Positions 1-64,000 of a DNA stretch of 64,000 bases are shown piece by piece. The notes beneath the pieces were generated by a model. It was given only the letters and a program-made list of their open reading frames with translations, did no database searches and was not told the origin of the DNA. The stretch lies in NCBI RefSeq assembly GCF_003003355.1, contig NZ_PVTQ01000008.1, positions 151,917 to 215,916 of the forward strand. Reading direction: 5' to 3'. The translations under genes were made by a program, and so were the position numbers. Positions within the stretch are counted from its first letter, which is position 1, and every line of letters starts with the position of its first letter. This DNA comes from Donghicola tyrosinivorans (GTDB lineage Bacteria > Pseudomonadota > Alphaproteobacteria > Rhodobacterales > Rhodobacteraceae).

Positions 1-2060
1 TGACATTGCCCGCGCCAATGCTGGACAGCCCCTCAAGGGCCGATTGCAGCGCCGCTGCATCCAGATTTTCCGCCAGAACAATGTCAGTGTATTGGCCCCG
101 ATAGCCCAGTTGCACCGCGCCGGTTGCGCCAAGCGCCAGCGTCTGAACCTCGGACGAGGTTGCGCCGGTTCGGGTCTGCGCCATCGCCGCATCCGCTGCG
201 GTTTCGGCCGAGGCCATCACGCGCAGCACATCCATGCTCTGGTTCACCGCACTGCCGCCAAAGCGGACCGACCATGTGCCGGTCGCCGCATCCAGCGCGA
301 CCGTGACGTCAACATCCGCATCCTCCAATGAGGTGCCGTCCAGACGGGTCGCGCCAAGGATCGCGTCCTTGACTGCTGCCGCGTCGGTGCCTGCAAAGAC
401 CGCAAGGTCAATGTCGTTGGTAAAGTAGGTGCCCGCAAAGGCCCCGATGCCGCTGGATTGCGACGTCAGCGTCGCCTGCGGCAGCGCCGCAGGGGTGAAG
501 GCGCGGTTGATGGCGGGGATTTCCGACCCAAGCGCCGCACCGCCAAAGGTCAGCTTCCACTGGTCCTGCGCCGTGACCGACACATCCACCGTCGCACCAG
601 TGGCCGAGAACGCGCCGCTGCCATTGCCAGCCGCCGCAACCGCTGCCGCCATGACCGAGGCGCTGGCCTGCGCATCAATCGCGCCCGTGGTGTAGGTGCT
701 GCCGCCATAGGCAAAGCTTAGGGTAAAGCTGCCCTTCACATCTGCCGCGTAGCCTTCCAGCACATGCACTGCGCCCGTCGCCGGCGCGACCGAGCCCGCT
801 TTCGGGCTGATGGTATACGCCATACCGCTGGTGGTGCCGACGTTGGTGGCAGTCATCGCGCCCATATCAACCACGCGCTGCGCAAGGCTGTTCTTGAACT
901 CGATGGTGTATTGCTGGGTCGCCGTGGGCGAGGTGATCGCGCGCACCACCAGATCCGCCGAGGCGGTCTTCGACAGGGTCGTGCCGCTGCCGTAAACCGT
1001 GCTGGTGCCCGACCCGAGGCCGAACATCTTGGCCAGCGCGTCATAGATCTGGCGCGGCTGCGAGGTCTGGATATCGACGTATTTCACATCCACATAACGC
1101 GGGCTGTTCGCGAATTGCAGACGGAAGCTGTCCGAATTGCGCGTCACACCAGAGTCGCGGTCAATCACCAGCGTATAGGCAGAGGCCGCAGTCCCCTGCG
1201 CCCCTTGGCTGAGAACCGTTGAGGCGTCCGAGGCATCATAGGCCAGCGACGGATCGACCGGCGGGGTCATGGCAAAGCCTTTGCCGCTGCCGGTGGTGTC
1301 CAGCGCGATCTTCTGGCCAGCCAGCGTGCCTTTCAGCTCAATCATAAAGCCGTCCGCGCGGGTGCCAGTGACGCTGACGTTATTCGATCCGAATAGGATC
1401 ATCATGTTGCTGGTCAGACGGGTGCGCAGGCTGAAATCATCCAGCGCCTCGCCGCTGAGGGCGCGGGTGTCCATCGACACCGATTTGCCGTTGTAGCTGA
1501 AGGCATAGACACCCTCGCGGAACGCGCCGGTGCTGTCGGTGGCCGACAGCTTGAACTTGGAATTCTCGGCGGGGGCAAAGACGATTTGCAGATCGGCGGT
1601 GCCGGAGACGGATGCGTCAACTTGCTCGATCGCGTGCAGGGTGCCGCTGGTTGCGGTCGCGCCTGCGATACGGTCTGCCACCTGCTGGTTCTGATAGGCC
1701 AGCGCCGGATCGACGGGCTGAGTCAGGGTCAGGCCGGTCACGGCCTGTCCGGCCAGATCGCCACTCATGGTCAGGGTAAAGCCATCGGCCATGGTGCCCG
1801 TCACGGCCACATTGCCATACCCCAGCAGCGCCTGCAGCGCCGAGGTCAGCTTTTGCTGCCAGACCAGATCGCTATCGCTGGCCGCCAGCGTCACTGCCGC
1901 CGAGCTACCGCCATAGGCGAAGGTATACTTGCCCTCGCGGACCGACAGCGCGCCATCGCGCATCTCGGCCACGGTCAGATCAAAGGCGCTGGACTGCTTG
2001 ACGCCGCCCTGCTGGGTCTCGGTCACGGTGCCCGTGGCCCCATTAACCAATGTGGCATCT
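1..2060 (-). repeat. Terminal block of B-type modules in the giant protein
   Basis: After the fifth A-type module the frame returns to B-type modules, for example LTSALQALLGYGNVAVTG near 1840-1790 and LQSALEGLSSIGAGNV at 47-2. Linkers such as SETQTLALGATGAV separate them. The block continues beyond the left edge, so copy number and the C-terminal domain cannot be seen. Confidence 0.6.
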
Positions 2061-5000
2061 TCCAGCGTTGCGGTGGCAGTGGCCAGCGCCGGTTTCTCAA
2101 CAGCGAACTCACCGCTGAGGGTCGCCATGCCCAACACGTCGATATCAACCGCGCCCGCCAGCGTCAGGTTGCCCGAGCTGTCGAACTTGGTGGCAAAGGT
2201 GCCTTCCAGCGTCAGATCATCCACACCGGTCAACGATGCGGTGCCGGTAATGGTACCCGACCGTTCGGTCGCGCCATAGGTGCCGGTGACGTCGTTCTTA
2301 CCGATCCACAGATCGCCCGAGCCATCGTCCAGCGCGGCCCGCACGCCGTTGACCTCAAGCGCGATGCTCACATCGCGGGCGATCACATGCCATGCTTTAT
2401 CGCCTGCGTCCGAAACCTCCAACTCGACCGAGAAATCGCCGCTCAGGGACGCCGGTCCAAGATTCAGCGCGCCGTCCAGTTCGACCGACAGTTCACGCTC
2501 GTTGCCCGCAAGGGCAAGGCTCTGGCCGGGCAGCAGGGTGACAGCCTCAGATGTGGTGTCCCAGTTGATGACAGGGGTAGTGCCTTCCAGCAGCAACTCG
2601 CCATTAACGATTTCCGAGTTCACGGTGAAGCGTGCATCATCGAAATCGGCCAGATCATAGCCGCTGATCGCCGCCTCTTTGATCGACGAGGTGCTAGAGA
2701 TCCAGCGGCGGCCCGCGCCGCCCAATTCTGTGGACAGGATCAGAACCCCGTCCATATCGGTCAGTTCCGCGCCGATACCCGCAGGGCCGACGTTGGCCGA
2801 CAGGCCCGCGCCACCAAGGATCAGCTGTTCCACCTGAACGGTGCTGCCATCGCTTAGGGTCACGGTCCGCGCATTCGCGCCCGTGCGGCTTTCGATGAAC
2901 ATCTGGCCGCTCATGCCGATGATGCCCGCGATATCGGCGTTGATCGCGCCGCTGAGGCGGGTCTCATTGTCCAGAAGGTTCAGGACATAGTCTTCGCCGC
3001 CCGTGGCGATAGCCATATTCTCGACCGCGCGGCCAAGACGGTTGTAGCGCAGGTTCAGATCGTTCGCTTCCAGCGTGACGCCCGACACGCCGCTAAGCGC
3101 AACGCTGCCGCCCACATCCAGCGCATAGCCGTTCGCGGTCACAGTGCCGCCCGTGGTCACACGTTCCACATAAAGCGCGCCATTGCCAGCGGTCAGCGCC
3201 GCGCCGACACCGCCAGGGGTCAGCGAGCCTGCCAGGCCCGACAGGCCGATTTGCAGGCGGGTGGTGTCCACATTGCCGACCGTCGTGGTCTCGGACGAGA
3301 TCGCCAGCGCACCGGAGATCGAGCCCAAACCGTCGATGACCAGCGTGCCATCGGTGATCACCAGCTCGCGCACATCGGCGGCGCTGTCGAAGGCCACGGC
3401 GATATCGGTGCCGCCCACGGTGATGGTCTTGTTGACCGCCTCGCGCAGGGTGTTGATGCGGATATCGGCGGTCGCCGACATCGAAAGACCGTCCAGACCC
3501 GACAGGCTGGCCGAGGCCGCGCCAACCAGCGCATAGCCATCGGCTCCGGCCGCGTTCTGACCGATGTAAAGGCCAAGCTGACCGCCGGACACAGTAATCC
3601 CGCCAAAGTCCGCGCCCGCGTTGTTCAGACCGACCAGCAGGCTGTCTGCGGATTTCTCAACGGCAAAGTCGCCAGTGATCGCGCCAAAGCCGTCAATCGC
3701 CACGTTGATGCCGGTGCCCGACAGGGCCAGATCATCGCCCGCGAAAGTGGCCGAGAGGCTACCGCTGGCCGACAGACCGCCAAGACCTGCAATCACCACA
3801 TCGCCCGAGATCGAACCCGAGTTCGCACCGGTTTCAAGATGCAGGGTGCCTGCGCCGTTCTCGATCGCGACCTTCGCGCCGCCTGCGGTGACTGCAACGG
3901 TCACGTCCTGCGCGGTGATGTCCCAGATACGTTCGCCCGCGTCGTTCTTGTCCAGAACGATGACGAAATCGCCGCCCAAACGGGCCGCGCCGAAATCAAT
4001 GTCGCCGCTGACGGGGATTTCCCAACGACGGTCCGCCATGTCCATAACGGCGGTCTTGGCCGCGTCCTGAGCGGACAGAGCCAGCGTTTGAACATCGTTG
4101 CCCCAGTTGATGACGGTGGCGGTCGCGTCCTCGATCAGCGCGCCTGCGGTGGTCAGCTTCTGGTTCAGCACCAGCTTGGCGCTGTCGATGCTGGCAACCT
4201 CTTGATCCAGAACGGTAATGCTGCCGATCGAACCGGTGGCCGACAGCCAGCGTTCATTCGCATCAGTGGTGTCTTGCGACAGCACCAGCGCCAGATCGCC
4301 GCCGCCAAGGGCCGCGTAGGTGGTGCCGCCTTGGGCATAGCTGACAGACAGGTTGCTGCCGCCAATAATAGTCTGGTCCAGCGTCACCGCACTGGTCGCA
4401 CCTGTGCCGTCGATCAACTGGCTGGTGACGTCTTCGCGGACCTCAACGAACAGATCGCCCGACAGGGTCAGACCTGCAATCTGCGCGGTCGCCTGACCCG
4501 AGATGCGGGTCTCGTTGTCCAGCAGGTTGATGGTATATTCGCCTGCGCCGGTCTCAACCGCCAGACCTTCGACGGCCTGACCCAGACGGTTGTAGCTGAC
4601 CTTCATGTTGGTGGCCGACAGGCTGACGCCCTCGGCGCCGGTCAGGGCCACGTCGCCCTCAAGCTGCACCGCATAGGTGCCCGCCGCGCTGCCGACCTTG
4701 TTCAGCACAATCGCGCCGCGCCCGTTCGACAGGGTCGCGCCCAATGCGCCAAGATCCAGCGCACCGCCCGCATTTGCCATGCCGATCTTGGTCGAGACGA
4801 CAGTCTGACCTGCGTCATTCACGGTGGTCTCATTGGTGATGGCGATGGCACCCGAAACGCTGCCAAGACCGTCAACGGTGACGGTCGCGGTGCCGATGGA
4901 CAGCTCTTGCACGTCGGCAGAGGAGTCAAAGGCGATGTTCACGCCGCCTATGGTCTTATCGACGGTCTGTTTCAGAGTGTTGACGCGGATTTCCGCGTCC

Positions 5001-8000
5001 GTCGCGCTGGCCGAGATGCCTGCAAAGCCGCTAAGGGCCACGTCGCCCTTGGCCACCAGCGCATAACCCGCGCGGTCTTCGCTGCGGGCCGCGATGTAAA
5101 GTCCAAGCTGGCCGCCACTCATGGCAAAGCCTGCACCCGCCGCGCCCACATCGGCGGCCACATTGCTGGCCGACAGCAGAATGTCGCCCTCTGCCGATTT
5201 TTGCAGCGCCACATCGCCGGTGATGGTGCCAAAGCCGTCGACGGCAATGTCCATACCCGTGGCCGAGAAGGCCATGTTGCCGTTGCCATCAAACGATGCG
5301 CTCAGCAGACCGCTGAGAGAGATGCCACCAAGCCCGTCCACATTCGCGGTGCCGGTCAGGGTGCCGCTGGGGCTTTGACCCTGTTCGAACACCAGCGATC
5401 CGGTGACGCCGGTCAAACCAATAAAGGCCCCGCCCGCGTTGTAGCCCAGATCGGCGTTTTCCGCCTCAATCGTCCAGACATCGTTCGGGCCGGTCTGGTC
5501 CAGCGTGATCTTGAACGATCCGCCAAGAACCGCGCCGCCAAGGTTAAGCTGGCCGTTGATCGGCAGTTGCACCACCGGACCAACCAGATCAAGGGTCAGG
5601 GATTTGACGTCCGACAGCTCCAGCTCTTTGGCGTTTGCCGACCAGTCGATGACCGTGGTCTGCGCCGCATCAATCGCGCCGCTGGCCTGATCAATCGCGG
5701 TGTTCAACTGCAACGCTGCGGTGTTCAGATCGGCCAGATCATAGCCCGCAACGCTTAGCGCGCCCAAGTCGGCCTCGGTCGTGACCCAAGAGCGGCTTGC
5801 GCCCACTTCGGTCGAGTAGACCATCGCCACGTCGATTTCGCTGATCTCGACGATAGGATCGGTGACCGAGCCGCCCGCCAGCAGTTTGGCGGCGATGTTG
5901 GTGCCGCCGACGATCAACTGGTTCACGTTGATCTGGCTGTCATCGGTCAGGGTGACCGACTGGTTCTGGACGTTCTCGATGAACAGATCACCGGACAGTT
6001 GCAGCACGCCATCCAGCGTGGCAACGGCCTGACCGCTCATGCGGGTCTCATTCGCGGCCATATCGACCGCGTAATCAAGGCCGGGGGTCGCAACGGTCCG
6101 CGACAGGGCCTGACCCCAACGGTTGTAAGAGACCGACAGGTTGTTCGCTTGCAGGCTGATGCCCGCCACGCCCGACAGGGACACATCGCCATCGGCCTGT
6201 ACCGCGACCTTGTTGGTCACGCCGCCGTTGGCATCCACTTCCTGACGCAGCAGCACCGCGCCGCGACCATCGCTCAGCGCCGCTGTTGCGGGGCCAAGGG
6301 TCAGCGAGCCGGCCAGTTGATCGACGCCAATGGTCATCTCGGTGATGGTGACGCCCTGCACGATTTCCTGCGTGCGCACCAAGGTCAGCGCGCCGCTGAG
6401 GGTGCCGACCCCATCCACAGTGACCGAGCCGCTGTCGATGATGACTTCCTGACGGGAAACCCCATCGGCAAAGCTGATCTCTTGGCTGGTGCTGACGCCG
6501 GTGGGAATGGTCTGGCTGACCTCACGGCCCATGGCGTTGACGCGCACGGTGCCCGAGGCATTGATCGAAACCGCATCGCCAAAGCCCGACAGGGACACCG
6601 TCGCGCCTGCCTGCAAGGCAAAACCGGTGGTGCCATCGTCTTTGGTATCAATCAGCAGCGCCAGCGAGCCATCGCTCAGCGACAGGCTGGCCGTGGCGCT
6701 ATCGCCCACAGCGCCGGTCACATTGCTGGCCCCGATCAGGAAGCGCGGCGCCGTGGTCTGGGTGGTGGTGGTCGCGATGACCTCAAGCGCCTCGACATCC
6801 GCGCCGGCAAGGCCACCGATAAAGGCCACGTCCAGCGTCAGGGTATCCGCATCCGCCACGCTGACCGCGATATCGGCCCGCGCATAGTTGTCCATCTGGT
6901 CCAGCTGCGCCTTCAGCACAGCGGCGATGGTCTCGGCGTCCATGTCGCGCACGTCCACTTCGGTGGACCACACGTCGCTAGAGGCGACCCGCGCCATGAT
7001 CGAGGTCGGCATCGACCCATCCGCCTGCGTCAGCGTCACGCGCTGAACGGGCGAGACTTCAAGACGGGCCACGTCCTGCTGTGCCAGACCGCCCACATAA
7101 GCGACAGAGAAGATGCCAGCAGTACCGGTTTCGGTCACAACAACATTGCTGGCCGCGCCAATCGCGGTCAGCCCGCCAAGGGCGGTGGCCAGATCAGCAG
7201 CGGTAAGACCCGCAACCTCAAGCACGCCGGTATAAGAGGCCGAGCCGCTGACCGACAGACGCACGCGGGTCTGGCCGGACAGATCAAGGGTCTGGGTCTC
7301 GCTGGTGGTGCGGCCCGTGACAACACTGGTCAGCGCCGCATCGGGCGCAGGCAGAGAGGTCAGGATTTTGCCCTGCACCAAGGGCAGCGTCTGGCCGGTC
7401 AGGGTGCCGCCGAATGCCAGCTCCCACGAGCCGGTGCCGCCGGTTTCATTCAGCGTGACAGCCACATCCGCGCCGGTTGCCGCCAGACGCGCGCCATCGC
7501 TGGCTTGCGCCGCCAGAAGGGCTGCCTTGACCTGAACCGCCGTCGCCGCAAAGCCCAAGGGGGCCGAGACATAGGTCTTGCCGCCGTAATCCAGACGCAT
7601 CTCAAAGGTGCCAAGGCGCTGCGCGTTGTAAAGGTGCAGCTCTTGCACCGCACCTTCCGCGGCCGATCCGGCCTTGGTCTGCGCCGCCGTAAAGGTCGCA
7701 CCGGTGAAACCGGTCGCCGTCATCAGCGCCAGATCCTTGCTGCCCAAGCTGCGGGCAAAGTCGATCTTGAAGGTCGCATCCGACAGGCTGGTGCCTGCCA
7801 CAAACGCCACAGAGGCAGAGCCCGCGCCGAACTTTGCGATCAAGGCATCCTCGATCAGCTGCGCCTGCTTGTCCGCCGAGTATCCCGCGCTGGCTTTGCG
7901 GGTCTCGGCCACGTCGATGTCGATGGCCGAGGTCGAGGCATGCGCCACAATCGTCGGGATATCCTGCCCGCCAAAGTCATTGGCGAAGGTGACGATATAT

Positions 8001-11000
8001 TCGATCTCGTTGTTGGCGGTGAATTTGGTGTTATAGCGGACGGTGACGTTGCCCTGCCCCAGAATGGCCTCGAACGCCTCTTGCATCTTCGAGGTCTGGA
8101 AGCTGGGGTTGCCCGCAAAGCGGATCTTGGACGTGGTCTGGCCATTCACATCAAACCAGAACTGCCCCGAGGTGGTCGGCACAGCGGTGATGCTGATGGT
8201 CTGCTGTTCGTTCACCTGCGTGCCGTTGGGCAGATACTGGATCGCACCCGTAGTCTGGCCGTCAACGGTCAGGGTAAAGGTGTCAGAGCTGGTGCCACTG
8301 CCGCTGCGCTGAACGCGCAGGGTCTGGGTTTCATTCACGCCGGTGGTGGCGGGGCTGACCTCTTCGGTGACGCCCCAATCGGGCGCGTCCTGCAGATCGG
8401 CGGGCTGTTCCAGCCACAGACCTGCGCCGCCACGGGCATCGGCCAGAGAAATCGGCTTGCCCGCCAAAGCGCCAATGAATTCAAAGGTAAAGCCGTCCGC
8501 ACGGGTGCCAGTAACCAGCACATTGCCCAAACCGATGGCCGGAATCCGGGCAAGGGTATTCTGCAAACGGGTGACCAGCACCGCGTCCGACACAGGGCGA
8601 CCGTTCGCGTCCAGCGTAGAGACAGTCTGGCTCACCCCGTCATATTCCAGCGCATAAACGCCTTCACGGGCCAGCGCACCATCTGCGCCGGTGATATCCA
8701 GTCGGATTTTGGCGTTGGTGGTTTCCCCACCTTCTTGCACCGCATCCGAGGCGCCGCCATTGGCGGCGATGGCGGTGGACAGCTGCTCGATAGGCTGCGC
8801 GTATTCCGCCTGTTCTTTCACGAACGAGAAATCACCGTTCAGGCTGCCGATCCCTTCGACCGCCAGATCAAGGTTGCCCGCCAGCGACAGCTCATTATCG
8901 CTAAAGCTGGCCGTCAGGGACCCCGAGGCCGTCAGACCGTCCACCCCGATGATCGAGCCGACGCCCGACACAGTCCCGCTGACCCCATCGGTGGTGACGT
9001 AGAACGCCCCCTCGACCGAGTTGATGGTGACCGCGGCATCATTGGTGGAAACGGTCAGTTCCCCTTCGCCAAGACGCACTTCCCACGCGGGGTTGCCGCT
9101 GGTGTCGGTGTATTCGCTGACGTGGATCTTGCCGATCAGGTTCACGCCGCCGATCTGCACCGCGCCCACAACAGCGGCGGTGAAGCGCTCGGTGTCGTTG
9201 ATCAATGCCATCGACTGGCTGTCGCCCAAGGGCAGCAAGATGCTGTGATCGCCCGAGAAATCCAGAACCGGAGTGCCCACGGCCAGAAGGCTGCCGTCGG
9301 CGGCCAGACCGCGGTTGATTTCCAACATGCCGGTGGTCACGGCCACATCGGCATAGGCATCCACGCGGGCTTCGGAAAGGCTGGCGCTGGTGGTGATCCA
9401 GCGGCGGGCGGTGGCGGTACCGGTGACGACCTCGGTCGTCAGGACCAGCGCCATATCCACATCCCCCAGCACGACCGAGGCATCCCCTGCCGACAGATCC
9501 GCGCTCAGGTCCAGACCGCCAATGACCAACATGTCTGCGGTGATGGTCTCATACGTCGCGGTATCGCCCGAGCCGGTTTTGACGGGCAGCGAAACGCCTG
9601 CGCGATGCTCAAGGAAAATCTGGCCCGAGACAGCCATGACGCCATCAACAGCGGCACTGGCCTGACCGGTCAGGCGGGTTTCGCCCTGGGCCTGATCCAG
9701 CGTGATATAGCCCGTGGCAGTGGCGATCTGGGTGTCAATCGCGCGGCCCGTGCGGTTCAGCGACAGGGCCATATCGGTGGCGGAAACGGAAACGCCCGCC
9801 AGACCCGTCAGCGCGACCGAGCCTTCAGCCTGCACGGCATATTTCGTGGCCCCTGCGGAATCCTTAAAGACCAGAACCGCACCGCTGGCATCGCTCAAGG
9901 TGGCCGAGGCGCCGCCCATGCTGATGCCGCTGACAGCAAGGTTATCAAAGCCGATTTCCAACTGGCGACGGGTGCTACCGCCCACCGCCACATTGCGCGA
10001 GGTGATCCGCGCGTCACCGGTCAGGGTCGGGCCGCCCGCCACGCTGACCGACAGGCCGGTCACGGCAACGGATTTGACCTCAAGCTCATCCTCGAAGGCC
10101 AGCGTCAGAACCTGACCACCCACGGTGATCGTCTCTTGGATCGGGGTGCCAAGGGTGTTCAGCAGCACGCTGCCATTGGCCGCCGACAGGGACAGATCGC
10201 CCCCCAGACCATCCAGCGCCACCGCGCCATTGGCCACCATCGCAACGCCAGCCGCCCCCAGCGCATCGCGCTGAAGCACCATCGCCAGATCAACATCGCT
10301 GACCGAAACGCCATTGCCCGCAGTACCCACGGCAATCGCCGCGTCATTGGCCGCGATGACAAACCGCTCGCCTTGCGCAGTTTCCTGACGCTGGATGCTG
10401 AAATCACCCTGAATGCGGGCAAAGCCGTCAATCGCCACCGCACCATTGGCGGTGATCGCCAGATCGGGGCTGTCAGACGCAAACGTGACCGAGCCGGTCG
10501 CGTCAATGGTCATGCCATCAACGCCCGTCACCGACATCGCGCCGGTGATCGTGCCAGAGGCTTTGCGGTTGCTGTCAATCCGCAGCTGACCCGTGCCCTG
10601 CGACAGGGTAAAGGCCACACCCGCCGCCGCCGCAACCAGCGTCAGATCGTCAAAGTCGATGGTCCAGCTATCGTCGGTGCGGTCATAGGTCAGGCTCAGA
10701 TCGCCGGACAGCACATTACCATCTATGTTGATCGCGCCCGAAACCGGCACGGTGAAGACATCACCCACCTGATCCAGCACGAACGAGATACTGTCACCCA
10801 GATCAAAGCTGGCAGGCACCGACCAATCAATCGTCGGCACATCGGGCAGCGCGCCGATGGCACGGTTGATCGACCACTGGGCCACTTCCAGATCGGGCAG
10901 CATGTAGCCCGCGACCGAGGCCTCATAGATCCCCCCGCGCGAGGCCACCCACGACCGCGATCCTGTCTTCTCTTTCGAATAGACCAGCACGAAATCCGAG

Positions 11001-12889
11001 CGGTCAATCTCCAGCCCGTTCGATCCGCCAAAGCCTGCGCTGACATCACGGCCGGTCAGGCTGTACTCCACCACCCGCACGGTCGAGGCATCGGACAAAA
11101 GGCGCGTCGTGGTGCTGATATCCAGTTGCAAATGGCCCGAGAATGCCAGAACGCCATCAATCGTGGCCTCAAACTGGCCTTCTGCCGTGGCAGCACCCGC
11201 CGCCACATCCAGCCACAGAGCCTCGCCCGACAGCAGTTCGATCCGCTCGGCAGTGGTATCGCTGGCGGTGCTATAGGCCACCTGAATATTGCGGCCCGTC
11301 AGGGCGAACGCATCGTCAATCGCGATACCCAGATCAAGCTGGCCGTAAACCGCCTTGGTGGTCTGAACCTCGCCAATACCGCTGAGGTCCGAGGTGCTTT
11401 CCACCACAACGCCCAAGCGACCGGCGCTAAGCGTGCTGCTTAGGGCCCCAAGGGTCAGCGAACCGCTCACCTCATCGGCACCGATGACAAAGCGGTGGGT
11501 GCGATGGGTCTCGGTCGTCTGGGACGAAGTCGCAAAGACAAAATCACCCGAAAGCGTGCCCAGATCAGGCATAACCACCTGCGCATCACGGGCCACAAAC
11601 CGCGCCTTGCCGCTGGCGGTCGAGGCTTCAAAGCCCAACTGGCCCGTAAAGCCAAAGCCCGGCAGACCATCAATCGCGCCAGTACCGGTGGCGGCAATCT
11701 CAAACGCGCCACCCTGCATCCGCACATTCAGCGCCGCGCCCGACACAAGGGCCGAGGCCCCGTGCGCCGGATTGCCCAAACGGGCCGAAACGCCGCTGGC
11801 CGTAACCTGCAAACCGTCCGTCGCCGCGTCATAGGCAATGGCGAAATCGCCCGACAGGGACGCGCCGCCAAAGGCCGACAGCGCACCGCTGGCGGTCATG
11901 GTCAACGAAGGCGCGCCCGCGCCGAATTCATATGTGCCCGCTACATCGGTCAAGCCGCCGGTCAGGCCCGCCATGCCCCAGCTTGCGGTGCCATCGGCAA
12001 CGCTCAGGCGGGTGCGCCAGCCGTCCACAGTCTCAAGCACGGTGACGGACCAATCACCCGACACACGCATGCCCGACAGGTCCAAAGAGGCCGACAGGGT
12101 CAGCTCTTGCGGGACCTGATTGACCAGACCCGTCAGCCATTCATCCACAACGCCCTGCGCCTCATCCCCGACCACATTCAACTGGTCCAGAACAGGGATC
12201 GAGGTCGCGACCAGTTGCAAACGATCCGCCGAATAAACGGGGCGCATATAAACGCCGTTGCCCGCATAAAGGCCGGTGAAATTGCTGAACGAACCGGTCC
12301 GCTGCGACCAGCGGATGATGTCGAACACCTGACCCGCAGTGGGGGTGAAATCATCAAGGAAGGACAGCTCAAGCGTGCCATCCAGCGCCGCCGTGCCAGA
12401 GACCAGCAACTGGTCATAGGCATCGGTCAGCCCTTCCGAGGCAGGTTGAACGCCCGAGATCTCAATCGACAGGGTCGCGCTGGCATCCTGATCGTACGAG
12501 GCAACACTCAAAACGCCCGGCGAATTTCCAGGCGCGATCGTACCATCGTTGGTCAGTGCAGCAGTAACAGTCCCCTTGCCAGTCAGCGTCTGACCGGAAG
12601 ACACGGTAAGCGGGCTATCAACCCCATCCGTCGAAAGGGCCGTTTCAGAACCACTAGAGCCCACCAACACCAGGTTGGAAGGCTCTCCCGTAGGATCAAG
12701 CGTGGCAGGAGACTGGGTCGTGGTTTCGCCGGCATCCACGACCTGAACCGGATCACTTGGCGTTGGGTCCGAAGAGTTTAAAGTGACATCGCCCGATAGC
12801 ACAATTCGCTGTTCAAGGGTTTCCAAGCCAAAATCCGATCCGCGCTCATTGCCCGCATCGATTTGATCTTCGTCACGTTCGCCAGCCAT
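1..12889 (-). CDS. Giant repetitive surface/secreted protein with LEPR-XLL-like N-terminus (partial, C-terminus outside window)
   Basis: One reading frame runs without a stop from an ATG at 12889-12887 to the left edge, giving at least 4,296 codons. Residues 24-32 read TLEQRIVLS, close to the LEPR-XLL motif found at the N-terminus of giant envelope proteins. Residues about 98-145 carry an autotransporter-type repeat (GTIAPGNSPGVLSV), followed by a beta-rich segment with a FTPTAGQVFDII motif. The rest consists of two recurrent beta-rich module types, rich in Gly, Ala, Ser, Thr, Asp and Val and nearly free of Cys. There is no classical hydrophobic signal peptide. A weak AGGA lies 11 bases before the ATG. 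The gene diverges from an Omp85-type barrel gene, so export through or to the outer membrane is inferred. Function (adhesin, surface layer or matrix protein) is unknown. Confidence 0.88.
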   Translation of the reverse strand, partial: MAGERDEDQIDAGNERGSDFGLETLEQRIVLSGDVTLNSSDPTPSDPVQVVDAGETTTQSPATLDPTGEPSNLVLVGSSGSETALSTDGVDSPLTVSSGQTLTGKGTVTAALTNDGTIAPGNSPGVLSVASYDQDASATLSIEISGVQPASEGLTDAYDQLLVSGTAALDGTLELSFLDDFTPTAGQVFDIIRWSQRTGSFSNFTGLYAGNGVYMRPVYSADRLQLVATSIPVLDQLNVVGDEAQGVVDEWLTGLVNQVPQELTLSASLDLSGMRVSGDWSVTVLETVDGWRTRLSVADGTASWGMAGLTGGLTDVAGTYEFGAGAPSLTMTASGALSAFGGASLSGDFAIAYDAATDGLQVTASGVSARLGNPAHGASALVSGAALNVRMQGGAFEIAATGTGAIDGLPGFGFTGQLGFEASTASGKARFVARDAQVVMPDLGTLSGDFVFATSSQTTETHRTHRFVIGADEVSGSLTLGALSSTLSAGRLGVVVESTSDLSGIGEVQTTKAVYGQLDLGIAIDDAFALTGRNIQVAYSTASDTTAERIELLSGEALWLDVAAGAATAEGQFEATIDGVLAFSGHLQLDISTTTRLLSDASTVRVVEYSLTGRDVSAGFGGSNGLEIDRSDFVLVYSKEKTGSRSWVASRGGIYEASVAGYMLPDLEVAQWSINRAIGALPDVPTIDWSVPASFDLGDSISFVLDQVGDVFTVPVSGAINIDGNVLSGDLSLTYDRTDDSWTIDFDDLTLVAAAAGVAFTLSQGTGQLRIDSNRKASGTITGAMSVTGVDGMTIDATGSVTFASDSPDLAITANGAVAIDGFARIQGDFSIQRQETAQGERFVIAANDAAIAVGTAGNGVSVSDVDLAMVLQRDALGAAGVAMVANGAVALDGLGGDLSLSAANGSVLLNTLGTPIQETITVGGQVLTLAFEDELEVKSVAVTGLSVSVAGGPTLTGDARITSRNVAVGGSTRRQLEIGFDNLAVSGISMGGASATLSDASGAVLVFKDSAGATKYAVQAEGSVALTGLAGVSVSATDMALSLNRTGRAIDTQIATATGYITLDQAQGETRLTGQASAAVDGVMAVSGQIFLEHRAGVSLPVKTGSGDTATYETITADMLVIGGLDLSADLSAGDASVVLGDVDMALVLTTEVVTGTATARRWITTSASLSEARVDAYADVAVTTGMLEINRGLAADGSLLAVGTPVLDFSGDHSILLPLGDSQSMALINDTERFTAAVVGAVQIGGVNLIGKIHVSEYTDTSGNPAWEVRLGEGELTVSTNDAAVTINSVEGAFYVTTDGVSGTVSGVGSIIGVDGLTASGSLTASFSDNELSLAGNLDLAVEGIGSLNGDFSFVKEQAEYAQPIEQLSTAIAANGGASDAVQEGGETTNAKIRLDITGADGALAREGVYALEYDGVSQTVSTLDANGRPVSDAVLVTRLQNTLARIPAIGLGNVLVTGTRADGFTFEFIGALAGKPISLADARGGAGLWLEQPADLQDAPDWGVTEEVSPATTGVNETQTLRVQRSGSGTSSDTFTLTVDGQTTGAIQYLPNGTQVNEQQTISITAVPTTSGQFWFDVNGQTTSKIRFAGNPSFQTSKMQEAFEAILGQGNVTVRYNTKFTANNEIEYIVTFANDFGGQDIPTIVAHASTSAIDIDVAETRKASAGYSADKQAQLIEDALIAKFGAGSASVAFVAGTSLSDATFKIDFARSLGSKDLALMTATGFTGATFTAAQTKAGSAAEGAVQELHLYNAQRLGTFEMRLDYGGKTYVSAPLGFAATAVQVKAALLAAQASDGARLAATGADVAVTLNETGGTGSWELAFGGTLTGQTLPLVQGKILTSLPAPDAALTSVVTGRTTSETQTLDLSGQTRVRLSVSGSASYTGVLEVAGLTAADLATALGGLTAIGAASNVVVTETGTAGIFSVAYVGGLAQQDVARLEVSPVQRVTLTQADGSMPTSIMARVASSDVWSTEVDVRDMDAETIAAVLKAQLDQMDNYARADIAVSVADADTLTLDVAFIGGLAGADVEALEVIATTTTQTTAPRFLIGASNVTGAVGDSATASLSLSDGSLALLIDTKDDGTTGFALQAGATVSLSGFGDAVSINASGTVRVNAMGREVSQTIPTGVSTSQEISFADGVSRQEVIIDSGSVTVDGVGTLSGALTLVRTQEIVQGVTITEMTIGVDQLAGSLTLGPATAALSDGRGAVLLRQEVDANGGVTNKVAVQADGDVSLSGVAGISLQANNLSVSYNRWGQALSRTVATPGLDYAVDMAANETRMSGQAVATLDGVLQLSGDLFIENVQNQSVTLTDDSQINVNQLIVGGTNIAAKLLAGGSVTDPIVEISEIDVAMVYSTEVGASRSWVTTEADLGALSVAGYDLADLNTAALQLNTAIDQASGAIDAAQTTVIDWSANAKELELSDVKSLTLDLVGPVVQLPINGQLNLGGAVLGGSFKITLDQTGPNDVWTIEAENADLGYNAGGAFIGLTGVTGSLVFEQGQSPSGTLTGTANVDGLGGISLSGLLSASFDGNGNMAFSATGMDIAVDGFGTITGDVALQKSAEGDILLSASNVAADVGAAGAGFAMSGGQLGLYIAARSEDRAGYALVAKGDVALSGFAGISASATDAEIRVNTLKQTVDKTIGGVNIAFDSSADVQELSIGTATVTVDGLGSVSGAIAITNETTVNDAGQTVVSTKIGMANAGGALDLGALGATLSNGRGAIVLNKVGSAAGTYAVQLEGDVALTGAEGVSLSATNMKVSYNRLGQAVEGLAVETGAGEYTINLLDNETRISGQATAQIAGLTLSGDLFVEVREDVTSQLIDGTGATSAVTLDQTIIGGSNLSVSYAQGGTTYAALGGGDLALVLSQDTTDANERWLSATGSIGSITVLDQEVASIDSAKLVLNQKLTTAGALIEDATATVINWGNDVQTLALSAQDAAKTAVMDMADRRWEIPVSGDIDFGAARLGGDFVIVLDKNDAGERIWDITAQDVTVAVTAGGAKVAIENGAGTLHLETGANSGSISGDVVIAGLGGLSASGSLSATFAGDDLALSGTGINVAIDGFGAITGDFAVEKSADSLLVGLNNAGADFGGITVSGGQLGLYIGQNAAGADGYALVGAASASLSGLDGLSMSATADIRINTLREAVNKTITVGGTDIAVAFDSAADVRELVITDGTLVIDGLGSISGALAISSETTTVGNVDTTRLQIGLSGLAGSLTPGGVGAALTAGNGALYVERVTTGGTVTANGYALDVGGSVALSGVSGVTLEANDLNLRYNRLGRAVENMAIATGGEDYVLNLLDNETRLSGAINADIAGIIGMSGQMFIESRTGANARTVTLSDGSTVQVEQLILGGAGLSANVGPAGIGAELTDMDGVLILSTELGGAGRRWISSTSSIKEAAISGYDLADFDDARFTVNSEIVNGELLLEGTTPVINWDTTSEAVTLLPGQSLALAGNERELSVELDGALNLGPASLSGDFSVELEVSDAGDKAWHVIARDVSIALEVNGVRAALDDGSGDLWIGKNDVTGTYGATERSGTITGTASLTGVDDLTLEGTFATKFDSSGNLTLAGAVDIDVLGMATLSGEFAVEKPALATATATLEDATLVNGATGTVTETQQGGVKQSSAFDLTVAEMRDGALSVREGKYTFAYGGSSAAVTLAASDSDLVWQQKLTSALQALLGYGNVAVTGTMADGFTLTMSGDLAGQAVTGLTLTQPVDPALAYQNQQVADRIAGATATSGTLHAIEQVDASVSGTADLQIVFAPAENSKFKLSATDSTGAFREGVYAFSYNGKSVSMDTRALSGEALDDFSLRTRLTSNMMILFGSNNVSVTGTRADGFMIELKGTLAGQKIALDTTGSGKGFAMTPPVDPSLAYDASDASTVLSQGAQGTAASAYTLVIDRDSGVTRNSDSFRLQFANSPRYVDVKYVDIQTSQPRQIYDALAKMFGLGSGTSTVYGSGTTLSKTASADLVVRAITSPTATQQYTIEFKNSLAQRVVDMGAMTATNVGTTSGMAYTISPKAGSVAPATGAVHVLEGYAADVKGSFTLSFAYGGSTYTTGAIDAQASASVMAAAVAAAGNGSGAFSATGATVDVSVTAQDQWKLTFGGAALGSEIPAINRAFTPAALPQATLTSQSSGIGAFAGTYFTNDIDLAVFAGTDAAAVKDAILGATRLDGTSLEDADVDVTVALDAATGTWSVRFGGSAVNQSMDVLRVMASAETAADAAMAQTRTGATSSEVQTLALGATGAVQLGYRGQYTDIVLAENLDAAALQSALEGLSSIGAGNV
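2895..11190 (-). repeat. Five A-type modules of about 510 residues within the giant protein
   Basis: An anchor with the pattern (S/T)GQxxAxxDGxxxxSGxxFxE recurs at about 11185-11120, 9675-9605, 6045-5975, 4510-4440 and 2965-2895. Intervals are about 1.51, 3.63, 1.535 and 1.545 kb. Between anchors the same order of motifs returns: a VIGG/LDLS segment, a GYDLADL-type segment, a VIDW segment, a SGxxxIxGLGGxSxSG segment, an AIDGFGxIxGDF segment, an IRVNTL segment, a DxxELxI segment and a YNRLGxAVE segment. The copies are diverged (visible similarity in protein, not near-identical in DNA), so they are old duplications. The long second interval holds an inserted block of B-type modules. Confidence 0.75.
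6700..8820 (-). repeat. Internal block of B-type modules in the giant protein
   Basis: Here the A-type periodicity is interrupted by roughly 100-residue modules of another kind. Each contains a short helix-like stretch such as LQNTLARIPAIGLGNVLVTG or LATALGGLTAIGAASNVVVT, followed by a beta segment ending in a F/VxxxGxLAGxD pattern, and linkers of the type TETQTLDLSG. The pattern ALxxLxxIGxGNVxVT is familiar from giant LEPR-XLL proteins. Boundaries are approximate because they were set by eye. Confidence 0.6.
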
Positions 12890-13567
12890 ATCCGACCAAT
12901 TCCTGTCTTTATCGCCGTATTGGGCGGCGATCTGAAATGCACACTACGAGTCAGAGAAAAAACGCCCCGACCTTTCGAAATGCAAAATTTGCAGCCGATT
13001 GGGACCTTCAGAAAAATACCGAAGGCTCCGTCTCAAAAACCACTAAAACCATCTAACAAAAGATCAAAAGCGCCAGCTTCAAAAACACGGACCAAGCCCG
13101 CTAGCGTTTGTGAACTGATGGTTACGCTTCTGGATAGCATAGGCCCCGCCTTCCCACAAATATCCTTATGGATAAAACAGGTATCTATCTCTACAGCACT
13201 TATACTCTTGGGTATGGTTGCAACGGAAGTTCGAAATTATCAACAGAATGATTGCCTTAAACCGCGAAAAAACGCGTTACCTACAGTATTGAGTTGCACT
13301 ACGGAATTTCAAAACAATTTAAAGATGCACGCAAAGCCGGTCTTGCTATTCCCCGTACCGACCAATTACTCACCCAAAAGATACGCGCAAGACGCATGTT
13401 ATCCGCCAAACCAAGAAGCTGGCGCAAAGTCTTGCCATGAAAAACCGGCCATGTTAGCAAAATGAAATTCGCGTGAAGAAAAACAGGCACCCTCACCGAT
13501 TTGTCTTTCGAGTATGGCACAACGTCGTTGTTGTTTTGGAAAAGCCAATTCATTCAGGGAAAATCGA
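12890..13567. other. Divergent AT-rich intergenic region between the giant gene and the Omp85-type gene
   Basis: This 678-bp region is visibly richer in A+T than the flanking genes and carries no convincing gene. A plus-strand reading frame from 12863 to 13465 overlaps the start of the giant gene, is low-complexity at its N-terminus and has no ribosome binding site, so it was not called. Both flanking transcripts must start here, which makes it the likely control region of the secretion locus. Confidence 0.6.
12981..12993. promoter_or_regulatory. Palindrome TGCAAA-A-TTTGCA upstream of the giant gene
   Basis: Perfect 6-bp arms around one central base lie about 95 bp upstream of the giant gene start, where a promoter would be expected. 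It could be an operator. No cognate regulator is evident nearby. Confidence 0.3.
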
Positions 13568-14689
13568 ATGAAACCCCACAAGTTCTTCTCTGGGCTAATT
13601 CTATTGTCCAGCTTGTCTGTTTTTGCGCCCCAACTGCACGCAGCACCCGCCGCGTTCGAGGTCGACACTTCCTCTGAAGGGATGTTCAAGATCGGGCTGT
13701 TCTACGACAACCTCTACAAGACCACCTTCAATTTCACGCTGGAACAACAGAACCTTTTCGGCACCGACGACAATCTGGTTCTGGACGTCTCGCACAGTGT
13801 CTACAGCAGCGGCCTGACCGTCCGTTCGACCGATCCGGACCTGTTTGAATCCCCCTGGTCGCGGACCTTCTCGTTCTCGACCCGTCAGGTTTCGGCGAAC
13901 AAGGACGTGCTGCGCGATTACAGCTTTGGCACCGCCGACGCCGAGGTGTCCTTTGCCCGCGAACTGGGGCCGCATTCGGGCATTTCCTTCGCCGTGGGCT
14001 ACAACCTTCTGGACTTCAAAAAGTCCGAAGACGTGCCTCAGCTGGTCGCTGACGCCGAGGTTCTGCACGACGATCAGGTCCATACGGGCTATGTGGCGGT
14101 CCGCAACCAGTTCTCGACCCTGACCGAGGATGAGAATTTCGCCACTTCCGGCTCGACCATCGGCACCTCGCTTGAGATCGGCAACGCGGGCGCCAGCCCC
14201 TATGCGGTTGTGCAGGTCTCGGCGCAGCACTTTATGGCGCTAGGGGACCGGATGTTCGCGAAGGGCCGCGTTGCGGCCAGCGCGGGTTTCACCAACAAGG
14301 GCGAATTTCCGTTTAACAAGAACACCTTCGTGGGTGGCCCCGGCACCGTGCGCGGCTACAAACCCAACAGCCTTGGCCCCGTCTCGCCCATGGAATTCTC
14401 GGGCGAGGATGCGGTTGTGGGCGGCCAATACGCGCTGACCTCCTCGCTTGAGTTGGGGATGATCGTCGGCCCCAAGCGCAATCTGGCGGTCTTTGCCTTC
14501 ACCGATGCGGGCGACGCGGCCAATGACACCAACGATCTGCAACCCGGCAAACTAAAGCGCACCCACGGCGTTGGCCTGCGCTGGCAATCGCCCCTTGGCC
14601 CGCTGGATGTGTCCTATGCGGTGCCTGCCCACAAGAGGGACAACGACCGGACGCAAGAATTGCAGTTCACCTTGGGCTGGGTCTTCTAA
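13568..14689 (+). CDS. POTRA-less Omp85/BamA-TamA-family outer-membrane beta-barrel protein
   Basis: The product has 373 residues. A signal peptide ends near LHA-AP (residue 25). The rest reads as alternating beta strands, with VRGY at residues 261-264 inside VGGPGTVRGYKPNSLGP. VRGY is the hallmark of loop 6 of Omp85 and TpsB barrels. The last strands (DVSYAVP, LQFTLGWVF) end in a C-terminal Phe, as expected of a BAM substrate. Mature length fits a 16-stranded barrel only; there is no room for N-terminal POTRA domains, which BamA, TamA and TpsB have. The start at 13568 follows AGGGA by 8 bases; an upstream in-frame ATG at 13514 lacks a signal peptide. It diverges from the giant gene, suggesting a role in its export or assembly (inference). 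Confidence 0.8.
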   Translation: MKPHKFFSGLILLSSLSVFAPQLHAAPAAFEVDTSSEGMFKIGLFYDNLYKTTFNFTLEQQNLFGTDDNLVLDVSHSVYSSGLTVRSTDPDLFESPWSRTFSFSTRQVSANKDVLRDYSFGTADAEVSFARELGPHSGISFAVGYNLLDFKKSEDVPQLVADAEVLHDDQVHTGYVAVRNQFSTLTEDENFATSGSTIGTSLEIGNAGASPYAVVQVSAQHFMALGDRMFAKGRVAASAGFTNKGEFPFNKNTFVGGPGTVRGYKPNSLGPVSPMEFSGEDAVVGGQYALTSSLELGMIVGPKRNLAVFAFTDAGDAANDTNDLQPGKLKRTHGVGLRWQSPLGPLDVSYAVPAHKRDNDRTQELQFTLGWVF

Positions 14690-14706
14690 GCCCCTCGCCA
14701 CAAACA

Positions 14707-14735
14707 AAAAAACCCGCCAACCGGCGGGTTTTTCT
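14707..14735. terminator. Bidirectional intrinsic terminator
   Basis: A perfect stem AACCCGCC/GGCGGGTT (14711-14718 and 14723-14730), extended by A:T pairs, has an AACC loop. T runs follow on the plus strand and A runs precede it. It sits between the convergent Omp85-type and SapC-family genes and can serve both. Confidence 0.9.
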
Positions 14736-14754
14736 TTGGCCTTCGGACTGCCCG

Positions 14755-15519
14755 TTACTGCACGGTCTCGGGCACTTCCATCTCGGCCTTGGGTGCGGGC
14801 GCGGTGGCCTGCACATTACTTAGCTGGATGCCCAGATTTTGCAGCGAATGCATGTGCAGGTAGCACAGCTCCAGCTCATCAGAACGGAACATCGCCAGCA
14901 GATCCGCATCGGGGATCGCCTTGAATTTCTGGCGGTTGATCACCTGAAAACCAACCAGACGGCGGGTTTCCCCATCGGCGTCGGTCGCGCTCAGGGTGGC
15001 AGCCTCAAGCAGACCCAGCGACGCAAGACGCTTGCAGAAGGCTTGGGTCACGATGTGCTGACGCTGGTATTGGGTCACGAAGCCAAGCATATTTTCCAGA
15101 TACTGGGTCCGGTTGCCGTCCGCATCAAACAGACGCTCGCCGCGCCCATCGCGATTGATCCCGCTATAGGCCTCATCAAGGCACAGGGTCATGGTGTCCA
15201 CATCGCTGCGCGCGAAGATAAAGGGATAACGGCGCAGGAAGGCGGGCACATAACGGCCAGTCCATTTGCCATCTTCGTTCAGGTAGACGTTCTCATTCGG
15301 CTTCACGCCGGTCAGCGCCACGGGCACCATCGCATCGGCATCGCCGGTAAAGACAATCGCCATATCCTGAGCCGCCGAAGGGAATTCCGCCGCAACCACC
15401 GGAATGGAATTAATCCCGCGCGAGAATTCCAGATTGGTCGCCGGTTTGATCGAAACATCACCATGAGTGCTGGCGTTGATCGGCGACACGGATTCATACA
15501 TTTTTGCGATGTCAGACAT
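14755..15519 (-). CDS. SapC-family protein
   Basis: The 254-residue product matches the SapC family in length and in motifs such as YPF(I/A)FAR near residue 97, the AYSGINRDG-(E)RLFDADG segment near 117-131, and LxxLGLLE and the IPDADLLAMFRSDELELCYLH segment near the C-terminus. The family is named after an open reading frame in the Campylobacter fetus surface-layer locus; its biochemical role is unsettled. No signal peptide or membrane helix is seen, so it is probably cytoplasmic. AGGTGA precedes the ATG. It is convergent with the Omp85-type gene, and the family name and position suggest a link to the giant surface protein. That link is inference. Confidence 0.8.
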   Translation of the reverse strand: MSDIAKMYESVSPINASTHGDVSIKPATNLEFSRGINSIPVVAAEFPSAAQDMAIVFTGDADAMVPVALTGVKPNENVYLNEDGKWTGRYVPAFLRRYPFIFARSDVDTMTLCLDEAYSGINRDGRGERLFDADGNRTQYLENMLGFVTQYQRQHIVTQAFCKRLASLGLLEAATLSATDADGETRRLVGFQVINRQKFKAIPDADLLAMFRSDELELCYLHMHSLQNLGIQLSNVQATAPAPKAEMEVPETVQ

Positions 15520-15572
15520 TTCTCACCTGTCTTTGGCCCAATTCCTGTATCGGAGGGCGCGTTGTGTGCGGA

Positions 15573-15601
15573 ATTATAGAAAAATTGTACACTGGTGAAA
15601 A
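15573..15601 (-). promoter_or_regulatory. Sigma-70-type promoter for the SapC-family gene
   Basis: On the minus strand, TTTTCA (15601-15596) and a perfect TATAAT (15578-15573) are 17 bases apart, about 55 bp before the SapC start. This is the clearest housekeeping-type promoter in the secretion locus. Confidence 0.6.
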
Positions 15602-16156
15602 CTCAAAACGAAATCACAGATTTCCAAAAAAATGATCCCATCTCGAACGGATCAACAAGTCACACGATCATGTTCTTGCGTCAAGCCCTTGTCGTCAAGC
15701 ACTTCGGCAACGAAAAAAGGTAAAATCTGCTTCTCTGGTTCCGCCACACAGACTGACAGAATGGCTTTACTGACCCTATCGGTCTGAGACCCAACCGACT
15801 TGCAAGACCCGGCACCGAGAACCGCCTTGGCGACACCCGACGCCCCCGCCAAAGCAAGAAATCGAGCCAGTTTAATACCGCCGCCAATCCTCCTTCAGAG
15901 AATTGCAGGGGAATTAACTTTTAGCCTCTCAATAACCGAAAATCCGATTGAAAGACCATTTGTGGTTTCACAAAGCCGGAAATAGAAGCGGCAAAATCCA
16001 TCACCTTTCATTCCCCTGCAAGCGCCGCCGCGAAGGAACTGAAAGACACGCCTCTACCGTCCCGCGAAACCGCAGCCATCCAATCCGAAACTGCTGATGA
16101 TGTCGGCCCGCCAGTGCAGCAGCACCGGCTTTCACAGGGACAGGCCAAGGCCCCAA

Positions 16157-16183
16157 AGAAAAAGGCGCCGGAAAACCAGCGCC
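16157..16183 (-). terminator. Intrinsic terminator of the cold-shock gene
   Basis: On the minus strand GGCGCTGG-TTTT-CCGGCGCC forms an 8-bp stem with one G:T pair, followed by TTTTTCTTT. It lies 25 bp downstream of the stop codon. Confidence 0.8.
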
Positions 16184-16207
16184 TCATCGTCTTGAACCGA
16201 TCGCAGC

Positions 16208-16414
16208 TTATGCCAGCGCGATATCGGTTGCCGATTCGCGGCCGTCACGGCGCGATTCGATTTCGAAGCTGATCTTCTGACCTTCTTCGATGCTACGCAG
16301 ACCAGCGCGCTCTACTGCCGAGATGTGCAGGAAGACATCTTTGTTGCCTTCGTCGGGCTGAATGAAGCCGAAGCCTTTGGTTGCGTTGAACCATTTTACG
16401 GTGCCAGTGGCCAT
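16208..16414 (-). CDS. Cold-shock (CspA-family) protein
   Basis: A 68-residue OB-fold protein with RNP1-type KGFGFI (residues about 13-18) and RNP2-type DVFLHIS (about 27-33), the nucleic-acid-binding motifs of cold-shock proteins. The start chosen, [10 protein letters not shown], is the usual family start and follows AAGGAA; a longer frame from 16450 adds 12 residues unlike the family. It likely acts as an RNA chaperone. It is monocistronic with its own terminator. Confidence 0.93.
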
Positions 16415-16571
16415 ATCCGTGTTCCTTTTTAGAAATGCTACCCCCACCATTGGTGGCAGCTCAGTGCAGTCGATCCGAGTCGATCAACTTGAACTGAGCA
16501 TTCAGTCAAAGCATTTCGAACCTTAGAAACGTAAGCACATTCGATGTGACAGCAATTTGGAAAAAGCGCAA

Positions 16572-16587
16572 TATCCCATTTGGGATA
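16572..16587 (-). terminator. Inverted repeat downstream of the polyol transporter operon, possible weak terminator
   Basis: TATCCCA-TT-TGGGATA is a perfect palindrome 30 bp beyond the last gene of the minus-strand operon. On that strand it is followed by TTGCGCTTTTTCC, a poor T tract. It could be a terminator or a protein-binding site. Confidence 0.4.
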
Positions 16588-16617
16588 CACACGAAACTGT
16601 GCTTATTTTCGCTCACC

Positions 16618-17409
16618 TTACCAGCAGCAGAAGCCCCCATCCACCAACAGATCAACGCCTGTACAATAGGACGCCGCATCGGACAGCAGAAAGACCGCAG
16701 GGCCGACCATCTCATCGACCGTGGCCATGCGCTGCATGGGTGTCTGGCTTTCGAACTCGCGGGTTTGGTGAATCATCTCGGGGCGGGTGTTCATCGGCGT
16801 CGCCGTATACCCCGGCGAGATCGAGTTGACGCGGATCCCGCGCCCGACCCACTCCATCGCCATGGATTTGGACAGGTGGATCACCCCAGCCTTTGAGGCG
16901 TTGTAATGCGCCTGATCCAGACCGCGGTTGACGATCACACCGGACATGGACGCGATATTGACGATCGCACCCCCCTGCCCGTGCGCCAGCATCGCGCGGC
17001 CTTGGGCGCGGCACGACAGCCAAACGCCCTTCATGTTGATGTCCATCAGGGTCTGGTACTGGTCCTCTTCCATATCCTCCACGGGATTGGCATTGGCGAT
17101 CCCCGCCGCGTTCACCGCCAGCCGCAGGGGGCCAAGGTCGGCCTCGGTCCGTGCAACCGCGTCGGCCAACGCCGCGCCATCGGTCACATCCGCCGCGATC
17201 TGCACAGACTTGCGCCCCGCTTTCGCAATGAAATCAGCCGTTTGCGCCAAACCGTCATCGGTGCGGCGGTCCAGTAGGGCCACATCCGCCCCGCATTGGG
17301 CCAAGCCCATCGCGATCCGCTGGCCGATGCCGCTGCCCGCGCCGGTGACGAAAGCCACCCGTCCGCTCAGATCGAACATGGCAGGGGCGTTCAGAGTAAT
17401 CTCAGCCAT
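16618..17409 (-). CDS. Short-chain dehydrogenase/reductase (polyol dehydrogenase-like)
   Basis: A 263-residue classical SDR with the cofactor motif TGAGSGIG near residues 21-28, NAAG near 99, a catalytic Ser in NIASMSG and the YNASK catalytic pair. SISPGY and the C-terminal VDGG are also family features. An Asp at the end of beta-strand 2 (LLDRR) suggests NAD preference. It is the last gene of the minus-strand operon with a ribose-type transporter, so it probably oxidises an imported polyol or its ketose. The start follows GGAGAGG. Closest named relatives by eye are tetritol and pentitol dehydrogenases; the substrate is not determinable here. Confidence 0.85.
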   Translation of the reverse strand: MAEITLNAPAMFDLSGRVAFVTGAGSGIGQRIAMGLAQCGADVALLDRRTDDGLAQTADFIAKAGRKSVQIAADVTDGAALADAVARTEADLGPLRLAVNAAGIANANPVEDMEEDQYQTLMDINMKGVWLSCRAQGRAMLAHGQGGAIVNIASMSGVIVNRGLDQAHYNASKAGVIHLSKSMAMEWVGRGIRVNSISPGYTATPMNTRPEMIHQTREFESQTPMQRMATVDEMVGPAVFLLSDAASYCTGVDLLVDGGFCCW

Positions 17410-17442
17410 TACGGCCTCTCCTTCAAAACTGACCCGTAGGGG

Positions 17443-18222
17443 TCACGACATAATCAGGCCGCCATCCACGTTGATGGTCTGGCCGGTAATATAATCGGCG
17501 TCGGCGCTGGCCAGAAAGGCGATCAGACCCGCCACATCCTTGCCCTCGCCCGCCCGTTTCATGGGGATGTTCTGGACCCAGGACTCCATCAACTCGCCCG
17601 GTTCATAATCGCCAAGCATCTCGCCCCAGACGCGGTCATTGTAGTCCCACATGTCGGTGCGGATGATGCCGGGGCAGATGGCGTTCACGGTGATCCCATC
17701 CAGCGCCACCTCTTTGGCAAGGCTTTGGGTCATGCCCATCACCCCGAATTTCGAGGCCGCATAATGGGGCGTATAGATGAACCCGTCCCGCGCTTGGCCC
17801 GATGCGATGTTGATCAGCCGCCCGCCGCCGTTGGAGCGCATACGCCGGATCGCCTCTTGGCAGCATAGGAACGCGCCCTTGGTGTTCACGTCCATCGTGG
17901 CGTCCCATTCCTGCTCGGTCAGGTCTTCGACGCGGGCGATGGTGATGATCCCCGCATTCTGGACCGAGACATCGACCGTCCCGAACCGCTGCACCGCTGT
18001 ATTGTACAGGGCCACCACGTCAGAGCGTTTGGTCACGTCGCAGACCACACCGATGGCGGTCATACCCTTGGCGCGCAGACCTGCGGCGGCCTCTTCCACA
18101 TTGGCCTCGAACGAGGCGATCACCACATTCGCACCCTCAGAGCCAAACCGGTCAGCAATCGCCAGACCGATGCCCTTGTTGCCGCCCGTGACCACCACGG
18201 TCTTGCCGGTAAATCGTTGCAT
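17443..18222 (-). CDS. Short-chain dehydrogenase/reductase, second polyol dehydrogenase-like enzyme
   Basis: A 259-residue classical SDR: TGGNKGIG near residues 10-17, NAG near 86, NIASGQA, catalytic YAASK, AICPGI and C-terminal VDGG. The resemblance is to sorbitol and galactitol 2-dehydrogenases of the SDR family. The start at 18222 follows GAGGAAAAG that overlaps the stop of the upstream ATPase gene, showing translational coupling; a longer frame from 18366 would overlap the ATPase. Two SDRs in one operon suggest two oxidations or two epimeric substrates. Confidence 0.85.
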   Translation of the reverse strand: MQRFTGKTVVVTGGNKGIGLAIADRFGSEGANVVIASFEANVEEAAAGLRAKGMTAIGVVCDVTKRSDVVALYNTAVQRFGTVDVSVQNAGIITIARVEDLTEQEWDATMDVNTKGAFLCCQEAIRRMRSNGGGRLINIASGQARDGFIYTPHYAASKFGVMGMTQSLAKEVALDGITVNAICPGIIRTDMWDYNDRVWGEMLGDYEPGELMESWVQNIPMKRAGEGKDVAGLIAFLASADADYITGQTINVDGGLIMS

Positions 18223-18232
18223 CTTTTCCTCC

Positions 18233-19723
18233 TCAGGCCGTCGCCAGTTCCATGACCGAGACATCATTGGCCTCGGCGTAATCCAGAATTCCGGCCTGCC
18301 GCCCTGCGGCCATGACCATGATCCGGTGGCTGACGCCCAACACCTCTTCGAGGTCCGAGCTGACAACGATCACCGCCACCCCTTCAGCAGCCAGCCCCGC
18401 GATGATGTCGTAGATCGAAGATCGTGCGCCCACATCGATGCCCCGCGTCGGCTCATCCAGCACCACAACACGCGGATTACGGGCAAGCCATTTTGCGATC
18501 ACAACTTTTTGCTGATTGCCACCTGACAATTCATTCGCGTTCTGGTTGCCTTGGCCCTTGACCCCAAACCGCTTGATGTTGTGTCCGGCAAAGCCCTGCA
18601 CCGCGCCGCCTGTCACCAGACCCGCCTGCGCGACCTGCGCCAGATTGGGATAGGCGATGTTTTCAGCGATGGAATGATCCAGAACCAGCCCCTGTAACTT
18701 GCGATCTTCGGGCACCAAGACGATGCCGCTGCGGATCGCGTCGCGGGGGGATTTCGGCGTGATGTCCTGCCCCTCAAGATGGACGGAACCACTGGCGATG
18801 GGATCGGCGCCCGCGATGGCGCGGACCAGTTCCGTGCGCCCTGCCCCGACCAGACCCGCGATGCCGAAAATCTCGCCCTTCCGGACGGCAAAGTTCACAT
18901 CCCGAAACCGCCCGTTCGCGCCGGTCAGCCCTTGCACCTCTAGCACCGGCTCGGCCGAAGGTTGGCCCAAAGCGGGGAACATGCGTTCCAACGACCGGCC
19001 CACCATCGCCTCGACAATGGTGCGGACGGGCACATCGGCGCTGTCGAATTCCTGCACCTTGGCGCCGTCGCGCATGACAACCACGCGGTCGGCGATCTGG
19101 CGGATTTCCTCCAGCCGGTGCGAGATATAGATGATCCCGACCCCATCCGCCTTCAGCCTGCGGATCTGGTCGAACAGGCGCTGGGTCTCTTCCCCGCCCA
19201 AAGCGGCGGTGGGTTCGTCCAAAATCAATAGCCGCGCATTCAGGGTCAGAGCCTTTGCGATCTCGATCAACTGCTGGTTCGCGGTGGACAGACCCTGCAC
19301 CAAACGGTTCGGCGGCAGGTCCAGACCCAAGCGGCGCAAACCGCGGCTGGCCTCATCGCGCATGGTGCGCCGATCCACCAAGCCATTGCGGCGGGGATAG
19401 CGGCCCACGAAAACATTCTCGGCGATGGTCAGGTGGGGCAGCAACAGCAGTTCCTGATGGATCATGCCGACGCCCGCATCAATCGCATCGCGGGGGTTGG
19501 CAGGGGCGTACGGCGCACCCTGCCAAGTCATTTCACCGGACGAAGGCGGCACCGTGCCCGAGATGATCTTGGACACGGTGGACTTGCCCGCCCCGTTTTC
19601 CCCCAGAAGGGCCACGACCTCACCAGGGCGGATATCAAGATCGATCCCGTGCAGCACCTCAATGGGGCCGTAGGATTTCCGGATGCCCTTCAGGGACAAG
19701 ATGGGAGAGTTGTCGCTGGTCAT
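18233..19723 (-). CDS. Sugar ABC transporter ATP-binding protein (RbsA/MglA type)
   Basis: A 496-residue protein with two fused nucleotide-binding domains, the usual design of ribose/xylose/galactose-type importers. The first has Walker A GENGAGKST (near 41-49), Walker B LLILDEPTAAL and a degenerate LSTANQQ signature. The second has a degenerate Walker A (GLVGAGRTE) and an intact LSGGNQQ signature with VVVLDEPTRGID. That asymmetry is normal for the family. It would energise uptake through the permease and binding protein encoded just upstream. Confidence 0.95.
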   Translation of the reverse strand: MTSDNSPILSLKGIRKSYGPIEVLHGIDLDIRPGEVVALLGENGAGKSTVSKIISGTVPPSSGEMTWQGAPYAPANPRDAIDAGVGMIHQELLLLPHLTIAENVFVGRYPRRNGLVDRRTMRDEASRGLRRLGLDLPPNRLVQGLSTANQQLIEIAKALTLNARLLILDEPTAALGGEETQRLFDQIRRLKADGVGIIYISHRLEEIRQIADRVVVMRDGAKVQEFDSADVPVRTIVEAMVGRSLERMFPALGQPSAEPVLEVQGLTGANGRFRDVNFAVRKGEIFGIAGLVGAGRTELVRAIAGADPIASGSVHLEGQDITPKSPRDAIRSGIVLVPEDRKLQGLVLDHSIAENIAYPNLAQVAQAGLVTGGAVQGFAGHNIKRFGVKGQGNQNANELSGGNQQKVVIAKWLARNPRVVVLDEPTRGIDVGARSSIYDIIAGLAAEGVAVIVVSSDLEEVLGVSHRIMVMAAGRQAGILDYAEANDVSVMELATA

Positions 19724-19792
19724 GGTCTGGCCCTTCTGGAGAAACCTTGAATCGCCGCCACCCTCACGGGGCAGCGGCGACAGTGTTCAGGA

Positions 19793-20719
19793 TCAGGGAT
19801 GCTCGGCCACATACTCACCCGCGTTTTCGGGGGTGGTCAGATAACCGGGCAGCAGCTGTTCGGCGGGCAGGGTTTCACCTGCGGCCAGCTTCACGGCGCT
19901 ATCGACAGCCAGACGGCCAATGCCGCGCACCTGCTGCGTGGCGGTGGCGTCAAAGCCGCCCTCTGCCAGAATGGGCAGCGCGGTGGTGTCACCGTCAAAG
20001 CCGCCGATGTAGACACGCTGTTCCACGCCCGAGACCTTAACCCCCTGCGCAGCCCCCAGCGCCAGACCGTCGGCCTGACCAAAGATGATGGTCACATCGG
20101 GGTTCGCTTGCAGCAGGTTCTGGCTGATATCCAGACCTTCGGCCTGCGACCACTGGTTCGACCACTGCTGCGCGACCAGTTCCACACCGGGGTTCTCACC
20201 GATGGCCTGCATACAGCCCTTGGTACGCTCGACCTCGGGGGTGGTGCCTTTCTGGCCGTGGATCATGATCATCTTGCCCGCGCCGCCAGCAAGGCCGATC
20301 ACATGCTTGCAGACCTCATAGGCCGAGGTCGCGTTGTCGGTGGCAATAAAGGTATCGCCGGGCTCATCATCCGCGTTGCGGTCTACGTTCACCACCGGAA
20401 TGCCCTGCGCTTTGGCCAGACGGGCGGGAACGGCAGCAGCGGCGGCACCGGCGGGCAGATAGATCAGCGCGTCGATGTCTTGGGTCAGCAGATCCTGCAC
20501 CTGACTAACTTGCGTTGCGCCATCGTTCTTGGCGTCTACGGTGATCACTTCGATCCCCAGTTCTTTGGCGTATTCCTCAACGCCGATCTTGATCTGGTTG
20601 AAATAGTCCGCCTGCAGGTTGGTCACCGCCAGACCCAGACGTTTGACCTCGGCCGCATCCGCACCAAAGGCGGTCAGCGCCATCGCGGTTGCCGCGAAAA
20701 GAGTGCTCTTCAGTTTCAT
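19793..20719 (-). CDS. Sugar ABC transporter periplasmic substrate-binding protein (RbsB-like)
   Basis: A 308-residue protein with a cleavable signal peptide (cleavage near GADA-AEV, residue 22) and the peripla_BP_4 fold: ANTxxDYFNQIKIG-type N-terminus, NDGATQVSQVQDLL, a VNVDR/DNAT segment and IIFGQADGLALGA. It binds the imported sugar or polyol in the periplasm and hands it to the permease. AGGAGGAGA precedes the ATG. It is the second gene of a permease-binding protein-ATPase-SDR-SDR operon. Confidence 0.93.
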   Translation of the reverse strand: MKLKSTLFAATAMALTAFGADAAEVKRLGLAVTNLQADYFNQIKIGVEEYAKELGIEVITVDAKNDGATQVSQVQDLLTQDIDALIYLPAGAAAAAVPARLAKAQGIPVVNVDRNADDEPGDTFIATDNATSAYEVCKHVIGLAGGAGKMIMIHGQKGTTPEVERTKGCMQAIGENPGVELVAQQWSNQWSQAEGLDISQNLLQANPDVTIIFGQADGLALGAAQGVKVSGVEQRVYIGGFDGDTTALPILAEGGFDATATQQVRGIGRLAVDSAVKLAAGETLPAEQLLPGYLTTPENAGEYVAEHP

Positions 20720-20832
20720 TGTAGTCTCCTCCTCCAGAAAAATCGGGTGCCGTCACCTACGGTCCCTATGGTGTCCAGCTGTGCCGGACAGGTTGACGGC
20801 AGGGGGACCAAGGGCCTCCCTCCCGAAAATCG

Positions 20833-21807
20833 TTAACGCTTCTTGAAAGCTTCGGCGGCCACGGCCAGCGCGATCACCACGCCGATCACCACCGCTTGGG
20901 TAAAGGGCGAGACCCCAAGCAGGTTCAGACCATTGCGCAGCACGCCGATGATCAGCACACCGATGATGGTGCCGATGATCCCGCCCTGCCCGCCGGACAA
21001 GGATGTGCCGCCAATGACCACCGCCGCGATGGTGTCCAGCTCATACGTGAAACCCGCCGTCGGCTGGACCGAGTCCAGACGCATCGCCAGCACGATCCCC
21101 GCCAGACCCGCCAGCACGCCCGAGACCACATAGACCCCGACCGTCATCAGACTGACGTTGATCCCTGCCAGTCGCGCCACCTCTGGGCTGCCGCCGATCG
21201 CATAAAGGCTGCGCCCGCCCGAGGTGTAGCGCAGGTAGAACCACCCCAGCACAAACACCACCAGCATCAGCGCGACGGTCACGGTCAGGAACCCGCCGTG
21301 ACGGATGAACGCCAGCATGCTGAACCACGCGGGAAAACCGACGATCTGCTGACCATCGGTGATCATATTCGCCAGCCCGCGGGCAATCGACATCATCGCT
21401 AGGGTCGAGATAAAGGCCGGCACGCGAAACAGCGTAATCATCAGCCCCGACACAGCGCCGCTAAAGGCCGCCACCACCAGCGCCGCCGCGATGCCAACGC
21501 CGATGGGATACCCCAGCACATTCGCCGTGTAGCCCATGACCATCATCGCCAGCGCCAGCACCGAACCGACCGCCAGATCAATCCCGCCGATCAGGATCAC
21601 ATAGGTCATCCCCACCGCCATGATCCCGAGGACTGTGATCTGGTCCAGAACGTTCAGAAGATTGCGCAGGGTGAAGAACGCATCGGTGGAGACCGACAGA
21701 AACACACACAGCACGAACAGGCCGATCAAAGGCCCCGTCGCCCCGCTGAGCGAGAACATATCCGCAAGCCGCATCCGGCCCGCCTGAGGCGCTTGGGTCA
21801 TTGTCAT
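20833..21807 (-). CDS. Sugar ABC transporter permease (RbsC-like)
   Basis: A 324-residue, highly hydrophobic protein with about ten predicted membrane segments and the RbsC/XylH-type signature GGIDLAVGSVLAL near residues 70-82 and GTSLSGGQGGIIGT near 270. The start at 21807 follows GGAGG by 5 bases; an ATG two codons later is also possible, and the longer frame from 21888 would run through the operator and promoter. First gene of the minus-strand operon. Confidence 0.93.
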   Translation of the reverse strand: MTMTQAPQAGRMRLADMFSLSGATGPLIGLFVLCVFLSVSTDAFFTLRNLLNVLDQITVLGIMAVGMTYVILIGGIDLAVGSVLALAMMVMGYTANVLGYPIGVGIAAALVVAAFSGAVSGLMITLFRVPAFISTLAMMSIARGLANMITDGQQIVGFPAWFSMLAFIRHGGFLTVTVALMLVVFVLGWFYLRYTSGGRSLYAIGGSPEVARLAGINVSLMTVGVYVVSGVLAGLAGIVLAMRLDSVQPTAGFTYELDTIAAVVIGGTSLSGGQGGIIGTIIGVLIIGVLRNGLNLLGVSPFTQAVVIGVVIALAVAAEAFKKR

Positions 21808-21831
21808 TCCTTCCTCCCTTAGCATCATGCC

Positions 21832-21849
21832 TGCATATTTATTCATGCA
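21832..21849. promoter_or_regulatory. Operator-like element 1 (TGAATAAATATTC family)
   Basis: On the minus strand it reads TGCATGAATAAATATGCA, with arms TGCAT/ATGCA. The core TGAATAAATAT is shared with the elements at 21983-21994 and 25247-25262. It is the presumed binding site of the SorC-family regulator encoded at 25286. Confidence 0.6.
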
Positions 21850-21859
21850 TGATGGGAAA

Positions 21860-21888
21860 TGCGTATCGTGGGATTTTCTCCCTGTCAA
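21860..21888 (-). promoter_or_regulatory. Promoter of the polyol ABC transporter operon
   Basis: On the minus strand TTGACA (21888-21883) and TACGCA (21865-21860) are 17 bases apart. The shared operator-like element lies 11 bp beyond the -10, where a bound repressor would block initiation or escape. Confidence 0.5.
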
Positions 21889-21947
21889 GTTGCACAGAGT
21901 CGGAATCTAACCGCCATTGCATTTATTGGCGCAACTATGGCGACAGC

Positions 21948-21976
21948 TTGACAGGCTCATAGCAGCATGTTTACTT
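21948..21976 (+). promoter_or_regulatory. Promoter of the transketolase-kinase operon
   Basis: TTGACA (21948-21953) and TTACTT (21971-21976) are 17 bases apart. The operator-like element begins 7 bp further on, mirroring the arrangement at the divergent transporter promoter. Confidence 0.5.
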
Positions 21977-21982
21977 TCGCCA

Positions 21983-21994
21983 GAATATTTATTC
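21983..21994. promoter_or_regulatory. Operator-like element 2 (TGAATAAATATTC family)
   Basis: GAATATTTATTC here is the reverse complement of GAATAAATATTC in the element before the SorC gene. It sits between the promoter and the ribosome binding site of the transketolase gene, which supports a start at 22006 rather than at 21967. Confidence 0.65.
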
Positions 21995-22005
21995 AGAGGC
22001 AAACT

Positions 22006-22824
22006 ATGGACACCCATGATCTTCGCCTGTTGGCGAACCGAATCCGGCGTCGGGACTTGCAGGCGGTCTATGAGGCTGGCGCAGGCCATATTGGCGGCGA
22101 AATGTCAGTGACCGATCTGCTGACGGCCCTGTATTTCCACACGATGAAGGTCGATCCCGCCGCCCCGCTGGACCCGAACCGCGACCGCCTGATCCTTAGC
22201 AAGGGTCACACGGCGCTGGCCCTTTATGTGGTGCTGTCCGAAAAAGGCTTTCTGCCGAAGGAAGAGATCGCGACCTTCCTTCAGCACAACTCGCGTCTCA
22301 ACGGCCACCCCAACCGCGTGAAGGTTCCAGGGGTCGAGACCAACACCGGCCCGCTGGGTCACGGCCTGCCCGTGGGTGTGGGTATGGCCAAGGCCGCAAA
22401 GCTGGACGGTGCGGACTGGCGTACCTTTGTCATCACCGGCGACGGCGAGATGCAGGAAGGTTCCAACTGGGAGGCGATCATGGCCGCCGCGCATTTCGGT
22501 CTGGATAACCTGACGCTGATCATCGACCACAACCGTCTGCAACAGGGCGCGCGGCTGGAGGACACCAACAATCTGGCCCCCCTGCCCCCGAAACTGGCGG
22601 CCTTTGGCTGGACGGTGCTTGAGATCGACGGCCACGACATGGACCAGATCACTGCCGCATTGTCAGCTGACAATATTGCCAGCGGCAAGCCCACCTGCAT
22701 CGTCGCCCACACCAACAAGGGCCACGGGATTTCCTTCATGTCCGACAACGTCGCTTGGCATCACAAGGTCCCGAATGAGGCGCAATACAAACAGGCCATG
22801 CAAGAGCTGGAGAACGCCCAATGA
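22006..22824 (+). CDS. Transketolase-like enzyme, N-terminal (ThDP-binding) subunit
   Basis: A 272-residue half-transketolase. It shows the N-terminal RRDLQAVYEAGAGHIGG region, SKGHTALALY, GHGLPVGVGMA and the ThDP motif GDGEMQEG to DHNRLQ. Full-length transketolases are about 660 residues; here the pyrimidine and C-terminal domains are on the next gene, which overlaps by ATGA. The start at 22006 follows AGAGG. It moves a two-carbon ketol unit between sugar phosphates. Its place before an FGGY kinase gene suggests that it acts on the phosphorylated ketose of this pathway, as split transketolases do in some apulose and sulfosugar routes. Confidence 0.9.
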   Translation: MDTHDLRLLANRIRRRDLQAVYEAGAGHIGGEMSVTDLLTALYFHTMKVDPAAPLDPNRDRLILSKGHTALALYVVLSEKGFLPKEEIATFLQHNSRLNGHPNRVKVPGVETNTGPLGHGLPVGVGMAKAAKLDGADWRTFVITGDGEMQEGSNWEAIMAAAHFGLDNLTLIIDHNRLQQGARLEDTNNLAPLPPKLAAFGWTVLEIDGHDMDQITAALSADNIASGKPTCIVAHTNKGHGISFMSDNVAWHHKVPNEAQYKQAMQELENAQ

Positions 22825-23780
22825 CCGCCCCCTTTCAGAACGCCAAGCTGCACGACTGCCGCGACGCCTTCACCGCCGCACTGGAAGAACTGGCCGCGGC
22901 AGATGGCAACATCGTCGCCGTGTGCAATGACTCGGTCGGCTCGTCCAAGCTGACAGGCTTTCGCGACAAGTTCCCCGAACGCCTGATCAACGTGGGCATC
23001 GCGGAACAGAACATGGTCGGCGTCGGGGCGGGTCTGGCGAACGGCGGCAAGATCCCGTTCGTCTGCGCCGCCTCGCCCTTTCTGACGGGCCGCGCGTTGG
23101 AGCAGATCAAGGCAGACGTGGCCTATTCGCAAACCAACGTAAAGCTGGTCGGGATCAGTTCCGGCATGGCCTATGGCGAGCTTGGGCCGACCCACCATTC
23201 AATCGAGGATTTCGCATGGGTCCGCGCCCTGCCCCACGTACCGGTGATCGCGCCCGCAGATCGCATTGAAACCGACGCAGTGATCCGTTGGGCCGCCACC
23301 TATCAAGGCGGCTGCTTCCTGCGTCTTAGCCGCGTGGGCGTGCCGGACCTTCTGCCCGAGGGCCATGTGTTCGAACTTGGCCGCGCGAATGTCCTGTGCG
23401 AAGGATCGGATGTAACGATTATCGCGAATGGCGTGCTGTCCCATCGGGCGGTCACCGCCGCCGCAGTGCTTGAAGGTCAGGGCATCAGCGCCCGGGTGTT
23501 GAACATGGCGACAGTCCGCCCCATCGATCAGGACGCGATCCTGTCCGCCGCACGGGACACCGGCGCGATCCTGACCTGCGAGGAACACACCACCTTCGGC
23601 GGTCTTGGCAGCGCCGTGGCCGAGGTGATCGTGGATCACCACCCCGTCCCCATGACCCGTCTTGGCGTTCCGGGTGTCTTTGCCCACACCGCCTCGGCCG
23701 AGCAGCTGCTGGATGATTTCGGAATGTCCCCGCAGGCGATCGCAGACAGCGCCGTCGCGCTGATGGGGCGCAAGGGGTAA
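22821..23780 (+). CDS. Transketolase-like enzyme, C-terminal subunit
   Basis: A 319-residue partner of the preceding gene, translationally coupled through ATGA. It has the transketolase pyrimidine-domain motifs: the catalytic-Glu region INVGIAEQNMVGVGAGLA near residues 52-69, FLTGRALEQI, and GPTHHSIEDFAWVRALP. A C-terminal domain with TCEEHTTFGGLGSAVAE follows. The two subunits should form one active transketolase with ThDP bound between them. Confidence 0.92.
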   Translation: MTAPFQNAKLHDCRDAFTAALEELAAADGNIVAVCNDSVGSSKLTGFRDKFPERLINVGIAEQNMVGVGAGLANGGKIPFVCAASPFLTGRALEQIKADVAYSQTNVKLVGISSGMAYGELGPTHHSIEDFAWVRALPHVPVIAPADRIETDAVIRWAATYQGGCFLRLSRVGVPDLLPEGHVFELGRANVLCEGSDVTIIANGVLSHRAVTAAAVLEGQGISARVLNMATVRPIDQDAILSAARDTGAILTCEEHTTFGGLGSAVAEVIVDHHPVPMTRLGVPGVFAHTASAEQLLDDFGMSPQAIADSAVALMGRKG

Positions 23781-23783
23781 GCG

Positions 23784-25247
23784 ATGGCTCAGCAGGCAAT
23801 TCTGGCGATTGACGAAGGCACCACCAATTCAAAGGCCGTGCTGGTTTCCGTGACCGGAGAGATCCTGTCCAGCGGTTCCGCCCCCGTGCCGATCCAGCAC
23901 CCGCAACCGGGTTGGGTTCAGCAGGACGCGGGCGACATCTGGCAGGCCACCCAAACAGCAATTGCCGATTGCCTGCGCGGGCGCCCCGATGTGCAGGTGG
24001 TGGCCGTTGGCGTGTCGAACCAGCGGGAATCCATCCTGATGTGGGACCGTAAAACCGGCGCGCCTTTGGGGCCAGTTGTCAGCTGGCAATGTCGCCGGAC
24101 CGCGAATGCCTGCGCCGAATTGCAGGCGGCAGGGCACGAACCTGCAGTGGTTGCGAAAACCGGTCTACCCATCGATCCGATGTTTCCGCCGACAAAAGCC
24201 GCGGGGCTGCTACAGAACTTTGCCAGCCAAGGTCAGGACGTTTGCATCGGCACGGTGGACAGTTGGCTGATCTGGAACCTGACGGGCAGGGCGCTGCATG
24301 CCACCGATCAGGCAAACGCTGCGCGGACCCAGCTGTTCAATATTGTCAGCAGACAATTTGATCCCGACCTTTGCGATCTGTTTGGCGTGCGCATCGAAAC
24401 CCTGCCGCAAGTTCACGACAGCGCCCATGTCTTTGGCCACACAAAAGGGGCAGGGGTTTTGCCCGACGGCATCCCTGTGGCCTCGGCCATCGGGGATTCC
24501 CACGGGGCGCTGTTCAGTCACGGGGCCTTCACGCCAGGCGATGGCAAGATTACCTTCGGGACGGGTAGCTCGGTGATGACCACAATCCCCGAATTCATCG
24601 CGCCCCCCACAGGGATCACCACCACGATTGCATGGTCTTTGAACGGCCAAGCCACCTACGCCTTTGAAGGCAACATTCTGGTCAGCGCCGCAATCCTGCC
24701 GTGGACGCAGGCCTTGCTTGGTTTGGACAGTGTCGAGGCGCTGCTGGAACTGGCCCAATCCGTGCCGGATGCGATGGGGGTGTCTCTGGTGCCGGCCCAT
24801 GTGGGTTTGGGCTCGCCCCATTGGGCGGCACAGGCACAGGGGTTGATCAGCGGGCTCTCGTTTGGGGCAGGGCCCGCGCAGATCGCCCGCGCTGCGGCGG
24901 AAAGCATGGCGTTTCAGGTCAACGATGTCTTCCAAATCATGGCTGAGGCTGCGGGCGGGATCGGGCGCGTGTCCGTGGACGGCGGGCCAAGCCGTAACCG
25001 CTTTCTGATGCAACTGGTCGCCAATATGTTGAACCATCCGGTCACGCCCTGCCGCGCCGCCGAAGCCTCGGCCCTAGGGGCGGCATATCTGGCGGGTCTG
25101 GCCACAGGCGTCTGGCCCGATCTGGATGCCATCCGCAATCTGCCCGTCACGGACGCCGAAATTGCGCCTGACACGCCGGATGCGTCACGAAACCGCGCTT
25201 TAGAGACGTGGCGGAAAGCGATTGCCCGCACAACTTTGGTTGTATAG
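23784..25247 (+). CDS. FGGY-family carbohydrate kinase (glycerol kinase-like)
   Basis: A 487-residue ASKHA-fold kinase. It has an N-terminal phosphate motif DEGTTNSKAVL (residues about 10-20), WVQQDAGDIW, GVSNQRES, a GTVDSWLIWNLTG segment, IGDSHGALFSHG, FGTGSS and the C-terminal adenosine motif VDGGPSRNRFLMQ. The pattern is nearest glycerol kinase and related tetrulose and apulose kinases rather than xylulokinase. It presumably phosphorylates the ketose produced by one of the SDRs before transketolase cleavage. The gene starts 3 bases after the upstream stop. Exact substrate unknown. Confidence 0.88.
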   Translation: MAQQAILAIDEGTTNSKAVLVSVTGEILSSGSAPVPIQHPQPGWVQQDAGDIWQATQTAIADCLRGRPDVQVVAVGVSNQRESILMWDRKTGAPLGPVVSWQCRRTANACAELQAAGHEPAVVAKTGLPIDPMFPPTKAAGLLQNFASQGQDVCIGTVDSWLIWNLTGRALHATDQANAARTQLFNIVSRQFDPDLCDLFGVRIETLPQVHDSAHVFGHTKGAGVLPDGIPVASAIGDSHGALFSHGAFTPGDGKITFGTGSSVMTTIPEFIAPPTGITTTIAWSLNGQATYAFEGNILVSAAILPWTQALLGLDSVEALLELAQSVPDAMGVSLVPAHVGLGSPHWAAQAQGLISGLSFGAGPAQIARAAAESMAFQVNDVFQIMAEAAGGIGRVSVDGGPSRNRFLMQLVANMLNHPVTPCRAAEASALGAAYLAGLATGVWPDLDAIRNLPVTDAEIAPDTPDASRNRALETWRKAIARTTLVV

Positions 25248-25262
25248 TGAATAAATATTCAC
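25247..25262. promoter_or_regulatory. Operator-like element 3 before the SorC-family regulator gene
   Basis: GTGAAT-AAAT-ATTCAC is a perfect inverted repeat 24 bp before the regulator start. It overlaps a TATAGT -10-like hexamer at 25243-25248, suggesting autoregulation. It shares the TGAATAAATATTC core with the two elements at 21.8-22.0 kb. Confidence 0.65.
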
Positions 25263-25285
25263 TTTAACGACGGAGCATCCAAGGC

Positions 25286-26236
25286 ATGTCGCGACTGAAC
25301 GAACTTCGCATGATCGCCCGTGTTGCGCAGATGTATTACGTCGAAAAGCAACGTCAGGCCGATATCGCCAGCCATCTGCGGATCTCGCAGGCGACTGTTT
25401 CGCGCATGCTGAAAAAGGCGCAGGAAGAAGAGATTGTGCGGACCACCGTGGTCTCTCCGACCGGCACCTATGGCGAGTTGGAAGCAGGGCTGCGTCAGAA
25501 ATTCGGCCTGTCTGAAGCGATTGTGGTGGAATGCTCCGAAGACCGCGACGGCGCGATCATGGCCCGCATCGGTGAGGCCGCCGCGCATTTCGTTGAAGCC
25601 ACCTTGCAGCCCGATGAAATCATCGGTGTGTCCAGCTGGTCCGAGACGATTTTGCGCATGGTGGATAACATTCATCCCATGAAATCGGGGAAGGCGAAAT
25701 ATGTGGTTCAGACCCTTGGCGGCATGGGCGATCCCACGGTTCAAACCCACGCGAACCAGTTAACCACTCGTCTGGCCCGTCTAACCGGCGCCGAGGCCCG
25801 CTTGCTCAGCGCCCCTGGCGTCGCGCAGTCCCGAGAGGCCAAGCTGGTGCTGATCGGCGATCCCTATGTGCGGGAAACCATGGACCTCTTCAGCCGTGTG
25901 ACGCTGGCGATCATCGGGATCGGGGCGATTGTGCCCTCATCCATGCTGGCCCGCAGCGGCAACGTTTTCTCGGAACGCGAACTTTCCGCCGTGAAAGAGG
26001 CGGGCGGCGTGGGCGATCTGAGCCTGCGCTTTTACGGCGAAGACGGTCAGCCCGTGAAAACCGCGCTGGATGAGCGTGTGATCGGCATGACGATGGACGA
26101 GCTTTCCAAGGTGGACCGCGTCATCGCTCTGGCGGGGGGGCAGGCCAAAACCGAGGCTATTTGCGGGGCGCTGAACACTGGCGTTATTGACCTGTTGATC
26201 ACGGATAAGTTCAGCGCCGAACGTCTGTTGCAGTGA
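25286..26236 (+). CDS. SorC/DeoR-family sugar-binding transcriptional regulator
   Basis: A 316-residue regulator. An N-terminal winged helix-turn-helix (QADIASHLRISQATVSRML, residues about 24-42) precedes a sugar-phosphate-sensing domain of the NagB-like fold, with IGVSSWSET near 113, QTLGGMGDP near 141 and C-terminal ALAGGQAKTEAI. SorC proteins bind the phosphorylated pathway intermediate and release or reposition on DNA. It follows the kinase gene, and the palindromes at its own promoter and both divergent operon promoters are its likely targets. Confidence 0.92.
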   Translation: MSRLNELRMIARVAQMYYVEKQRQADIASHLRISQATVSRMLKKAQEEEIVRTTVVSPTGTYGELEAGLRQKFGLSEAIVVECSEDRDGAIMARIGEAAAHFVEATLQPDEIIGVSSWSETILRMVDNIHPMKSGKAKYVVQTLGGMGDPTVQTHANQLTTRLARLTGAEARLLSAPGVAQSREAKLVLIGDPYVRETMDLFSRVTLAIIGIGAIVPSSMLARSGNVFSERELSAVKEAGGVGDLSLRFYGEDGQPVKTALDERVIGMTMDELSKVDRVIALAGGQAKTEAICGALNTGVIDLLITDKFSAERLLQ

Positions 26237-26248
26237 AGCGGTCAAAAT

Positions 26249-27310
26249 TCATCGGACCCCTTCATTCGTCATGCGGATCAGCTTTTTGATGTCGAATTTG
26301 CCATTTCGTGACTGTTTTGTGAGATGACGAAGATATCCGCCCGGATTTTGAATAGTGTCGAAGCGCTCCAGTAGACACAATATAGAGATAGGGGCGATGT
26401 GCGCTCCCATGAACCGCTTGGCCTCTTCATAGACAGGTCCATCGATCCCCATCATTGGCACCAGTTGGGCTGCGTGCTGGCTAAGTTCCTGCCAATCCCG
26501 AGGGCCGTTAGGGAACATTTTACGGTACTCTGCGAAACTCTGAACCGTCACATCCAGATCAACAGGTGTCGAAGGCAGGAGATCAGATTCAGAGTTATTA
26601 TTTTTTTTACTATGTTGATGACGCTCAATTTCGCTGTCGCTGACGATCATTTCCGGTGTTTCTAGCGCGGTTTCTAAGTCGGCCAGCAGCGTGCGCAGGT
26701 CTTCGTTGTTGTCTTTGCGGCGCAAAAACAGCCGTGCGCGGCCCAGAAGGGGGCTGTGGGCGTGGATGCCCTCTGGATCGATGTCTTGGGCTAGAAGCAT
26801 CTCTGTAAGGCTCTGACGGGCGCTGAGGATGCGGGCACGCAGGACGGCGTGTTCCTCAAGGCGGCGGGTGTGTTTGGCGGCCTGACGGCGCAAATCACCG
26901 GCCATCAGGGCAAGGGGACCCAGATCAAAGCCGAAAGCGCAGGCGATCCCGTCCCCAAGGCGTTTCACATAGCGCTTGCGGTTGGGACTATCAAAGCGGG
27001 CGATGACGCCAGATTGCACTAAAGCTGCCAGATGACGGCGCAGGGTGCTTTCCGGCATGCCGCCAAGACGGGTGGAAAGGGTCGCATTCGAGGCGAAAAC
27101 GATGGATTTTCCTGCCCGTGCGGGCAGATCCCGATCAGGTACGAAGGTCAGCATGATACGCAACACCGCAATCGCACGGTGCGAAAGGCCGAAATCGCTT
27201 GCGGCCACGGTCAGATCATCGACCAGCGCCCATTTATCATGGGCCTCTGGCCGTTCGCCCAAGGCAGCCGACACCGGCCGCCCGACGAAACGGGACGTGA
27301 TTGCTGTCAT
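26249..27310 (-). CDS. repC: Plasmid replication initiator RepC
   Basis: A 353-residue protein with the RepC N-terminal winged-helix domain (LSHRAIAVLRIMLTFVP near residue 40, LSTRLGGMPESTLRRHLAALVQ near 73-94, and RFDSPNRKRY) and a C-terminal RP-C domain. Length is slightly below the usual 400 or so residues. In repABC plasmids RepC is the essential initiator and the origin lies inside repC. It is the last gene of repA-repB-repC on the minus strand, separated from repB by 174 bp that encode the antisense ctRNA. It converges on the SorC gene with 12 bp between stops. Confidence 0.93.
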   Translation of the reverse strand: MTAITSRFVGRPVSAALGERPEAHDKWALVDDLTVAASDFGLSHRAIAVLRIMLTFVPDRDLPARAGKSIVFASNATLSTRLGGMPESTLRRHLAALVQSGVIARFDSPNRKRYVKRLGDGIACAFGFDLGPLALMAGDLRRQAAKHTRRLEEHAVLRARILSARQSLTEMLLAQDIDPEGIHAHSPLLGRARLFLRRKDNNEDLRTLLADLETALETPEMIVSDSEIERHQHSKKNNNSESDLLPSTPVDLDVTVQSFAEYRKMFPNGPRDWQELSQHAAQLVPMMGIDGPVYEEAKRFMGAHIAPISILCLLERFDTIQNPGGYLRHLTKQSRNGKFDIKKLIRMTNEGVR

Positions 27311-27358
27311 TTTTGTTCACGAAGGACGCAAAAAATCGGCCTCTGCCAAGCGACAGAG

Positions 27359-27387
27359 TTGACGGATTCGGCAGGAAGCGGTATCTC
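27359..27387 (+). promoter_or_regulatory. Promoter of the antisense ctRNA
   Basis: TTGACG (27359-27364) and TATCTC (27382-27387) are exactly 17 bases apart on the strand opposite repABC, just upstream of a hairpin terminator. This matches the known arrangement of the repABC incompatibility RNA. Confidence 0.75.
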
Positions 27388-27393
27388 GAAGAT

Positions 27394-27440
27394 GCTAAAG
27401 ACGAGAAGGGCCTTCCAACTGTGCTTGGGGGGCTTTTCTT
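27394..27440 (+). ncRNA. repABC counter-transcribed RNA (ctRNA, incompatibility RNA)
   Basis: A transcript from the promoter at 27359-27387 would start near 27394 and end at an intrinsic terminator: stem GCCTTCCAA/TTGGGGGGC (27410-27418 and 27425-27433, two G:T pairs) followed by TTTTCTT. The resulting RNA of about 47 nt is antisense to the repB-repC leader. In characterised repABC plasmids such RNA lowers RepC synthesis and sets copy number and incompatibility. Position, orientation, size and terminator all fit; expression itself is inferred. Confidence 0.8.
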
Positions 27441-27484
27441 ATTTCGGGGTCCTTGAATGTGCCTCCTTGGTTGTTTTTCTGCTC

Positions 27485-28450
27485 TTATTCTTCAGGTTCT
27501 GCGGGCTGGTCCGATTGCCAGCGGGCATACCATTCGTTCATCAACTCACTGGCGTTTTCTTCAATCCAGCGGTCGAATCCGGGTGTTTTGACGGTCAGGC
27601 TGACGCCTTTGTCGGTGCCTTTGACCACGGCCAGCGCGGCGCCATCGGGTGCGGTGACGGCGGCTTTGCGGGCAGGGGTCTTGGGCGCAGGCGCCGCGGG
27701 GCGGTGCTTGTTCTGGGCGGCCAGAAGAATCGCCTCGAATCGGGCGTCAGAGCCTAAGGACGTGAATTCGGGACGGCGCATGTAGGTCGTCGCGCGGCTG
27801 CGGGCGGCCTGATCGTTAAAGAGATCGGCCAACTGCATCCAGCGTTCACGGCCAATCGAGGGCGCACGGCCCACCTCACGCAGGAACTCCAGCTCAAAGG
27901 CGGTGCCGACTTTCAGCATCCGGCTGACCATTGGCAAATCGATCGAGATCGCCGCCGCGATGGTCGGGCGGTCATAGCCGGAATCCTGCAACTGTGCGGC
28001 AAAGCTGGCTTTTTCGATGAAACTCAGGTCGGTGCGGGTGTTGTTCTCCTGCCCCTGCGCCATGACCAGCGCGTGATCGTCCAACTGGCGGACCATCGCT
28101 TTGACCGGCAGGCCAAGATCGCGCAACGCCGCCAGACGGCGACGACCATAGACGATCTCATACCGGCCCCGCTGGGTCGAGTGAGGGCGCAGCAGCACAG
28201 GAACCTGCTGGCCATAGGTCTGAAGGCTTTCTTTCAGACGCTCTTGTTCGACGGGGTCCAGCCCAAGACGGTCCTCAAGGCCCGCGTTATCGATCAAGGC
28301 GGTGTCGATGTCCTGAACCGCGTTCTCTTGCATCCGGTTCAGGCTGCTTTGCAGCGCGCCGACCGCCCCTTGTGGCATCAGCCGCTGCCGTTGCGGCGCG
28401 GCCTCGCCCTTGGGCGTGATGTTGGTGTTTAGAATGCCTTTGCGTGCCAT
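27485..28450 (-). CDS. repB: Plasmid partition protein RepB (ParB family)
   Basis: A 321-residue ParB-family protein. It has the CTP-binding region with GQQVPVLLRPH and YGRRRLAALRDLG near residues 80-115, the ParB box ENNTRTDLSFIEKA near 135, and a helix-turn-helix (DRPTIAAAISIDLPMVSRML near 160-180). The start MARKGIL at 28450 follows repA by one base; the longer frame from 28504 lies inside repA. RepB binds parS sites and works with RepA in segregation and repABC autoregulation. Confidence 0.94.
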   Translation of the reverse strand: MARKGILNTNITPKGEAAPQRQRLMPQGAVGALQSSLNRMQENAVQDIDTALIDNAGLEDRLGLDPVEQERLKESLQTYGQQVPVLLRPHSTQRGRYEIVYGRRRLAALRDLGLPVKAMVRQLDDHALVMAQGQENNTRTDLSFIEKASFAAQLQDSGYDRPTIAAAISIDLPMVSRMLKVGTAFELEFLREVGRAPSIGRERWMQLADLFNDQAARSRATTYMRRPEFTSLGSDARFEAILLAAQNKHRPAAPAPKTPARKAAVTAPDGAALAVVKGTDKGVSLTVKTPGFDRWIEENASELMNEWYARWQSDQPAEPEE

Positions 28451-28451
28451 G

Positions 28452-29630
28452 TTAACGACCCCATGCTGCCTGGATGAGGGACTCGACCTCATCATTGACG
28501 TCATTTAGTGAATCGACCGCACGGTCGTATGTGTTGCGGTTGAACTGGCTGCGCTCGACCTCGTAGATGGTCTGATGGGTCAGGCCCGCGTCGGAAATCG
28601 CGGTGGATTTAAGCATCGACGCCGTCATCACCTCTTTGCCGAACAAATTGCGCAGGAAGGCGACCACCTGTTGCTGGGGGCCGTCGTTGGGCTCAAGCCG
28701 GTTGATCAGGAACCGCATGAAATCATAGTTCATCGTCGCGCCCGCATCGCTGACCACATCCAGAAGATCGGCGCTCATTTGCAGGAACTGGGACATGGAG
28801 GCCACGTCCAGCATGTTCGGCACGACCGTAATAAAAAGACCAGTCGACGCACAAAGGGCCGACATGGTCAGGTACCCCAATTGGGGTGGGCAGTCGAAAA
28901 GGATCAGATCATAGTCGCCTTCCACCTCGGCGAGGGTGGCGGCCATGCGGCTGAAGAATGGGGGCTGGACGTTCTCCATGAGGGCGCGGGGCGTCTCGTG
29001 TTCGAACTCTTGCAGCATCAGACTGGCGGGGGCCAGATCGATGCCGGTGAAGAACGTCTTCTGGATCACCGCCGAGAGGGGCAGGGGATCATCATAGCGG
29101 ATCGCGTCGTAAATCGTGCCGACGTCAGTGAAATCGACTTCGGGTCGATATCCGAACAAGGTCGTTAGAGATGCCTGCGGGTCGATATCGACACAAAGTA
29201 CCCTGTAGCCCTTCAGCGCCAGACGTTGCGCCGTGTGGACGGTGCTGGTGGTCTTGCCCGACCCGCCCTTGAAGTTCAGGAAGGACAGAACCTGCACCTT
29301 ATCACCGGGACGGCGGCCCTTGCGGTAGGTGCCGGGCACTTTGGCGGCGCGGTCCAGATAGGATCGGATCGCCTCCAGATCGTCGGCGCTATAGGAACGG
29401 CGGCCACCGGCGCTGGTCAGCACCTCTTCGATCTTCTCTTCCATATGCAGCTTGCGCAGGAACGAGGTCGAAATCCCCAGCAGATCCGCGGCCTCGCCTG
29501 CGGAGAACAGGCGCAGTTCCTTGCGGGCATCGGGGGCGAAGGCCGTGAGCATGTGGTTTTCCAACGCCGAAGCGATGTTCTCTGCGTTCTCGCGGATACG
29601 TTCGTTGATGCGGATCGCGTTTTCGCTCAT
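28452..29630 (-). CDS. repA: Plasmid partition ATPase RepA (ParA family)
   Basis: A 392-residue ParA. An N-terminal helix-turn-helix (AGEAADLLGISTSFLRKL, residues about 44-61) marks it as the autoregulating type. Walker A is KGGSGKTTS (121-129), followed by VDIDPQASLT and the Walker B-like LILFDCPPQLGYLT. The start at 29630 follows AGGTGG by 4 bases; a longer frame from 29855 has no family resemblance. It is the first gene of repABC. It drives partition of the replicon and represses the operon with RepB. Confidence 0.94.
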   Translation of the reverse strand: MSENAIRINERIRENAENIASALENHMLTAFAPDARKELRLFSAGEAADLLGISTSFLRKLHMEEKIEEVLTSAGGRRSYSADDLEAIRSYLDRAAKVPGTYRKGRRPGDKVQVLSFLNFKGGSGKTTSTVHTAQRLALKGYRVLCVDIDPQASLTTLFGYRPEVDFTDVGTIYDAIRYDDPLPLSAVIQKTFFTGIDLAPASLMLQEFEHETPRALMENVQPPFFSRMAATLAEVEGDYDLILFDCPPQLGYLTMSALCASTGLFITVVPNMLDVASMSQFLQMSADLLDVVSDAGATMNYDFMRFLINRLEPNDGPQQQVVAFLRNLFGKEVMTASMLKSTAISDAGLTHQTIYEVERSQFNRNTYDRAVDSLNDVNDEVESLIQAAWGR

Positions 29631-29801
29631 AGTTCCACCTAGGGCTTGGGCAAACGGGATCGTTGAGCGCGAAGGGTGCGCTCCCATGTGCCTGCTGCTT
29701 GTAGTAACGCTGTTTAGCGCCATGCTCATTTTTATCGTTTCTATAGCGGGGATTTCCGAGTCGGCGCAAACAAAATCTGTCGCCTCAGGTATCGGGCTTT
29801 G

Positions 29802-29819
29802 CTCACCATATCTGGTGAG
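29802..29819. promoter_or_regulatory. Palindrome CTCACCA-TATC-TGGTGAG upstream of repA
   Basis: Perfect 7-bp arms with a 4-bp spacer, 172 bp upstream of repA. It is a candidate RepA/RepB operator or parS site. The sequence differs from the rhizobial GTTNNNNGCNNNNAAC parS pattern, but anchor sequences vary between repABC compatibility groups. Confidence 0.45.
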
Positions 29820-29903
29820 GGGCGGAAGAAGTTCCGCCAGAGCGGCGATAAACACCTTAATTTACTGGCTTATTCGCGCGCGGCTGTCCGGCCTTATGAG
29901 GTC

Positions 29904-29912
29904 TGTGGATAA
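29904..29912 (-). promoter_or_regulatory. DnaA box TTATCCACA
   Basis: The minus strand reads TTATCCACA, identical to the consensus DnaA box. A second perfect copy is at 30444-30452. They flank the lipoprotein gene in the region upstream of repA. Confidence 0.6.
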
Positions 29913-29923
29913 CCCATCTTTTT

Positions 29924-29941
29924 TTCCTGAAAGTTCAGGAA
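29924..29941. promoter_or_regulatory. Palindrome TTCCTGAA-AG-TTCAGGAA, candidate parS
   Basis: A perfect 8-bp inverted repeat with a 2-bp centre, 12 bp from a DnaA box and about 295 bp upstream of repA. Length and symmetry are those of a ParB-binding site. It is the best parS candidate in the cassette, but no second copy was noticed. Confidence 0.45.
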
Positions 29942-30023
29942 TCCATGGGGTTTTAGCCTGTGGACAGAATCGAAAGGGCATTTCGCGCCCCAGATTGCGA
30001 GAGAATCCCCGCAAAGGCCGCAG

Positions 30024-30305
30024 TTACCACGGCACAGTAATATAATCGGCCGAGACATAGCCGTTTACCTGCGGCGCATCCGCCAGCGAGACCTTGCACC
30101 AGAGCTGGCCGATCTCGGTCACGCATTGGCCACGGTTCAACTGGGTGCCGTCGGGCAGGCCCAGAATGATGCGATAGCCAAGGCCGGGGCCTGCGCGCAG
30201 CTTCAGCATCTCATCGCCCGCGTTCTTAACGGTCGAACGCCCCCCAAGATCGGCGCTACAGCCCGCAATCAGGGTCAGCGCAAGAAGAAGGGGCAGGGTA
30301 CGCAT
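30024..30305 (-). CDS. Small SH3-domain lipoprotein
   Basis: A 93-residue protein with a lipoprotein signal peptide and lipobox LIAGC (Cys at residue 16). A bacterial SH3 domain follows: LKLRAGPGLGYRIILGLPDG near residues 35-54, then CVTEIGQLWCKVSLA and GYVSADYI. Such domains bind peptidoglycan or protein partners. The two other Cys residues (near 61 and 70) could form a disulfide. Probably periplasmic and membrane-anchored; its role on a plasmid is unknown. Confidence 0.82.
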   Translation of the reverse strand: MRTLPLLLALTLIAGCSADLGGRSTVKNAGDEMLKLRAGPGLGYRIILGLPDGTQLNRGQCVTEIGQLWCKVSLADAPQVNGYVSADYITVPW

Positions 30306-30615
30306 AGGATGTCCTTTCAGCGGAAGGGCGGCGGATAGGGCAGTCCTAGCCTCTGGTCCCTCATGCGAAAAGGCGGAAATCCCTGCATTCTTGGTAAAAT
30401 TTCTAGGTGATTTCTGGTGCGGGTTTCGCGGGGCCTTTGGGCCTGTGGATAAGTCCGTATTTCCTAGTGCCGGTTCAACTGCAAATACAAGCCAAGAATA
30501 TGCAGCTAATTTCAGTAGGCCGCTGATTAATTGACGGGTTCAGACGCGCAGACCAAAAGCCGCCTTGCAGCGGTTTGCAGGCGGGGCGGTGCGTTGGGGG
30601 ATGGGAGAGGGGGCG
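30306..30615. other. Intergenic region with a second DnaA box
   Basis: 310 bp without a gene. The sequence TGTGGATAA at 30444-30452 is a consensus DnaA box on the minus strand, spaced 540 bp from the one at 29904. Short AT-rich stretches surround it. No other feature was recognised. Confidence 0.5.
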
Positions 30616-31140
30616 TTAGCCTTCGAACCAGCGGATCAATTCGTCCAAGGTCATGCGTTCGGGGATCGGGCCAGAGACGCCTTCGACGAAATCGGCGTCT
30701 TGGGGCAGACAGCCAAGGCCGCAGACTTGCCGGATGACGCCCGCTTGCCCGTCAAGGAACCACAGCCGCCCGCCGGGGGTGGCGACCCAGCCGTCAACGC
30801 CCTCGTCCATGTCTGATTGCAGATCGTCGACGCTTGGCATCTCGGCGTCGGCGTCATAGTCGAAGCCGCCGTGGGTGTGATAGCTGGCGATGATCTCGAC
30901 CGCGTTTTCCGGATCGCGGGGCAGGCAGCTGTCTGTATCGCCACGTCGTGCCTTGCCGATGACCATGCGGTCATTCTCATCCAAACCGATCATGCCGCAG
31001 TATTCGCGATGCGCCTGATAGGACTGGACCAGCAGGGGGGCGAACATCTGTTTGACCGCTGCGATCTCATCCGCTGATTGGGCGGGCGCTGTCATCGGTA
31101 GAATGGTCAGAGCGATGGCGGCGAAAGGGATGCGGGTCAT
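30616..31140 (-). CDS. Secreted DUF4329-type protein with JAMM-like motif
   Basis: A 174-residue protein with a signal peptide (cleavage near APA-QSA, residue 21). The core contains SYHTHGGFDYD at about residues 87-97, then PSVDDLQSD. The H-x-H followed after 12 residues by S-x-x-D resembles the zinc-binding motif of JAB/JAMM peptidases, although the spacing is longer than the usual seven. Two Cys pairs suggest disulfides, consistent with the periplasm. DUF4329 assignment is from memory of the motif and is moderately sure. Biological role unknown. Confidence 0.6.
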   Translation of the reverse strand: MTRIPFAAIALTILPMTAPAQSADEIAAVKQMFAPLLVQSYQAHREYCGMIGLDENDRMVIGKARRGDTDSCLPRDPENAVEIIASYHTHGGFDYDADAEMPSVDDLQSDMDEGVDGWVATPGGRLWFLDGQAGVIRQVCGLGCLPQDADFVEGVSGPIPERMTLDELIRWFEG

Positions 31141-31291
31141 GGGTCAGGTCCGGTATTGTGGTGCGGCTAGGGTGACGGGTGCGAAGCCCTGTGGCAAGCG
31201 CCTGCCCTGAAATTCTAAGGCCGATTGGGTGACTGCATATAGGGCGCAAAAAAGTGCACTCAGGCAGATCGGGGTTTGCTATACCGATCCC

Positions 31292-32464
31292 ATGCAGCAA
31301 ATCACCTCATCCGATCTGATCGCCCTTGAAGCCACCGCTGGCCGGATCGAAGGCATTTTCAGCGCCCGTCCCGATCTGGCCCGTTTGTGGCGGGGGCAGG
31401 CGGCGCTGCTAGAGGCGGCGCGGACTGTCGCCATGGAAGACATCCATATCCACGAAGGCGATCTGATCCTGCGCCTTGTCGAGAATGAGGCGACCAGCGC
31501 CGAGAATGCCCGTGGGGTCTCGGCCGCCCGCGATGCGCTGCGGGTGCTGCGCGCGCCGGGGGATCTGGTCAGTGATCCAGCGCGGGTGATCCGCCGCGTG
31601 ATCCGTGCCTCGGTCCAGATGCATGAGGGCGGTGGTGCACCCGAAATGACCGATGAGGATTGCGCCAGCATTGCCCGCGCCATGCAGGCAGGGGCCGCGC
31701 CGTTTCTGTCGGCCCTGCGGGCGGCGGTCAGGTTCCGGCAGCTTACCGAAGGGTGGAGCCCCTCTGTTGACCGGCTGGTGTTCCTTGCCGCCGAGCATTC
31801 CCTGCGCGGGATGGAGGCCCGCCCGTGGGGGCCGCGTGTGCCTGATGATCCCTTCGGGCTTGGGATGCTGTCGGGGATGACCGCGCGCTGGACCTACCTG
31901 CCCGCGACGGCGCTGACGCAGGGGGGCTTTCGCAGTTGGTCGCCCATGCAGGCCAGCGGAGTGCATAGCCTGATCGACGGGCTGCGGGCCGAACAATCAC
32001 GCACCCTTGGCGCGATCCCCATTCTGGAGCGCTGGGTGAATGAGGCCACCGCCTATGCGGCCGCGAAACACGGCAAGTCCCGTCTGCGGGATTTGGTGAC
32101 GCTGGCCACCTATTGTCCGGTGCTGACGGTGGCGATGATCCGTGACGGTTTGGGTCTGAAACAGCGGGCGGCCTTCAATCTGGTGGATGAGGCCGAGGCG
32201 GCAGGCATCCTGCGCCGGATCACTGCGCGTAAGACCTATCGCGTGTGGGCGGTGCCATCCTTGGCGGATCGGGTGCGCACGCGGCCCTTGCGGCCTTCAA
32301 CTCCGGCGCGGGTGCGCGAGGTGGCGCAGGAAGAGGCAAGCGTTGATCATCTGGCCGCGTTACATGACCCAGATGCCACCGCCGCGCGGGAAGAGGCGCT
32401 GCTGTCCGATCTGGATGCGGCGCTGGCGCGGATGGATGATGTGTTGAAAACTCACGATCTCTGA
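31292..32464 (+). CDS. RHE_PE00001/DUF1612-type protein with C-terminal helix-turn-helix
   Basis: A 390-residue protein of a family common on alphaproteobacterial plasmids. Visible parts are an N-terminal helical segment, a central region with PWGPRVPDDPFGLGM and TYLPATAL, a KHGKSRLRDL motif, and a C-terminal winged helix (LTVAMIRDGLGLKQRAAFNLVDEAEAAGILRRITARKTYRVWAV, about 290-333). This resembles a Fic-like or replication-associated DNA-binding protein, but no Fic HPFx motif is seen. ATG at 31292 was chosen; a GTG at 31229 would add 21 residues and is possible, since neither has a strong ribosome binding site. Confidence 0.65.
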   Translation: MQQITSSDLIALEATAGRIEGIFSARPDLARLWRGQAALLEAARTVAMEDIHIHEGDLILRLVENEATSAENARGVSAARDALRVLRAPGDLVSDPARVIRRVIRASVQMHEGGGAPEMTDEDCASIARAMQAGAAPFLSALRAAVRFRQLTEGWSPSVDRLVFLAAEHSLRGMEARPWGPRVPDDPFGLGMLSGMTARWTYLPATALTQGGFRSWSPMQASGVHSLIDGLRAEQSRTLGAIPILERWVNEATAYAAAKHGKSRLRDLVTLATYCPVLTVAMIRDGLGLKQRAAFNLVDEAEAAGILRRITARKTYRVWAVPSLADRVRTRPLRPSTPARVREVAQEEASVDHLAALHDPDATAAREEALLSDLDAALARMDDVLKTHDL

Positions 32465-32479
32465 TCGCGGGGTTTTCCC

Positions 32480-32926
32480 TTAGCTGCCTTCGGGGGCGAT
32501 ATCGCCGATGGCGGTGGCAAGGGCGGAAAGGCCACGGTGCAGTGCCTCAAGATCGCCCTCGGGCATGGCCGAGAGGATATCCTGCGTCCGTGCCTGAACC
32601 TGCGGCAGGATCGTGTTGAACAGGGCCTTGCCCGCGTCGGTGCTGGTATAGAGCCGCAAGCGGCGGTCATTGGGGGCGATCTGGCGGGTGATCAGGCCCT
32701 TATCCTCAAGCCGCTGCGAGGCGCGGCTGACCTGCACCTTATCCAGCGTGGTCCGGCGGCTGAGATCCAGCGAGGTCACGCTATCCCCAGCCGACAGCAG
32801 AAACAGCAGCCGCCATTCTTCGCGGCTTAGCCCGTACTGGCGGCCATAGACATCCACCAGATTGCGCGAGAACGCTTCGGCAGTTGCGGCCAGACGGTAG
32901 GGGAAGAAGGTATCAAGATCGGTCAT
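32480..32926 (-). CDS. MarR-family transcriptional regulator
   Basis: A 148-residue winged-helix regulator with LSREEWRLLFLLS, VTSLDLSRRTTLDKVQVSRASQRLEDKGLI (recognition helix near residues 60-75) and NDRRLRLYTSTDAGK wing. It is a diverged paralogue of the MarR regulator at 41569; both start with a (F/I)PYRLA segment. It lies downstream of the TRAP genes on the same strand but 80 bp away, with an operator-like element in the gap, so it probably has its own promoter. Confidence 0.85.
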   Translation of the reverse strand: MTDLDTFFPYRLAATAEAFSRNLVDVYGRQYGLSREEWRLLFLLSAGDSVTSLDLSRRTTLDKVQVSRASQRLEDKGLITRQIAPNDRRLRLYTSTDAGKALFNTILPQVQARTQDILSAMPEGDLEALHRGLSALATAIGDIAPEGS

Positions 32927-32955
32927 CGCTGCTTTCTTACTGCCGCTGGATCGTC

Positions 32956-32969
32956 ATATCAATTGCAAC
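32956..32969. promoter_or_regulatory. MarR operator-like element before the 32.5-kb MarR gene
   Basis: ATATCAATTGCAAC has a perfect TTGCAAC half and a weak other half compared with GTTGCA-NN-TGCAAC found at the hmgA promoter. It lies 30 bp upstream of the MarR start, fitting autoregulation or cross-control. Confidence 0.4.
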
Positions 32970-32997
32970 CGGAAGGCCCCTTTACAAGACCTTCCGG
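32969..32997 (-). terminator. Hairpin after the homogentisate/TRAP operon
   Basis: Perfect 8-bp arms CCGGAAGG/CCTTCCGG are separated by 13 bases, 10 bp beyond the TRAP permease stop. No T tract follows on the minus strand, so it may be an attenuating or RNA-stabilising hairpin rather than a complete terminator. Confidence 0.45.
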
Positions 32998-33007
32998 TAA
33001 GGGCGGG

Positions 33008-34324
33008 CTACATCAGGCCCACCAGCCACAGGCTAAGGCCCGGTATCGCGATCAGCAGACCCAGCCGCAGGATGTCCACAATCCAGAACGGAAAGACCCC
33101 GCGGAACACCGTGGACAGGGACACATCCTGAAGCACCGCCTTGAGGATAAAGACGTTCATGCCCACGGGCGGAGTGATCAGGCTGATCTCGGTCGCGACA
33201 ACGACGATGATGGCGAACCAGATCAGCGCGTTTTCGGGGTCCAGCAGCAGGCTGCTTTCGAAGGGCAGCTGGTACATCAGCGGATAGAACACCGGCACGG
33301 TCAGTAGCACCATCGAGAGGCTCTCCAGAACACACCCCAGCACCAGATAGACCAGCATGATAAAGGCCATGACCATCCAGACCGGCATTTCCCGATCCAG
33401 CACAAAGTCGGCCAGCGCGTCGGGCAGTCCGGCAAAGTTGATAAAGTTCGTGAACAGCTCGGCCCCGATGATGATGGCAAAGATCATCGCCGTTGCGCGG
33501 ATGGAATCGAACAGGGCGGCGCGAAAGTCGGCCCATGTCATGGAGCGCAGACCGATGGCGATCAGAACGGCAGCGCCCGCGCCCATGCCTGCGGCCTCGG
33601 TCGGGGTGAAGAAATCCCCGTAGATGCCCGCCATGATAAAGACAAACAGACCCAGTACGCAAAAGACGCCGATGGTGTCGGTGCGGCTCATGGGTTCTTT
33701 GCCTTCGACCTCGGGCGCTAATGCGGGGTTGATCATGACCGCAACGCGCACGGCCACCAGATAAAGGACGATCCCCAAAGCGCCGGGCAGGACACCGGCC
33801 ACGAAAAGCTTGGCGATGTCGGTCTCGGTGATCAGGCCGTAGATGATCAGGATGACGCTTGGCGGGATCAGAATTCCTAGTGTGCCGCCCGCCGCGATCG
33901 AGCCTGTGGCCAGTCGGTCATCATAGCCGAACTTGCGCATGGAGGGCATGGCGACCTTGGACATAGTGGCCGCCGTGGCCAGAGACGATCCGCACACAGC
34001 AGAGAACGCCCCGCAGGAAAACACCGAGGCCAGCGCCAGCCCGCCGCGAAAGCGTCCGAACAGGCGGTCGGCCCCTGCAAACAGCCCGTGCGCCACGCCC
34101 GATGCGGCCAGAACATTGCCCATAAAGATGAACAGCGGGATCACCGACAGGCTGTAGGAGAGGCCGGTGTCAAAGGCGACTTGTCCGGTCAGAACCCATG
34201 CGGGCTCCCACCCGCGCAGCAGGGCAAAGCCGATGCCGCCAACGGCGGCCATGGCAAAAGCAATCGGCACGCGGAACAGGATCAGAACCAGCAGAATGGC
34301 AAAGCCAAGAAGGGACTCGGTCAC
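33008..34324 (-). CDS. TRAP transporter large permease subunit (DctM family)
   Basis: A 438-residue membrane protein with about twelve hydrophobic segments and DctM signatures: SLSVIPLFIFMGN near residue 60, GAFSAVCGSSLATAATM near 105-121, GTLGILIPPS near 150 and ITPPVGMNVF near 375. It forms the sodium-driven channel with the DctQ subunit encoded by the overlapping upstream gene (ATGA). Last gene of the homogentisate operon; the position suggests import of an aromatic acid. Confidence 0.94.
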   Translation of the reverse strand: MTESLLGFAILLVLILFRVPIAFAMAAVGGIGFALLRGWEPAWVLTGQVAFDTGLSYSLSVIPLFIFMGNVLAASGVAHGLFAGADRLFGRFRGGLALASVFSCGAFSAVCGSSLATAATMSKVAMPSMRKFGYDDRLATGSIAAGGTLGILIPPSVILIIYGLITETDIAKLFVAGVLPGALGIVLYLVAVRVAVMINPALAPEVEGKEPMSRTDTIGVFCVLGLFVFIMAGIYGDFFTPTEAAGMGAGAAVLIAIGLRSMTWADFRAALFDSIRATAMIFAIIIGAELFTNFINFAGLPDALADFVLDREMPVWMVMAFIMLVYLVLGCVLESLSMVLLTVPVFYPLMYQLPFESSLLLDPENALIWFAIIVVVATEISLITPPVGMNVFILKAVLQDVSLSTVFRGVFPFWIVDILRLGLLIAIPGLSLWLVGLM

Positions 34325-34860
34325 GGGCGGTCCTCCGGTTTCGGGTCGGTCGGGTCATCGGGCTGGATGCCGCGCAAAAAGGCCAGAAAGGCGCTGACCA
34401 GACAGGCAAAAGCGGCCAGAAAGCCGAACGGTGCCAGCGGGATGCCAAGGGCGTTGGTGGTGGCACCGTCACCCATCGTCTTGATCGCGTGGGTGGCCAG
34501 CCGCCACGCGAAGGTGGCCAGAAGCGCCGCCGAGAACAGCCCCGCGAAGGCACTGACATAACGGTTCAGGGCAGGGGGGAAGGCGGCGTTCAAAAGATCG
34601 ACCTCGACGTGTTCGCGCCGTTCGGTGGTCAGGGGAAGGGCGGTAAAGACCAGCGCGGCCACCAGAACCTCGGTCAGTTCAAAGGCACCGGTCAGGGGGG
34701 CGTCAAAGAAATAGCGCCCCACCACATCGACACAGGTGATCAGGATCAGAGCCGCCAGAATGGCAGCGGCCCCCATCCCCAAGGTGTTTTCCAGCACAGG
34801 ACGCAGCGCCAGCCCCCCGCGCGGGGGCTGGCCGGTTGTGCGGCGGCGATGTTGCTCCAC
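34321..34860 (-). CDS. TRAP transporter small permease subunit (DctQ family)
   Basis: A 179-residue protein with four hydrophobic segments and the DctQ pattern (ITCVDVVGRYFFDAPLTGAFELTEVLVA near residues 41-68; TERREHVEVDLL near 79). It pairs with DctM; the genes overlap by 4 bp. The start lies 3 bp after the binding-protein stop. Confidence 0.93.
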   Translation of the reverse strand: MEQHRRRTTGQPPRGGLALRPVLENTLGMGAAAILAALILITCVDVVGRYFFDAPLTGAFELTEVLVAALVFTALPLTTERREHVEVDLLNAAFPPALNRYVSAFAGLFSAALLATFAWRLATHAIKTMGDGATTNALGIPLAPFGFLAAFACLVSAFLAFLRGIQPDDPTDPKPEDRP

Positions 34861-34863
34861 GGA

Positions 34864-35889
34864 TCAGTACTCGACACCGGTTTCTGCGCGCAGGGCGGTT
34901 AGCGCGGCGGCACCGTCAAACCCGTCTGCCGCGATGGCATCGGACCACGCCTTTTCATAGCCAGCAGCCAGTTCGGCGATGGTGGCAACCAGTGCCTCGG
35001 GGGCCTCGTCGATCTGGATGCCTGCTTCATTCGCAGCGGCCAGACCCTTTTCGTCGGCCCCGTTCCACGCAGTGCCCACCAGTTCGGCAAAGGCCTTGCC
35101 CGAGATGCTTTCGATCGCGGCCTGATCCTCAGCCGAGATTTCGTTCCACTTGCCCTCATTCATCACAAGGAACCAAGTGGTGTTATACAGACCACCCGGA
35201 ACCTTGGTGGTGTTGGTCAGATCGCCGCCCAGATTAAAGGCCGCGATGGCGTCATAGGGGAAGGTCACCCCGTCGATCACGCCACGGCTCAGCTTTTCGT
35301 AGACCTCGCCCGAGGACATGAACAGGGTGCTGGCCCCCAACTCGCCCATCAGATCGGCGATGTAGCCGCCGGGGGTGCGGATTTTCAGGCCCGCGATATC
35401 CTCTTTGGTTTCGATCTTGCGGGTGTTGTTGTGCAGCATGCCCGGCCCGTGAACGAATAGGCCCAGAACCTTGGTGCCTTTGTGTTCGGCCTGCGCATCC
35501 AGCATCCCCGAATAGACGTTCCAGAACGCGACCGAGCCAGACACCGCGTCATCCCCGAGGAACGAGAACTGTCCGATCCGCGACCGCTGGAACCGTTCAT
35601 CAGTTGTGAAGGAATGCAGGCCGTAGGTGATATCGGCCACGCCTTCGGCGGCCATGTCATAGTGGGCGGGCGGCGCGCCAAGGGGGCGGGCCAGAATGCG
35701 GACGGTGACGCGGCCTTCGGTGACCTCTTCGATCTGCTTGGCCCAAGGTTTCATTGCGCCGACCACAATGGGGTGGCGGGGCGGCAGCCAGCTGGACATG
35801 ACCAGCTCGGTCTCGGCAAAGGCGGTGCCGGCGAAAAGACCGGTCAGGACGGCGGTGGTGGCCGCCAGTTTTTGAATACCTTGGAACAT
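34864..35889 (-). CDS. TRAP transporter substrate-binding protein (DctP family)
   Basis: A 341-residue protein with a signal peptide (cleavage near AFA-ETE, residue 25) and the DctP fold: ELVMSSWLPPRHP, a WAKQIEEVTEGRVTVRI segment, KTKEDIAGLKIRTPGG with the conserved Arg that binds the ligand carboxylate near residue 175, and GVIDGVTFPYDAI. Ligand unknown. Since it is encoded inside the homogentisate operon, an aromatic acid such as homogentisate or a hydroxyphenyl acid is plausible. Confidence 0.92.
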   Translation of the reverse strand: MFQGIQKLAATTAVLTGLFAGTAFAETELVMSSWLPPRHPIVVGAMKPWAKQIEEVTEGRVTVRILARPLGAPPAHYDMAAEGVADITYGLHSFTTDERFQRSRIGQFSFLGDDAVSGSVAFWNVYSGMLDAQAEHKGTKVLGLFVHGPGMLHNNTRKIETKEDIAGLKIRTPGGYIADLMGELGASTLFMSSGEVYEKLSRGVIDGVTFPYDAIAAFNLGGDLTNTTKVPGGLYNTTWFLVMNEGKWNEISAEDQAAIESISGKAFAELVGTAWNGADEKGLAAANEAGIQIDEAPEALVATIAELAAGYEKAWSDAIAADGFDGAAALTALRAETGVEY

Positions 35890-35893
35890 CTCT

Positions 35894-36100
35894 TTACTCC
35901 TCCACGAGATGGGTCCGGGCCGCCTCCTCGACGGCCTGAGAAATCACATCGGGATCGCCGATGTGGTTGGTCAAAAGCAGGATCAAACGGGCGCTAAAGC
36001 TGCTGGTGGCGTCTTCGTCCAGCGCCTCATAGGCCTTGATCAAATCAGCATAAAAACGGTCGGGGTCCGGCATGTTGGGACGGGTGATCAGGTCTGCCAC
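35894..36100 (-). CDS. Small DUF2783-type protein
   Basis: A 68-residue acidic protein: PDPDRFYADLIKAYEALDED, SARLILLLTNHIGD, then VISQAVEEAA. This matches the small DUF2783 family often encoded beside FAD monooxygenases of aromatic pathways. A GTG start at 36100 is preferred because AAGGAG lies 8 bases upstream, overlapping the stop of the monooxygenase gene; an ATG frame from 36157 would lie within that gene. Function unknown, possibly an accessory subunit. Confidence 0.75.
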   Translation of the reverse strand: MADLITRPNMPDPDRFYADLIKAYEALDEDATSSFSARLILLLTNHIGDPDVISQAVEEAARTHLVEE

Positions 36101-36104
36101 GGGC

Positions 36105-37730
36105 TTACTCCTTCGCGCAGGCTTTGCGCAGGGCGGCACGGATTGCGCTTTCGTCATAGCGGTCCCAGCGGGCTGCGACGTGCTGGTCGGGACGGATCAG
36201 ATAGACGGCGGATGTGGCCTGCCCCAGATAGCGCTCGGCCAGCACACCTGTTGCGTCGTCCGTGGCCGATAGCCCAAGACGGCGGGCGGTGATCCCGTCT
36301 TCGGTCAAGGTTTCGGGGGCGTCCGCGTCAAAGGTCAGCAGGATGAAATCCCCGCCAAGCTGCGACAGAAGATAGCCATCCGCCACCGGCGCATCGGGGC
36401 AGGGGCTGCCAGGCCGTGTGCGTGCGGGGCCGCCCGTCAGGGCATCTTCGCTGTTCAGGGACAGACCGTCATAGGTGCAAGGCACCGACAGCCGCCCCGA
36501 GTTCACCAGCGGTCGGGCAAAGGCGTGCCGTTCGGCCAGATCCAGCACCGCATTGCGGAAGACATGGCTGATCGCGGTCTTGGGCGTGATGAAATCCGTC
36601 GCGCGGGTCGAATTCAGGATATTCTCATCCGCGCCATAGGCCCGCTCTTCGTGGTAGGTGTCCAGCAGGCGGTCGGGGGCTTGGCCCTTGATCACCATGC
36701 CCAGTTTCCAGCCCAGATTGTCCACGTCTTGCAGACCCGAGTTCGCACCCCGCGCCCCGAAGGGACTGACCTGATGGGCGGCGTCGCCCGCAAAGATCAC
36801 GCGGCCATGGCGGAACTGGTCCATCCGTTTGCACTGGAAGGTGTAGATCGAGGACCACACCATCTCATATTCCACATCCGGCCCCAGCATGGCGTCCAGA
36901 CGGCGGCGGATGTTTTCCTCTTTCAGTTCTTCCTTGCGGTCTACGTCCCAGCCGATCTGGAAATCGATCCGCCACGTATCATCGGGCTGTTTGTGCAGCA
37001 GGGTCGAGGCACCGGATTTGAAGTGCGGTTCAAACCAGAACCAGCGCTCGGTCGGGAACTGGGTGTTCAGCATCCGGATATCAGCGATCAGGAAGCTGTC
37101 CTTGAAAACGCGCCCCTCAAAGTTCAGTCCCATCATGCCCCGCAGGGGGCTAGAGGCACCGTCGGCCCCGATCAGCCAGTCGGCCTCTAGGGTATAGGGG
37201 CCTTCGGGGGTGGTGATCTCTAGGGTGACGTGATCGTCATGGACCTGAACCGCATCCACGCGGTTTTTGCCGCGCAACTCAATCGGCGCTCCAGCGGCCT
37301 GCGCCTCGCGCACGCGATCCACGATGAACTTTTCAAAGTAGGGCTGCTGCAGGTTGATGAAGGCGGGATACTTGTGCCCCTCTTCCGGCAGCAGGTTGAA
37401 TTCGAAAATCTTGCGATCATCGTGGAACACCTTGCCAAGGTTCCACACAACGCCCTTGTCCAGCATCGGCTGGCCGCAGCCGTAGCGGTCCGCGATTTCT
37501 AGCGTCCGCTTGGCAAAGCAGATGGCGCGGCTGCCCATGCCGATGCCTTCGTGGTCATCCAGCACAACAACCGGAATGCCCTGCAACCCCAGATCCAGCG
37601 CGGTGGCCACGCCGATGGGGCCACCGCCCATGATCACCACCGGATGGCGCACAGGTGAGGCGCTGTCCTGATCAGAGCTGCGTTCATAGGGATACAGCCG
37701 GAATGCCAGCGAGTATCTGTCCTGAAACAT
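36105..37730 (-). CDS. FAD-dependent aromatic monooxygenase (PheA/TfdB/MhpA type)
   Basis: A 541-residue flavoprotein hydroxylase. The dinucleotide motif GGGPIGVATALDL is at about residues 35-47, an ADWLIGADGASS segment (DG motif) near 185, and the FAD ribityl motif VIFAGDAAHQVSPFGARGANSG near 315-336. A C-terminal thioredoxin-like region typical of phenol hydroxylases follows. It probably hydroxylates an aromatic acid leading to homogentisate, for example a 3-hydroxyphenylacetate-like compound (inference). It is transcribed with hmgA and fumarylacetoacetase. Confidence 0.86.
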   Translation of the reverse strand: MFQDRYSLAFRLYPYERSSDQDSASPVRHPVVIMGGGPIGVATALDLGLQGIPVVVLDDHEGIGMGSRAICFAKRTLEIADRYGCGQPMLDKGVVWNLGKVFHDDRKIFEFNLLPEEGHKYPAFINLQQPYFEKFIVDRVREAQAAGAPIELRGKNRVDAVQVHDDHVTLEITTPEGPYTLEADWLIGADGASSPLRGMMGLNFEGRVFKDSFLIADIRMLNTQFPTERWFWFEPHFKSGASTLLHKQPDDTWRIDFQIGWDVDRKEELKEENIRRRLDAMLGPDVEYEMVWSSIYTFQCKRMDQFRHGRVIFAGDAAHQVSPFGARGANSGLQDVDNLGWKLGMVIKGQAPDRLLDTYHEERAYGADENILNSTRATDFITPKTAISHVFRNAVLDLAERHAFARPLVNSGRLSVPCTYDGLSLNSEDALTGGPARTRPGSPCPDAPVADGYLLSQLGGDFILLTFDADAPETLTEDGITARRLGLSATDDATGVLAERYLGQATSAVYLIRPDQHVAARWDRYDESAIRAALRKACAKE

Positions 37731-37755
37731 TGGTTTCCTCCTCCCTTAATGCGCC

Positions 37756-38706
37756 TTAGCCCTGAAGGGCGTTCCACATTTCTTTGTCCCGCGCGGCGGT
37801 CCAGACGCGGGGTGTGTCGATGCCGCGGGCCTCGTCAAAGGCGCGGGCCACGTTGAAGGGCAGGCAATGTTCGTAGATCGCGTAGTCTTTGAACTTGGGG
37901 TCGCATTCGGCGCGCACGGCGTCCCATGCCTCTTTCAGGCTGCCGCCACGGGCCACGACCCGCGCCACCGGCTTGTAGGTCGAGCGTACAAAGTCCGCCG
38001 TTGCTGCAATCGCCTTGGCGACCATCTCTTCGCCAACCAGCGCGTCGCCGCGACCGGGGGCGATGGCTTTGGGTTCAAACGCGGCGATGTTGGCCAGCGT
38101 GTCTTCCCAGTCATTGAAATGCCCGTCACCGCAGTAGCAGGCCGAGTGGTATTCCACGATGTCGCCGGTAAACATCACCTCTTGATCGGGCACCCAGATC
38201 ACTGCGTCCCCTGCGGTATGGGCGCGGCCAAGGGTCATGATGTCCACGCGGCGCTTGCCCAGATAGACGGTCATCCGGTCGCTAAAGGTGGTGGTGGGAC
38301 GGGTCAGGCCGGGGATTTCCTCATGACCTTGGAAAAGACGCGGAAAACGGTCGAATTCGCTGTCCCAGTCTTCCTGTCCGCGCTCTTCGACCATGGCAGC
38401 GGCCACGTCGGACATGATGATTTCCCGTGCGCCATAGGCGCTGGCCCCCAGCACGCGCACGGCGTGATAGTGGGTTAGAACCACATGGCTGATCGGCTTG
38501 TCGGTGACGCTGCGCACGCATTCGATCACCTTGCGGGCAAGACGCGGAGTGGCCTGTGCCTCGACGATCATGACGCTGTCATCGCCGATGATCACGCCGG
38601 TGTTGGGGTCGCCCTCGGCTGTGAAGGCGTAAAGCCCCTCGCCCACTTGGGTAAAGCTGATCTTCTTGTCGGCCATATCGCCTGCGGATGCGAAAGCTTT
38701 GGTCAT
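37756..38706 (-). CDS. MBL-fold metallo-hydrolase-like protein with altered metal motif
   Basis: A 316-residue metallo-beta-lactamase-fold protein. The usual HxHxDH motif reads HYHAVR (near residue 82), so the Asp and third His are replaced by Val and Arg. Further along GRAHTAGDAV and a FTGDIVEYH segment keep the later fold motifs. The same HYHAVR variant is, to my knowledge, usual for the homologue in homogentisate clusters, so it may be a family trait. The start at 38706 follows AGGAG. Hydrolysis of a pathway thioester or lactone is conceivable but unproven. Confidence 0.78.
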   Translation of the reverse strand: MTKAFASAGDMADKKISFTQVGEGLYAFTAEGDPNTGVIIGDDSVMIVEAQATPRLARKVIECVRSVTDKPISHVVLTHYHAVRVLGASAYGAREIIMSDVAAAMVEERGQEDWDSEFDRFPRLFQGHEEIPGLTRPTTTFSDRMTVYLGKRRVDIMTLGRAHTAGDAVIWVPDQEVMFTGDIVEYHSACYCGDGHFNDWEDTLANIAAFEPKAIAPGRGDALVGEEMVAKAIAATADFVRSTYKPVARVVARGGSLKEAWDAVRAECDPKFKDYAIYEHCLPFNVARAFDEARGIDTPRVWTAARDKEMWNALQG

Positions 38707-38720
38707 TTGCGTCTCTCCTC

Positions 38721-39962
38721 TTATTCCGTGGCCCATGCAGGGCGGGGCGCTGCGGGCACGATGGTGCCGGTGCACTCGCCAAATCCGATGGTGTATCCGT
38801 CCCCTTGCGCCCGTCCGCGCAGGGTCAGCCTGTCGCCATCCTGAAGGAAACTGCGCTGCTCGCCGGTGGGCAGGGTCAGGGGCTCTTTCCCGCCCCAGCT
38901 AAGTTCCAGCAGTGATCCGCGGCTGTCTGCCGAAGGGCCAGAGATCGTGCCCGACCCCAGCAGATCGCCCACCCGCATCGGGCAGCCCGACAAGGTGTGA
39001 TGGCACAGTTGCTGCGCGGCGGAATAATACATGCGGGCATAGTTGGTGCGGGCGATGATGGTCTCATCCTTGCCCGCGGGGGCCAGTCCGATCTCAAGGT
39101 CGATGTCATACAGCATCGGGCCGGGTTCGGTCAGATAGGGCAGCAGGGGGCGGTCCCGCTCGGGGGTGCTGGTGCGGAAGGGCTGCAGCGCGGCGCGGGT
39201 CACGATCCATGGGCTGATGGTGGTGGCGGTCGCCTTTGATTGGAACGGGCCAAGGGGCTGGTATTCCCACGCCTGAATATCCCGTGCCGACCAGTCGTTC
39301 AGCAGCACATAGCCAAAGATCATCTCGTCGGCCTCAGCGACCGAGACCATGCCGTCCGAGGGCTGGCCCACAATCGCGCCGAACTCCAGCTCCAGATCAA
39401 AGCGGGCCGAGATGCCAAAGCGCGGCAGTGCCTCATCGGGGGCTTTCAGCTGACCCCAAGGGCGGCACACATCCGTGCCACTGACCACGACCGAGGATGC
39501 CCGTCCGTTATAGCCGATCGGGATCGACAGCCAGTTCGGCGGCAAGGCGTTTTCAGGATCGCGGAACATGCTGCCCACGTTGAAGGCGTGATCACGGCTG
39601 GCGTAGAAATCGGTGTATTCGCTGACGCGGAAGGGCATCCGCATCTGCACATCTGCCATAGGCACCAGATGGGGCGCGACCGCCGTGCGGTAGGCGTCTT
39701 CGGACAGCAGTTCGGTCAGACGGGCGCGCAATGCGTCCCACACCTGCGGGCCAGCGGCCATCACCCCGTTCCATTCGGGCGCAGTGAACAGGGCGGCGTC
39801 CTGCCCGTGATCCACTTGGGCCACGTCCAGCACCTGATCGCCAATCGCCACCCCCATGCGGGCGCCTTTGCCATCGTCAAAGACCCCGTAGGGCAGGTTG
39901 TTCAGGGGAAATTCACAGTCGGGCGCATTCGCGCTCTCGACCCAGCTTTTCAATAAAGGCAT
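38721..39962 (-). CDS. fahA: Fumarylacetoacetase
   Basis: A 413-residue FAH with the N-terminal SH3-like domain (LPYGVFDDG) and the catalytic beta-roll: FYASRDHAFNVGSMFR with its active-site His near residue 124, DLELEFGAIVG metal ligands near 190, VLLNDWSARDIQAWEY, and GPFQSKATATTISPWIV. It splits fumarylacetoacetate into fumarate and acetoacetate, the last step of the homogentisate pathway. Start at 39962 follows AGAAGGAAA; the longer frame to 39992 lacks support. Co-transcribed behind hmgA. Confidence 0.95.
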   Translation of the reverse strand: MPLLKSWVESANAPDCEFPLNNLPYGVFDDGKGARMGVAIGDQVLDVAQVDHGQDAALFTAPEWNGVMAAGPQVWDALRARLTELLSEDAYRTAVAPHLVPMADVQMRMPFRVSEYTDFYASRDHAFNVGSMFRDPENALPPNWLSIPIGYNGRASSVVVSGTDVCRPWGQLKAPDEALPRFGISARFDLELEFGAIVGQPSDGMVSVAEADEMIFGYVLLNDWSARDIQAWEYQPLGPFQSKATATTISPWIVTRAALQPFRTSTPERDRPLLPYLTEPGPMLYDIDLEIGLAPAGKDETIIARTNYARMYYSAAQQLCHHTLSGCPMRVGDLLGSGTISGPSADSRGSLLELSWGGKEPLTLPTGEQRSFLQDGDRLTLRGRAQGDGYTIGFGECTGTIVPAAPRPAWATE

Positions 39963-40061
39963 CGCGTTTCCTTCTGCGCGCCCTAGGCCCATCGGGCTGG
40001 CGCGGCTTGGTCCATGTCTGTCAGAGCTGCCGCGCCGCCCGATCAGGGCGGCGCCACCGGA

Positions 40062-41417
40062 TCACTTCACGCCCGGCGTGCCGTCGAACTTTTTCTCAAG
40101 GCTTTCCCAGCAGTCGATGTAATCGTCCTGAAGGGGTGCCTCTTTGCCGGCAAAGTCCGTCAGATGCTGGGGGAAGCGGGTCTCGAACATGAAGGACATG
40201 GTGTTATCCAGCTTCTCGGCCTTCAGTTCCGCGTTCGAGGCCCCCTCAAACGCGTTTCGGTCCGGCCCGTGGGGCAGCATCATGTTGTGCAGGCTGACCC
40301 CGCCGGGGATAAAGCCCTGCGGTTTGGCGTCATACTGGCCGTAGATGTTGCCCATCAGCTCGGACATGATGTTCTTGTGGTACCACGGCGGGCGGAAGGT
40401 GTTCTCGGCCACCATCCAGCGTTCGCGGAACAGCACGAAATCAATGTTCGCGGTGCCCGGCACGCCCGAAGGCGCGGTCAGCACGGTAAAGATCGACGGA
40501 TCGGGGTGGTCGAACAGGATCGCGCCCACGGGGCAATAGGTGCGCAGATCGTATTTATAGGGCGCATAGTTGCCGTGCCATGCCACCACGTCCAGCGGGC
40601 TTTGCCCGATCTTGGTCTCATGGAACTGGCCGCACCATTTGACCGTCACGGTCGAGGGAACCTCGCGGTCCTCAAAGGCGGCGACGGGGGCTTTGAAATC
40701 GCGGGGGTTCGCCATGCAGTTCGCGCCAATCGGGCCTCGGCCCGGCAGTTCGAACTTTTGCCCGTAGTTTTCGCAGACAAAGCCGCGGCATGGGCCTTCT
40801 AGCACCTCAACGCGGTACACCAGACCACGGGGGATGATGGCGATCTCTTTGGGTTCCAGATCAATGATGCCCAGTTCGGTGCAAAAGCGCAGACGGCCTT
40901 CTTGCGGGACCACCAGCAATTCACTGTCGGCGCTGAAGAAATACGCGTCCTGCATCGAGGTGTTCACCAGATACACATGGGACGCCATCCCGACCTGAGT
41001 GTTCACATCCCCCGCCGTGGTCATGGTGCGCATACCGGTCAGCCACGTCAGCGGCGTGTCGGTGTGAGGCAGCGGGTCCCAGCGGTATTGGCCAAGGCTG
41101 GTGGCATCGGGGACCACATTGGGGGCCGATTTCCAGTAGGGCAGATCGATGCGGGTATAACGGGCCGAGTGTTTGACGCTGGGGCGGATGCGGTAGGTCC
41201 ATGTGCGCTCGGGTGGGTTGGCGGTGAAGGCGGTGCCGGACAGCTGTTCGCCATAAAGGCCATATTCGCACCGCTGGGGCGAGTTCATGCCCTGCGGCAA
41301 GGCACCGGGCAGGGCTTCGGTTTCAAAATCATTGGCCCAACCGGGCATATAACCTTCGTGCAGACCGGTCGCGCTGGCCGCGCGGATCATGCCTGCGGGC
41401 AAATCATGACGTGTCAT
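40062..41417 (-). CDS. hmgA: Homogentisate 1,2-dioxygenase
   Basis: A 451-residue non-heme iron dioxygenase that opens the ring of homogentisate to maleylacetoacetate. The iron ligands seen in the human enzyme are recognisable: His and Glu in [11 protein letters not shown] and His in [14 protein letters not shown]. The N-terminal [18 protein letters not shown] is also typical. AGGAGGAGG precedes the ATG. It is the first gene of an eight-gene minus-strand operon and is driven by a strong promoter with an embedded MarR operator. Confidence 0.97.
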
Positions 41418-41465
41418 AAAATCCTCCTCCTCGAACCGTCCGAATACATCGGATTCGCTGGGGCC

Positions 41466-41494
41466 AGTATTCGTTGCACTTGCAACGGTGTCAA
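41466..41494 (-). promoter_or_regulatory. hmgA operon promoter
   Basis: On the minus strand TTGACA (41494-41489) and AATACT (41471-41466) are 17 bases apart. The operator GTTGCA-CT-TGCAAC occupies 41473-41486 within the spacer, so a bound MarR dimer would exclude RNA polymerase. Confidence 0.75.
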
Positions 41495-41542
41495 TCTATT
41501 CGTTGCAATCGAAACCATTTTGCGGAACATTGCAAATGCAAC
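41473..41542. promoter_or_regulatory. Three MarR operator-like elements between hmgA and marR
   Basis: Copies of GTTGCA-NN-TGCAAC lie at 41473-41486 (perfect), 41502-41515 (GTTGCAATCGAAAC, 10 of 12 defined positions) and 41529-41542 (ATTGCAAATGCAAC, 11 of 12). Start-to-start spacing is 29 and 27 bp. They cover the region from which both divergent units are transcribed. Confidence 0.7.
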
Positions 41543-41568
41543 GTATTAGAACAGGCGGCCCAATAGTC

Positions 41569-42009
41569 ATGCCCCAGACGCCCGAACCCTTTGATCTGTC
41601 GTCCTATATTCCTTACCGATTGGCGGTCGCCGCTGAACGGACCAGTGCCGCGCTGGCGCGGCGCTATCGGGAGGAATTCGGCATCTCGGTCGCGGAATGG
41701 CGGGTTTTGGTCCATGTGTCGGACGCGGGCGCGGTGTCGATCCGCGACATCCACCAGCGGGTGCATCTTGAGAAATCCAAGGTCAGCCGCGCCGCCAGCC
41801 GTCTGGAAGAGGCGGGCTATCTGATCAAAGAGGTGAACGGTCAGGACCGCCGCCTGTTGGCCTTGCGCCTGACCGACAAGGGACAAGACCTGATGGCGCA
41901 GCTATTGCCCATCGCGCAGGCGTTCCAGACCCAGTTGAAGCAGTTGCTGGATAGCCAGTTAGAGGCCTTCGACAGCGCCCTTCAGGTCTTGATGGAGGAC
42001 GATCTGTGA
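41569..42009 (+). CDS. MarR-family regulator of the homogentisate genes
   Basis: A 146-residue MarR protein: ISVAEWRVLVHVS, the helix-turn-helix VSIRDIHQRVHLEKSKVSRAASRLEEAGYL near residues 59-88, and the QDRRLLALRLTDKGQ wing. It is divergent from hmgA and overlaps maleylacetoacetate isomerase by 4 bp. It is the natural candidate for binding the GTTGCA-NN-TGCAAC sites and responding to homogentisate or a hydroxyphenyl acid. ATG at 41569 was chosen because earlier in-frame codons at 41488 lie inside the operators. Confidence 0.85.
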   Translation: MPQTPEPFDLSSYIPYRLAVAAERTSAALARRYREEFGISVAEWRVLVHVSDAGAVSIRDIHQRVHLEKSKVSRAASRLEEAGYLIKEVNGQDRRLLALRLTDKGQDLMAQLLPIAQAFQTQLKQLLDSQLEAFDSALQVLMEDDL

Positions 42010-42623
42010 TCCGGCTTTATGACTACTGGCGCTCGTCCGCCAGCTATCGCGTGCGCATCGCTTTGGGGTTGGCGGGGCTGTCATGGGACACGGTGCCGAT
42101 TGATCTGGTCGCGGGGGCGCAGCGCAGTGCGGATCATCTGGAGCGCAACCCCCAAGGGCTTGTGCCGGTGCTAGAGATTGACGGCCTGCGCCTGACCCAA
42201 TCGGTGGCGATTGTCGAATATCTGGATGAAACGCGGGGCTTGGGGCTGCTGCCCGCTGATCCCGTGGGCCGCGCCCGTGTGCGCGCCCTAAGCCATGCCA
42301 TTGCCATGGACCTGCACCCCGTCTGCAATCTGCGCGTGGCCCGTCATGCGGTGGACCAATCGGGCGGCGCGGTGACGATGGAGGGGTGGATGCAGCACTT
42401 TATCACCCCTGCTCTGCAAGCGTTTGAGGCGGAACTTGAGGGCGGTGATTATTGCTACGACGCGGCAGTCAGTCTGGCCGATATCTGCCTGATGCCCCAG
42501 CTATATAACGCGCGCCGGTGGGGCGTGGACCTGTCACCGCTGTCAAAACTCCGCCGGATCGAGGGCGCTTTGGCCGACCATCCCGCCTTCGCCGCTGCCC
42601 ATCCTGACCGAACGCCCCATTAG
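42006..42623 (+). CDS. maiA: Maleylacetoacetate isomerase (zeta-class GST)
   Basis: A 205-residue zeta glutathione transferase with the SSASYRVR motif (residues 10-17; the zeta consensus is SSxSxRVR), NPQGLVPVL near 50 and the QSVAIVEYLDE segment near 67. It isomerises maleylacetoacetate to fumarylacetoacetate with glutathione, linking HmgA to FahA. It is coupled to the MarR gene through ATGA and its stop overlaps that of the convergent hpaR gene by 4 bp. Confidence 0.94.
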   Translation: MIRLYDYWRSSASYRVRIALGLAGLSWDTVPIDLVAGAQRSADHLERNPQGLVPVLEIDGLRLTQSVAIVEYLDETRGLGLLPADPVGRARVRALSHAIAMDLHPVCNLRVARHAVDQSGGAVTMEGWMQHFITPALQAFEAELEGGDYCYDAAVSLADICLMPQLYNARRWGVDLSPLSKLRRIEGALADHPAFAAAHPDRTPH

Positions 42624-43084
42624 CGGCCTTTGGAAAGGGTCTCGATCAGGGCCTCAAGTTCATCCAGCAGGGTTTCGATACGGTCTTGTCCCAGCAGTTC
42701 TTCAATCTCGGCGTAGATGGCGGCGCTTTTGGGGGCGACGCTTTTGATGAAACCAGTGCCGGCGGGCGTCAGGGCGACCAACGTGCGCCGGCCGTCCTTT
42801 TCGTCCTTGCGGGTGGTGATCAGCCCGCGTTGGTCCAGCGTTTTCAGGATGCGCGACAAAGACGGCGCCAGAACCGAGGCCCGTGCCGCCAGTTCGCTGG
42901 CATCCATCGCCTCGGTCTCCATCAGCACGCGCATCACGCGCCATTGCTGTTCGGTCACGTCATGGGCGGCCAGCATTGGGCGGAATCGCTCCATCACCTG
43001 TTCGCGGGCCCGCAGCAGCAGGATCGGCAGGGTGCGTCCCGTGCGGGACAGATGAAACCCGTCTTTTTCCAGTTTTTCAGCCAT
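42620..43084 (-). CDS. hpaR: Homoprotocatechuate operon regulator HpaR (MarR family)
   Basis: A 154-residue MarR protein with the HpaR-type N-terminus (LSRTGRTLPILLLRAREQVM) and a helix-turn-helix segment ELAARASVLAPSLSRILKTL near residues 64-83. It is divergent from hpaFED with a TTAACATGTTAA palindrome between them. HpaR represses the hpa genes until 4-hydroxyphenylacetate or a hydroxylated derivative is present (known for the E. coli W protein). Confidence 0.9.
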   Translation of the reverse strand: MAEKLEKDGFHLSRTGRTLPILLLRAREQVMERFRPMLAAHDVTEQQWRVMRVLMETEAMDASELAARASVLAPSLSRILKTLDQRGLITTRKDEKDGRRTLVALTPAGTGFIKSVAPKSAAIYAEIEELLGQDRIETLLDELEALIETLSKGR

Positions 43085-43132
43085 TTGGCCCCCAAATCAT
43101 CGCAGCCTACATTTTGTTTCACAAGTTAAGTA

Positions 43133-43163
43133 TTGACAAGGCCCGATTCAGTTAACATGTTAA
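43133..43163 (+). promoter_or_regulatory. hpa operon promoter with HpaR operator-like palindrome
   Basis: TTGACA at 43133-43138 is followed 17 bases later by a weak -10 (CATGTT, 43156-43161). The perfect 12-bp palindrome TTAACATGTTAA (43152-43163) covers that -10, which fits repression by the HpaR encoded divergently. Confidence 0.65.
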
Positions 43164-43181
43164 TCAACGGGAGGACGAGCC

Positions 43182-43571
43182 ATGCCACATCTTTCAATCG
43201 AGTATTCTGCCGGTTTGGAAAGCCGTGCCGATCTGCCTGCCGTGCTGCGCCAGTTGCACGTAGCGATGGTGGAGACCGGCATCTTTCCCTTGGCCGGTAT
43301 CCGCGTTCGCGCCTTTCGCGCCGATCATGTGATTGTGGCCGATGGCCTGCCCGAGAACGACTTTTGCGCCATGACGCTTAGCGTTGGTGCAGGGCGCAGC
43401 ACGGCGCAGTTGCAGGACGCAGGGCAGATCGTTTTTGACGCCGCCCGCGCGGCTTTTGCCGATCTGCTGGCCAGCCCCCATTTCGCTCTTTCGCTGGAGA
43501 TACGGGAAATCGAGCCCGAGCTTAGCTGGAAAGAGACCCCCATTCACGCCCGCCTCAAGGCCCAGAAATAG
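43182..43571 (+). CDS. hpaF: 5-carboxymethyl-2-hydroxymuconate delta-isomerase
   Basis: A 129-residue CHMI. It starts MPHLSIEYS, with the N-terminal Pro after Met acting as the catalytic base in this tautomerase-superfamily enzyme. AFRADHVIVADGLPENDF and a C-terminal SWKETPIHARL are typical. It isomerises 5-carboxymethyl-2-hydroxymuconate in the homoprotocatechuate meta-cleavage pathway. First gene of the plus-strand hpa operon, after GGGAGGA. Confidence 0.94.
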   Translation: MPHLSIEYSAGLESRADLPAVLRQLHVAMVETGIFPLAGIRVRAFRADHVIVADGLPENDFCAMTLSVGAGRSTAQLQDAGQIVFDAARAAFADLLASPHFALSLEIREIEPELSWKETPIHARLKAQK

Positions 43572-43580
43572 GAACACCAC

Positions 43581-45092
43581 ATGACGGTTCTGACTGATAA
43601 TATCGCCAAAGCCCAAGGCTACATGGCCCGTTTTCGCCAGCATGGGGTGATGCACCATATCGGAGGCGCCTCGGTGCCCGCCATCAGTGGCCGGACGTTT
43701 GACACCGTCTCGCCGGTGGATCTGTCGGTGCTGGCCCCGGTCGCGCGGGGGAGTGAGCAGGACATTGATGCTGCGGTCGCCGCCGCCAAGGCCGCCTTTG
43801 CCGGTTGGTCGCGGACACCTGGCGCAGAACGTCGCCGCATCCTGATCAAGGTCGCCGAAGCGATCGAGGCCCGCGCCGAGGAGATTGCCTTCACCGAATG
43901 TATGGATACCGGCCAGGCCCTGCGCTTCATGTCCAAGGCGGCGATCCGCGGGGCGGCGAATTTCCGGTTCTTTGCCGATCAGGCACCCACCGCCGAAGAT
44001 GGTGCGGTGACCCGCACACCCACGCAGATGAACACCACATCGCGCCGCCCCATCGGGCCGGTGGGGGTGATCACCCCGTGGAACACGCCTTTCATGCTGT
44101 CCACTTGGAAAATCGCGCCTGCGCTGGCTGCTGGCTGTACCGTGGTTCACAAACCCGCCGAGTTCAGCCCCATGACCGCCAAGCTGCTGGTCGAGATCGC
44201 CGAAGAGGCCGGTCTGCCCAAAGGCGTGCTGAACGTGGTCAACGGCTTTGGCGAGGATGCGGGCAAGCGCCTGACCGAACATCCCGACATCAAGGCCATC
44301 GCCTTTGTGGGTGAAAGCCGTACCGGATCGATGATCATGGCCCAAGGGGCCAAGACGCTGAAGCGCGTCCATTTCGAACTGGGCGGCAAGAACCCCGTGA
44401 TCGTTTTTGATGATGCGGATCTGGATCGCGCCGTCGATGCAGCGACCTTCATGATCTATTCGCTGAATGGCGAACGTTGCACGTCCTCGTCCCGTTTGTT
44501 GGTGCAGTCCAGCGTCTATGATCAGGTCTGCGCCCGCGTGGCCGAGGTGGCCCGCAACATTAAGGTCGGACACCCGCTGGACCCCGAAACCGTGGTCGGC
44601 CCGCTGATCCACCCCGAACACGAAGCCAAGGTGCTGTCCTATTTCGAAAAGGCCCGCAATGAGGGCGCAACCATCGCCGCTGGCGGTGAAAAGCGCGGCG
44701 AGAGCGGCTGCTACGTGGCGCCGACCCTTTTCACCGGTGCCACCAATGACATGGCCATCGCACAGGAAGAAATCTTTGGCCCCGTCCTAACTGCGATCCC
44801 CTTTGACGATGAAGAGGACGCCCTGCGCATCGCCAATGACGTGGAATACGGTCTGGCCGCCTATCTGTGGACCAACGATCTGAACCGCGCCATGCGGATG
44901 ACCGACCAGTTGGAGGCAGGGATGATGTGGGTCAACTCGGAAAACATCCGGCACCTGCCCACGCCCTTTGGCGGGGTCAAGGCCAGTGGGATCGGCCGTG
45001 ATGGCGGGGACTGGTCCTTTGATTTCTATATGGAAACTGTGAACGTTTGCTTTCCCCGCGCGTTGCACAGCATTCCGAAACTTGGCGGCTGA
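43581..45092 (+). CDS. hpaE: 5-carboxymethyl-2-hydroxymuconic semialdehyde dehydrogenase
   Basis: A 503-residue NAD-dependent aldehyde dehydrogenase. It has TPWNTPFMLSTWKIAPALAA near residue 157, HFELGGKNP with the general-base Glu near 270, and NGERCTSSSRL with the catalytic Cys near 304. Sequence pattern and neighbours identify HpaE, which oxidises the ring-cleavage product of homoprotocatechuate. It is followed after 23 bp by the dioxygenase gene. Confidence 0.94.
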   Translation: MTVLTDNIAKAQGYMARFRQHGVMHHIGGASVPAISGRTFDTVSPVDLSVLAPVARGSEQDIDAAVAAAKAAFAGWSRTPGAERRRILIKVAEAIEARAEEIAFTECMDTGQALRFMSKAAIRGAANFRFFADQAPTAEDGAVTRTPTQMNTTSRRPIGPVGVITPWNTPFMLSTWKIAPALAAGCTVVHKPAEFSPMTAKLLVEIAEEAGLPKGVLNVVNGFGEDAGKRLTEHPDIKAIAFVGESRTGSMIMAQGAKTLKRVHFELGGKNPVIVFDDADLDRAVDAATFMIYSLNGERCTSSSRLLVQSSVYDQVCARVAEVARNIKVGHPLDPETVVGPLIHPEHEAKVLSYFEKARNEGATIAAGGEKRGESGCYVAPTLFTGATNDMAIAQEEIFGPVLTAIPFDDEEDALRIANDVEYGLAAYLWTNDLNRAMRMTDQLEAGMMWVNSENIRHLPTPFGGVKASGIGRDGGDWSFDFYMETVNVCFPRALHSIPKLGG

Positions 45093-45115
45093 CGCCATTC
45101 AGGGAGGAAGACAAA

Positions 45116-45967
45116 ATGGGTGAAATCGTACTGGCAGCCAAGTGCACACACGTGCCGACCATGCTGATGTCCGAACAGGAAGGCCCGATCTTTGGCAAGC
45201 GGCAAGCCGCCATTGACGGGCACTATGAAATTGCCCGCCGCGCCAAGGCGCTGGGGGCCGATACGGTGGTGATCTGCGACACCCATTGGGTGATCAACGC
45301 AGGCTTTCACATCAACGCCAATCACCGCTTTCACGGGCTGTTCACCTCGAACGAATTCCCGCAGTTCATTCAGGACCTTGAGTATGACTATCAGGGCAAT
45401 CCGGAACTGGGCGATGCCATCGCGAAAGAGGCGTCCGATCTGGGGGTCTATACCCTGTCGCACCATCTGGATTCGCTGGAACTGGAATACGGCAGCCTTG
45501 TGCCCATGCGCTTTATGAGCCGCGAGCATGACATGAAGGTCGTCTCGGTCGCGGCGTGGTGCACGGTCCATGACCATCAGGAAAGCCGCGTGATCGGGCA
45601 AGCCATCCGCAAAGCGGTCGAGGCATCGGACAGTAAGGTGCTGCTGGTTGCCTCGGGCTCACTCAGCCACAAAATCTGGGCGAACAAGGATTATGCGGCG
45701 AACAACGGCACTTTCACCATCAGTTCGGAATTCAACCGGCAGATGGACCTGCATGTGCTTGAGATGTGGAAGAACGGCGATCACGCGACCTTCCTGAAGA
45801 TGCTGCCTGAATACGCGCAGTTCTGCTGTGGCGAAGGCTCCATGCATGACACCGCCATGCTCTACGGTGCCCTTGGTTGGGACAGCTATGAGGGCAAATG
45901 CGAGGTCGTGACCGACTACTTCCCCAGTTCTGGGACGGGTCAGACCAACGTCATCTTCCCCGTCTGA
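45116..45967 (+). CDS. hpaD: 3,4-dihydroxyphenylacetate 2,3-dioxygenase
   Basis: A 283-residue class III (LigB-type) extradiol dioxygenase: AAKCTHVPTMLMSE near the N-terminus, CDTHWVINAG near residue 55, SHHLDSLELEYGSLVPM near 121-137 and LLVASGSLSHKIW near 178. It opens the ring of homoprotocatechuate. The start at 45116 follows GGGAGGA; an upstream in-frame ATG at 45047 lies inside hpaE. Confidence 0.95.
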   Translation: MGEIVLAAKCTHVPTMLMSEQEGPIFGKRQAAIDGHYEIARRAKALGADTVVICDTHWVINAGFHINANHRFHGLFTSNEFPQFIQDLEYDYQGNPELGDAIAKEASDLGVYTLSHHLDSLELEYGSLVPMRFMSREHDMKVVSVAAWCTVHDHQESRVIGQAIRKAVEASDSKVLLVASGSLSHKIWANKDYAANNGTFTISSEFNRQMDLHVLEMWKNGDHATFLKMLPEYAQFCCGEGSMHDTAMLYGALGWDSYEGKCEVVTDYFPSSGTGQTNVIFPV

Positions 45968-45992
45968 TCACAACCAAAGCACAGGCAGACCC

Positions 45993-47441
45993 ATGCTGAA
46001 CGACGCAACTCTCTTGCGGCAGGCAGCCCTTGTCGGCGGCGACTGGATCGCCGCTGGCGCGGACGCCATTGCCGTGACCAACCCTGCGACGGGGGCGGTG
46101 ATCGGCCATGTGCCGAACCTTGGCGCAAGCGAAACCCGCGCCGCCATTGCTGCCGCCGAGGTGGCGCAAAAGGCATGGGCCGCCCGCACCGCCCGCGATC
46201 GTGCCACCATCCTGCGCCGCTGGTACGATTTGATCCTTGAGAACGCCGATGATCTGGCCCGCATCCTGACGATGGAGCAGGGAAAGCCGCTGGCCGAAGC
46301 CAAGGGCGAGATACTATATGGCGCCTCCTTCATCGAATGGTTCGCTGAAGAGGCGCGGCGCATCTATGGCGATGTGATCCCCGGTCACGCGCCGGACAAG
46401 CGGATCGTGGTCATCAAACAACCCATCGGCGTGGTCGCGGCGGTGACGCCTTGGAACTTCCCTAACGCCATGATCACCCGCAAGGCCGGTCCCGCACTGG
46501 CGGCGGGCTGCGCGATGGTGCTGAAACCTGCGGCGCAAACGCCGTTCTCGGCGATGGCGCTGGCGGTGCTGGCGCAGCGGGCAGGTCTGCCCGATGGTCT
46601 ATTCTCTGTGGTCACCGGCGCGGCGCGGGCCATCGGGGCCGAGATGACCGCCAATCCGGTGGTGCGCAAACTGACCTTCACCGGCTCGACCGAAGTGGGG
46701 ATCGAGTTGATGCGCCAGTCCGCCCCCACCGTGAAAAAGCTGGCTTTGGAGCTTGGGGGGAATGCGCCCTTCATCGTCTTTGATGACGCCGATCTGGACG
46801 CGGCGGTTGAAGGGGCGATCATCTCGAAGTTCCGGAATAACGGGCAGACCTGCGTCTGCGCCAACCGCCTTTATGTGCAGGACGGCGTCTATGATGCCTT
46901 TGCCGAAAAGCTGGCCGCGCGGCTGGCGGCGCTGCCTGTGGGGGACGGCCTGACAGATGGCACGGTCTTTGGGCCGCTGATCGACCAGAACGCCGTCGCC
47001 AAAGTTGAAGAACATATTGCGGATGCGGTCAGCCAAGGCGCGCAGGTCCTTATGGGCGGGGCGCGTCACGACTTGGGCGGCACCTTCTACCAGCCCACCG
47101 TTCTGACCGGCGTCACGTCCCAGATGGCCATCGCCCGCGAGGAAACCTTCGGCCCTGTCGCGCCCCTGTTCCGCTTTCGTGACGATGCGGATGTGGTGGC
47201 GCAGGCCAATGACACCGAATTCGGGCTGGCCAGCTATTTCTACACCCGTGATCTGGCCCGCGCATGGCGCGTGGGCGAGCAACTGGAATACGGGATGGTC
47301 GGGATCAACACCGGCCTCATTTCCACCGCCGAGGCCCCCTTTGGCGGCATCAAGTCCTCTGGCCTCGGGCGCGAAGGGTCGCGCTACGGGATCGAGGAAT
47401 TCGTTGAAATCAAATATCTCTGCTTCGGCGGGATTTCCTGA
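45993..47441 (+). CDS. NAD(P)-dependent succinate-semialdehyde dehydrogenase-like enzyme
   Basis: A 482-residue aldehyde dehydrogenase of the GabD type: LTMEQGKPLAEAKGEI near residue 92, TPWNFPNAMITRKAGPAL near 149, LALELGGNAPFIV near 250 and NNGQTCVCANR with the catalytic Cys near 288. Succinate semialdehyde is released with pyruvate by HpaI at the end of this pathway, so oxidation to succinate is the likely job. It sits between hpaD and hpaG in the same operon. Confidence 0.85.
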   Translation: MLNDATLLRQAALVGGDWIAAGADAIAVTNPATGAVIGHVPNLGASETRAAIAAAEVAQKAWAARTARDRATILRRWYDLILENADDLARILTMEQGKPLAEAKGEILYGASFIEWFAEEARRIYGDVIPGHAPDKRIVVIKQPIGVVAAVTPWNFPNAMITRKAGPALAAGCAMVLKPAAQTPFSAMALAVLAQRAGLPDGLFSVVTGAARAIGAEMTANPVVRKLTFTGSTEVGIELMRQSAPTVKKLALELGGNAPFIVFDDADLDAAVEGAIISKFRNNGQTCVCANRLYVQDGVYDAFAEKLAARLAALPVGDGLTDGTVFGPLIDQNAVAKVEEHIADAVSQGAQVLMGGARHDLGGTFYQPTVLTGVTSQMAIAREETFGPVAPLFRFRDDADVVAQANDTEFGLASYFYTRDLARAWRVGEQLEYGMVGINTGLISTAEAPFGGIKSSGLGREGSRYGIEEFVEIKYLCFGGIS

Positions 47442-47452
47442 GGATCGCCTGC

Positions 47453-48328
47453 ATGACACAGCTTCCCCTCCGCCTTGCCGCCTTTCACGCTGATGGTGCC
47501 GACCGGATCGGCGTTGTCACAGATGCTGGCATTGTTGATCTGACTGCCGATTTCGGCACCCGCTTTGCCGGTCTGAAAGAGGTGATCGAAGGCGCTGCTA
47601 TCCCTGAACTGCTGGCTGCCGCGGAAGGTCGCCAGCCCGATTGCGCTCAAGATCAGGTGCGCTGGCTGATCCCGATCGCCAATCCGGAAAAGCTGATCTG
47701 CATCGGGGTCAATTTTCCCGACCGCAACGCGGAGTACAAAGACGGCCAAGAGGCCCCCGGCCGCCCGTCCATGTTCATCCGCTTTCCCCGCAGCTTTGTC
47801 GGGCACGGGGAAAATCTGGTACGCCCGCCCGAAAGCCCTCAGCTGGACTATGAAGGCGAGGTCACCATCGTGATCGGCAAGGGCGGTCGCCGTATCCCGC
47901 GTGAGGAAGCCTATGACCACATCGCCGCGATTACCCTGTGCAACGAAGGCACCATCCGCGATTGGGTGCGCCACGCGAAATTCAACGTGACCCAAGGCAA
48001 GAACTGGGACCGCTCGGGCGCGATTGGTCCTTGGTTGGTGCCCTTCACGAAGCCTGAGCAACTGGACGATATCCGCTTAGAGACCCGCGTGAACGGAGAG
48101 GTCCGCCAGTCCGACCGCACGGGCCGGATGATGTATGATTTCCGCTACATCGTGAACTATGTCTCGACCTTCTGCACGCTGGTGCCGGGTGATGTGATCG
48201 TTTGCGGCACGCCTACCGGCGCAGGTGCGCGGTTCGACCCGCCCATCTGGCTGAAGCCCGGTGACGTGGTCGAGGTCGAGGCCGAAGGCATCGGTATCCT
48301 GCGCAACGGGATCGAGGACGAAGCATGA
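47453..48328 (+). CDS. hpaG: FAH-family 2-hydroxyhepta-2,4-diene-1,7-dioate isomerase / OPET decarboxylase
   Basis: A 291-residue FAH-fold enzyme: IGVNFPDRNAEYK near residue 83, LDYEGEVTIVIGK with metal ligands near 123-135, TLCNEGTIRDWVRHAKF near 154 and CGTPTGAGARFDPP near 247. E. coli HpaG is a fusion of two FAH domains of about 430 residues; here there is a single domain, so only one of the two activities, or both on one site, may be present. It overlaps hpaH by 4 bp. Confidence 0.82.
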   Translation: MTQLPLRLAAFHADGADRIGVVTDAGIVDLTADFGTRFAGLKEVIEGAAIPELLAAAEGRQPDCAQDQVRWLIPIANPEKLICIGVNFPDRNAEYKDGQEAPGRPSMFIRFPRSFVGHGENLVRPPESPQLDYEGEVTIVIGKGGRRIPREEAYDHIAAITLCNEGTIRDWVRHAKFNVTQGKNWDRSGAIGPWLVPFTKPEQLDDIRLETRVNGEVRQSDRTGRMMYDFRYIVNYVSTFCTLVPGDVIVCGTPTGAGARFDPPIWLKPGDVVEVEAEGIGILRNGIEDEA

Positions 48329-49122
48329 CCCCCGATCAGATCAAAACCGCCGCCACCGACCTGCTGAACGCGGAAAAGACCGGCCAGCAGATCGGCCTTT
48401 TGTCCCGCCGTCATCCCGAGATGACTTTGGATCACGCCTATGCGGTGCAATCGGCGCAGATCCTGCAAAAGCTGTTGTCGGGGCGCAAGATTATCGGCTG
48501 GAAGATCGGCCTGACCTCAAAGGTCATGCAGGACGCGCTGGGGATCGATACGCCGGATTCAGGCGTGCTTTATGATGATATGCTGTTCACCGATGGGGCA
48601 AAGGTGCCTGCGGGGCGCTTCATCCAGCCGCGGATTGAGGCCGAGATCGCCTTTGTCATGGGTGCGCCTCTGGATGGCGATGTCACGCGTGAAGAGGTGC
48701 TAGAGGCCACCGCCTACGTCTGCCCCGCGCTGGAAATTCTGGATACCCGCATTCACCGCAAAGACCCCGAGACCGGCCAAACCCGTGTGATCTTTGACAC
48801 TGTGGCCGACAATGCGGCCAATGCGGGCATTGTGCTTGGCCCCCAGCGTCACGGGCCCGAGGATTTTGACCTGCGCTGGACCGGCGCGATTGTGCGCAAG
48901 GATGAACAGGTGGTCGCCACCGGCCTTGGCGCTGCGGTGCTGGATGATCCGGTGATGGGCATCGTCTGGCTGGCCCGCCGGATGCGCCAGTACGGCCAGC
49001 GGATCGAGGCGGGGCAGATCATCCTCTCGGGCAGCTTTATCGCGCCGATCGAATGCCCCTGTGGCACCGCGATCCATGCGGACTATGGCCCGTTCGGGGC
49101 GGTCTCGGTGGATTTCGAATGA
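48325..49122 (+). CDS. hpaH: 2-oxohept-3-ene-1,7-dioate hydratase
   Basis: A 265-residue hydratase/decarboxylase-family protein. It has GWKIGLTSKVMQDALGID near residue 59, FIQPRIEAEIAFVMG near 99-113 with metal-binding Glu residues, and GVVLG-like NAANAGIVLG near 163. It hydrates the dienoate made by HpaG. It is translationally coupled to hpaG (ATGA). Confidence 0.93.
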   Translation: MTPDQIKTAATDLLNAEKTGQQIGLLSRRHPEMTLDHAYAVQSAQILQKLLSGRKIIGWKIGLTSKVMQDALGIDTPDSGVLYDDMLFTDGAKVPAGRFIQPRIEAEIAFVMGAPLDGDVTREEVLEATAYVCPALEILDTRIHRKDPETGQTRVIFDTVADNAANAGIVLGPQRHGPEDFDLRWTGAIVRKDEQVVATGLGAAVLDDPVMGIVWLARRMRQYGQRIEAGQIILSGSFIAPIECPCGTAIHADYGPFGAVSVDFE

Positions 49123-49147
49123 TCAGGTCTCAGACAGGAGCCATCCC

Positions 49148-49906
49148 ATGCCCGCACCGGTAAATACCTTTAAACAGCGCCTGAAAACGGGTCACACCCA
49201 GATCGGTCTGTGGCTGGGTCTTGGCGATCCGTCCGTTGCCGAACTGGCGGCGGGGACGGGCTTTGACTGGCTGGTGGTGGATGCTGAACACGGTCCCAAC
49301 GGCCTGCGCGATGTGCTGGCACAATTGCGGGCTGTGGGTAGCGCGACCCATGTGGTCGTGCGCCCCCGCGATGACAACCGCGCCGAGATCAAGCAGATGC
49401 TGGACATTGGTGCGCAGACCCTGCTGGTGCCGATGATCGAAAGCGGCGCGCAGGCCGCTGAGGTTGTCCGGTCCGTGCTGTATCCGCCCTTTGGGGTGCG
49501 CGGGGTTGGCGCGGCGCTGGCGCGGGCCTCTGGCTATAACGCGCAGCCTGATTATCTAGCCACCGCGAATGATCAGATTTGCCTGCTGCTACAGGTGGAA
49601 AGCCGCGCGGGCCTTGCGGCGCTGGACGATATTCTGGCGCTGGATCATGTGGACGGGGTCTTCGTTGGTCCCGCCGATCTGGCCGCCGATATGGGCCATG
49701 TGGGCAAACCCGCCGCGCCTGAGGTGCAAGAGGTGGTCTTGGACGCTCTGCGCCGGATCAAGGCGTCTGGCAAGGCGGCGGGTATCCTGTCATCGGACCC
49801 TGTCTTGCTGCAGACCTACCAGCAGATGAACCTTGGGTTTCTGGCCGTGGGATCGGATGTGGGCGTTCTGTCGGCGGGCCTGCGGGCCCTTCGCGCAAAG
49901 TTTTAA
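49148..49906 (+). CDS. hpaI: 4-hydroxy-2-oxoheptanedioate aldolase
   Basis: A 252-residue class II aldolase of the HpcH/HpaI family: GLWLGLGDPSVAEL near residue 20, VVDAEHGPN near 42, LLVPMIESGAQA near 93 and VFVGPADLAADMGH near 172. It cleaves 4-hydroxy-2-oxoheptanedioate to pyruvate and succinate semialdehyde. Start at 49148 follows CAGGAG; the longer frame from 49061 lies in hpaH. Confidence 0.94.
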   Translation: MPAPVNTFKQRLKTGHTQIGLWLGLGDPSVAELAAGTGFDWLVVDAEHGPNGLRDVLAQLRAVGSATHVVVRPRDDNRAEIKQMLDIGAQTLLVPMIESGAQAAEVVRSVLYPPFGVRGVGAALARASGYNAQPDYLATANDQICLLLQVESRAGLAALDDILALDHVDGVFVGPADLAADMGHVGKPAAPEVQEVVLDALRRIKASGKAAGILSSDPVLLQTYQQMNLGFLAVGSDVGVLSAGLRALRAKF

Positions 49907-49933
49907 GAAAAAGCGGTTTCAGGGAGGAACAGG

Positions 49934-51346
49934 ATGGAACACAGCTTGATTATCGGCGGACAGCGCGTTTCGCCGGAAGCGACGTTTGACGTGATCAACC
50001 CCGCGACCGGTCAGGTGATTGCCCGCTGTCCGCAAGGATCTGTTCAGGATCTGGATGCAGCCGTTGCGGCAGCCCGCGCGGCCTTGCCCGTCTGGTCATC
50101 CACACCCGATGCCGAACGCGTCGCGGCCCTGCAAAAGATCGCCGCCCTCATTGAGGCAAACGCCGATGAACTGGCCGCCCTGATCACGTCCGAGCAAGGC
50201 AAGCCCACCGCCGGACCCGGTGCCCCCTTTGAGGTGGGCGGCGCGGTGGCGTGGACCCAAGTGACCGCCGGTCTGCCCATGGGGGTCGAGACCTTGATCG
50301 ACACCCCCGAAGAGCGGGTCGAAGTGCACCGCGAACCTGTGGGGGTCGTCGCCTCGATCACGCCATGGAACTGGCCGCTGATGATTGCGATCTGGCACAT
50401 CATGCCTGCCCTGCGGGCCGGTTGTACGGTGGTGTGCAAACCCTCGCCGTATACGCCGCTGGCGACCTTGCGGCTTGGCGCACTGATCGCCGAGGCTGGT
50501 ATCCTGCCCGAAGGGGTGCTGAACATGGTCACGGGTGATGCCGAGGTTGGCGACGCGATCTCTGGTCACGAAGGGATCGACAAGATCGTCTTCACCGGCT
50601 CGACCGCCACAGGCCGCCGGATCATGCAGCGGGCGGGGGCATCGCTGAAACGTCTGACGCTAGAGCTTGGCGGCAATGATGCGGGCATCATCCTGCCCGG
50701 TACCGATATGGCTCCGCGCCTTGAAGCGCTGTTTTGGGGCGCGTTCATCAATGCGGGCCAGACCTGTTCGTGCCTGAAACGCCTTTATGTGCACCGCGAT
50801 GACTATGACGGGCTGGTCGATCAGTTCGCGGCCTATCTGGCGGGGATCAAGGTGGGCGCGGGCGATCAGCCCGACACGCTGATCGGGCCGCTGTCGAACG
50901 CCATGCAGTTTGAAAAAGTCTGCGCGATTGTCGATGACGCCCGCGCCAAAGGCGCGCGGATCGTCACCGGCGGTCAGCCTTTAGGGCAGGGGTATCTGTA
51001 TCCGCTGACCCTGATCGCCAATGCCACCCTTGGGATGCGCGTTGTGGACGAGGAACAGTTCGGCCCCGTCCTGCCGGTGATCGTCTACGACGATCTGGAG
51101 CAAGCGATTGCGGCGGCGAACGGGCTGGACCTGGGGCTTGGGGCCTCGGTCTGGGGGGATGATCCGGAAGCTGCGGCGCAGATCGCCAAACGTCTGGTGG
51201 CCGGCACCCGCTGGGTCAACCGTCACGGGGTTCTGAACCCCACCGTTCCCATGGGCGGCGTCAAACAGTCCGGCATCGGGATCGAGTTTGGCCCTGAGGG
51301 CTTGCGCGAATATACAACGACTCAAGTCTTGAGCATTGCAAAGTAA
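49934..51346 (+). CDS. Aldehyde dehydrogenase (aromatic aldehyde dehydrogenase-like)
   Basis: A 470-residue aldehyde dehydrogenase: TPWNWPLMIAIWHIMPALRA near residue 142, LTLELGGNDAGII near 242 and NAGQTCSCLKR with catalytic Cys near 279. It is distinct from the two aldehyde dehydrogenases upstream. It is followed at 12 bp by a ThDP-dependent decarboxylase-like gene, so it probably oxidises the aldehyde that enzyme makes, for example an arylacetaldehyde or benzaldehyde. Substrate assignment is inference. Confidence 0.82.
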   Translation: MEHSLIIGGQRVSPEATFDVINPATGQVIARCPQGSVQDLDAAVAAARAALPVWSSTPDAERVAALQKIAALIEANADELAALITSEQGKPTAGPGAPFEVGGAVAWTQVTAGLPMGVETLIDTPEERVEVHREPVGVVASITPWNWPLMIAIWHIMPALRAGCTVVCKPSPYTPLATLRLGALIAEAGILPEGVLNMVTGDAEVGDAISGHEGIDKIVFTGSTATGRRIMQRAGASLKRLTLELGGNDAGIILPGTDMAPRLEALFWGAFINAGQTCSCLKRLYVHRDDYDGLVDQFAAYLAGIKVGAGDQPDTLIGPLSNAMQFEKVCAIVDDARAKGARIVTGGQPLGQGYLYPLTLIANATLGMRVVDEEQFGPVLPVIVYDDLEQAIAAANGLDLGLGASVWGDDPEAAAQIAKRLVAGTRWVNRHGVLNPTVPMGGVKQSGIGIEFGPEGLREYTTTQVLSIAK

Positions 51347-51358
51347 ACCGGAGTTTCC

Positions 51359-52978
51359 ATGACCAAACGTACCACAGGCGAAATCATCGCCCGCAGCCTT
51401 GTCGCGAATGGGGTTGATACCGTTTTCGGCATTCCGGGCGCGCATATGTATGACTTTAACGATGCGCTGGCCCGCGAAGACAGCATCCGCTTTATCCATA
51501 CGCGCCACGAACAGGGCGCGGGCTATATGGCCTATGGCTATGCGGCGTCCTCGGGCAAGGTCGGAGCCTATACGGTGGTGCCGGGGCCGGGTCTGCTGAA
51601 CTCGGGCGCGGCGCTGTGTACGGCCTACGGGGCGAATGCGCCGGTGATGTGCGTGACCGGCAACATCATGTCTCATCTGATCGGGCAGGGGCGCGGGCAG
51701 CTGCATGAGCTGCCCGACCATCTGGGCACCCTGCAAGGGCTGACCAAATGGGCCGACCGGATCAACCACCCGACCGAGGCCGCCGCCAAGATGGATCAGG
51801 CCTTTGCCCAGATGCTGTCAGGCCGTCAGCGCCCCGTCGGGATCGAGGCCCCTTGGGACGTCTTCGGCATGGCAGCCGATATGCCCGATCCGGTGGCCAC
51901 CCAGCCCGCGCCTGCCCCGCGCCCTGATGCGGAGGCCATCGCCAAGGCTGCGCAGATGATCATGGCAGCCAAGAACCCGATGATCATGGTCGGCGGCGGT
52001 GCCCGCGATGCCAGCCCCGAGGTCACTGAACTGGCCCGCCTGCTGCAAGCGCCCGTCACCGCGCACCGTCAGGGCAAGGGCGTTCTGTCCGAGGATGATC
52101 CCCTGTCGCTGCTGCCGCCTGCGGCGTGGAAATACTGGCAGAATTGCGATTTGCTGATCGGTATCGGCTCGCGGCTTGAGCTGCAATATTTCCGCTGGCG
52201 CTGGATGCCTGAGGGGCTGAAGGTCCTGCGCATCGACATTGACCCGACCGAGATGGTGCGTCTGAAGCCTGATCTGGGGATCGCCACCGATGCGGCCCTT
52301 GGTGCGGCTGATCTGATCGCCGCCTTAAAGGCCGCAGGCCATACGGCCCCCGATCGCAGCGGCGAATGCGCTGATCTGCGTGATGCCGCGACAGAGGCGT
52401 TCAAAGCCGTGCAGCCGCAGGAATCCTATCTGGGTGTCATCCGCGATGTGCTGCCCCGCGACGGGTTCTTCGTGGAAGAGGTCAGTCAGGTCGGGTTCTC
52501 GGCGCGGATGTGTTTTCCAGTCTATGCGCCCCGCCACTATGTGACCTGCGGCTATCAGGACAACTTGGGCTTTGGCTTTAACACTGCGCTTGGCGTCAAG
52601 GTGGCGAACCCTGACAAGGCGGTCGTGTCAGTCTCGGGCGATGGGGGCTTTATGTTCGGGGTGCAAGAACTGGCCACGGCCCGTCAGTTCGGCATCGCCG
52701 TGGTGGCGATTGTCTTCAACAACAGCGCCTACGGCAACGTGCGCCGCGACCAGCAGAACGTCTATGACAACCGCCTGATCGGCGCTGATCTGGAGAACCC
52801 CGACTTCGCCGCTTTGGCCCGCAGCTTTGGCGTTGATGGCTACACCGCCGACACGCCCGAGGAACTGCGCAGCGTCCTGAGCGATGCCTTGGCCGCGAAC
52901 AAACCCGCGGTGATCGAGGTGAAAGTCCCCCGCGGCGGCGATGCCTCGCCTTGGCCGTTCATCCACCCGCAAGTGTGA
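51359..52978 (+). CDS. Thiamine-diphosphate-dependent enzyme (2-oxoacid decarboxylase/acetolactate synthase superfamily)
   Basis: A 539-residue three-domain ThDP enzyme: FGIPGAHMYDFNDAL and the cofactor-activating Glu in THARHEQGA-like TRHEQGAGYMA near residue 51, a central Rossmann-like domain, and the ThDP motif SGDGGFMFGVQEL to FNNSAYGN near 425-460. It resembles IlvB by eye but lacks an adjacent small subunit. Next to an aldehyde dehydrogenase in an aromatic operon it could be an arylpyruvate or benzoylformate decarboxylase feeding the hpa route. Other carboligase roles are possible. Confidence 0.75.
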   Translation: MTKRTTGEIIARSLVANGVDTVFGIPGAHMYDFNDALAREDSIRFIHTRHEQGAGYMAYGYAASSGKVGAYTVVPGPGLLNSGAALCTAYGANAPVMCVTGNIMSHLIGQGRGQLHELPDHLGTLQGLTKWADRINHPTEAAAKMDQAFAQMLSGRQRPVGIEAPWDVFGMAADMPDPVATQPAPAPRPDAEAIAKAAQMIMAAKNPMIMVGGGARDASPEVTELARLLQAPVTAHRQGKGVLSEDDPLSLLPPAAWKYWQNCDLLIGIGSRLELQYFRWRWMPEGLKVLRIDIDPTEMVRLKPDLGIATDAALGAADLIAALKAAGHTAPDRSGECADLRDAATEAFKAVQPQESYLGVIRDVLPRDGFFVEEVSQVGFSARMCFPVYAPRHYVTCGYQDNLGFGFNTALGVKVANPDKAVVSVSGDGGFMFGVQELATARQFGIAVVAIVFNNSAYGNVRRDQQNVYDNRLIGADLENPDFAALARSFGVDGYTADTPEELRSVLSDALAANKPAVIEVKVPRGGDASPWPFIHPQV

Positions 52979-53058
52979 TCCTTGCCGCGCCCCCTGTGAC
53001 ATCGCGGGGGGTGCGGTTATACCAGCATACTGACCATCCGCCCCATGAAAGACACCCT

Positions 53059-54507
53059 ATGACGCGCCCAAACCTTGATGCCTTCCTGACCCAGTGCCAA
53101 CAGATCACCGGCCCCGCTGGTGTGCTGAGTGCCGAGGCCGACATGGCCTCTTACCTGCGTGATTGGACAGGGCAGTATCAGGGCAGCGCCATCGCCGTGC
53201 TGCGTCCGCGCAGCACTGATGAAGTCGCGCAACTGGTGCGGCTGTGCGTGGAGGCTGGCATCGCCGTGGTCCCGCAAGGGGGGCGCACGGGCTTGGCAGG
53301 CGGCGGCGTGCCGCTGGACGGGCGCAGCGTTGTCCTGTCGTTGGAGCGGATGAACGCCATCCGCACGGTGGACACCGACGCCCGCACCATGACGCTTGAG
53401 GCTGGCGTGATCCTTGAGACCGCGCAGAATGCGGCCCTAGAGCAAGGTCTGGTGTTTCCCCTGACCTTCGGGGCCAAGGGCAGTTGCACCATCGGTGGGG
53501 CGCTGGCGACGAACGCGGGCGGCTCGAACGTGGTGCGCTACGGCACCACGCGGGAGCTGTGCGTGGGGATCGAGGCCGTGATGCCTGACGGCTCGGTCAT
53601 CAGTGCGCTGCACGGGCTGCGCAAGGACAACACGGGCTATGATCTGCGGCATCTGTTGATCGGGGCGGAAGGCACGCTGGGGATCATCACGGCGGCGGTC
53701 TTTAAACTGGCCCCCGCGCCTAAGGTGCGCGTGGCGGGGTTCTTGGCGCTTGAGGATCTGGCCCATGCGCCGTCCCTTCTGAACCGCATGCAAGACCGGA
53801 CCGGCGGTGCGGTTGAGGCGTTCGAATACATGCCCAAGCCTATGATCGCCGCCATCCAGCGGGCTTTCCCCGATGTCCGCGCGCCTTTGGACACCCTGCC
53901 CGAGACCGGCATCTTCTTCGAAGTCGCCTCGTCCCGCGATGCCGACGCCGCCGAGGCCGAAGGCGGCGGGTCGCGCTTGGAAGAGGATGTGCTGGGTCTG
54001 CTGGAAGCCCTGATGGAAGAGGGCGCTTTGCCGGATGCCATGATCGCGCAGACCGAACAGCAGCGGCTGGACCTCTGGCACCTGCGGGAATCCGCGCTGG
54101 AAGGGGTCATGCACAATGGACCGGCCTATTTCACCGATATCTCGCTGCCCCTGAACAAGATCGCGCCCTTTGTGGCCGAGATGGATCAGGCCGTGGCCGA
54201 GATGGGCTTTGCCACCCTGACTGTGGGCCATCTGGGCGACGGAAACCTGCATTACACCCTGTCGGCTGCGGAAGGGCAGGATTGGGAAAGCCTGCCGCTG
54301 GCCAAGGCCAAGGCGCTGATCTTTGACCGGCTGCAAGCGGCGGGGGGATCATTCTCGGCTGAACACGGGATCGGCCAGTCCAAGCTGGACCTGATGCGCC
54401 AGCTGAAAACCCCCGCACAGCTTGAGGCCATGCGGGCGGTGAAACGGGCGCTGGACCCTGAAAACCTGATGAATCCGGCGAAACTGATCCCGATGGACCA
54501 GTCCTAG
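53059..54507 (+). CDS. FAD-binding oxidoreductase of the GlcD/D-lactate dehydrogenase type
   Basis: A 482-residue VAO-type flavoprotein with the FAD-binding PQGGRTGLAGGGVP near residues 72-85, GGALATNAGGSNVVRYG near 154-170 and a C-terminal oxidase domain with GHLGDGNLHY near 395 and EHGIGQSKL near 438. The family oxidises D-2-hydroxyacids. In this operon a D-hydroxyphenyllactate or mandelate-like substrate would supply the oxoacid for the preceding ThDP enzyme (inference). ATG at 53059 chosen; the longer frame from 52951 overlaps that gene. Confidence 0.83.
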   Translation: MTRPNLDAFLTQCQQITGPAGVLSAEADMASYLRDWTGQYQGSAIAVLRPRSTDEVAQLVRLCVEAGIAVVPQGGRTGLAGGGVPLDGRSVVLSLERMNAIRTVDTDARTMTLEAGVILETAQNAALEQGLVFPLTFGAKGSCTIGGALATNAGGSNVVRYGTTRELCVGIEAVMPDGSVISALHGLRKDNTGYDLRHLLIGAEGTLGIITAAVFKLAPAPKVRVAGFLALEDLAHAPSLLNRMQDRTGGAVEAFEYMPKPMIAAIQRAFPDVRAPLDTLPETGIFFEVASSRDADAAEAEGGGSRLEEDVLGLLEALMEEGALPDAMIAQTEQQRLDLWHLRESALEGVMHNGPAYFTDISLPLNKIAPFVAEMDQAVAEMGFATLTVGHLGDGNLHYTLSAAEGQDWESLPLAKAKALIFDRLQAAGGSFSAEHGIGQSKLDLMRQLKTPAQLEAMRAVKRALDPENLMNPAKLIPMDQS

Positions 54508-55439
54508 CGCCCCTCAATCAGACGCGCCCCTTCCCAGTGGCCCTCTTGCACTGCCGCGACAACCAGTTCGGTGATCAGGGCGATCATGGTCTCCAACAGG
54601 AATGTGGGCCGCGTCTCTAGAGCGGTGACCATATACATGGTGCGCATGGGGCTGGGGTCGATGACCTTGCGGGCCACCAACGCGCCCGAGGCCAGTTCGC
54701 TGCCCACCAGAACCTTGGGGGCAAGGGTGCAGGCCAGCCCCTCTTTCATGGCACTTATAGATCCGGCGATCGAGGCCAACTGGATGCGCGCGCTTGCCTC
54801 TAGCTTGGCCAGTTCGGCGGGCCGGTCGATCAGCGCCCGCGAAAGCGTGCCGCTTTTCAGCAGCGCCATCGGCAATTCGGTCATGTCGTAGAACCGGATC
54901 GGCCCGCCTTCATGACCCAGAATGGCGGGGCTGCCGATGCAATAGAGTTCCTCTTCCAGAATGGCTGTGCGCTGGGTCAGCGAATCCGAGGGCGGGTTGA
55001 AAATCAGCGCCGCCTCAACGCCGGAATTGCGCAAGGTCTCATAGCTGACGCCAGAGAACCCCTCTTGGATCAAGAGGCGCACGCGGGGGTAATCCTCGAT
55101 CACGCGGCGCATCAGCTTGCCGCCGATCACCTTGATCACCGAATAGGGCATCCCGATTGCGATGTTGCCGGAAATCTCGGCCTGACCGTGCTTTAGCTCG
55201 GATGTGGCGGTCTCGAAGGCGGTCAGGATCGACTGCGCATGGGCCAGCAGTTTCAGGCCAGCGGCGGTCGGCTCCATCCCACGAGGTTTGCGCTGGAACA
55301 GCTTGGTCTCAAGCTCAGCCTCAAGGCTGGCGATGTGATGGCTCAGGGCCGAGGCGGCGGTGTTGCAGTGGTCTGCCGCGTGGGACAGGTTCCGGAACTG
55401 GCAAACCGCCACGAAATATCGAAGTTGCCGTGTATCCAT
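54504..55439 (-). CDS. LysR-family transcriptional regulator
   Basis: A 311-residue LysR protein with an N-terminal winged helix (LRYFVAVCQFRNLSHAADHCNTAASALSHHIASLEAEL, residues 6-43) and an effector domain with IAIGMPYSVIKVIGG near 94. It diverges from a CoA-transferase/lyase/TRAP operon and is its likely regulator. Its stop overlaps the stop of the convergent FAD oxidoreductase gene by 4 bp. Effector unknown. Confidence 0.92.
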   Translation of the reverse strand: MDTRQLRYFVAVCQFRNLSHAADHCNTAASALSHHIASLEAELETKLFQRKPRGMEPTAAGLKLLAHAQSILTAFETATSELKHGQAEISGNIAIGMPYSVIKVIGGKLMRRVIEDYPRVRLLIQEGFSGVSYETLRNSGVEAALIFNPPSDSLTQRTAILEEELYCIGSPAILGHEGGPIRFYDMTELPMALLKSGTLSRALIDRPAELAKLEASARIQLASIAGSISAMKEGLACTLAPKVLVGSELASGALVARKVIDPSPMRTMYMVTALETRPTFLLETMIALITELVVAAVQEGHWEGARLIEGR

Positions 55440-55446
55440 GTCAGCG

Positions 55447-55484
55447 TTCTAACATCCAGAATGCTTCCTTCTAAAGGATATAAT
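55447..55484 (+). promoter_or_regulatory. LysR-type box and -10 of the CoA-transferase/TRAP operon
   Basis: TTCT-N7-AGAA (55447-55461) is a dyad of the T-N11-A kind. A perfect TATAAT at 55479-55484 follows with 17 bases between, so the box sits where the -35 would be and no good -35 hexamer exists. This is the layout of a LysR-activated promoter. Confidence 0.5.
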
Positions 55485-55542
55485 TTTAAGACAGATCATT
55501 ACCCGCCATAACCATTCAAAGCAATCCGATTGGGAGGACGGG

Positions 55543-56685
55543 ATGACACAGGCACGACCACTTGAGGGCATTCGCGTTGTCGAAATGAGCCACATGGTCA
55601 TGGGACCATCGACCGGCATGTTTCTGGGGTTCCTCGGCGCGGAAGTCATCAAGATCGAGCCGCCCGAAGGCGACAAGACCCGCAATCTGACCGGTATGGG
55701 CGCGGGGTTTTTCCCGACCTTCAACAGAGGCAAAAAGTCCGTCACCCTGAACACCAAGGACAGCGGCGATCTGGCCAAGGTCCATGCCCTGCTGAAGACC
55801 GCCGATGTCTTTGTCGAGAATTTTCGCGATGAGACACTGGCCAAGATGGGGCTGGCCCCCGCGCAGCTGCGCCAGAGCAATCCGTCGCTGATCGTCGCCT
55901 CATGCAAAGGGTTTCTGAAAGGCCCTTATGAGCATCGCGCCGCCATGGATGAGGTCGTCCAGATGATGACCGGCATGGCCTATATGACCGGTCCCACGGG
56001 GCGCCCCTTGCGGATCGGGTCCTCGGCCAATGATATTATGGGCGGTTTGTTTACTGCGTTCGGTGTGCTGGCCGCGCTGATCCAGCGGGGCAAAACCGGG
56101 CAAGGCAGTGCGATCCGCTCGGGTCTTTTCGAAAACTGTCTGCTGCTGGTCGCCCAACACATGGTGCAGTTCGATATCGAAGGGACCGAAAGCCCGCCGC
56201 TACCCGAACGCGTCTTTTCGTGGCCGGTGTATGATCTGTTCCCCACCCGCGATGGCCGCCAGATTTTCGTGGGCGCGGCAACGGATGGCCAGTGGGACAA
56301 GCTGTGCAAGGCGCTGGGGCTAGAGCATCTGCTGGCCGATCCCGAACTGCAAACCCGCAGTGCCCAGATTGCGGCCCGCGATGTGACCTTGCCGCAGATC
56401 GCGGCGGTGATTGCGCAGCACAGCTATGAAGATATGGTTCGCGTGATGGAGCAGAACGACCTGCTGTTCGCCCCCGTCGCCCGTCCGGTCGAGATGTATG
56501 ACGATCCCCATGTGAACCGGCCCGGCGGGCTGTTCACCTCGCATTACGCGGACAAAAAGGACTTCCGCGCCCCAGCCTTGCCGCTGGAGATGGACGGCGC
56601 GCCGGTGGTCTCGGCCAGTGTGGATATTCCTTCGGTCGGTCAGCACAACGGTGAAATTCTGGGTGCGTTGGGGGCGGCCAAGTGA
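55543..56685 (+). CDS. Class III CoA-transferase (CaiB/BaiF/Frc family)
   Basis: A 380-residue family III CoA-transferase. It has LEGIRVVEMSHMVMGPSTGMFLGFLGAEVIKIEPPEGD at residues 6-43 and RGKKSVTLN near 65. A FVENFRDETLAKMGL segment lies near 87 and AAMDEVVQMMTGMAYMTG near 128. It would move CoA from a donor such as succinyl-CoA onto the imported acid, giving a thioester for the lyase encoded next (4-bp overlap). GGGAGGA precedes the ATG. Confidence 0.9.
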   Translation: MTQARPLEGIRVVEMSHMVMGPSTGMFLGFLGAEVIKIEPPEGDKTRNLTGMGAGFFPTFNRGKKSVTLNTKDSGDLAKVHALLKTADVFVENFRDETLAKMGLAPAQLRQSNPSLIVASCKGFLKGPYEHRAAMDEVVQMMTGMAYMTGPTGRPLRIGSSANDIMGGLFTAFGVLAALIQRGKTGQGSAIRSGLFENCLLLVAQHMVQFDIEGTESPPLPERVFSWPVYDLFPTRDGRQIFVGAATDGQWDKLCKALGLEHLLADPELQTRSAQIAARDVTLPQIAAVIAQHSYEDMVRVMEQNDLLFAPVARPVEMYDDPHVNRPGGLFTSHYADKKDFRAPALPLEMDGAPVVSASVDIPSVGQHNGEILGALGAAK

Positions 56686-57623
56686 TGGTGGACGTCTACA
56701 CAGCCTACCCCAAAGGCCGCGTTGCCCTGCGGGAAGTGGGTCTGCGCGATGGTCTGCAACTGACCAAGACATGGCCCACGACCGCGCAAAAGATCGACTG
56801 GGTGGATCGTGCCTTTGCAGCAGGTTTGCGGTATTTTGAGGTGGGCTCGTTCCTTCCCGCCGATAAGGTGCCGCGCTTTGCCGATGTGCGCGATGTGATC
56901 GCCGCCGTTGACCGGCACGGTGCCCACGGCGTGGCGCTGGCCTTGAACCAGCGCGGGGCGACGGACGCTTTGGCAACCTCGGTGCCCGAGATCACCGTCG
57001 TCGTCTCGGCCAGTGCTGCCCACAATGAGGCAAACGTCCGCCGGACGCAGGAGCAAAGCCTGACCGAGATCGCCAATGTGGTCCGCCTGCGCAATGAGGC
57101 AGGCCGCGACACGATCATCAATGTGGGGATCGCCACGGCCTTTGGCTGCTCGATCTCTGGTCATGTGCCGGAAGATGCGGTGATGGCGATGGTAGATCGC
57201 TGTTTTGAGGCGGGCGTGCATATGGTCGGGCTGGCCGACACCGTGGGCTATGCGGGACCGCGCCAGATCGCGTCCCTTTGCAAGCGGATGCAGCAGCGGA
57301 TCGGTGATCTGCCTTACGTGGTGCATCTGCACGATACGCGGGGCATGGGCATCGCCAATGCGGCAGCGGCGCTGGATGCGGGATGCCGCGTTCTGGATGC
57401 CTCGCTTGCCGGATTGGGGGGCTGCCCCTTTGCGCCCGGTGCCAGTGGCAATGTGGTGTTGGAAGATCTGGTTTATCTGTGTGAAACCAAGGGCTTCGGC
57501 ACAGGCATCGATCTGGAAAAACTGATCGACATTCGCGGACTGCTGGCCGAGGCCCTGCCTGATGAGGCGCTAAGCGGCGCTTTGGCACGATCAGGACCGC
57601 CCCAGTTTGAATGGCGGGCGTGA
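56682..57623 (+). CDS. Hydroxymethylglutaryl-CoA lyase-like enzyme
   Basis: A 313-residue HMGL-family TIM barrel: LREVGLRDGLQ near residues 17-27 (catalytic Arg and metal Asp), GLADTVG near 186, HLHDTRGMGIANAAAALDAG near 213-232 with metal-binding His residues, and the lyase signature SLAGLGGCPFAPGASGN near 242 with its catalytic Cys. It cleaves HMG-CoA to acetyl-CoA and acetoacetate, or a related 3-hydroxyacyl-CoA such as citramalyl-CoA. Coupled to the CoA-transferase through ATGA overlap. Confidence 0.88.
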   Translation: MMVDVYTAYPKGRVALREVGLRDGLQLTKTWPTTAQKIDWVDRAFAAGLRYFEVGSFLPADKVPRFADVRDVIAAVDRHGAHGVALALNQRGATDALATSVPEITVVVSASAAHNEANVRRTQEQSLTEIANVVRLRNEAGRDTIINVGIATAFGCSISGHVPEDAVMAMVDRCFEAGVHMVGLADTVGYAGPRQIASLCKRMQQRIGDLPYVVHLHDTRGMGIANAAAALDAGCRVLDASLAGLGGCPFAPGASGNVVLEDLVYLCETKGFGTGIDLEKLIDIRGLLAEALPDEALSGALARSGPPQFEWRA

Positions 57624-57716
57624 CGCCCGTCCGCAGTTTTGCGGCCCGATAGGGAAGAGGGGGCCGCATTGCATCGCACACATAAAATAACGATTGTCTC
57701 TAGGGAGGAGAACACC

Positions 57717-58715
57717 ATGAAATCCAGACTGCTGATGACCGCGATGGGCGCATTGATGACGCTAGGCATGGGCACCGCTGCCAGTGCCGAAACCGCCATG
57801 CGCTGCGCCCACCAGTTGCCGCCGCAACACCCTGTTGCCCAGATCATCGACACTTGGGCCACGCAGGTCGAAACCCTGTCGGGCGGCGAGATTGACGTGC
57901 AGCTGTTCCCCGCTGACAGTCTGGTTGGCGCGAATGACGCGATCCTGTCTGTGGCCAAGGGTGACATCGAATGCGCCTTCTCGGTCCCCTTTGTCTGGGG
58001 CAAGACCATGCCGATCATGGGCGTCTCGCTAGAGCCGTTCGCCTTCTCGGACATCAACATCTGGCGGAACTGGTACGGGTCAGAGGCCGCGCAATTCCTT
58101 GAAGGCAAGCTGCGCGAAAAAGGGCTAGAGAACGTGGCGTGGATTTTCCAGACGCGGGACTCGGCCTTTAGCTCGAACGGCAAGTTTCTGGCCGCGCCCG
58201 AAGATTTCAAAGGCATGAAGATCCGCGGTCTGATGCCTGCGTTCAACGCCTCGCTTGAGGCGCTGGGGGCCGCGCCCGTGTCCACCCCCGGCAGCGAGGT
58301 CTATGAATCCCTTGCCACCGGCGTGATTGATGGGGCGATGGCGGGCGTGGATTCGACCGTTTCGCGGAAATACTATGAGGTGCAGGACCACTTCAGCATC
58401 ATTCCGGCGATCTCGGTCTACTTCCACGGCTACACCAACGCCAAATTCTACGCGGGCCTTTCGGACACCGCCAAAGAGGCGCTGCGTCAGGCCGGTGCCG
58501 AGGCTGCTGCAACAGCGGTCAAGGTCGCCGAAGAGGGCGAGGCCACCTATCCCAAGCAACTTGAGGAAAAGGGTGTCTCGGTCTACCGCCTGACCGATGC
58601 CGAGAATGCGGCCCTGCAAGAGATCATGTATCCCGCCTTCCTGAATGCCTTCACCGCACCTAAGGAAGATGTTGAAGAACTGCATGGTCTGATCGACAAG
58701 CTGCGTGCGCAATAA
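57717..58715 (+). CDS. TRAP transporter substrate-binding protein (DctP family)
   Basis: A 332-residue protein with a signal peptide (cleavage near ASA-ETA, residue 23), RCAHQLPPQHPVAQIID, GGEIDVQLFPADSLVGAND, KIRGLMPAFN with the ligand-binding Arg near 167, and GVIDGAMAGVDS. It is only distantly similar to the other TRAP binding protein in this window. The ATG at 57717 follows GGGAGGAG. The ligand is presumably the acid activated by the adjacent CoA-transferase. Confidence 0.92.
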   Translation: MKSRLLMTAMGALMTLGMGTAASAETAMRCAHQLPPQHPVAQIIDTWATQVETLSGGEIDVQLFPADSLVGANDAILSVAKGDIECAFSVPFVWGKTMPIMGVSLEPFAFSDINIWRNWYGSEAAQFLEGKLREKGLENVAWIFQTRDSAFSSNGKFLAAPEDFKGMKIRGLMPAFNASLEALGAAPVSTPGSEVYESLATGVIDGAMAGVDSTVSRKYYEVQDHFSIIPAISVYFHGYTNAKFYAGLSDTAKEALRQAGAEAAATAVKVAEEGEATYPKQLEEKGVSVYRLTDAENAALQEIMYPAFLNAFTAPKEDVEELHGLIDKLRAQ

Positions 58716-58730
58716 GCGCTGCGGATCGGC

Positions 58731-59255
58731 ATGATGGAAAAACAAACAGAACATGGGACGGCGCAGGCCGTCCCTCTTTTAGAACGGGTACTGACGCCCT
58801 TGGTGCGCCTGTGCGGGGCCATCAGTGCGCTGTTGGTTCTGGTCCTTCTGGTGTTGACGGCCTGCGCGATTGTTATGCGTTATTTCGTGAACCAGCCTCT
58901 GGTCTGGGCCGATCAGCTGCTGGGGTATCTGCTGGTGGCTTTCGTGATGCTGGGTCTGACCGAGGCCTATCGCAACGGCACCCATATCGCGATCGATATG
59001 GTGGCGGACAAGCTGAAGGGTGGTTGGAACCGCCTGCGCTGGATCTGGAGTGATTTCTGCGTGCTGCTTTTTGCGCTGGTGGTGGGGATCAGCACCTATG
59101 AGTCCATCAGCTTTGCGCGGCTTTTCGGGTCTTATTCGTCGGGCGCGATCCAGATCCAGACGTGGGTGCCGCAGGTGCCTGTACTGGTGGGTGCGGGCTT
59201 GATGGGGCTGTTTGCCCTGACGCGGCTGATTAGCCGTCTATTCCAGAGGGACTGA
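58731..59255 (+). CDS. TRAP transporter small permease subunit (DctQ family)
   Basis: A 174-residue protein with four membrane segments and the DctQ pattern IVMRYFVNQPLVWADQLLGYLLVAFVMLGL near residues 47-76 and RNGTHIAIDMV near 82. It lies between the binding protein and DctM genes. Confidence 0.92.
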   Translation: MMEKQTEHGTAQAVPLLERVLTPLVRLCGAISALLVLVLLVLTACAIVMRYFVNQPLVWADQLLGYLLVAFVMLGLTEAYRNGTHIAIDMVADKLKGGWNRLRWIWSDFCVLLFALVVGISTYESISFARLFGSYSSGAIQIQTWVPQVPVLVGAGLMGLFALTRLISRLFQRD

Positions 59256-59256
59256 G

Positions 59257-60540
59257 ATGACGGCTTTACTGATTTTTGGCGGCCTTATCCTGCTGCTGTT
59301 GACGGGTATCCCGATCTTTGCGGCCCTTGGGCTGGCGGGAACTGCGATCCTGATCGTCTTTGAAGGCGGGATCGGGTCGGTGTCGGACCCTATCTTTGCC
59401 AGTCTGAACAAATCCATCCTTGTGGCGATCCCGCTGTTCGTGCTGATGGCGCAGGTGATGCTGCGGGCCAAGATCATTGATGATCTTTACGACATGGCCC
59501 ACACGATGCTTGGCCATATTCGTGGCGGTCTGTCCGTGGCCACCGTGGTGGCCTGCACGATCTTTGCCGCGATCTCCGGCTCATCCGTGGCGACGGCCCT
59601 GTCCGTGGGCTCTAGCGCCATCCCGCAGATGGAGCGTTTCGGCTATCCGCGTCGCGCCGCCTTGGGGATCGTGGCGGCAGGTGGCACCTTGGGCATCCTG
59701 ATCCCGCCCTCTGGCCCGATGATCCTTTACGCGGTGGTCTCCGAGGCCTCGATCGGGGCGCTGTTTCTGGCGGGGATCATTCCCGGCCTGATGCTGGCGG
59801 CGATCTTTTCGGTCTATGCGATGGTCTCGGCCACGGCTCTTGGGGCGGATAGACCCGCCTTTGCCGGAATGGCTAACATCACCCGCGCCCTGCGCAAATC
59901 CATCTGGGCTTTGCTGGCCCCGCCCGTGGTGCTTGGTGGCATCTACACCGGCGTCTTTACCGCCAGCGAGGCGGCGGCAGTCGGCTGTCTTTATGCCATC
60001 GTGGTGGCAGTCGTGGTCTACCGGAACTTTGGCCTTTCTGATCTGTGGCTTGCGCTGCGGGACACCACGCGGACCTCGATGATGGTGTTTGCGATTATCG
60101 CGGCGGCCCATGTCTTTGGCTATGCGATTACCATCATCCGTCTGCCCGTCGGCATCACCGAGGCCGTCGCCGCCGCAGGTCTGGGGCATGTGGGGTTCAT
60201 GATCATCGTTATGCTGATGCTGTTCGTGATGGGTATGTTCTTTGACGCCATCGCGATCATCCTGATCACCACGCCGATCCTGCTGCCCACGATCATTTCG
60301 TTGGACATCAATCTGGTTTGGTACGGGGTGATGCTGATGATCAACCTTGAGCTTGCAATGATCACGCCGCCCGTCGGGATGAACCTGTTTGTGATCAAAG
60401 GGATCACGGATTCCCCCTTGGCCGAGGTCGTCAAAGGCGCGGCGCCTTATGTGGTGCTGATGCTGCTGGGTCTGGTGATCCTGATGATCTTCCCTGAACT
60501 GGCCACATGGCTGCCCGATAGCGCTGGCTACAACAAATAG
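59257..60540 (+). CDS. TRAP transporter large permease subunit (DctM family)
   Basis: A 427-residue membrane protein with about twelve hydrophobic segments. DctM signatures are SILVAIPLFVLMAQV near 49, AAISGSSVATALSVGS near 106, GGTLGILIPPSGPM near 147 and ITPPVGMNLFVIKG near 369. It starts one base after dctQ and ends the operon before an intrinsic terminator. Confidence 0.94.
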   Translation: MTALLIFGGLILLLLTGIPIFAALGLAGTAILIVFEGGIGSVSDPIFASLNKSILVAIPLFVLMAQVMLRAKIIDDLYDMAHTMLGHIRGGLSVATVVACTIFAAISGSSVATALSVGSSAIPQMERFGYPRRAALGIVAAGGTLGILIPPSGPMILYAVVSEASIGALFLAGIIPGLMLAAIFSVYAMVSATALGADRPAFAGMANITRALRKSIWALLAPPVVLGGIYTGVFTASEAAAVGCLYAIVVAVVVYRNFGLSDLWLALRDTTRTSMMVFAIIAAAHVFGYAITIIRLPVGITEAVAAAGLGHVGFMIIVMLMLFVMGMFFDAIAIILITTPILLPTIISLDINLVWYGVMLMINLELAMITPPVGMNLFVIKGITDSPLAEVVKGAAPYVVLMLLGLVILMIFPELATWLPDSAGYNK

Positions 60541-60565
60541 CGCCAATAGACCCCTCAAAAACCAG

Positions 60566-60599
60566 AACGCCTGCCCCCGTCAAAAGGGGTAGGCGTTTT
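60566..60599. terminator. Bidirectional intrinsic terminator
   Basis: AACGCCTGCCCC and GGGGTAGGCGTT form a 12-bp stem (one mismatch or wobble) around CGTCAAAA, followed by TTTC on the plus strand and preceded by an A-rich run. It separates the convergent TRAP and Rieske genes. Confidence 0.85.
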
Positions 60600-60602
60600 C
60601 AT

Positions 60603-60995
60603 TTAGAGGGGTGCGATTACGATGTCCCCGTCCGGTGTCTGCTGCACCGGCACAGGGTCCAGCGCACAGTCTGACCCCGGCCCTTCAACCCCAAGCCCCG
60701 TGCGCAGATCGAACCCCGCCTCATGGACCGAGCAGCGCAGCAGCGCCCCATCGGCCGAGATCACCTGATTGCTGCGGTAATCCAGTGGCAGGAACTGATG
60801 CGGGCAGGCGTTCACATAGGCCACCAACAGGCCGGTCTGGCGGGCCAGCAGGATCGGGAACCCCGCCAGATCCACCGAGAAACTGCCCCCGTCGGGCACA
60901 TCGCTGGCGCGGCAAACGAAAGACCCCCCGACTGGCGCCGAGGGGTATGTTTGCCAGTTGCCGGACCGGTCAGGTCCGCTCTGGTCTGTGGTCAT
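60603..60995 (-). CDS. Rieske [2Fe-2S] ferredoxin-like protein
   Basis: A 130-residue protein with a Rieske cluster motif CPHQFLPLDYR near residues 64-74 and CSVHEAGFD near 88-96, that is C-x-H and C-x-x-H. No signal peptide or transmembrane anchor, so it is a soluble cytoplasmic electron carrier or a regulatory Rieske protein. It begins 3 bp after the stop of 4-hydroxyphenylpyruvate dioxygenase. HPPD itself needs no external electron donor, so the partner is unclear. Confidence 0.85.
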   Translation of the reverse strand: MTTDQSGPDRSGNWQTYPSAPVGGSFVCRASDVPDGGSFSVDLAGFPILLARQTGLLVAYVNACPHQFLPLDYRSNQVISADGALLRCSVHEAGFDLRTGLGVEGPGSDCALDPVPVQQTPDGDIVIAPL

Positions 60996-60998
60996 GGA

Positions 60999-62105
60999 TC
61001 AGGCCTCGACCTTCAAAACGCCGCGCTCGATCTGGTCGGCCTCAATGGACTCGAACAGCGCCTTGAAGTTCCCCTCGCCAAAGCCGTCATCGCCTTTGCG
61101 CTGGATGAATTCGAAGAAGATCGGCCCGATCACGGTTTTCGAGAAGATTTGCAGCAGAACGCGGGTTGTGCCGCCATCCACCACACCTTCGCCGTCGATC
61201 AGGATGCCGTGTTTCATCATCCGGTCCAGCGGTTCCTGATGGCCCTGCACGCGGCGGTGGGACATCTGGTAGTAGGTGGCAGGCGGTGCAGGCATAAACT
61301 CGATCCCGTTGGCGGAAATCTCGTCGACCGAGTCATAGATGCTCTCGGTTGCGACCGCGATATGCTGGATGCCTTCGCCTTTGTATTCGCGCAGATATTC
61401 TTCGATCTGGCTGTTCTCATCGGCGCTTTCGTTGATCGGAATGCGGATCTTGCCATCGGGCGAGGTCAGCGCCCGCGAAAACAGGCCCGTCTGCTTGCCC
61501 TTGATGTCGAAATACCGGATTTCACGGAAGTTGAAGGCCTTGGCGTAGAAGTCATACCACGTGGACATGTTCCCGCGCTGAACGTTGTGGGTCAGGTGGT
61601 CCAGATAGTAAAAGCCCGCGCCCTTGGGTTTGGGGTTCACCTCTCCCAGCCACTGGAAATCGCGCGAATAGCACGACTGACCGGCGCCGTAGGTGTCGAT
61701 GAAATACAGCAGCGAGCCGCCAATCCCGATCACCGCAGGCGCATCCAGCGTCTTGTCATCGCCGGTGTATTCCTTGGCGCCATAGTCCAGCGCGCATTTC
61801 AGCGCGTGCTGTGCATTCACCACGCGCCACGCCATCGCGGGGGCGCAAGGGCCGTGATCGGCCACAAAACGCGCCGCATGGGTGTCGGGTTCGCGGTTGA
61901 CGATATAGTTCACATCGCCCTGACGGTACAAAGAGATGTCTTTGGTCTTGTGACGCGCCACTTCCTGAAAGCCCATCTGTTCGAACAGGGCTTCCAGCTT
62001 GCCAGCTTCGGGGTGCGCGAATTCCACGAATTCGAACCCGTCGGTTCCGGCCACGTTCAATTCATCGATTTTCGCTTTTGGCGCATCGTGTGGAAAAGGA
62101 CCCAT
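60999..62105 (-). CDS. hppD: 4-hydroxyphenylpyruvate dioxygenase
   Basis: A 368-residue VOC-fold dioxygenase that converts 4-hydroxyphenylpyruvate to homogentisate. Iron ligands are recognisable: His in LDHLTHNV near residue 163, His in IQHIAVATE near 240 and Glu in FFEFIQRKG near 345. C-terminal GEGNFKALFESIE is typical. The start at 62105 follows GGGAGGAG; the frame could extend 6 codons upstream but loses that site. It supplies the substrate for hmgA encoded 20 kb away and shares its operator type. Confidence 0.95.
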   Translation of the reverse strand: MGPFPHDAPKAKIDELNVAGTDGFEFVEFAHPEAGKLEALFEQMGFQEVARHKTKDISLYRQGDVNYIVNREPDTHAARFVADHGPCAPAMAWRVVNAQHALKCALDYGAKEYTGDDKTLDAPAVIGIGGSLLYFIDTYGAGQSCYSRDFQWLGEVNPKPKGAGFYYLDHLTHNVQRGNMSTWYDFYAKAFNFREIRYFDIKGKQTGLFSRALTSPDGKIRIPINESADENSQIEEYLREYKGEGIQHIAVATESIYDSVDEISANGIEFMPAPPATYYQMSHRRVQGHQEPLDRMMKHGILIDGEGVVDGGTTRVLLQIFSKTVIGPIFFEFIQRKGDDGFGEGNFKALFESIEADQIERGVLKVEA

Positions 62106-62200
62106 GGTCTCCTCCCTAATCATGCGTGGCTCACGTGCCCTCCACGCCTATATGATTACCCGGCCCGCGGGCTTTATGCAGGCTCAGGGTAGCGCCGATC

Positions 62201-62235
62201 GTTTCAAATGAAAAGAATTTAATTTCAAATGCAAC
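62201..62235. promoter_or_regulatory. Two MarR operator-like elements upstream of hppD
   Basis: Compared with GTTGCA-NN-TGCAAC, the copies are GTTTCAAATGAAAA (62201-62214, 9 of 12 defined positions) and ATTTCAAATGCAAC (62222-62235, 10 of 12). Start-to-start spacing is 21 bp, and they lie about 100 bp upstream of hppD. They suggest control by the homogentisate MarR regulator. Confidence 0.5.
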
Positions 62236-62254
62236 GTTCTTGGTTTTCGAAGGC

Positions 62255-63520
62255 TCACGCGCCTTCCAATAGCCACTTGCGGATGGGGGCGATGTTATAG
62301 GCGATGGGCCATGTGTTGATGTGTCCCGCTGCCCCGCCGGTGTCAGCTCCTTCGGGGATCACGCTGCCTTTGACCAAGGCGACGTAGTTCACGTTCGCCT
62401 CTTCCGCGATCAGATCGTCAAAAGCGAACTGGAATTGGTCCGCCGACCAACGCCCGTCCCAGACCGCGCGGGCCACTTTCGCCCCGTGGCTTTCCAGCGC
62501 CGCTGTGATGGCGTTCTGACCGGGGAAGGCCTTGGCGTCATCCTCGGACACCAGAATAAACAGCCGATTGCCCGCCATGGGCGCGACCAATGCCGGATCC
62601 CACTGGCAAGCGACCAGAAAACTGGCTGCGAAAAAGTCGGGATATTTGATGTTCATCGCAATCGAGAGCATCCCGCCCCCCGATTGGCCGGTGGTATAAA
62701 GGCGCGCGGGGTCAATGCTGAACTCTTGCGTTAAAGCGGTGATCAGGTTCAGCGTGGTATCCAGCATGGATGAGGTCTGGCTGCTGTCGCTGGTCACGAT
62801 CTCGGCGAACTGGGGGGCCAGAACAAAGGCGGGGCGGTGCGCCTGATCCTCGGACGAGGCCCAAGAGACCGCACCCAAACCCTGTTTCAACGTGGCCAAG
62901 GGATTGCTGCTGCTGTTGCCCGCATCATGCATAAAGTTGACCAGCGGATAGGACTTGGCAGGGTCATAACCTGCGGGAATGAACAGGTTATAGGGCAGGG
63001 TATCGCCGGTTTTCGGGTCTTCCCAGACGCGCTGCTGGAACTGGTCCACGATCAGATTGACCACGTCGCTGGTGGCAATCTGGATGCCTTGGGCCGCGAC
63101 ATTGCCCTCAGGCGAGGCCCACTGAGGCGCCGACTCCATCGGATCGCCGACCGACCATTCGGGCCGCCCGCCCGCGGGCCGCTCTTGCGCGATTTTCAGC
63201 ATCGCGCCCGCATCCTCGGGCGACAGGGCGATGATCACCACCGGCCCCGCATCCGCCCGATCCGACGGATCAACGGAGCTGGCGGGATAGACGTCCGTCA
63301 CAGTACGCCCCTCAACGGTAAAGGCGCTGGCCTCCAGATCGCTGGCCGCGACGGGTGCCGCGTAAGTCAGTGCAATGGCGATGAACCGTTGCCCGTCGCC
63401 GTAGACCTTGGTGATCGCTATGGCCTTTTGCGGCCCGTTCCCTGCGGCGAAAACGGGGGTCGTCAGGGTCAGGCTGCCAAGGGCGGTAAGGCAGGAAACA
63501 AATGTACGGCGAGTGATCAT
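62255..63520 (-). CDS. Tat-exported alpha/beta-hydrolase (esterase/depolymerase-like) with N-terminal Ig-like domain
   Basis: A 421-residue protein. A twin-arginine signal is visible (TRRTFVSCLTALGSL, cleavage near FAA). Residues about 30-150 are beta-rich and resemble the Ig-like domain of EstA-type esterases. The rest is an alpha/beta hydrolase: LPYNLFIPAGYDP near 186, HDAGN oxyanion region near 209, the nucleophile elbow TTGQSGGGML near 279 and a C-terminal His in GGAAGHINTW near 397. It is likely a periplasmic or secreted esterase; the substrate is not known. It diverges from the aldehyde dehydrogenase gene at 63690. Confidence 0.78.
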   Translation of the reverse strand: MITRRTFVSCLTALGSLTLTTPVFAAGNGPQKAIAITKVYGDGQRFIAIALTYAAPVAASDLEASAFTVEGRTVTDVYPASSVDPSDRADAGPVVIIALSPEDAGAMLKIAQERPAGGRPEWSVGDPMESAPQWASPEGNVAAQGIQIATSDVVNLIVDQFQQRVWEDPKTGDTLPYNLFIPAGYDPAKSYPLVNFMHDAGNSSSNPLATLKQGLGAVSWASSEDQAHRPAFVLAPQFAEIVTSDSSQTSSMLDTTLNLITALTQEFSIDPARLYTTGQSGGGMLSIAMNIKYPDFFAASFLVACQWDPALVAPMAGNRLFILVSEDDAKAFPGQNAITAALESHGAKVARAVWDGRWSADQFQFAFDDLIAEEANVNYVALVKGSVIPEGADTGGAAGHINTWPIAYNIAPIRKWLLEGA

Positions 63521-63689
63521 GGGGCGGCCTTTTGCGTGTCTTTCATGGATTTTACGCAGTCAAAGCCCTGATCCGTCGGTGATAAATCCTATGCCTTGCG
63601 GCCCGAACATATGACAGCGCTTTGCCCCCCCTTCGCTATCAAGGCACTGGCGCCCCTGATGCCAAAACCCCATGACAAAAGGACATCCC

Positions 63690-64000
63690 ATGAGCTTCAC
63701 CCCCCACGGCAAGCACCTGATCGCAGGTGACTGGATCGCCTCGGACGTCACCTTCCAATCGGAACCCGCCCATGGCCCCGTCCACAGCTTTTCCGTCGGC
63801 ACCCCCGATCTGGTGAACCAAGCCTGTGAGGCTGCTGAACAGGCCTTCTGGACCTACGGCTATACCACCCGCCAGCAACGCGCCGACTTCCTGAACGCCA
63901 TCGCCGACCAGATCGAGGCCCGCGCCGAGGCCATCACCCAGATCGGCACGCAGGAAACCGGCCTTCCCGAAGCCCGCCTGCAGGGCGAGCGTGGCCGCAC
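63690..64000 (+). CDS. Aldehyde dehydrogenase, alpha-ketoglutaric semialdehyde dehydrogenase-like (partial, cut by window edge)
   Basis: The first 103 codons of an aldehyde dehydrogenase: HGKHLIAGDWIAS, FSVGTPDLVNQACEAAEQAFWTYG and QIGTQETGLPEARLQGERGRT. This start is characteristic of NADP-dependent 2,5-dioxopentanoate (alpha-ketoglutaric semialdehyde) dehydrogenases of sugar-acid and hydroxyproline pathways. The catalytic Cys and Glu lie beyond the edge. ATG at 63690 follows AAGGACA. Confidence 0.82.
   Translation, partial: MSFTPHGKHLIAGDWIASDVTFQSEPAHGPVHSFSVGTPDLVNQACEAAEQAFWTYGYTTRQQRADFLNAIADQIEARAEAITQIGTQETGLPEARLQGERGR

Follow-up and report, generated by a model that had tools for sequence, protein, structure and literature searches.

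The described systems closest to the locus analysed here are type I secretion (ABC-HlyD-TolC), accessory Sec export with SecA2, type V or two-partner secretion with Omp85 barrels, and the sap locus of Campylobacter fetus, which encodes a SapC-family protein together with a secreted surface protein and relies on an ABC type I exporter. Type I secretion resembles the present case in its periplasmic adaptors, TolC-like outer-membrane protein and very large, cysteine-poor substrate, but here the motor is SecA-like rather than ABC, an adaptor is carried on an M50 protease-like protein, and the shared signal appears to be an N-terminal LEPR-XLL block instead of C-terminal RTX repeats. In accessory Sec systems, too, the housekeeping SecA is joined by another ATPase of the SecA type, whose gene neighbours that of a large surface-type substrate. 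The ATPase described here, however, falls under the SecA and SecA2 cut-offs, lacks the helical wing, two-helix finger and tail, and is accompanied in its operon by adaptors and a TolC-like protein instead of a SecY-like gene. As in type V and two-partner systems, an Omp85 barrel lies near a beta-rich giant with DUF5649 repeats, but here the barrel lacks POTRA domains and is found at a minority of loci, and the giant has no detected signal peptide. Where the C. fetus sap locus uses an ABC type I exporter, the present locus features a SecA-like/M50 module.

For LEPR-XLL giants themselves, a search of the open-access literature found no named exporter apart from one Vibrio remark on RTX; PMC10868602 reports a Vibrio LEPR-XLL giant with a C-terminal RTX region. 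A search of the open-access literature returned no description of a SecA/HlyD/M50/giant export system, and the export machine predicted here would be previously undescribed.

The window, which is the whole stretch of DNA analysed, covers the last 64 kb of contig C8 in a genome of 4.68 Mb; window positions equal C8 positions minus 151916, and 72 kb were fetched to the left to complete the giant gene. From sequence and gene order, this locus probably comprises a giant protein together with a predicted dedicated exporter, made up of a SecA-like motor, an M50/adaptor protein, an HlyD-type conduit and a TolC-like exit. Genes, gene order, motifs, missing SecA parts and recurrence were obtained directly, and function was inferred from sequence and synteny. 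The features within the window are as follows.

1..12889, minus strand: N-terminal 4,296 codons of the LEPR-XLL giant, open frame
12767..12832, minus strand: LEPR-XLL motif FGLETLEQRIVLSGDV, proposed export leader (NCBIfam LEPR-8K; N-terminal conservation)
13568..14689, plus strand: stand-alone Omp85 barrel without POTRA, 373 aa (Pfam Omp85, 2.3e-40)
14755..15519, minus strand: SapC-family protein, 254 aa (PF07277, 4.5e-70), convergent with the barrel

The whole giant gene occupies C8:108667-164805 on the minus strand (56 kb), as a single frame of 18,712 codons with one terminal stop. It extends 43 kb beyond the left edge of the window, where the window frame (2-12889, minus strand) is open. 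An artefact or pseudogene was considered and rejected: C8:80001-165000 contains zero undetermined bases (N), the gene is one frame, and alignable relatives with the same operon occur in two other genera. These relatives, in genomes G097 and G288, are open frames of 17,824 and 15,884 codons, measured stop to stop. In BLAST alignments, the giant shares 42.7% identity with its G097 counterpart over 19,039 columns and 37.7% with its G288 counterpart over 16,728 columns; for the latter, a second piece at 30% reaches the C-terminus. The protein contains no cysteine in all 18,712 residues, and its net charge is negative in each 1,000-residue block; the G097 frame is likewise free of cysteine. Pfam finds DUF5649 repeats in the last third and some Ig-like domains, with mostly weak matches. 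No 19-residue segment reaches the hydrophobicity threshold before residue 1900, and thus no Sec signal peptide is detected. The three closest giants (this one, G097 and G288) end in D-x-P-L-[IF]-A-A-E, and the tail of the G093 giant (L136, L201) is LPLIAAE. Since the remaining printed tails differ, a shared C-terminal export signal was rejected as a general feature.

At the N-terminus, NCBIfam LEPR-8K (NF012209) matches residues 20-41 with 20.4 bits against a cut-off of 17, placing the giant in this family; in the whole-genome search its score was 25.3 bits. The initial annotation, which described a gene of at least 12.9 kb with a LEPR-XLL N-terminus and no classical signal peptide, agrees with this score and with the missing early hydrophobic segment. 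Conservation across 40 N-termini, which include three probable chance rows (L047, L062 and a frame of L182), is centred on F-x-[LI]-[ED]-x-L-E-P-R-[IL]-L-L-S-[AG]-D, a block of about 15 residues with poorly conserved flanks. The rows were chosen by pattern at positions 0 to 6, counted from the first L of LEPR, so that only positions outside these provide independent evidence; the unselected positions -5, -3, -2 and +7 to +9 still hold 1.7 to 2.1 bits. A short N-terminal block, on otherwise different giants with a shared exporter, resembles a targeting signal, and we propose from its sequence that LEPR-XLL may act as their N-terminal export leader. LEPR-8K also exceeds its cut-off in one of 14 control genomes, Deinobacterium chartae.

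Downstream of the giant, six further genes share its strand, spaced by -17 to +42 bp.

C8:108298-108624, minus strand: DUF3467 protein, 108 aa
C8:106689-108314, minus strand: TolC-like lipoprotein (outer-membrane efflux protein, OEP family)
C8:105832-106692, minus strand: HlyD-type adaptor
C8:103663-105813, minus strand: M50 (site-2 protease-like) membrane protein with a fused adaptor, 716 aa
C8:101591-103666, minus strand: SecA-like ATPase, 691 aa
C8:99759-101594, minus strand: GAF/HlyD protein (GAF-domain adaptor), 611 aa

The HlyD and OEP families supply the adaptor and TolC-type outer-membrane protein expected of type I secretion. The M50/adaptor, SecA-like and GAF/HlyD proteins reach no NCBIfam cut-off. 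The DUF3467 protein has no visible signal peptide. Neither an ABC exporter gene nor a SecY-like gene is present in the operon. The M50 assignment follows from the HExxH and second-ligand motifs, which are invariant in the 29 rows of the alignment; in the M50 proteins of the fetched loci, HExxH occurs in 106 of 106 and an NPLxRxDG-type motif in 87 of 106. The protein's own Pfam M50 score is 15.8, under the gathering score of 27.2.

The SecA-like protein has the SecA ATPase fold, with its DEAD motor and preprotein cross-linking domains (PF07517, PF21090 and PF01043) over their cut-offs. It scores below the cut-offs of all eight NCBIfam SecA/SecA2 models listed (for example 463.3 against 862 and 386.7 against 930), is 39% identical to the housekeeping SecA of the same genome (on contig C3), and in its best PDB alignment matches residues 16-554 of a 783-residue SecA chain. 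In all, 87 complete SecA-like proteins of at least 600 residues, this one included, were aligned against that housekeeping SecA. They span the motor and preprotein-binding domains, and occupancy drops to 0.00-0.01 across the final 210 residues of the housekeeping protein, which we take to be the helical wing, part of the scaffold, the two-helix finger working in SecY, and the tail. As aligned, the SecA-like proteins are without the C-terminal wing, two-helix finger and tail, and in this they fall short of SecA proper. Motor motifs are largely retained among the 87: DE[AV]D in 86, Walker A in 76, MAGRGTDI in 71, an arginine-finger pattern in 68 and TGTA in 52. In public records, one such protein is annotated as a prepilin peptidase (L282:23074-25098, NZ_CP085155.1) and another, in L281 (12031-14037), as a hypothetical protein.

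Co-occurrence of the giant with the M50 protein was scored with M50 at E<=1e-20 and LEPR-8K over cut-off in a frame no shorter than 1,500 codons. Among 394 genomes of the family, 48 have the M50 protein (60 matches) and 47 have LEPR-8K over cut-off in any frame. Both are found in 38, M50 only in 10, LEPR only in 0 and neither in 346 (Fisher 5e-44, relatedness ignored), so that 38 of 48 M50-positive genomes and 0 of 346 M50-negative ones carry a LEPR-XLL giant. A phylum sample of 398 genomes gave 54, 38, 1 and 305 in the same order (2e-40, relatedness ignored), or 54 of 92 against 1 of 306. Speaking against the link is a LEPR-XLL frame of 2,514 codons with no M50 match in G622. M50-positive genomes with no giant over cut-off number 10 of 48 in the family and 38 of 92 in the phylum; in two of the former (G089 and G112) LEPR lies just under cut-off in frames of 3,006-4,347 codons, and many of the phylum M50 matches score no more than about 300 bits, and other M50 families may be among them. 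The length rule set aside LEPR hits over cut-off in frames below 1,500 codons without M50 in 9 family genomes and in 13 of 14 phylum LEPR-only genomes. By distances estimated from motif place and frame length, an M50 gene is no more than about 4.3 kb away from 33 of 46 family giants (on the 3' side of 31 and the 5' side of 2); 6 giants lie farther from it, and 7 have none on the same contig.

When genome contigs were scanned more widely with the M50 alignment, at least 578 loci emerged. Record titles of the best 80 name Alpha-, Beta- and Gammaproteobacteria, Magnetococci, Desulfobacterota, Nitrospirota, Verrucomicrobiota, Planctomycetota, Fibrobacter, Elusimicrobia, Spirochaetes and others. 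At these best 80, many cut by contig ends, SecA-like genes occur at 69, TolC-like at 39, SapC at 10 and DUF3467 at 8. A LEPR-like block opens a frame of at least 700 codons at 13 of them, of which L047 looks like chance; the other twelve belong, by record title, to ten Verrucomicrobiota, one Falsiroseomonas and one Phycisphaerales. NCBIfam was run on ten of the twelve (nine Verrucomicrobiota and the Falsiroseomonas), and eight, all Verrucomicrobiota, are over cut-off. Giant and module are firmly linked in Pseudomonadota and Verrucomicrobiota; in most other phyla only the module is seen.

Gene content around the giants was compared at 30 further loci. In this genome, G097 and G288, the six-gene operon has an identical order; SapC and Omp85 are close by, but their positions vary. 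The survey took 30 adjacent giant loci excluding these three, both giant ends being fetched with flanks of 12-16 kb, and 20 control stretches, each 20 kb long, from the same genomes (900 kb surveyed against 400 kb of control). With M50 present at all 30 by construction, the GAF-adaptor was found at 30, the adaptor at 27, SecA-like at 25, SapC at 16, DUF3467 at 15, ABC genes at 9, TolC-like at 8 and small Omp85 at 6. The controls gave 0 for all module genes, SapC and small Omp85; the exceptions were ABC genes at 8 and one Omp85 of 786 aa. ABC genes are therefore not enriched at giant loci (9/30 against 8/20). The neighbourhood of giant, SapC and Omp85 that the initial annotation pointed out is thus recurrent, with both SapC and the barrel beside the giant in this genome, G097 and G288.

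The module also varies. SecA-like genes are missing at 5 of the 30 loci, one of them cut by a contig end; since the stretches seen at G263, G223, G187 and G414 have no such gene, the motor is not universal. The SecA-less variant is represented by L230/L231, L232/L233, L228/L229 and L234/L235, with none in the stretch seen. In G223 and G187 (L230-L233), the one-strand order is OEP-HlyD-Omp85-giant-DUF3467-GAF/HlyD-M50, and the position of Omp85 directly before the giant at these SecA-less loci ties the barrel to the system. Because TolC-like genes occur at only 8 of 30 giant loci and 39 of the best 80 of at least 578 wide-scan loci, the outer-membrane channel must often be encoded elsewhere or lie beyond the profile. 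Loci lacking SecA-like or TolC-like genes are either variants or have these parts encoded elsewhere. No Omp85 was found at the 80 wide-scan loci with this barrel's sequence as sole query and 10-kb flanks, which is weak evidence of absence because of that single query and because the giants often push their far neighbour past the flank. A plasmid of Pseudosulfitobacter sp. DSM 107133 encodes a LEPR-XLL protein, HlyD, a site-2 protease, SapC, a SecA-like protein that carries the annotation prepilin peptidase, and an adaptor, with no Omp85 annotated in the stretches read. Plasmid records hold 13 M50 relatives, five on plasmids typed conjugative. The M50 protein is present in 0 of 3 other genomes of the genus analysed here, which suggests that it was gained by transfer or repeatedly lost there.

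Type I export, by an ABC exporter encoded elsewhere while the SecA-like and M50 genes serve something else, is unlikely. It would account for the adaptor and TolC-like genes in the operon and for an RTX patch inside the giant (residues 8199-8308 of 18,712). By pattern, at least three RTX-like nonapeptides occur in 14 of 29 3' fragments of related giants, and at least two within the last 300 residues in 3 of 29. Given the C-terminal RTX region of the Vibrio giant, as reported in PMC10868602, a type I exit may exist for some LEPR-XLL members. However, a pattern search of the whole protein places the RTX-like nonapeptides of the present giant only at 8199-8308 and none at its C-terminus, the operon has no ABC gene, ABC genes show no enrichment at giant loci, and the strong LEPR/M50 co-occurrence would be left unexplained. 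The initial annotation had seen neither RTX repeats nor ABC/HlyD genes; this stands for the giant's in-window part and the genes it named, but not for the mid-protein RTX patch or the HlyD- and TolC-type genes to the left. Left of position 1, where it allowed for a C-terminal RTX signal and an ABC exporter, neither appears in the giant's end or the adjacent operon. Its view of a route unlike type I or type V fits the lack of an operon ABC gene, C-terminal RTX, POTRA and a detected signal peptide.

Quite unlikely is a maturation role, in which the LEPR leader is cleaved or modified by the PqqD-like/M50 protein and the SecA-like protein and adaptors act in quality control or other transport. Such a role would suit the top NCBIfam model of the M50 protein, daptide_HExxH (4.7e-49, yet under its cut-off), and the PqqD family name given to 4 of 12 listed plasmid relatives. 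PqqD matches were found in 3 of 29 members at E<=0.1 (best E 7e-4, a weak match), and residues 17-97 are predicted to form strands, then helices. Against this role, three adaptors, a TolC-like protein and an ATPase of the preprotein-motor family in one operon fit mainly transport.

The Omp85 and SapC genes match their initial description, a stand-alone POTRA-less barrel and a SapC-family gene convergent with it. The barrel frame opens at 13514 (13514-14689), and translation probably starts at the ATG at 13568, from where the sequence reads as a signal peptide. With 139.5 bits against a gathering score of 24, the barrel belongs to the Omp85 superfamily; Pfam finds no POTRA family in it at E<=0.1, and it lies below the BamA/TamA NCBIfam cut-offs (161.2 against 297.15 and 72.8 against 625), outside both families. 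The SapC protein scores 236.1 bits for PF07277, whose gathering score is 28.9. No signal peptide is seen on it, and its predicted fold (pLDDT 89.8) found no match in the PDB at E<=0.001. The open-access literature has nothing on the bacterial SapC family among the matches listed. By sequence reading, a cold-shock-protein-like short frame (about 16200-16415, minus strand) separates SapC from an ordinary sugar/polyol catabolic cluster at 16618-26236, with a short-chain dehydrogenase, a ribose-type ABC transporter and a transketolase, to which visual inspection adds a sugar kinase, another dehydrogenase and a SorC-like regulator. Most unlikely is Sec export followed by outer-membrane passage through the barrel, a two-partner-like route without POTRA and with SapC as helper: the barrels at this genome, G097, G288 and six of 30 other loci and the gene order of G223 and G187 speak for it, but the giant has no detected signal peptide or N-terminal hydrophobic segment, the barrel has no POTRA, small Omp85 is unseen at 24 of 30 giant loci (a count limited by contig ends and the 12-16 kb flanks), and Omp85 is not found at the 80 wider loci (own sequence query only). 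Giant, barrel and SapC had been put forward together as an export route; the neighbourhood is real, but the six-gene operon left of the window is a better candidate for the main exporter.

In the preferred reading, a dedicated SecA-like/M50 exporter, the LEPR-XLL block would serve as export leader, to which the M50 protein may bind through its PqqD-like domain. The SecA-like motor would then thread the unfolded chain, with the M50 membrane domain probably acting as its gate, because the parts that work in SecY are lost. At the M50 site the leader could be cut off, or the site could open the gate, and the three adaptors and TolC-like lipoprotein may carry the chain over the periplasm. SapC and DUF3467, both without visible signal peptides, may be cytoplasmic chaperones or pilots. 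At some loci the Omp85 barrel could assist in placing the giant or the channel into the outer membrane. Seen at a minority of loci, it more likely plays an auxiliary outer-membrane role than that of main translocator.

The chances are about even that LEPR-XLL is the leader of a separate secretion class, spread over several phyla and plasmids, with a pared-down SecA-type motor, an M50-gated port and an HlyD/TolC conduit, which exports substrates of up to about 19,000 residues with neither SecYEG nor ABC. LEPR-XLL giants thereby gain a candidate exporter, comprising motor, gate, conduit and leader, and the SapC family gains a working context. If true, a SecA motor that has lost its SecY-acting parts and is combined with efflux-type adaptors would mean that SecA can be rewired away from SecYEG.
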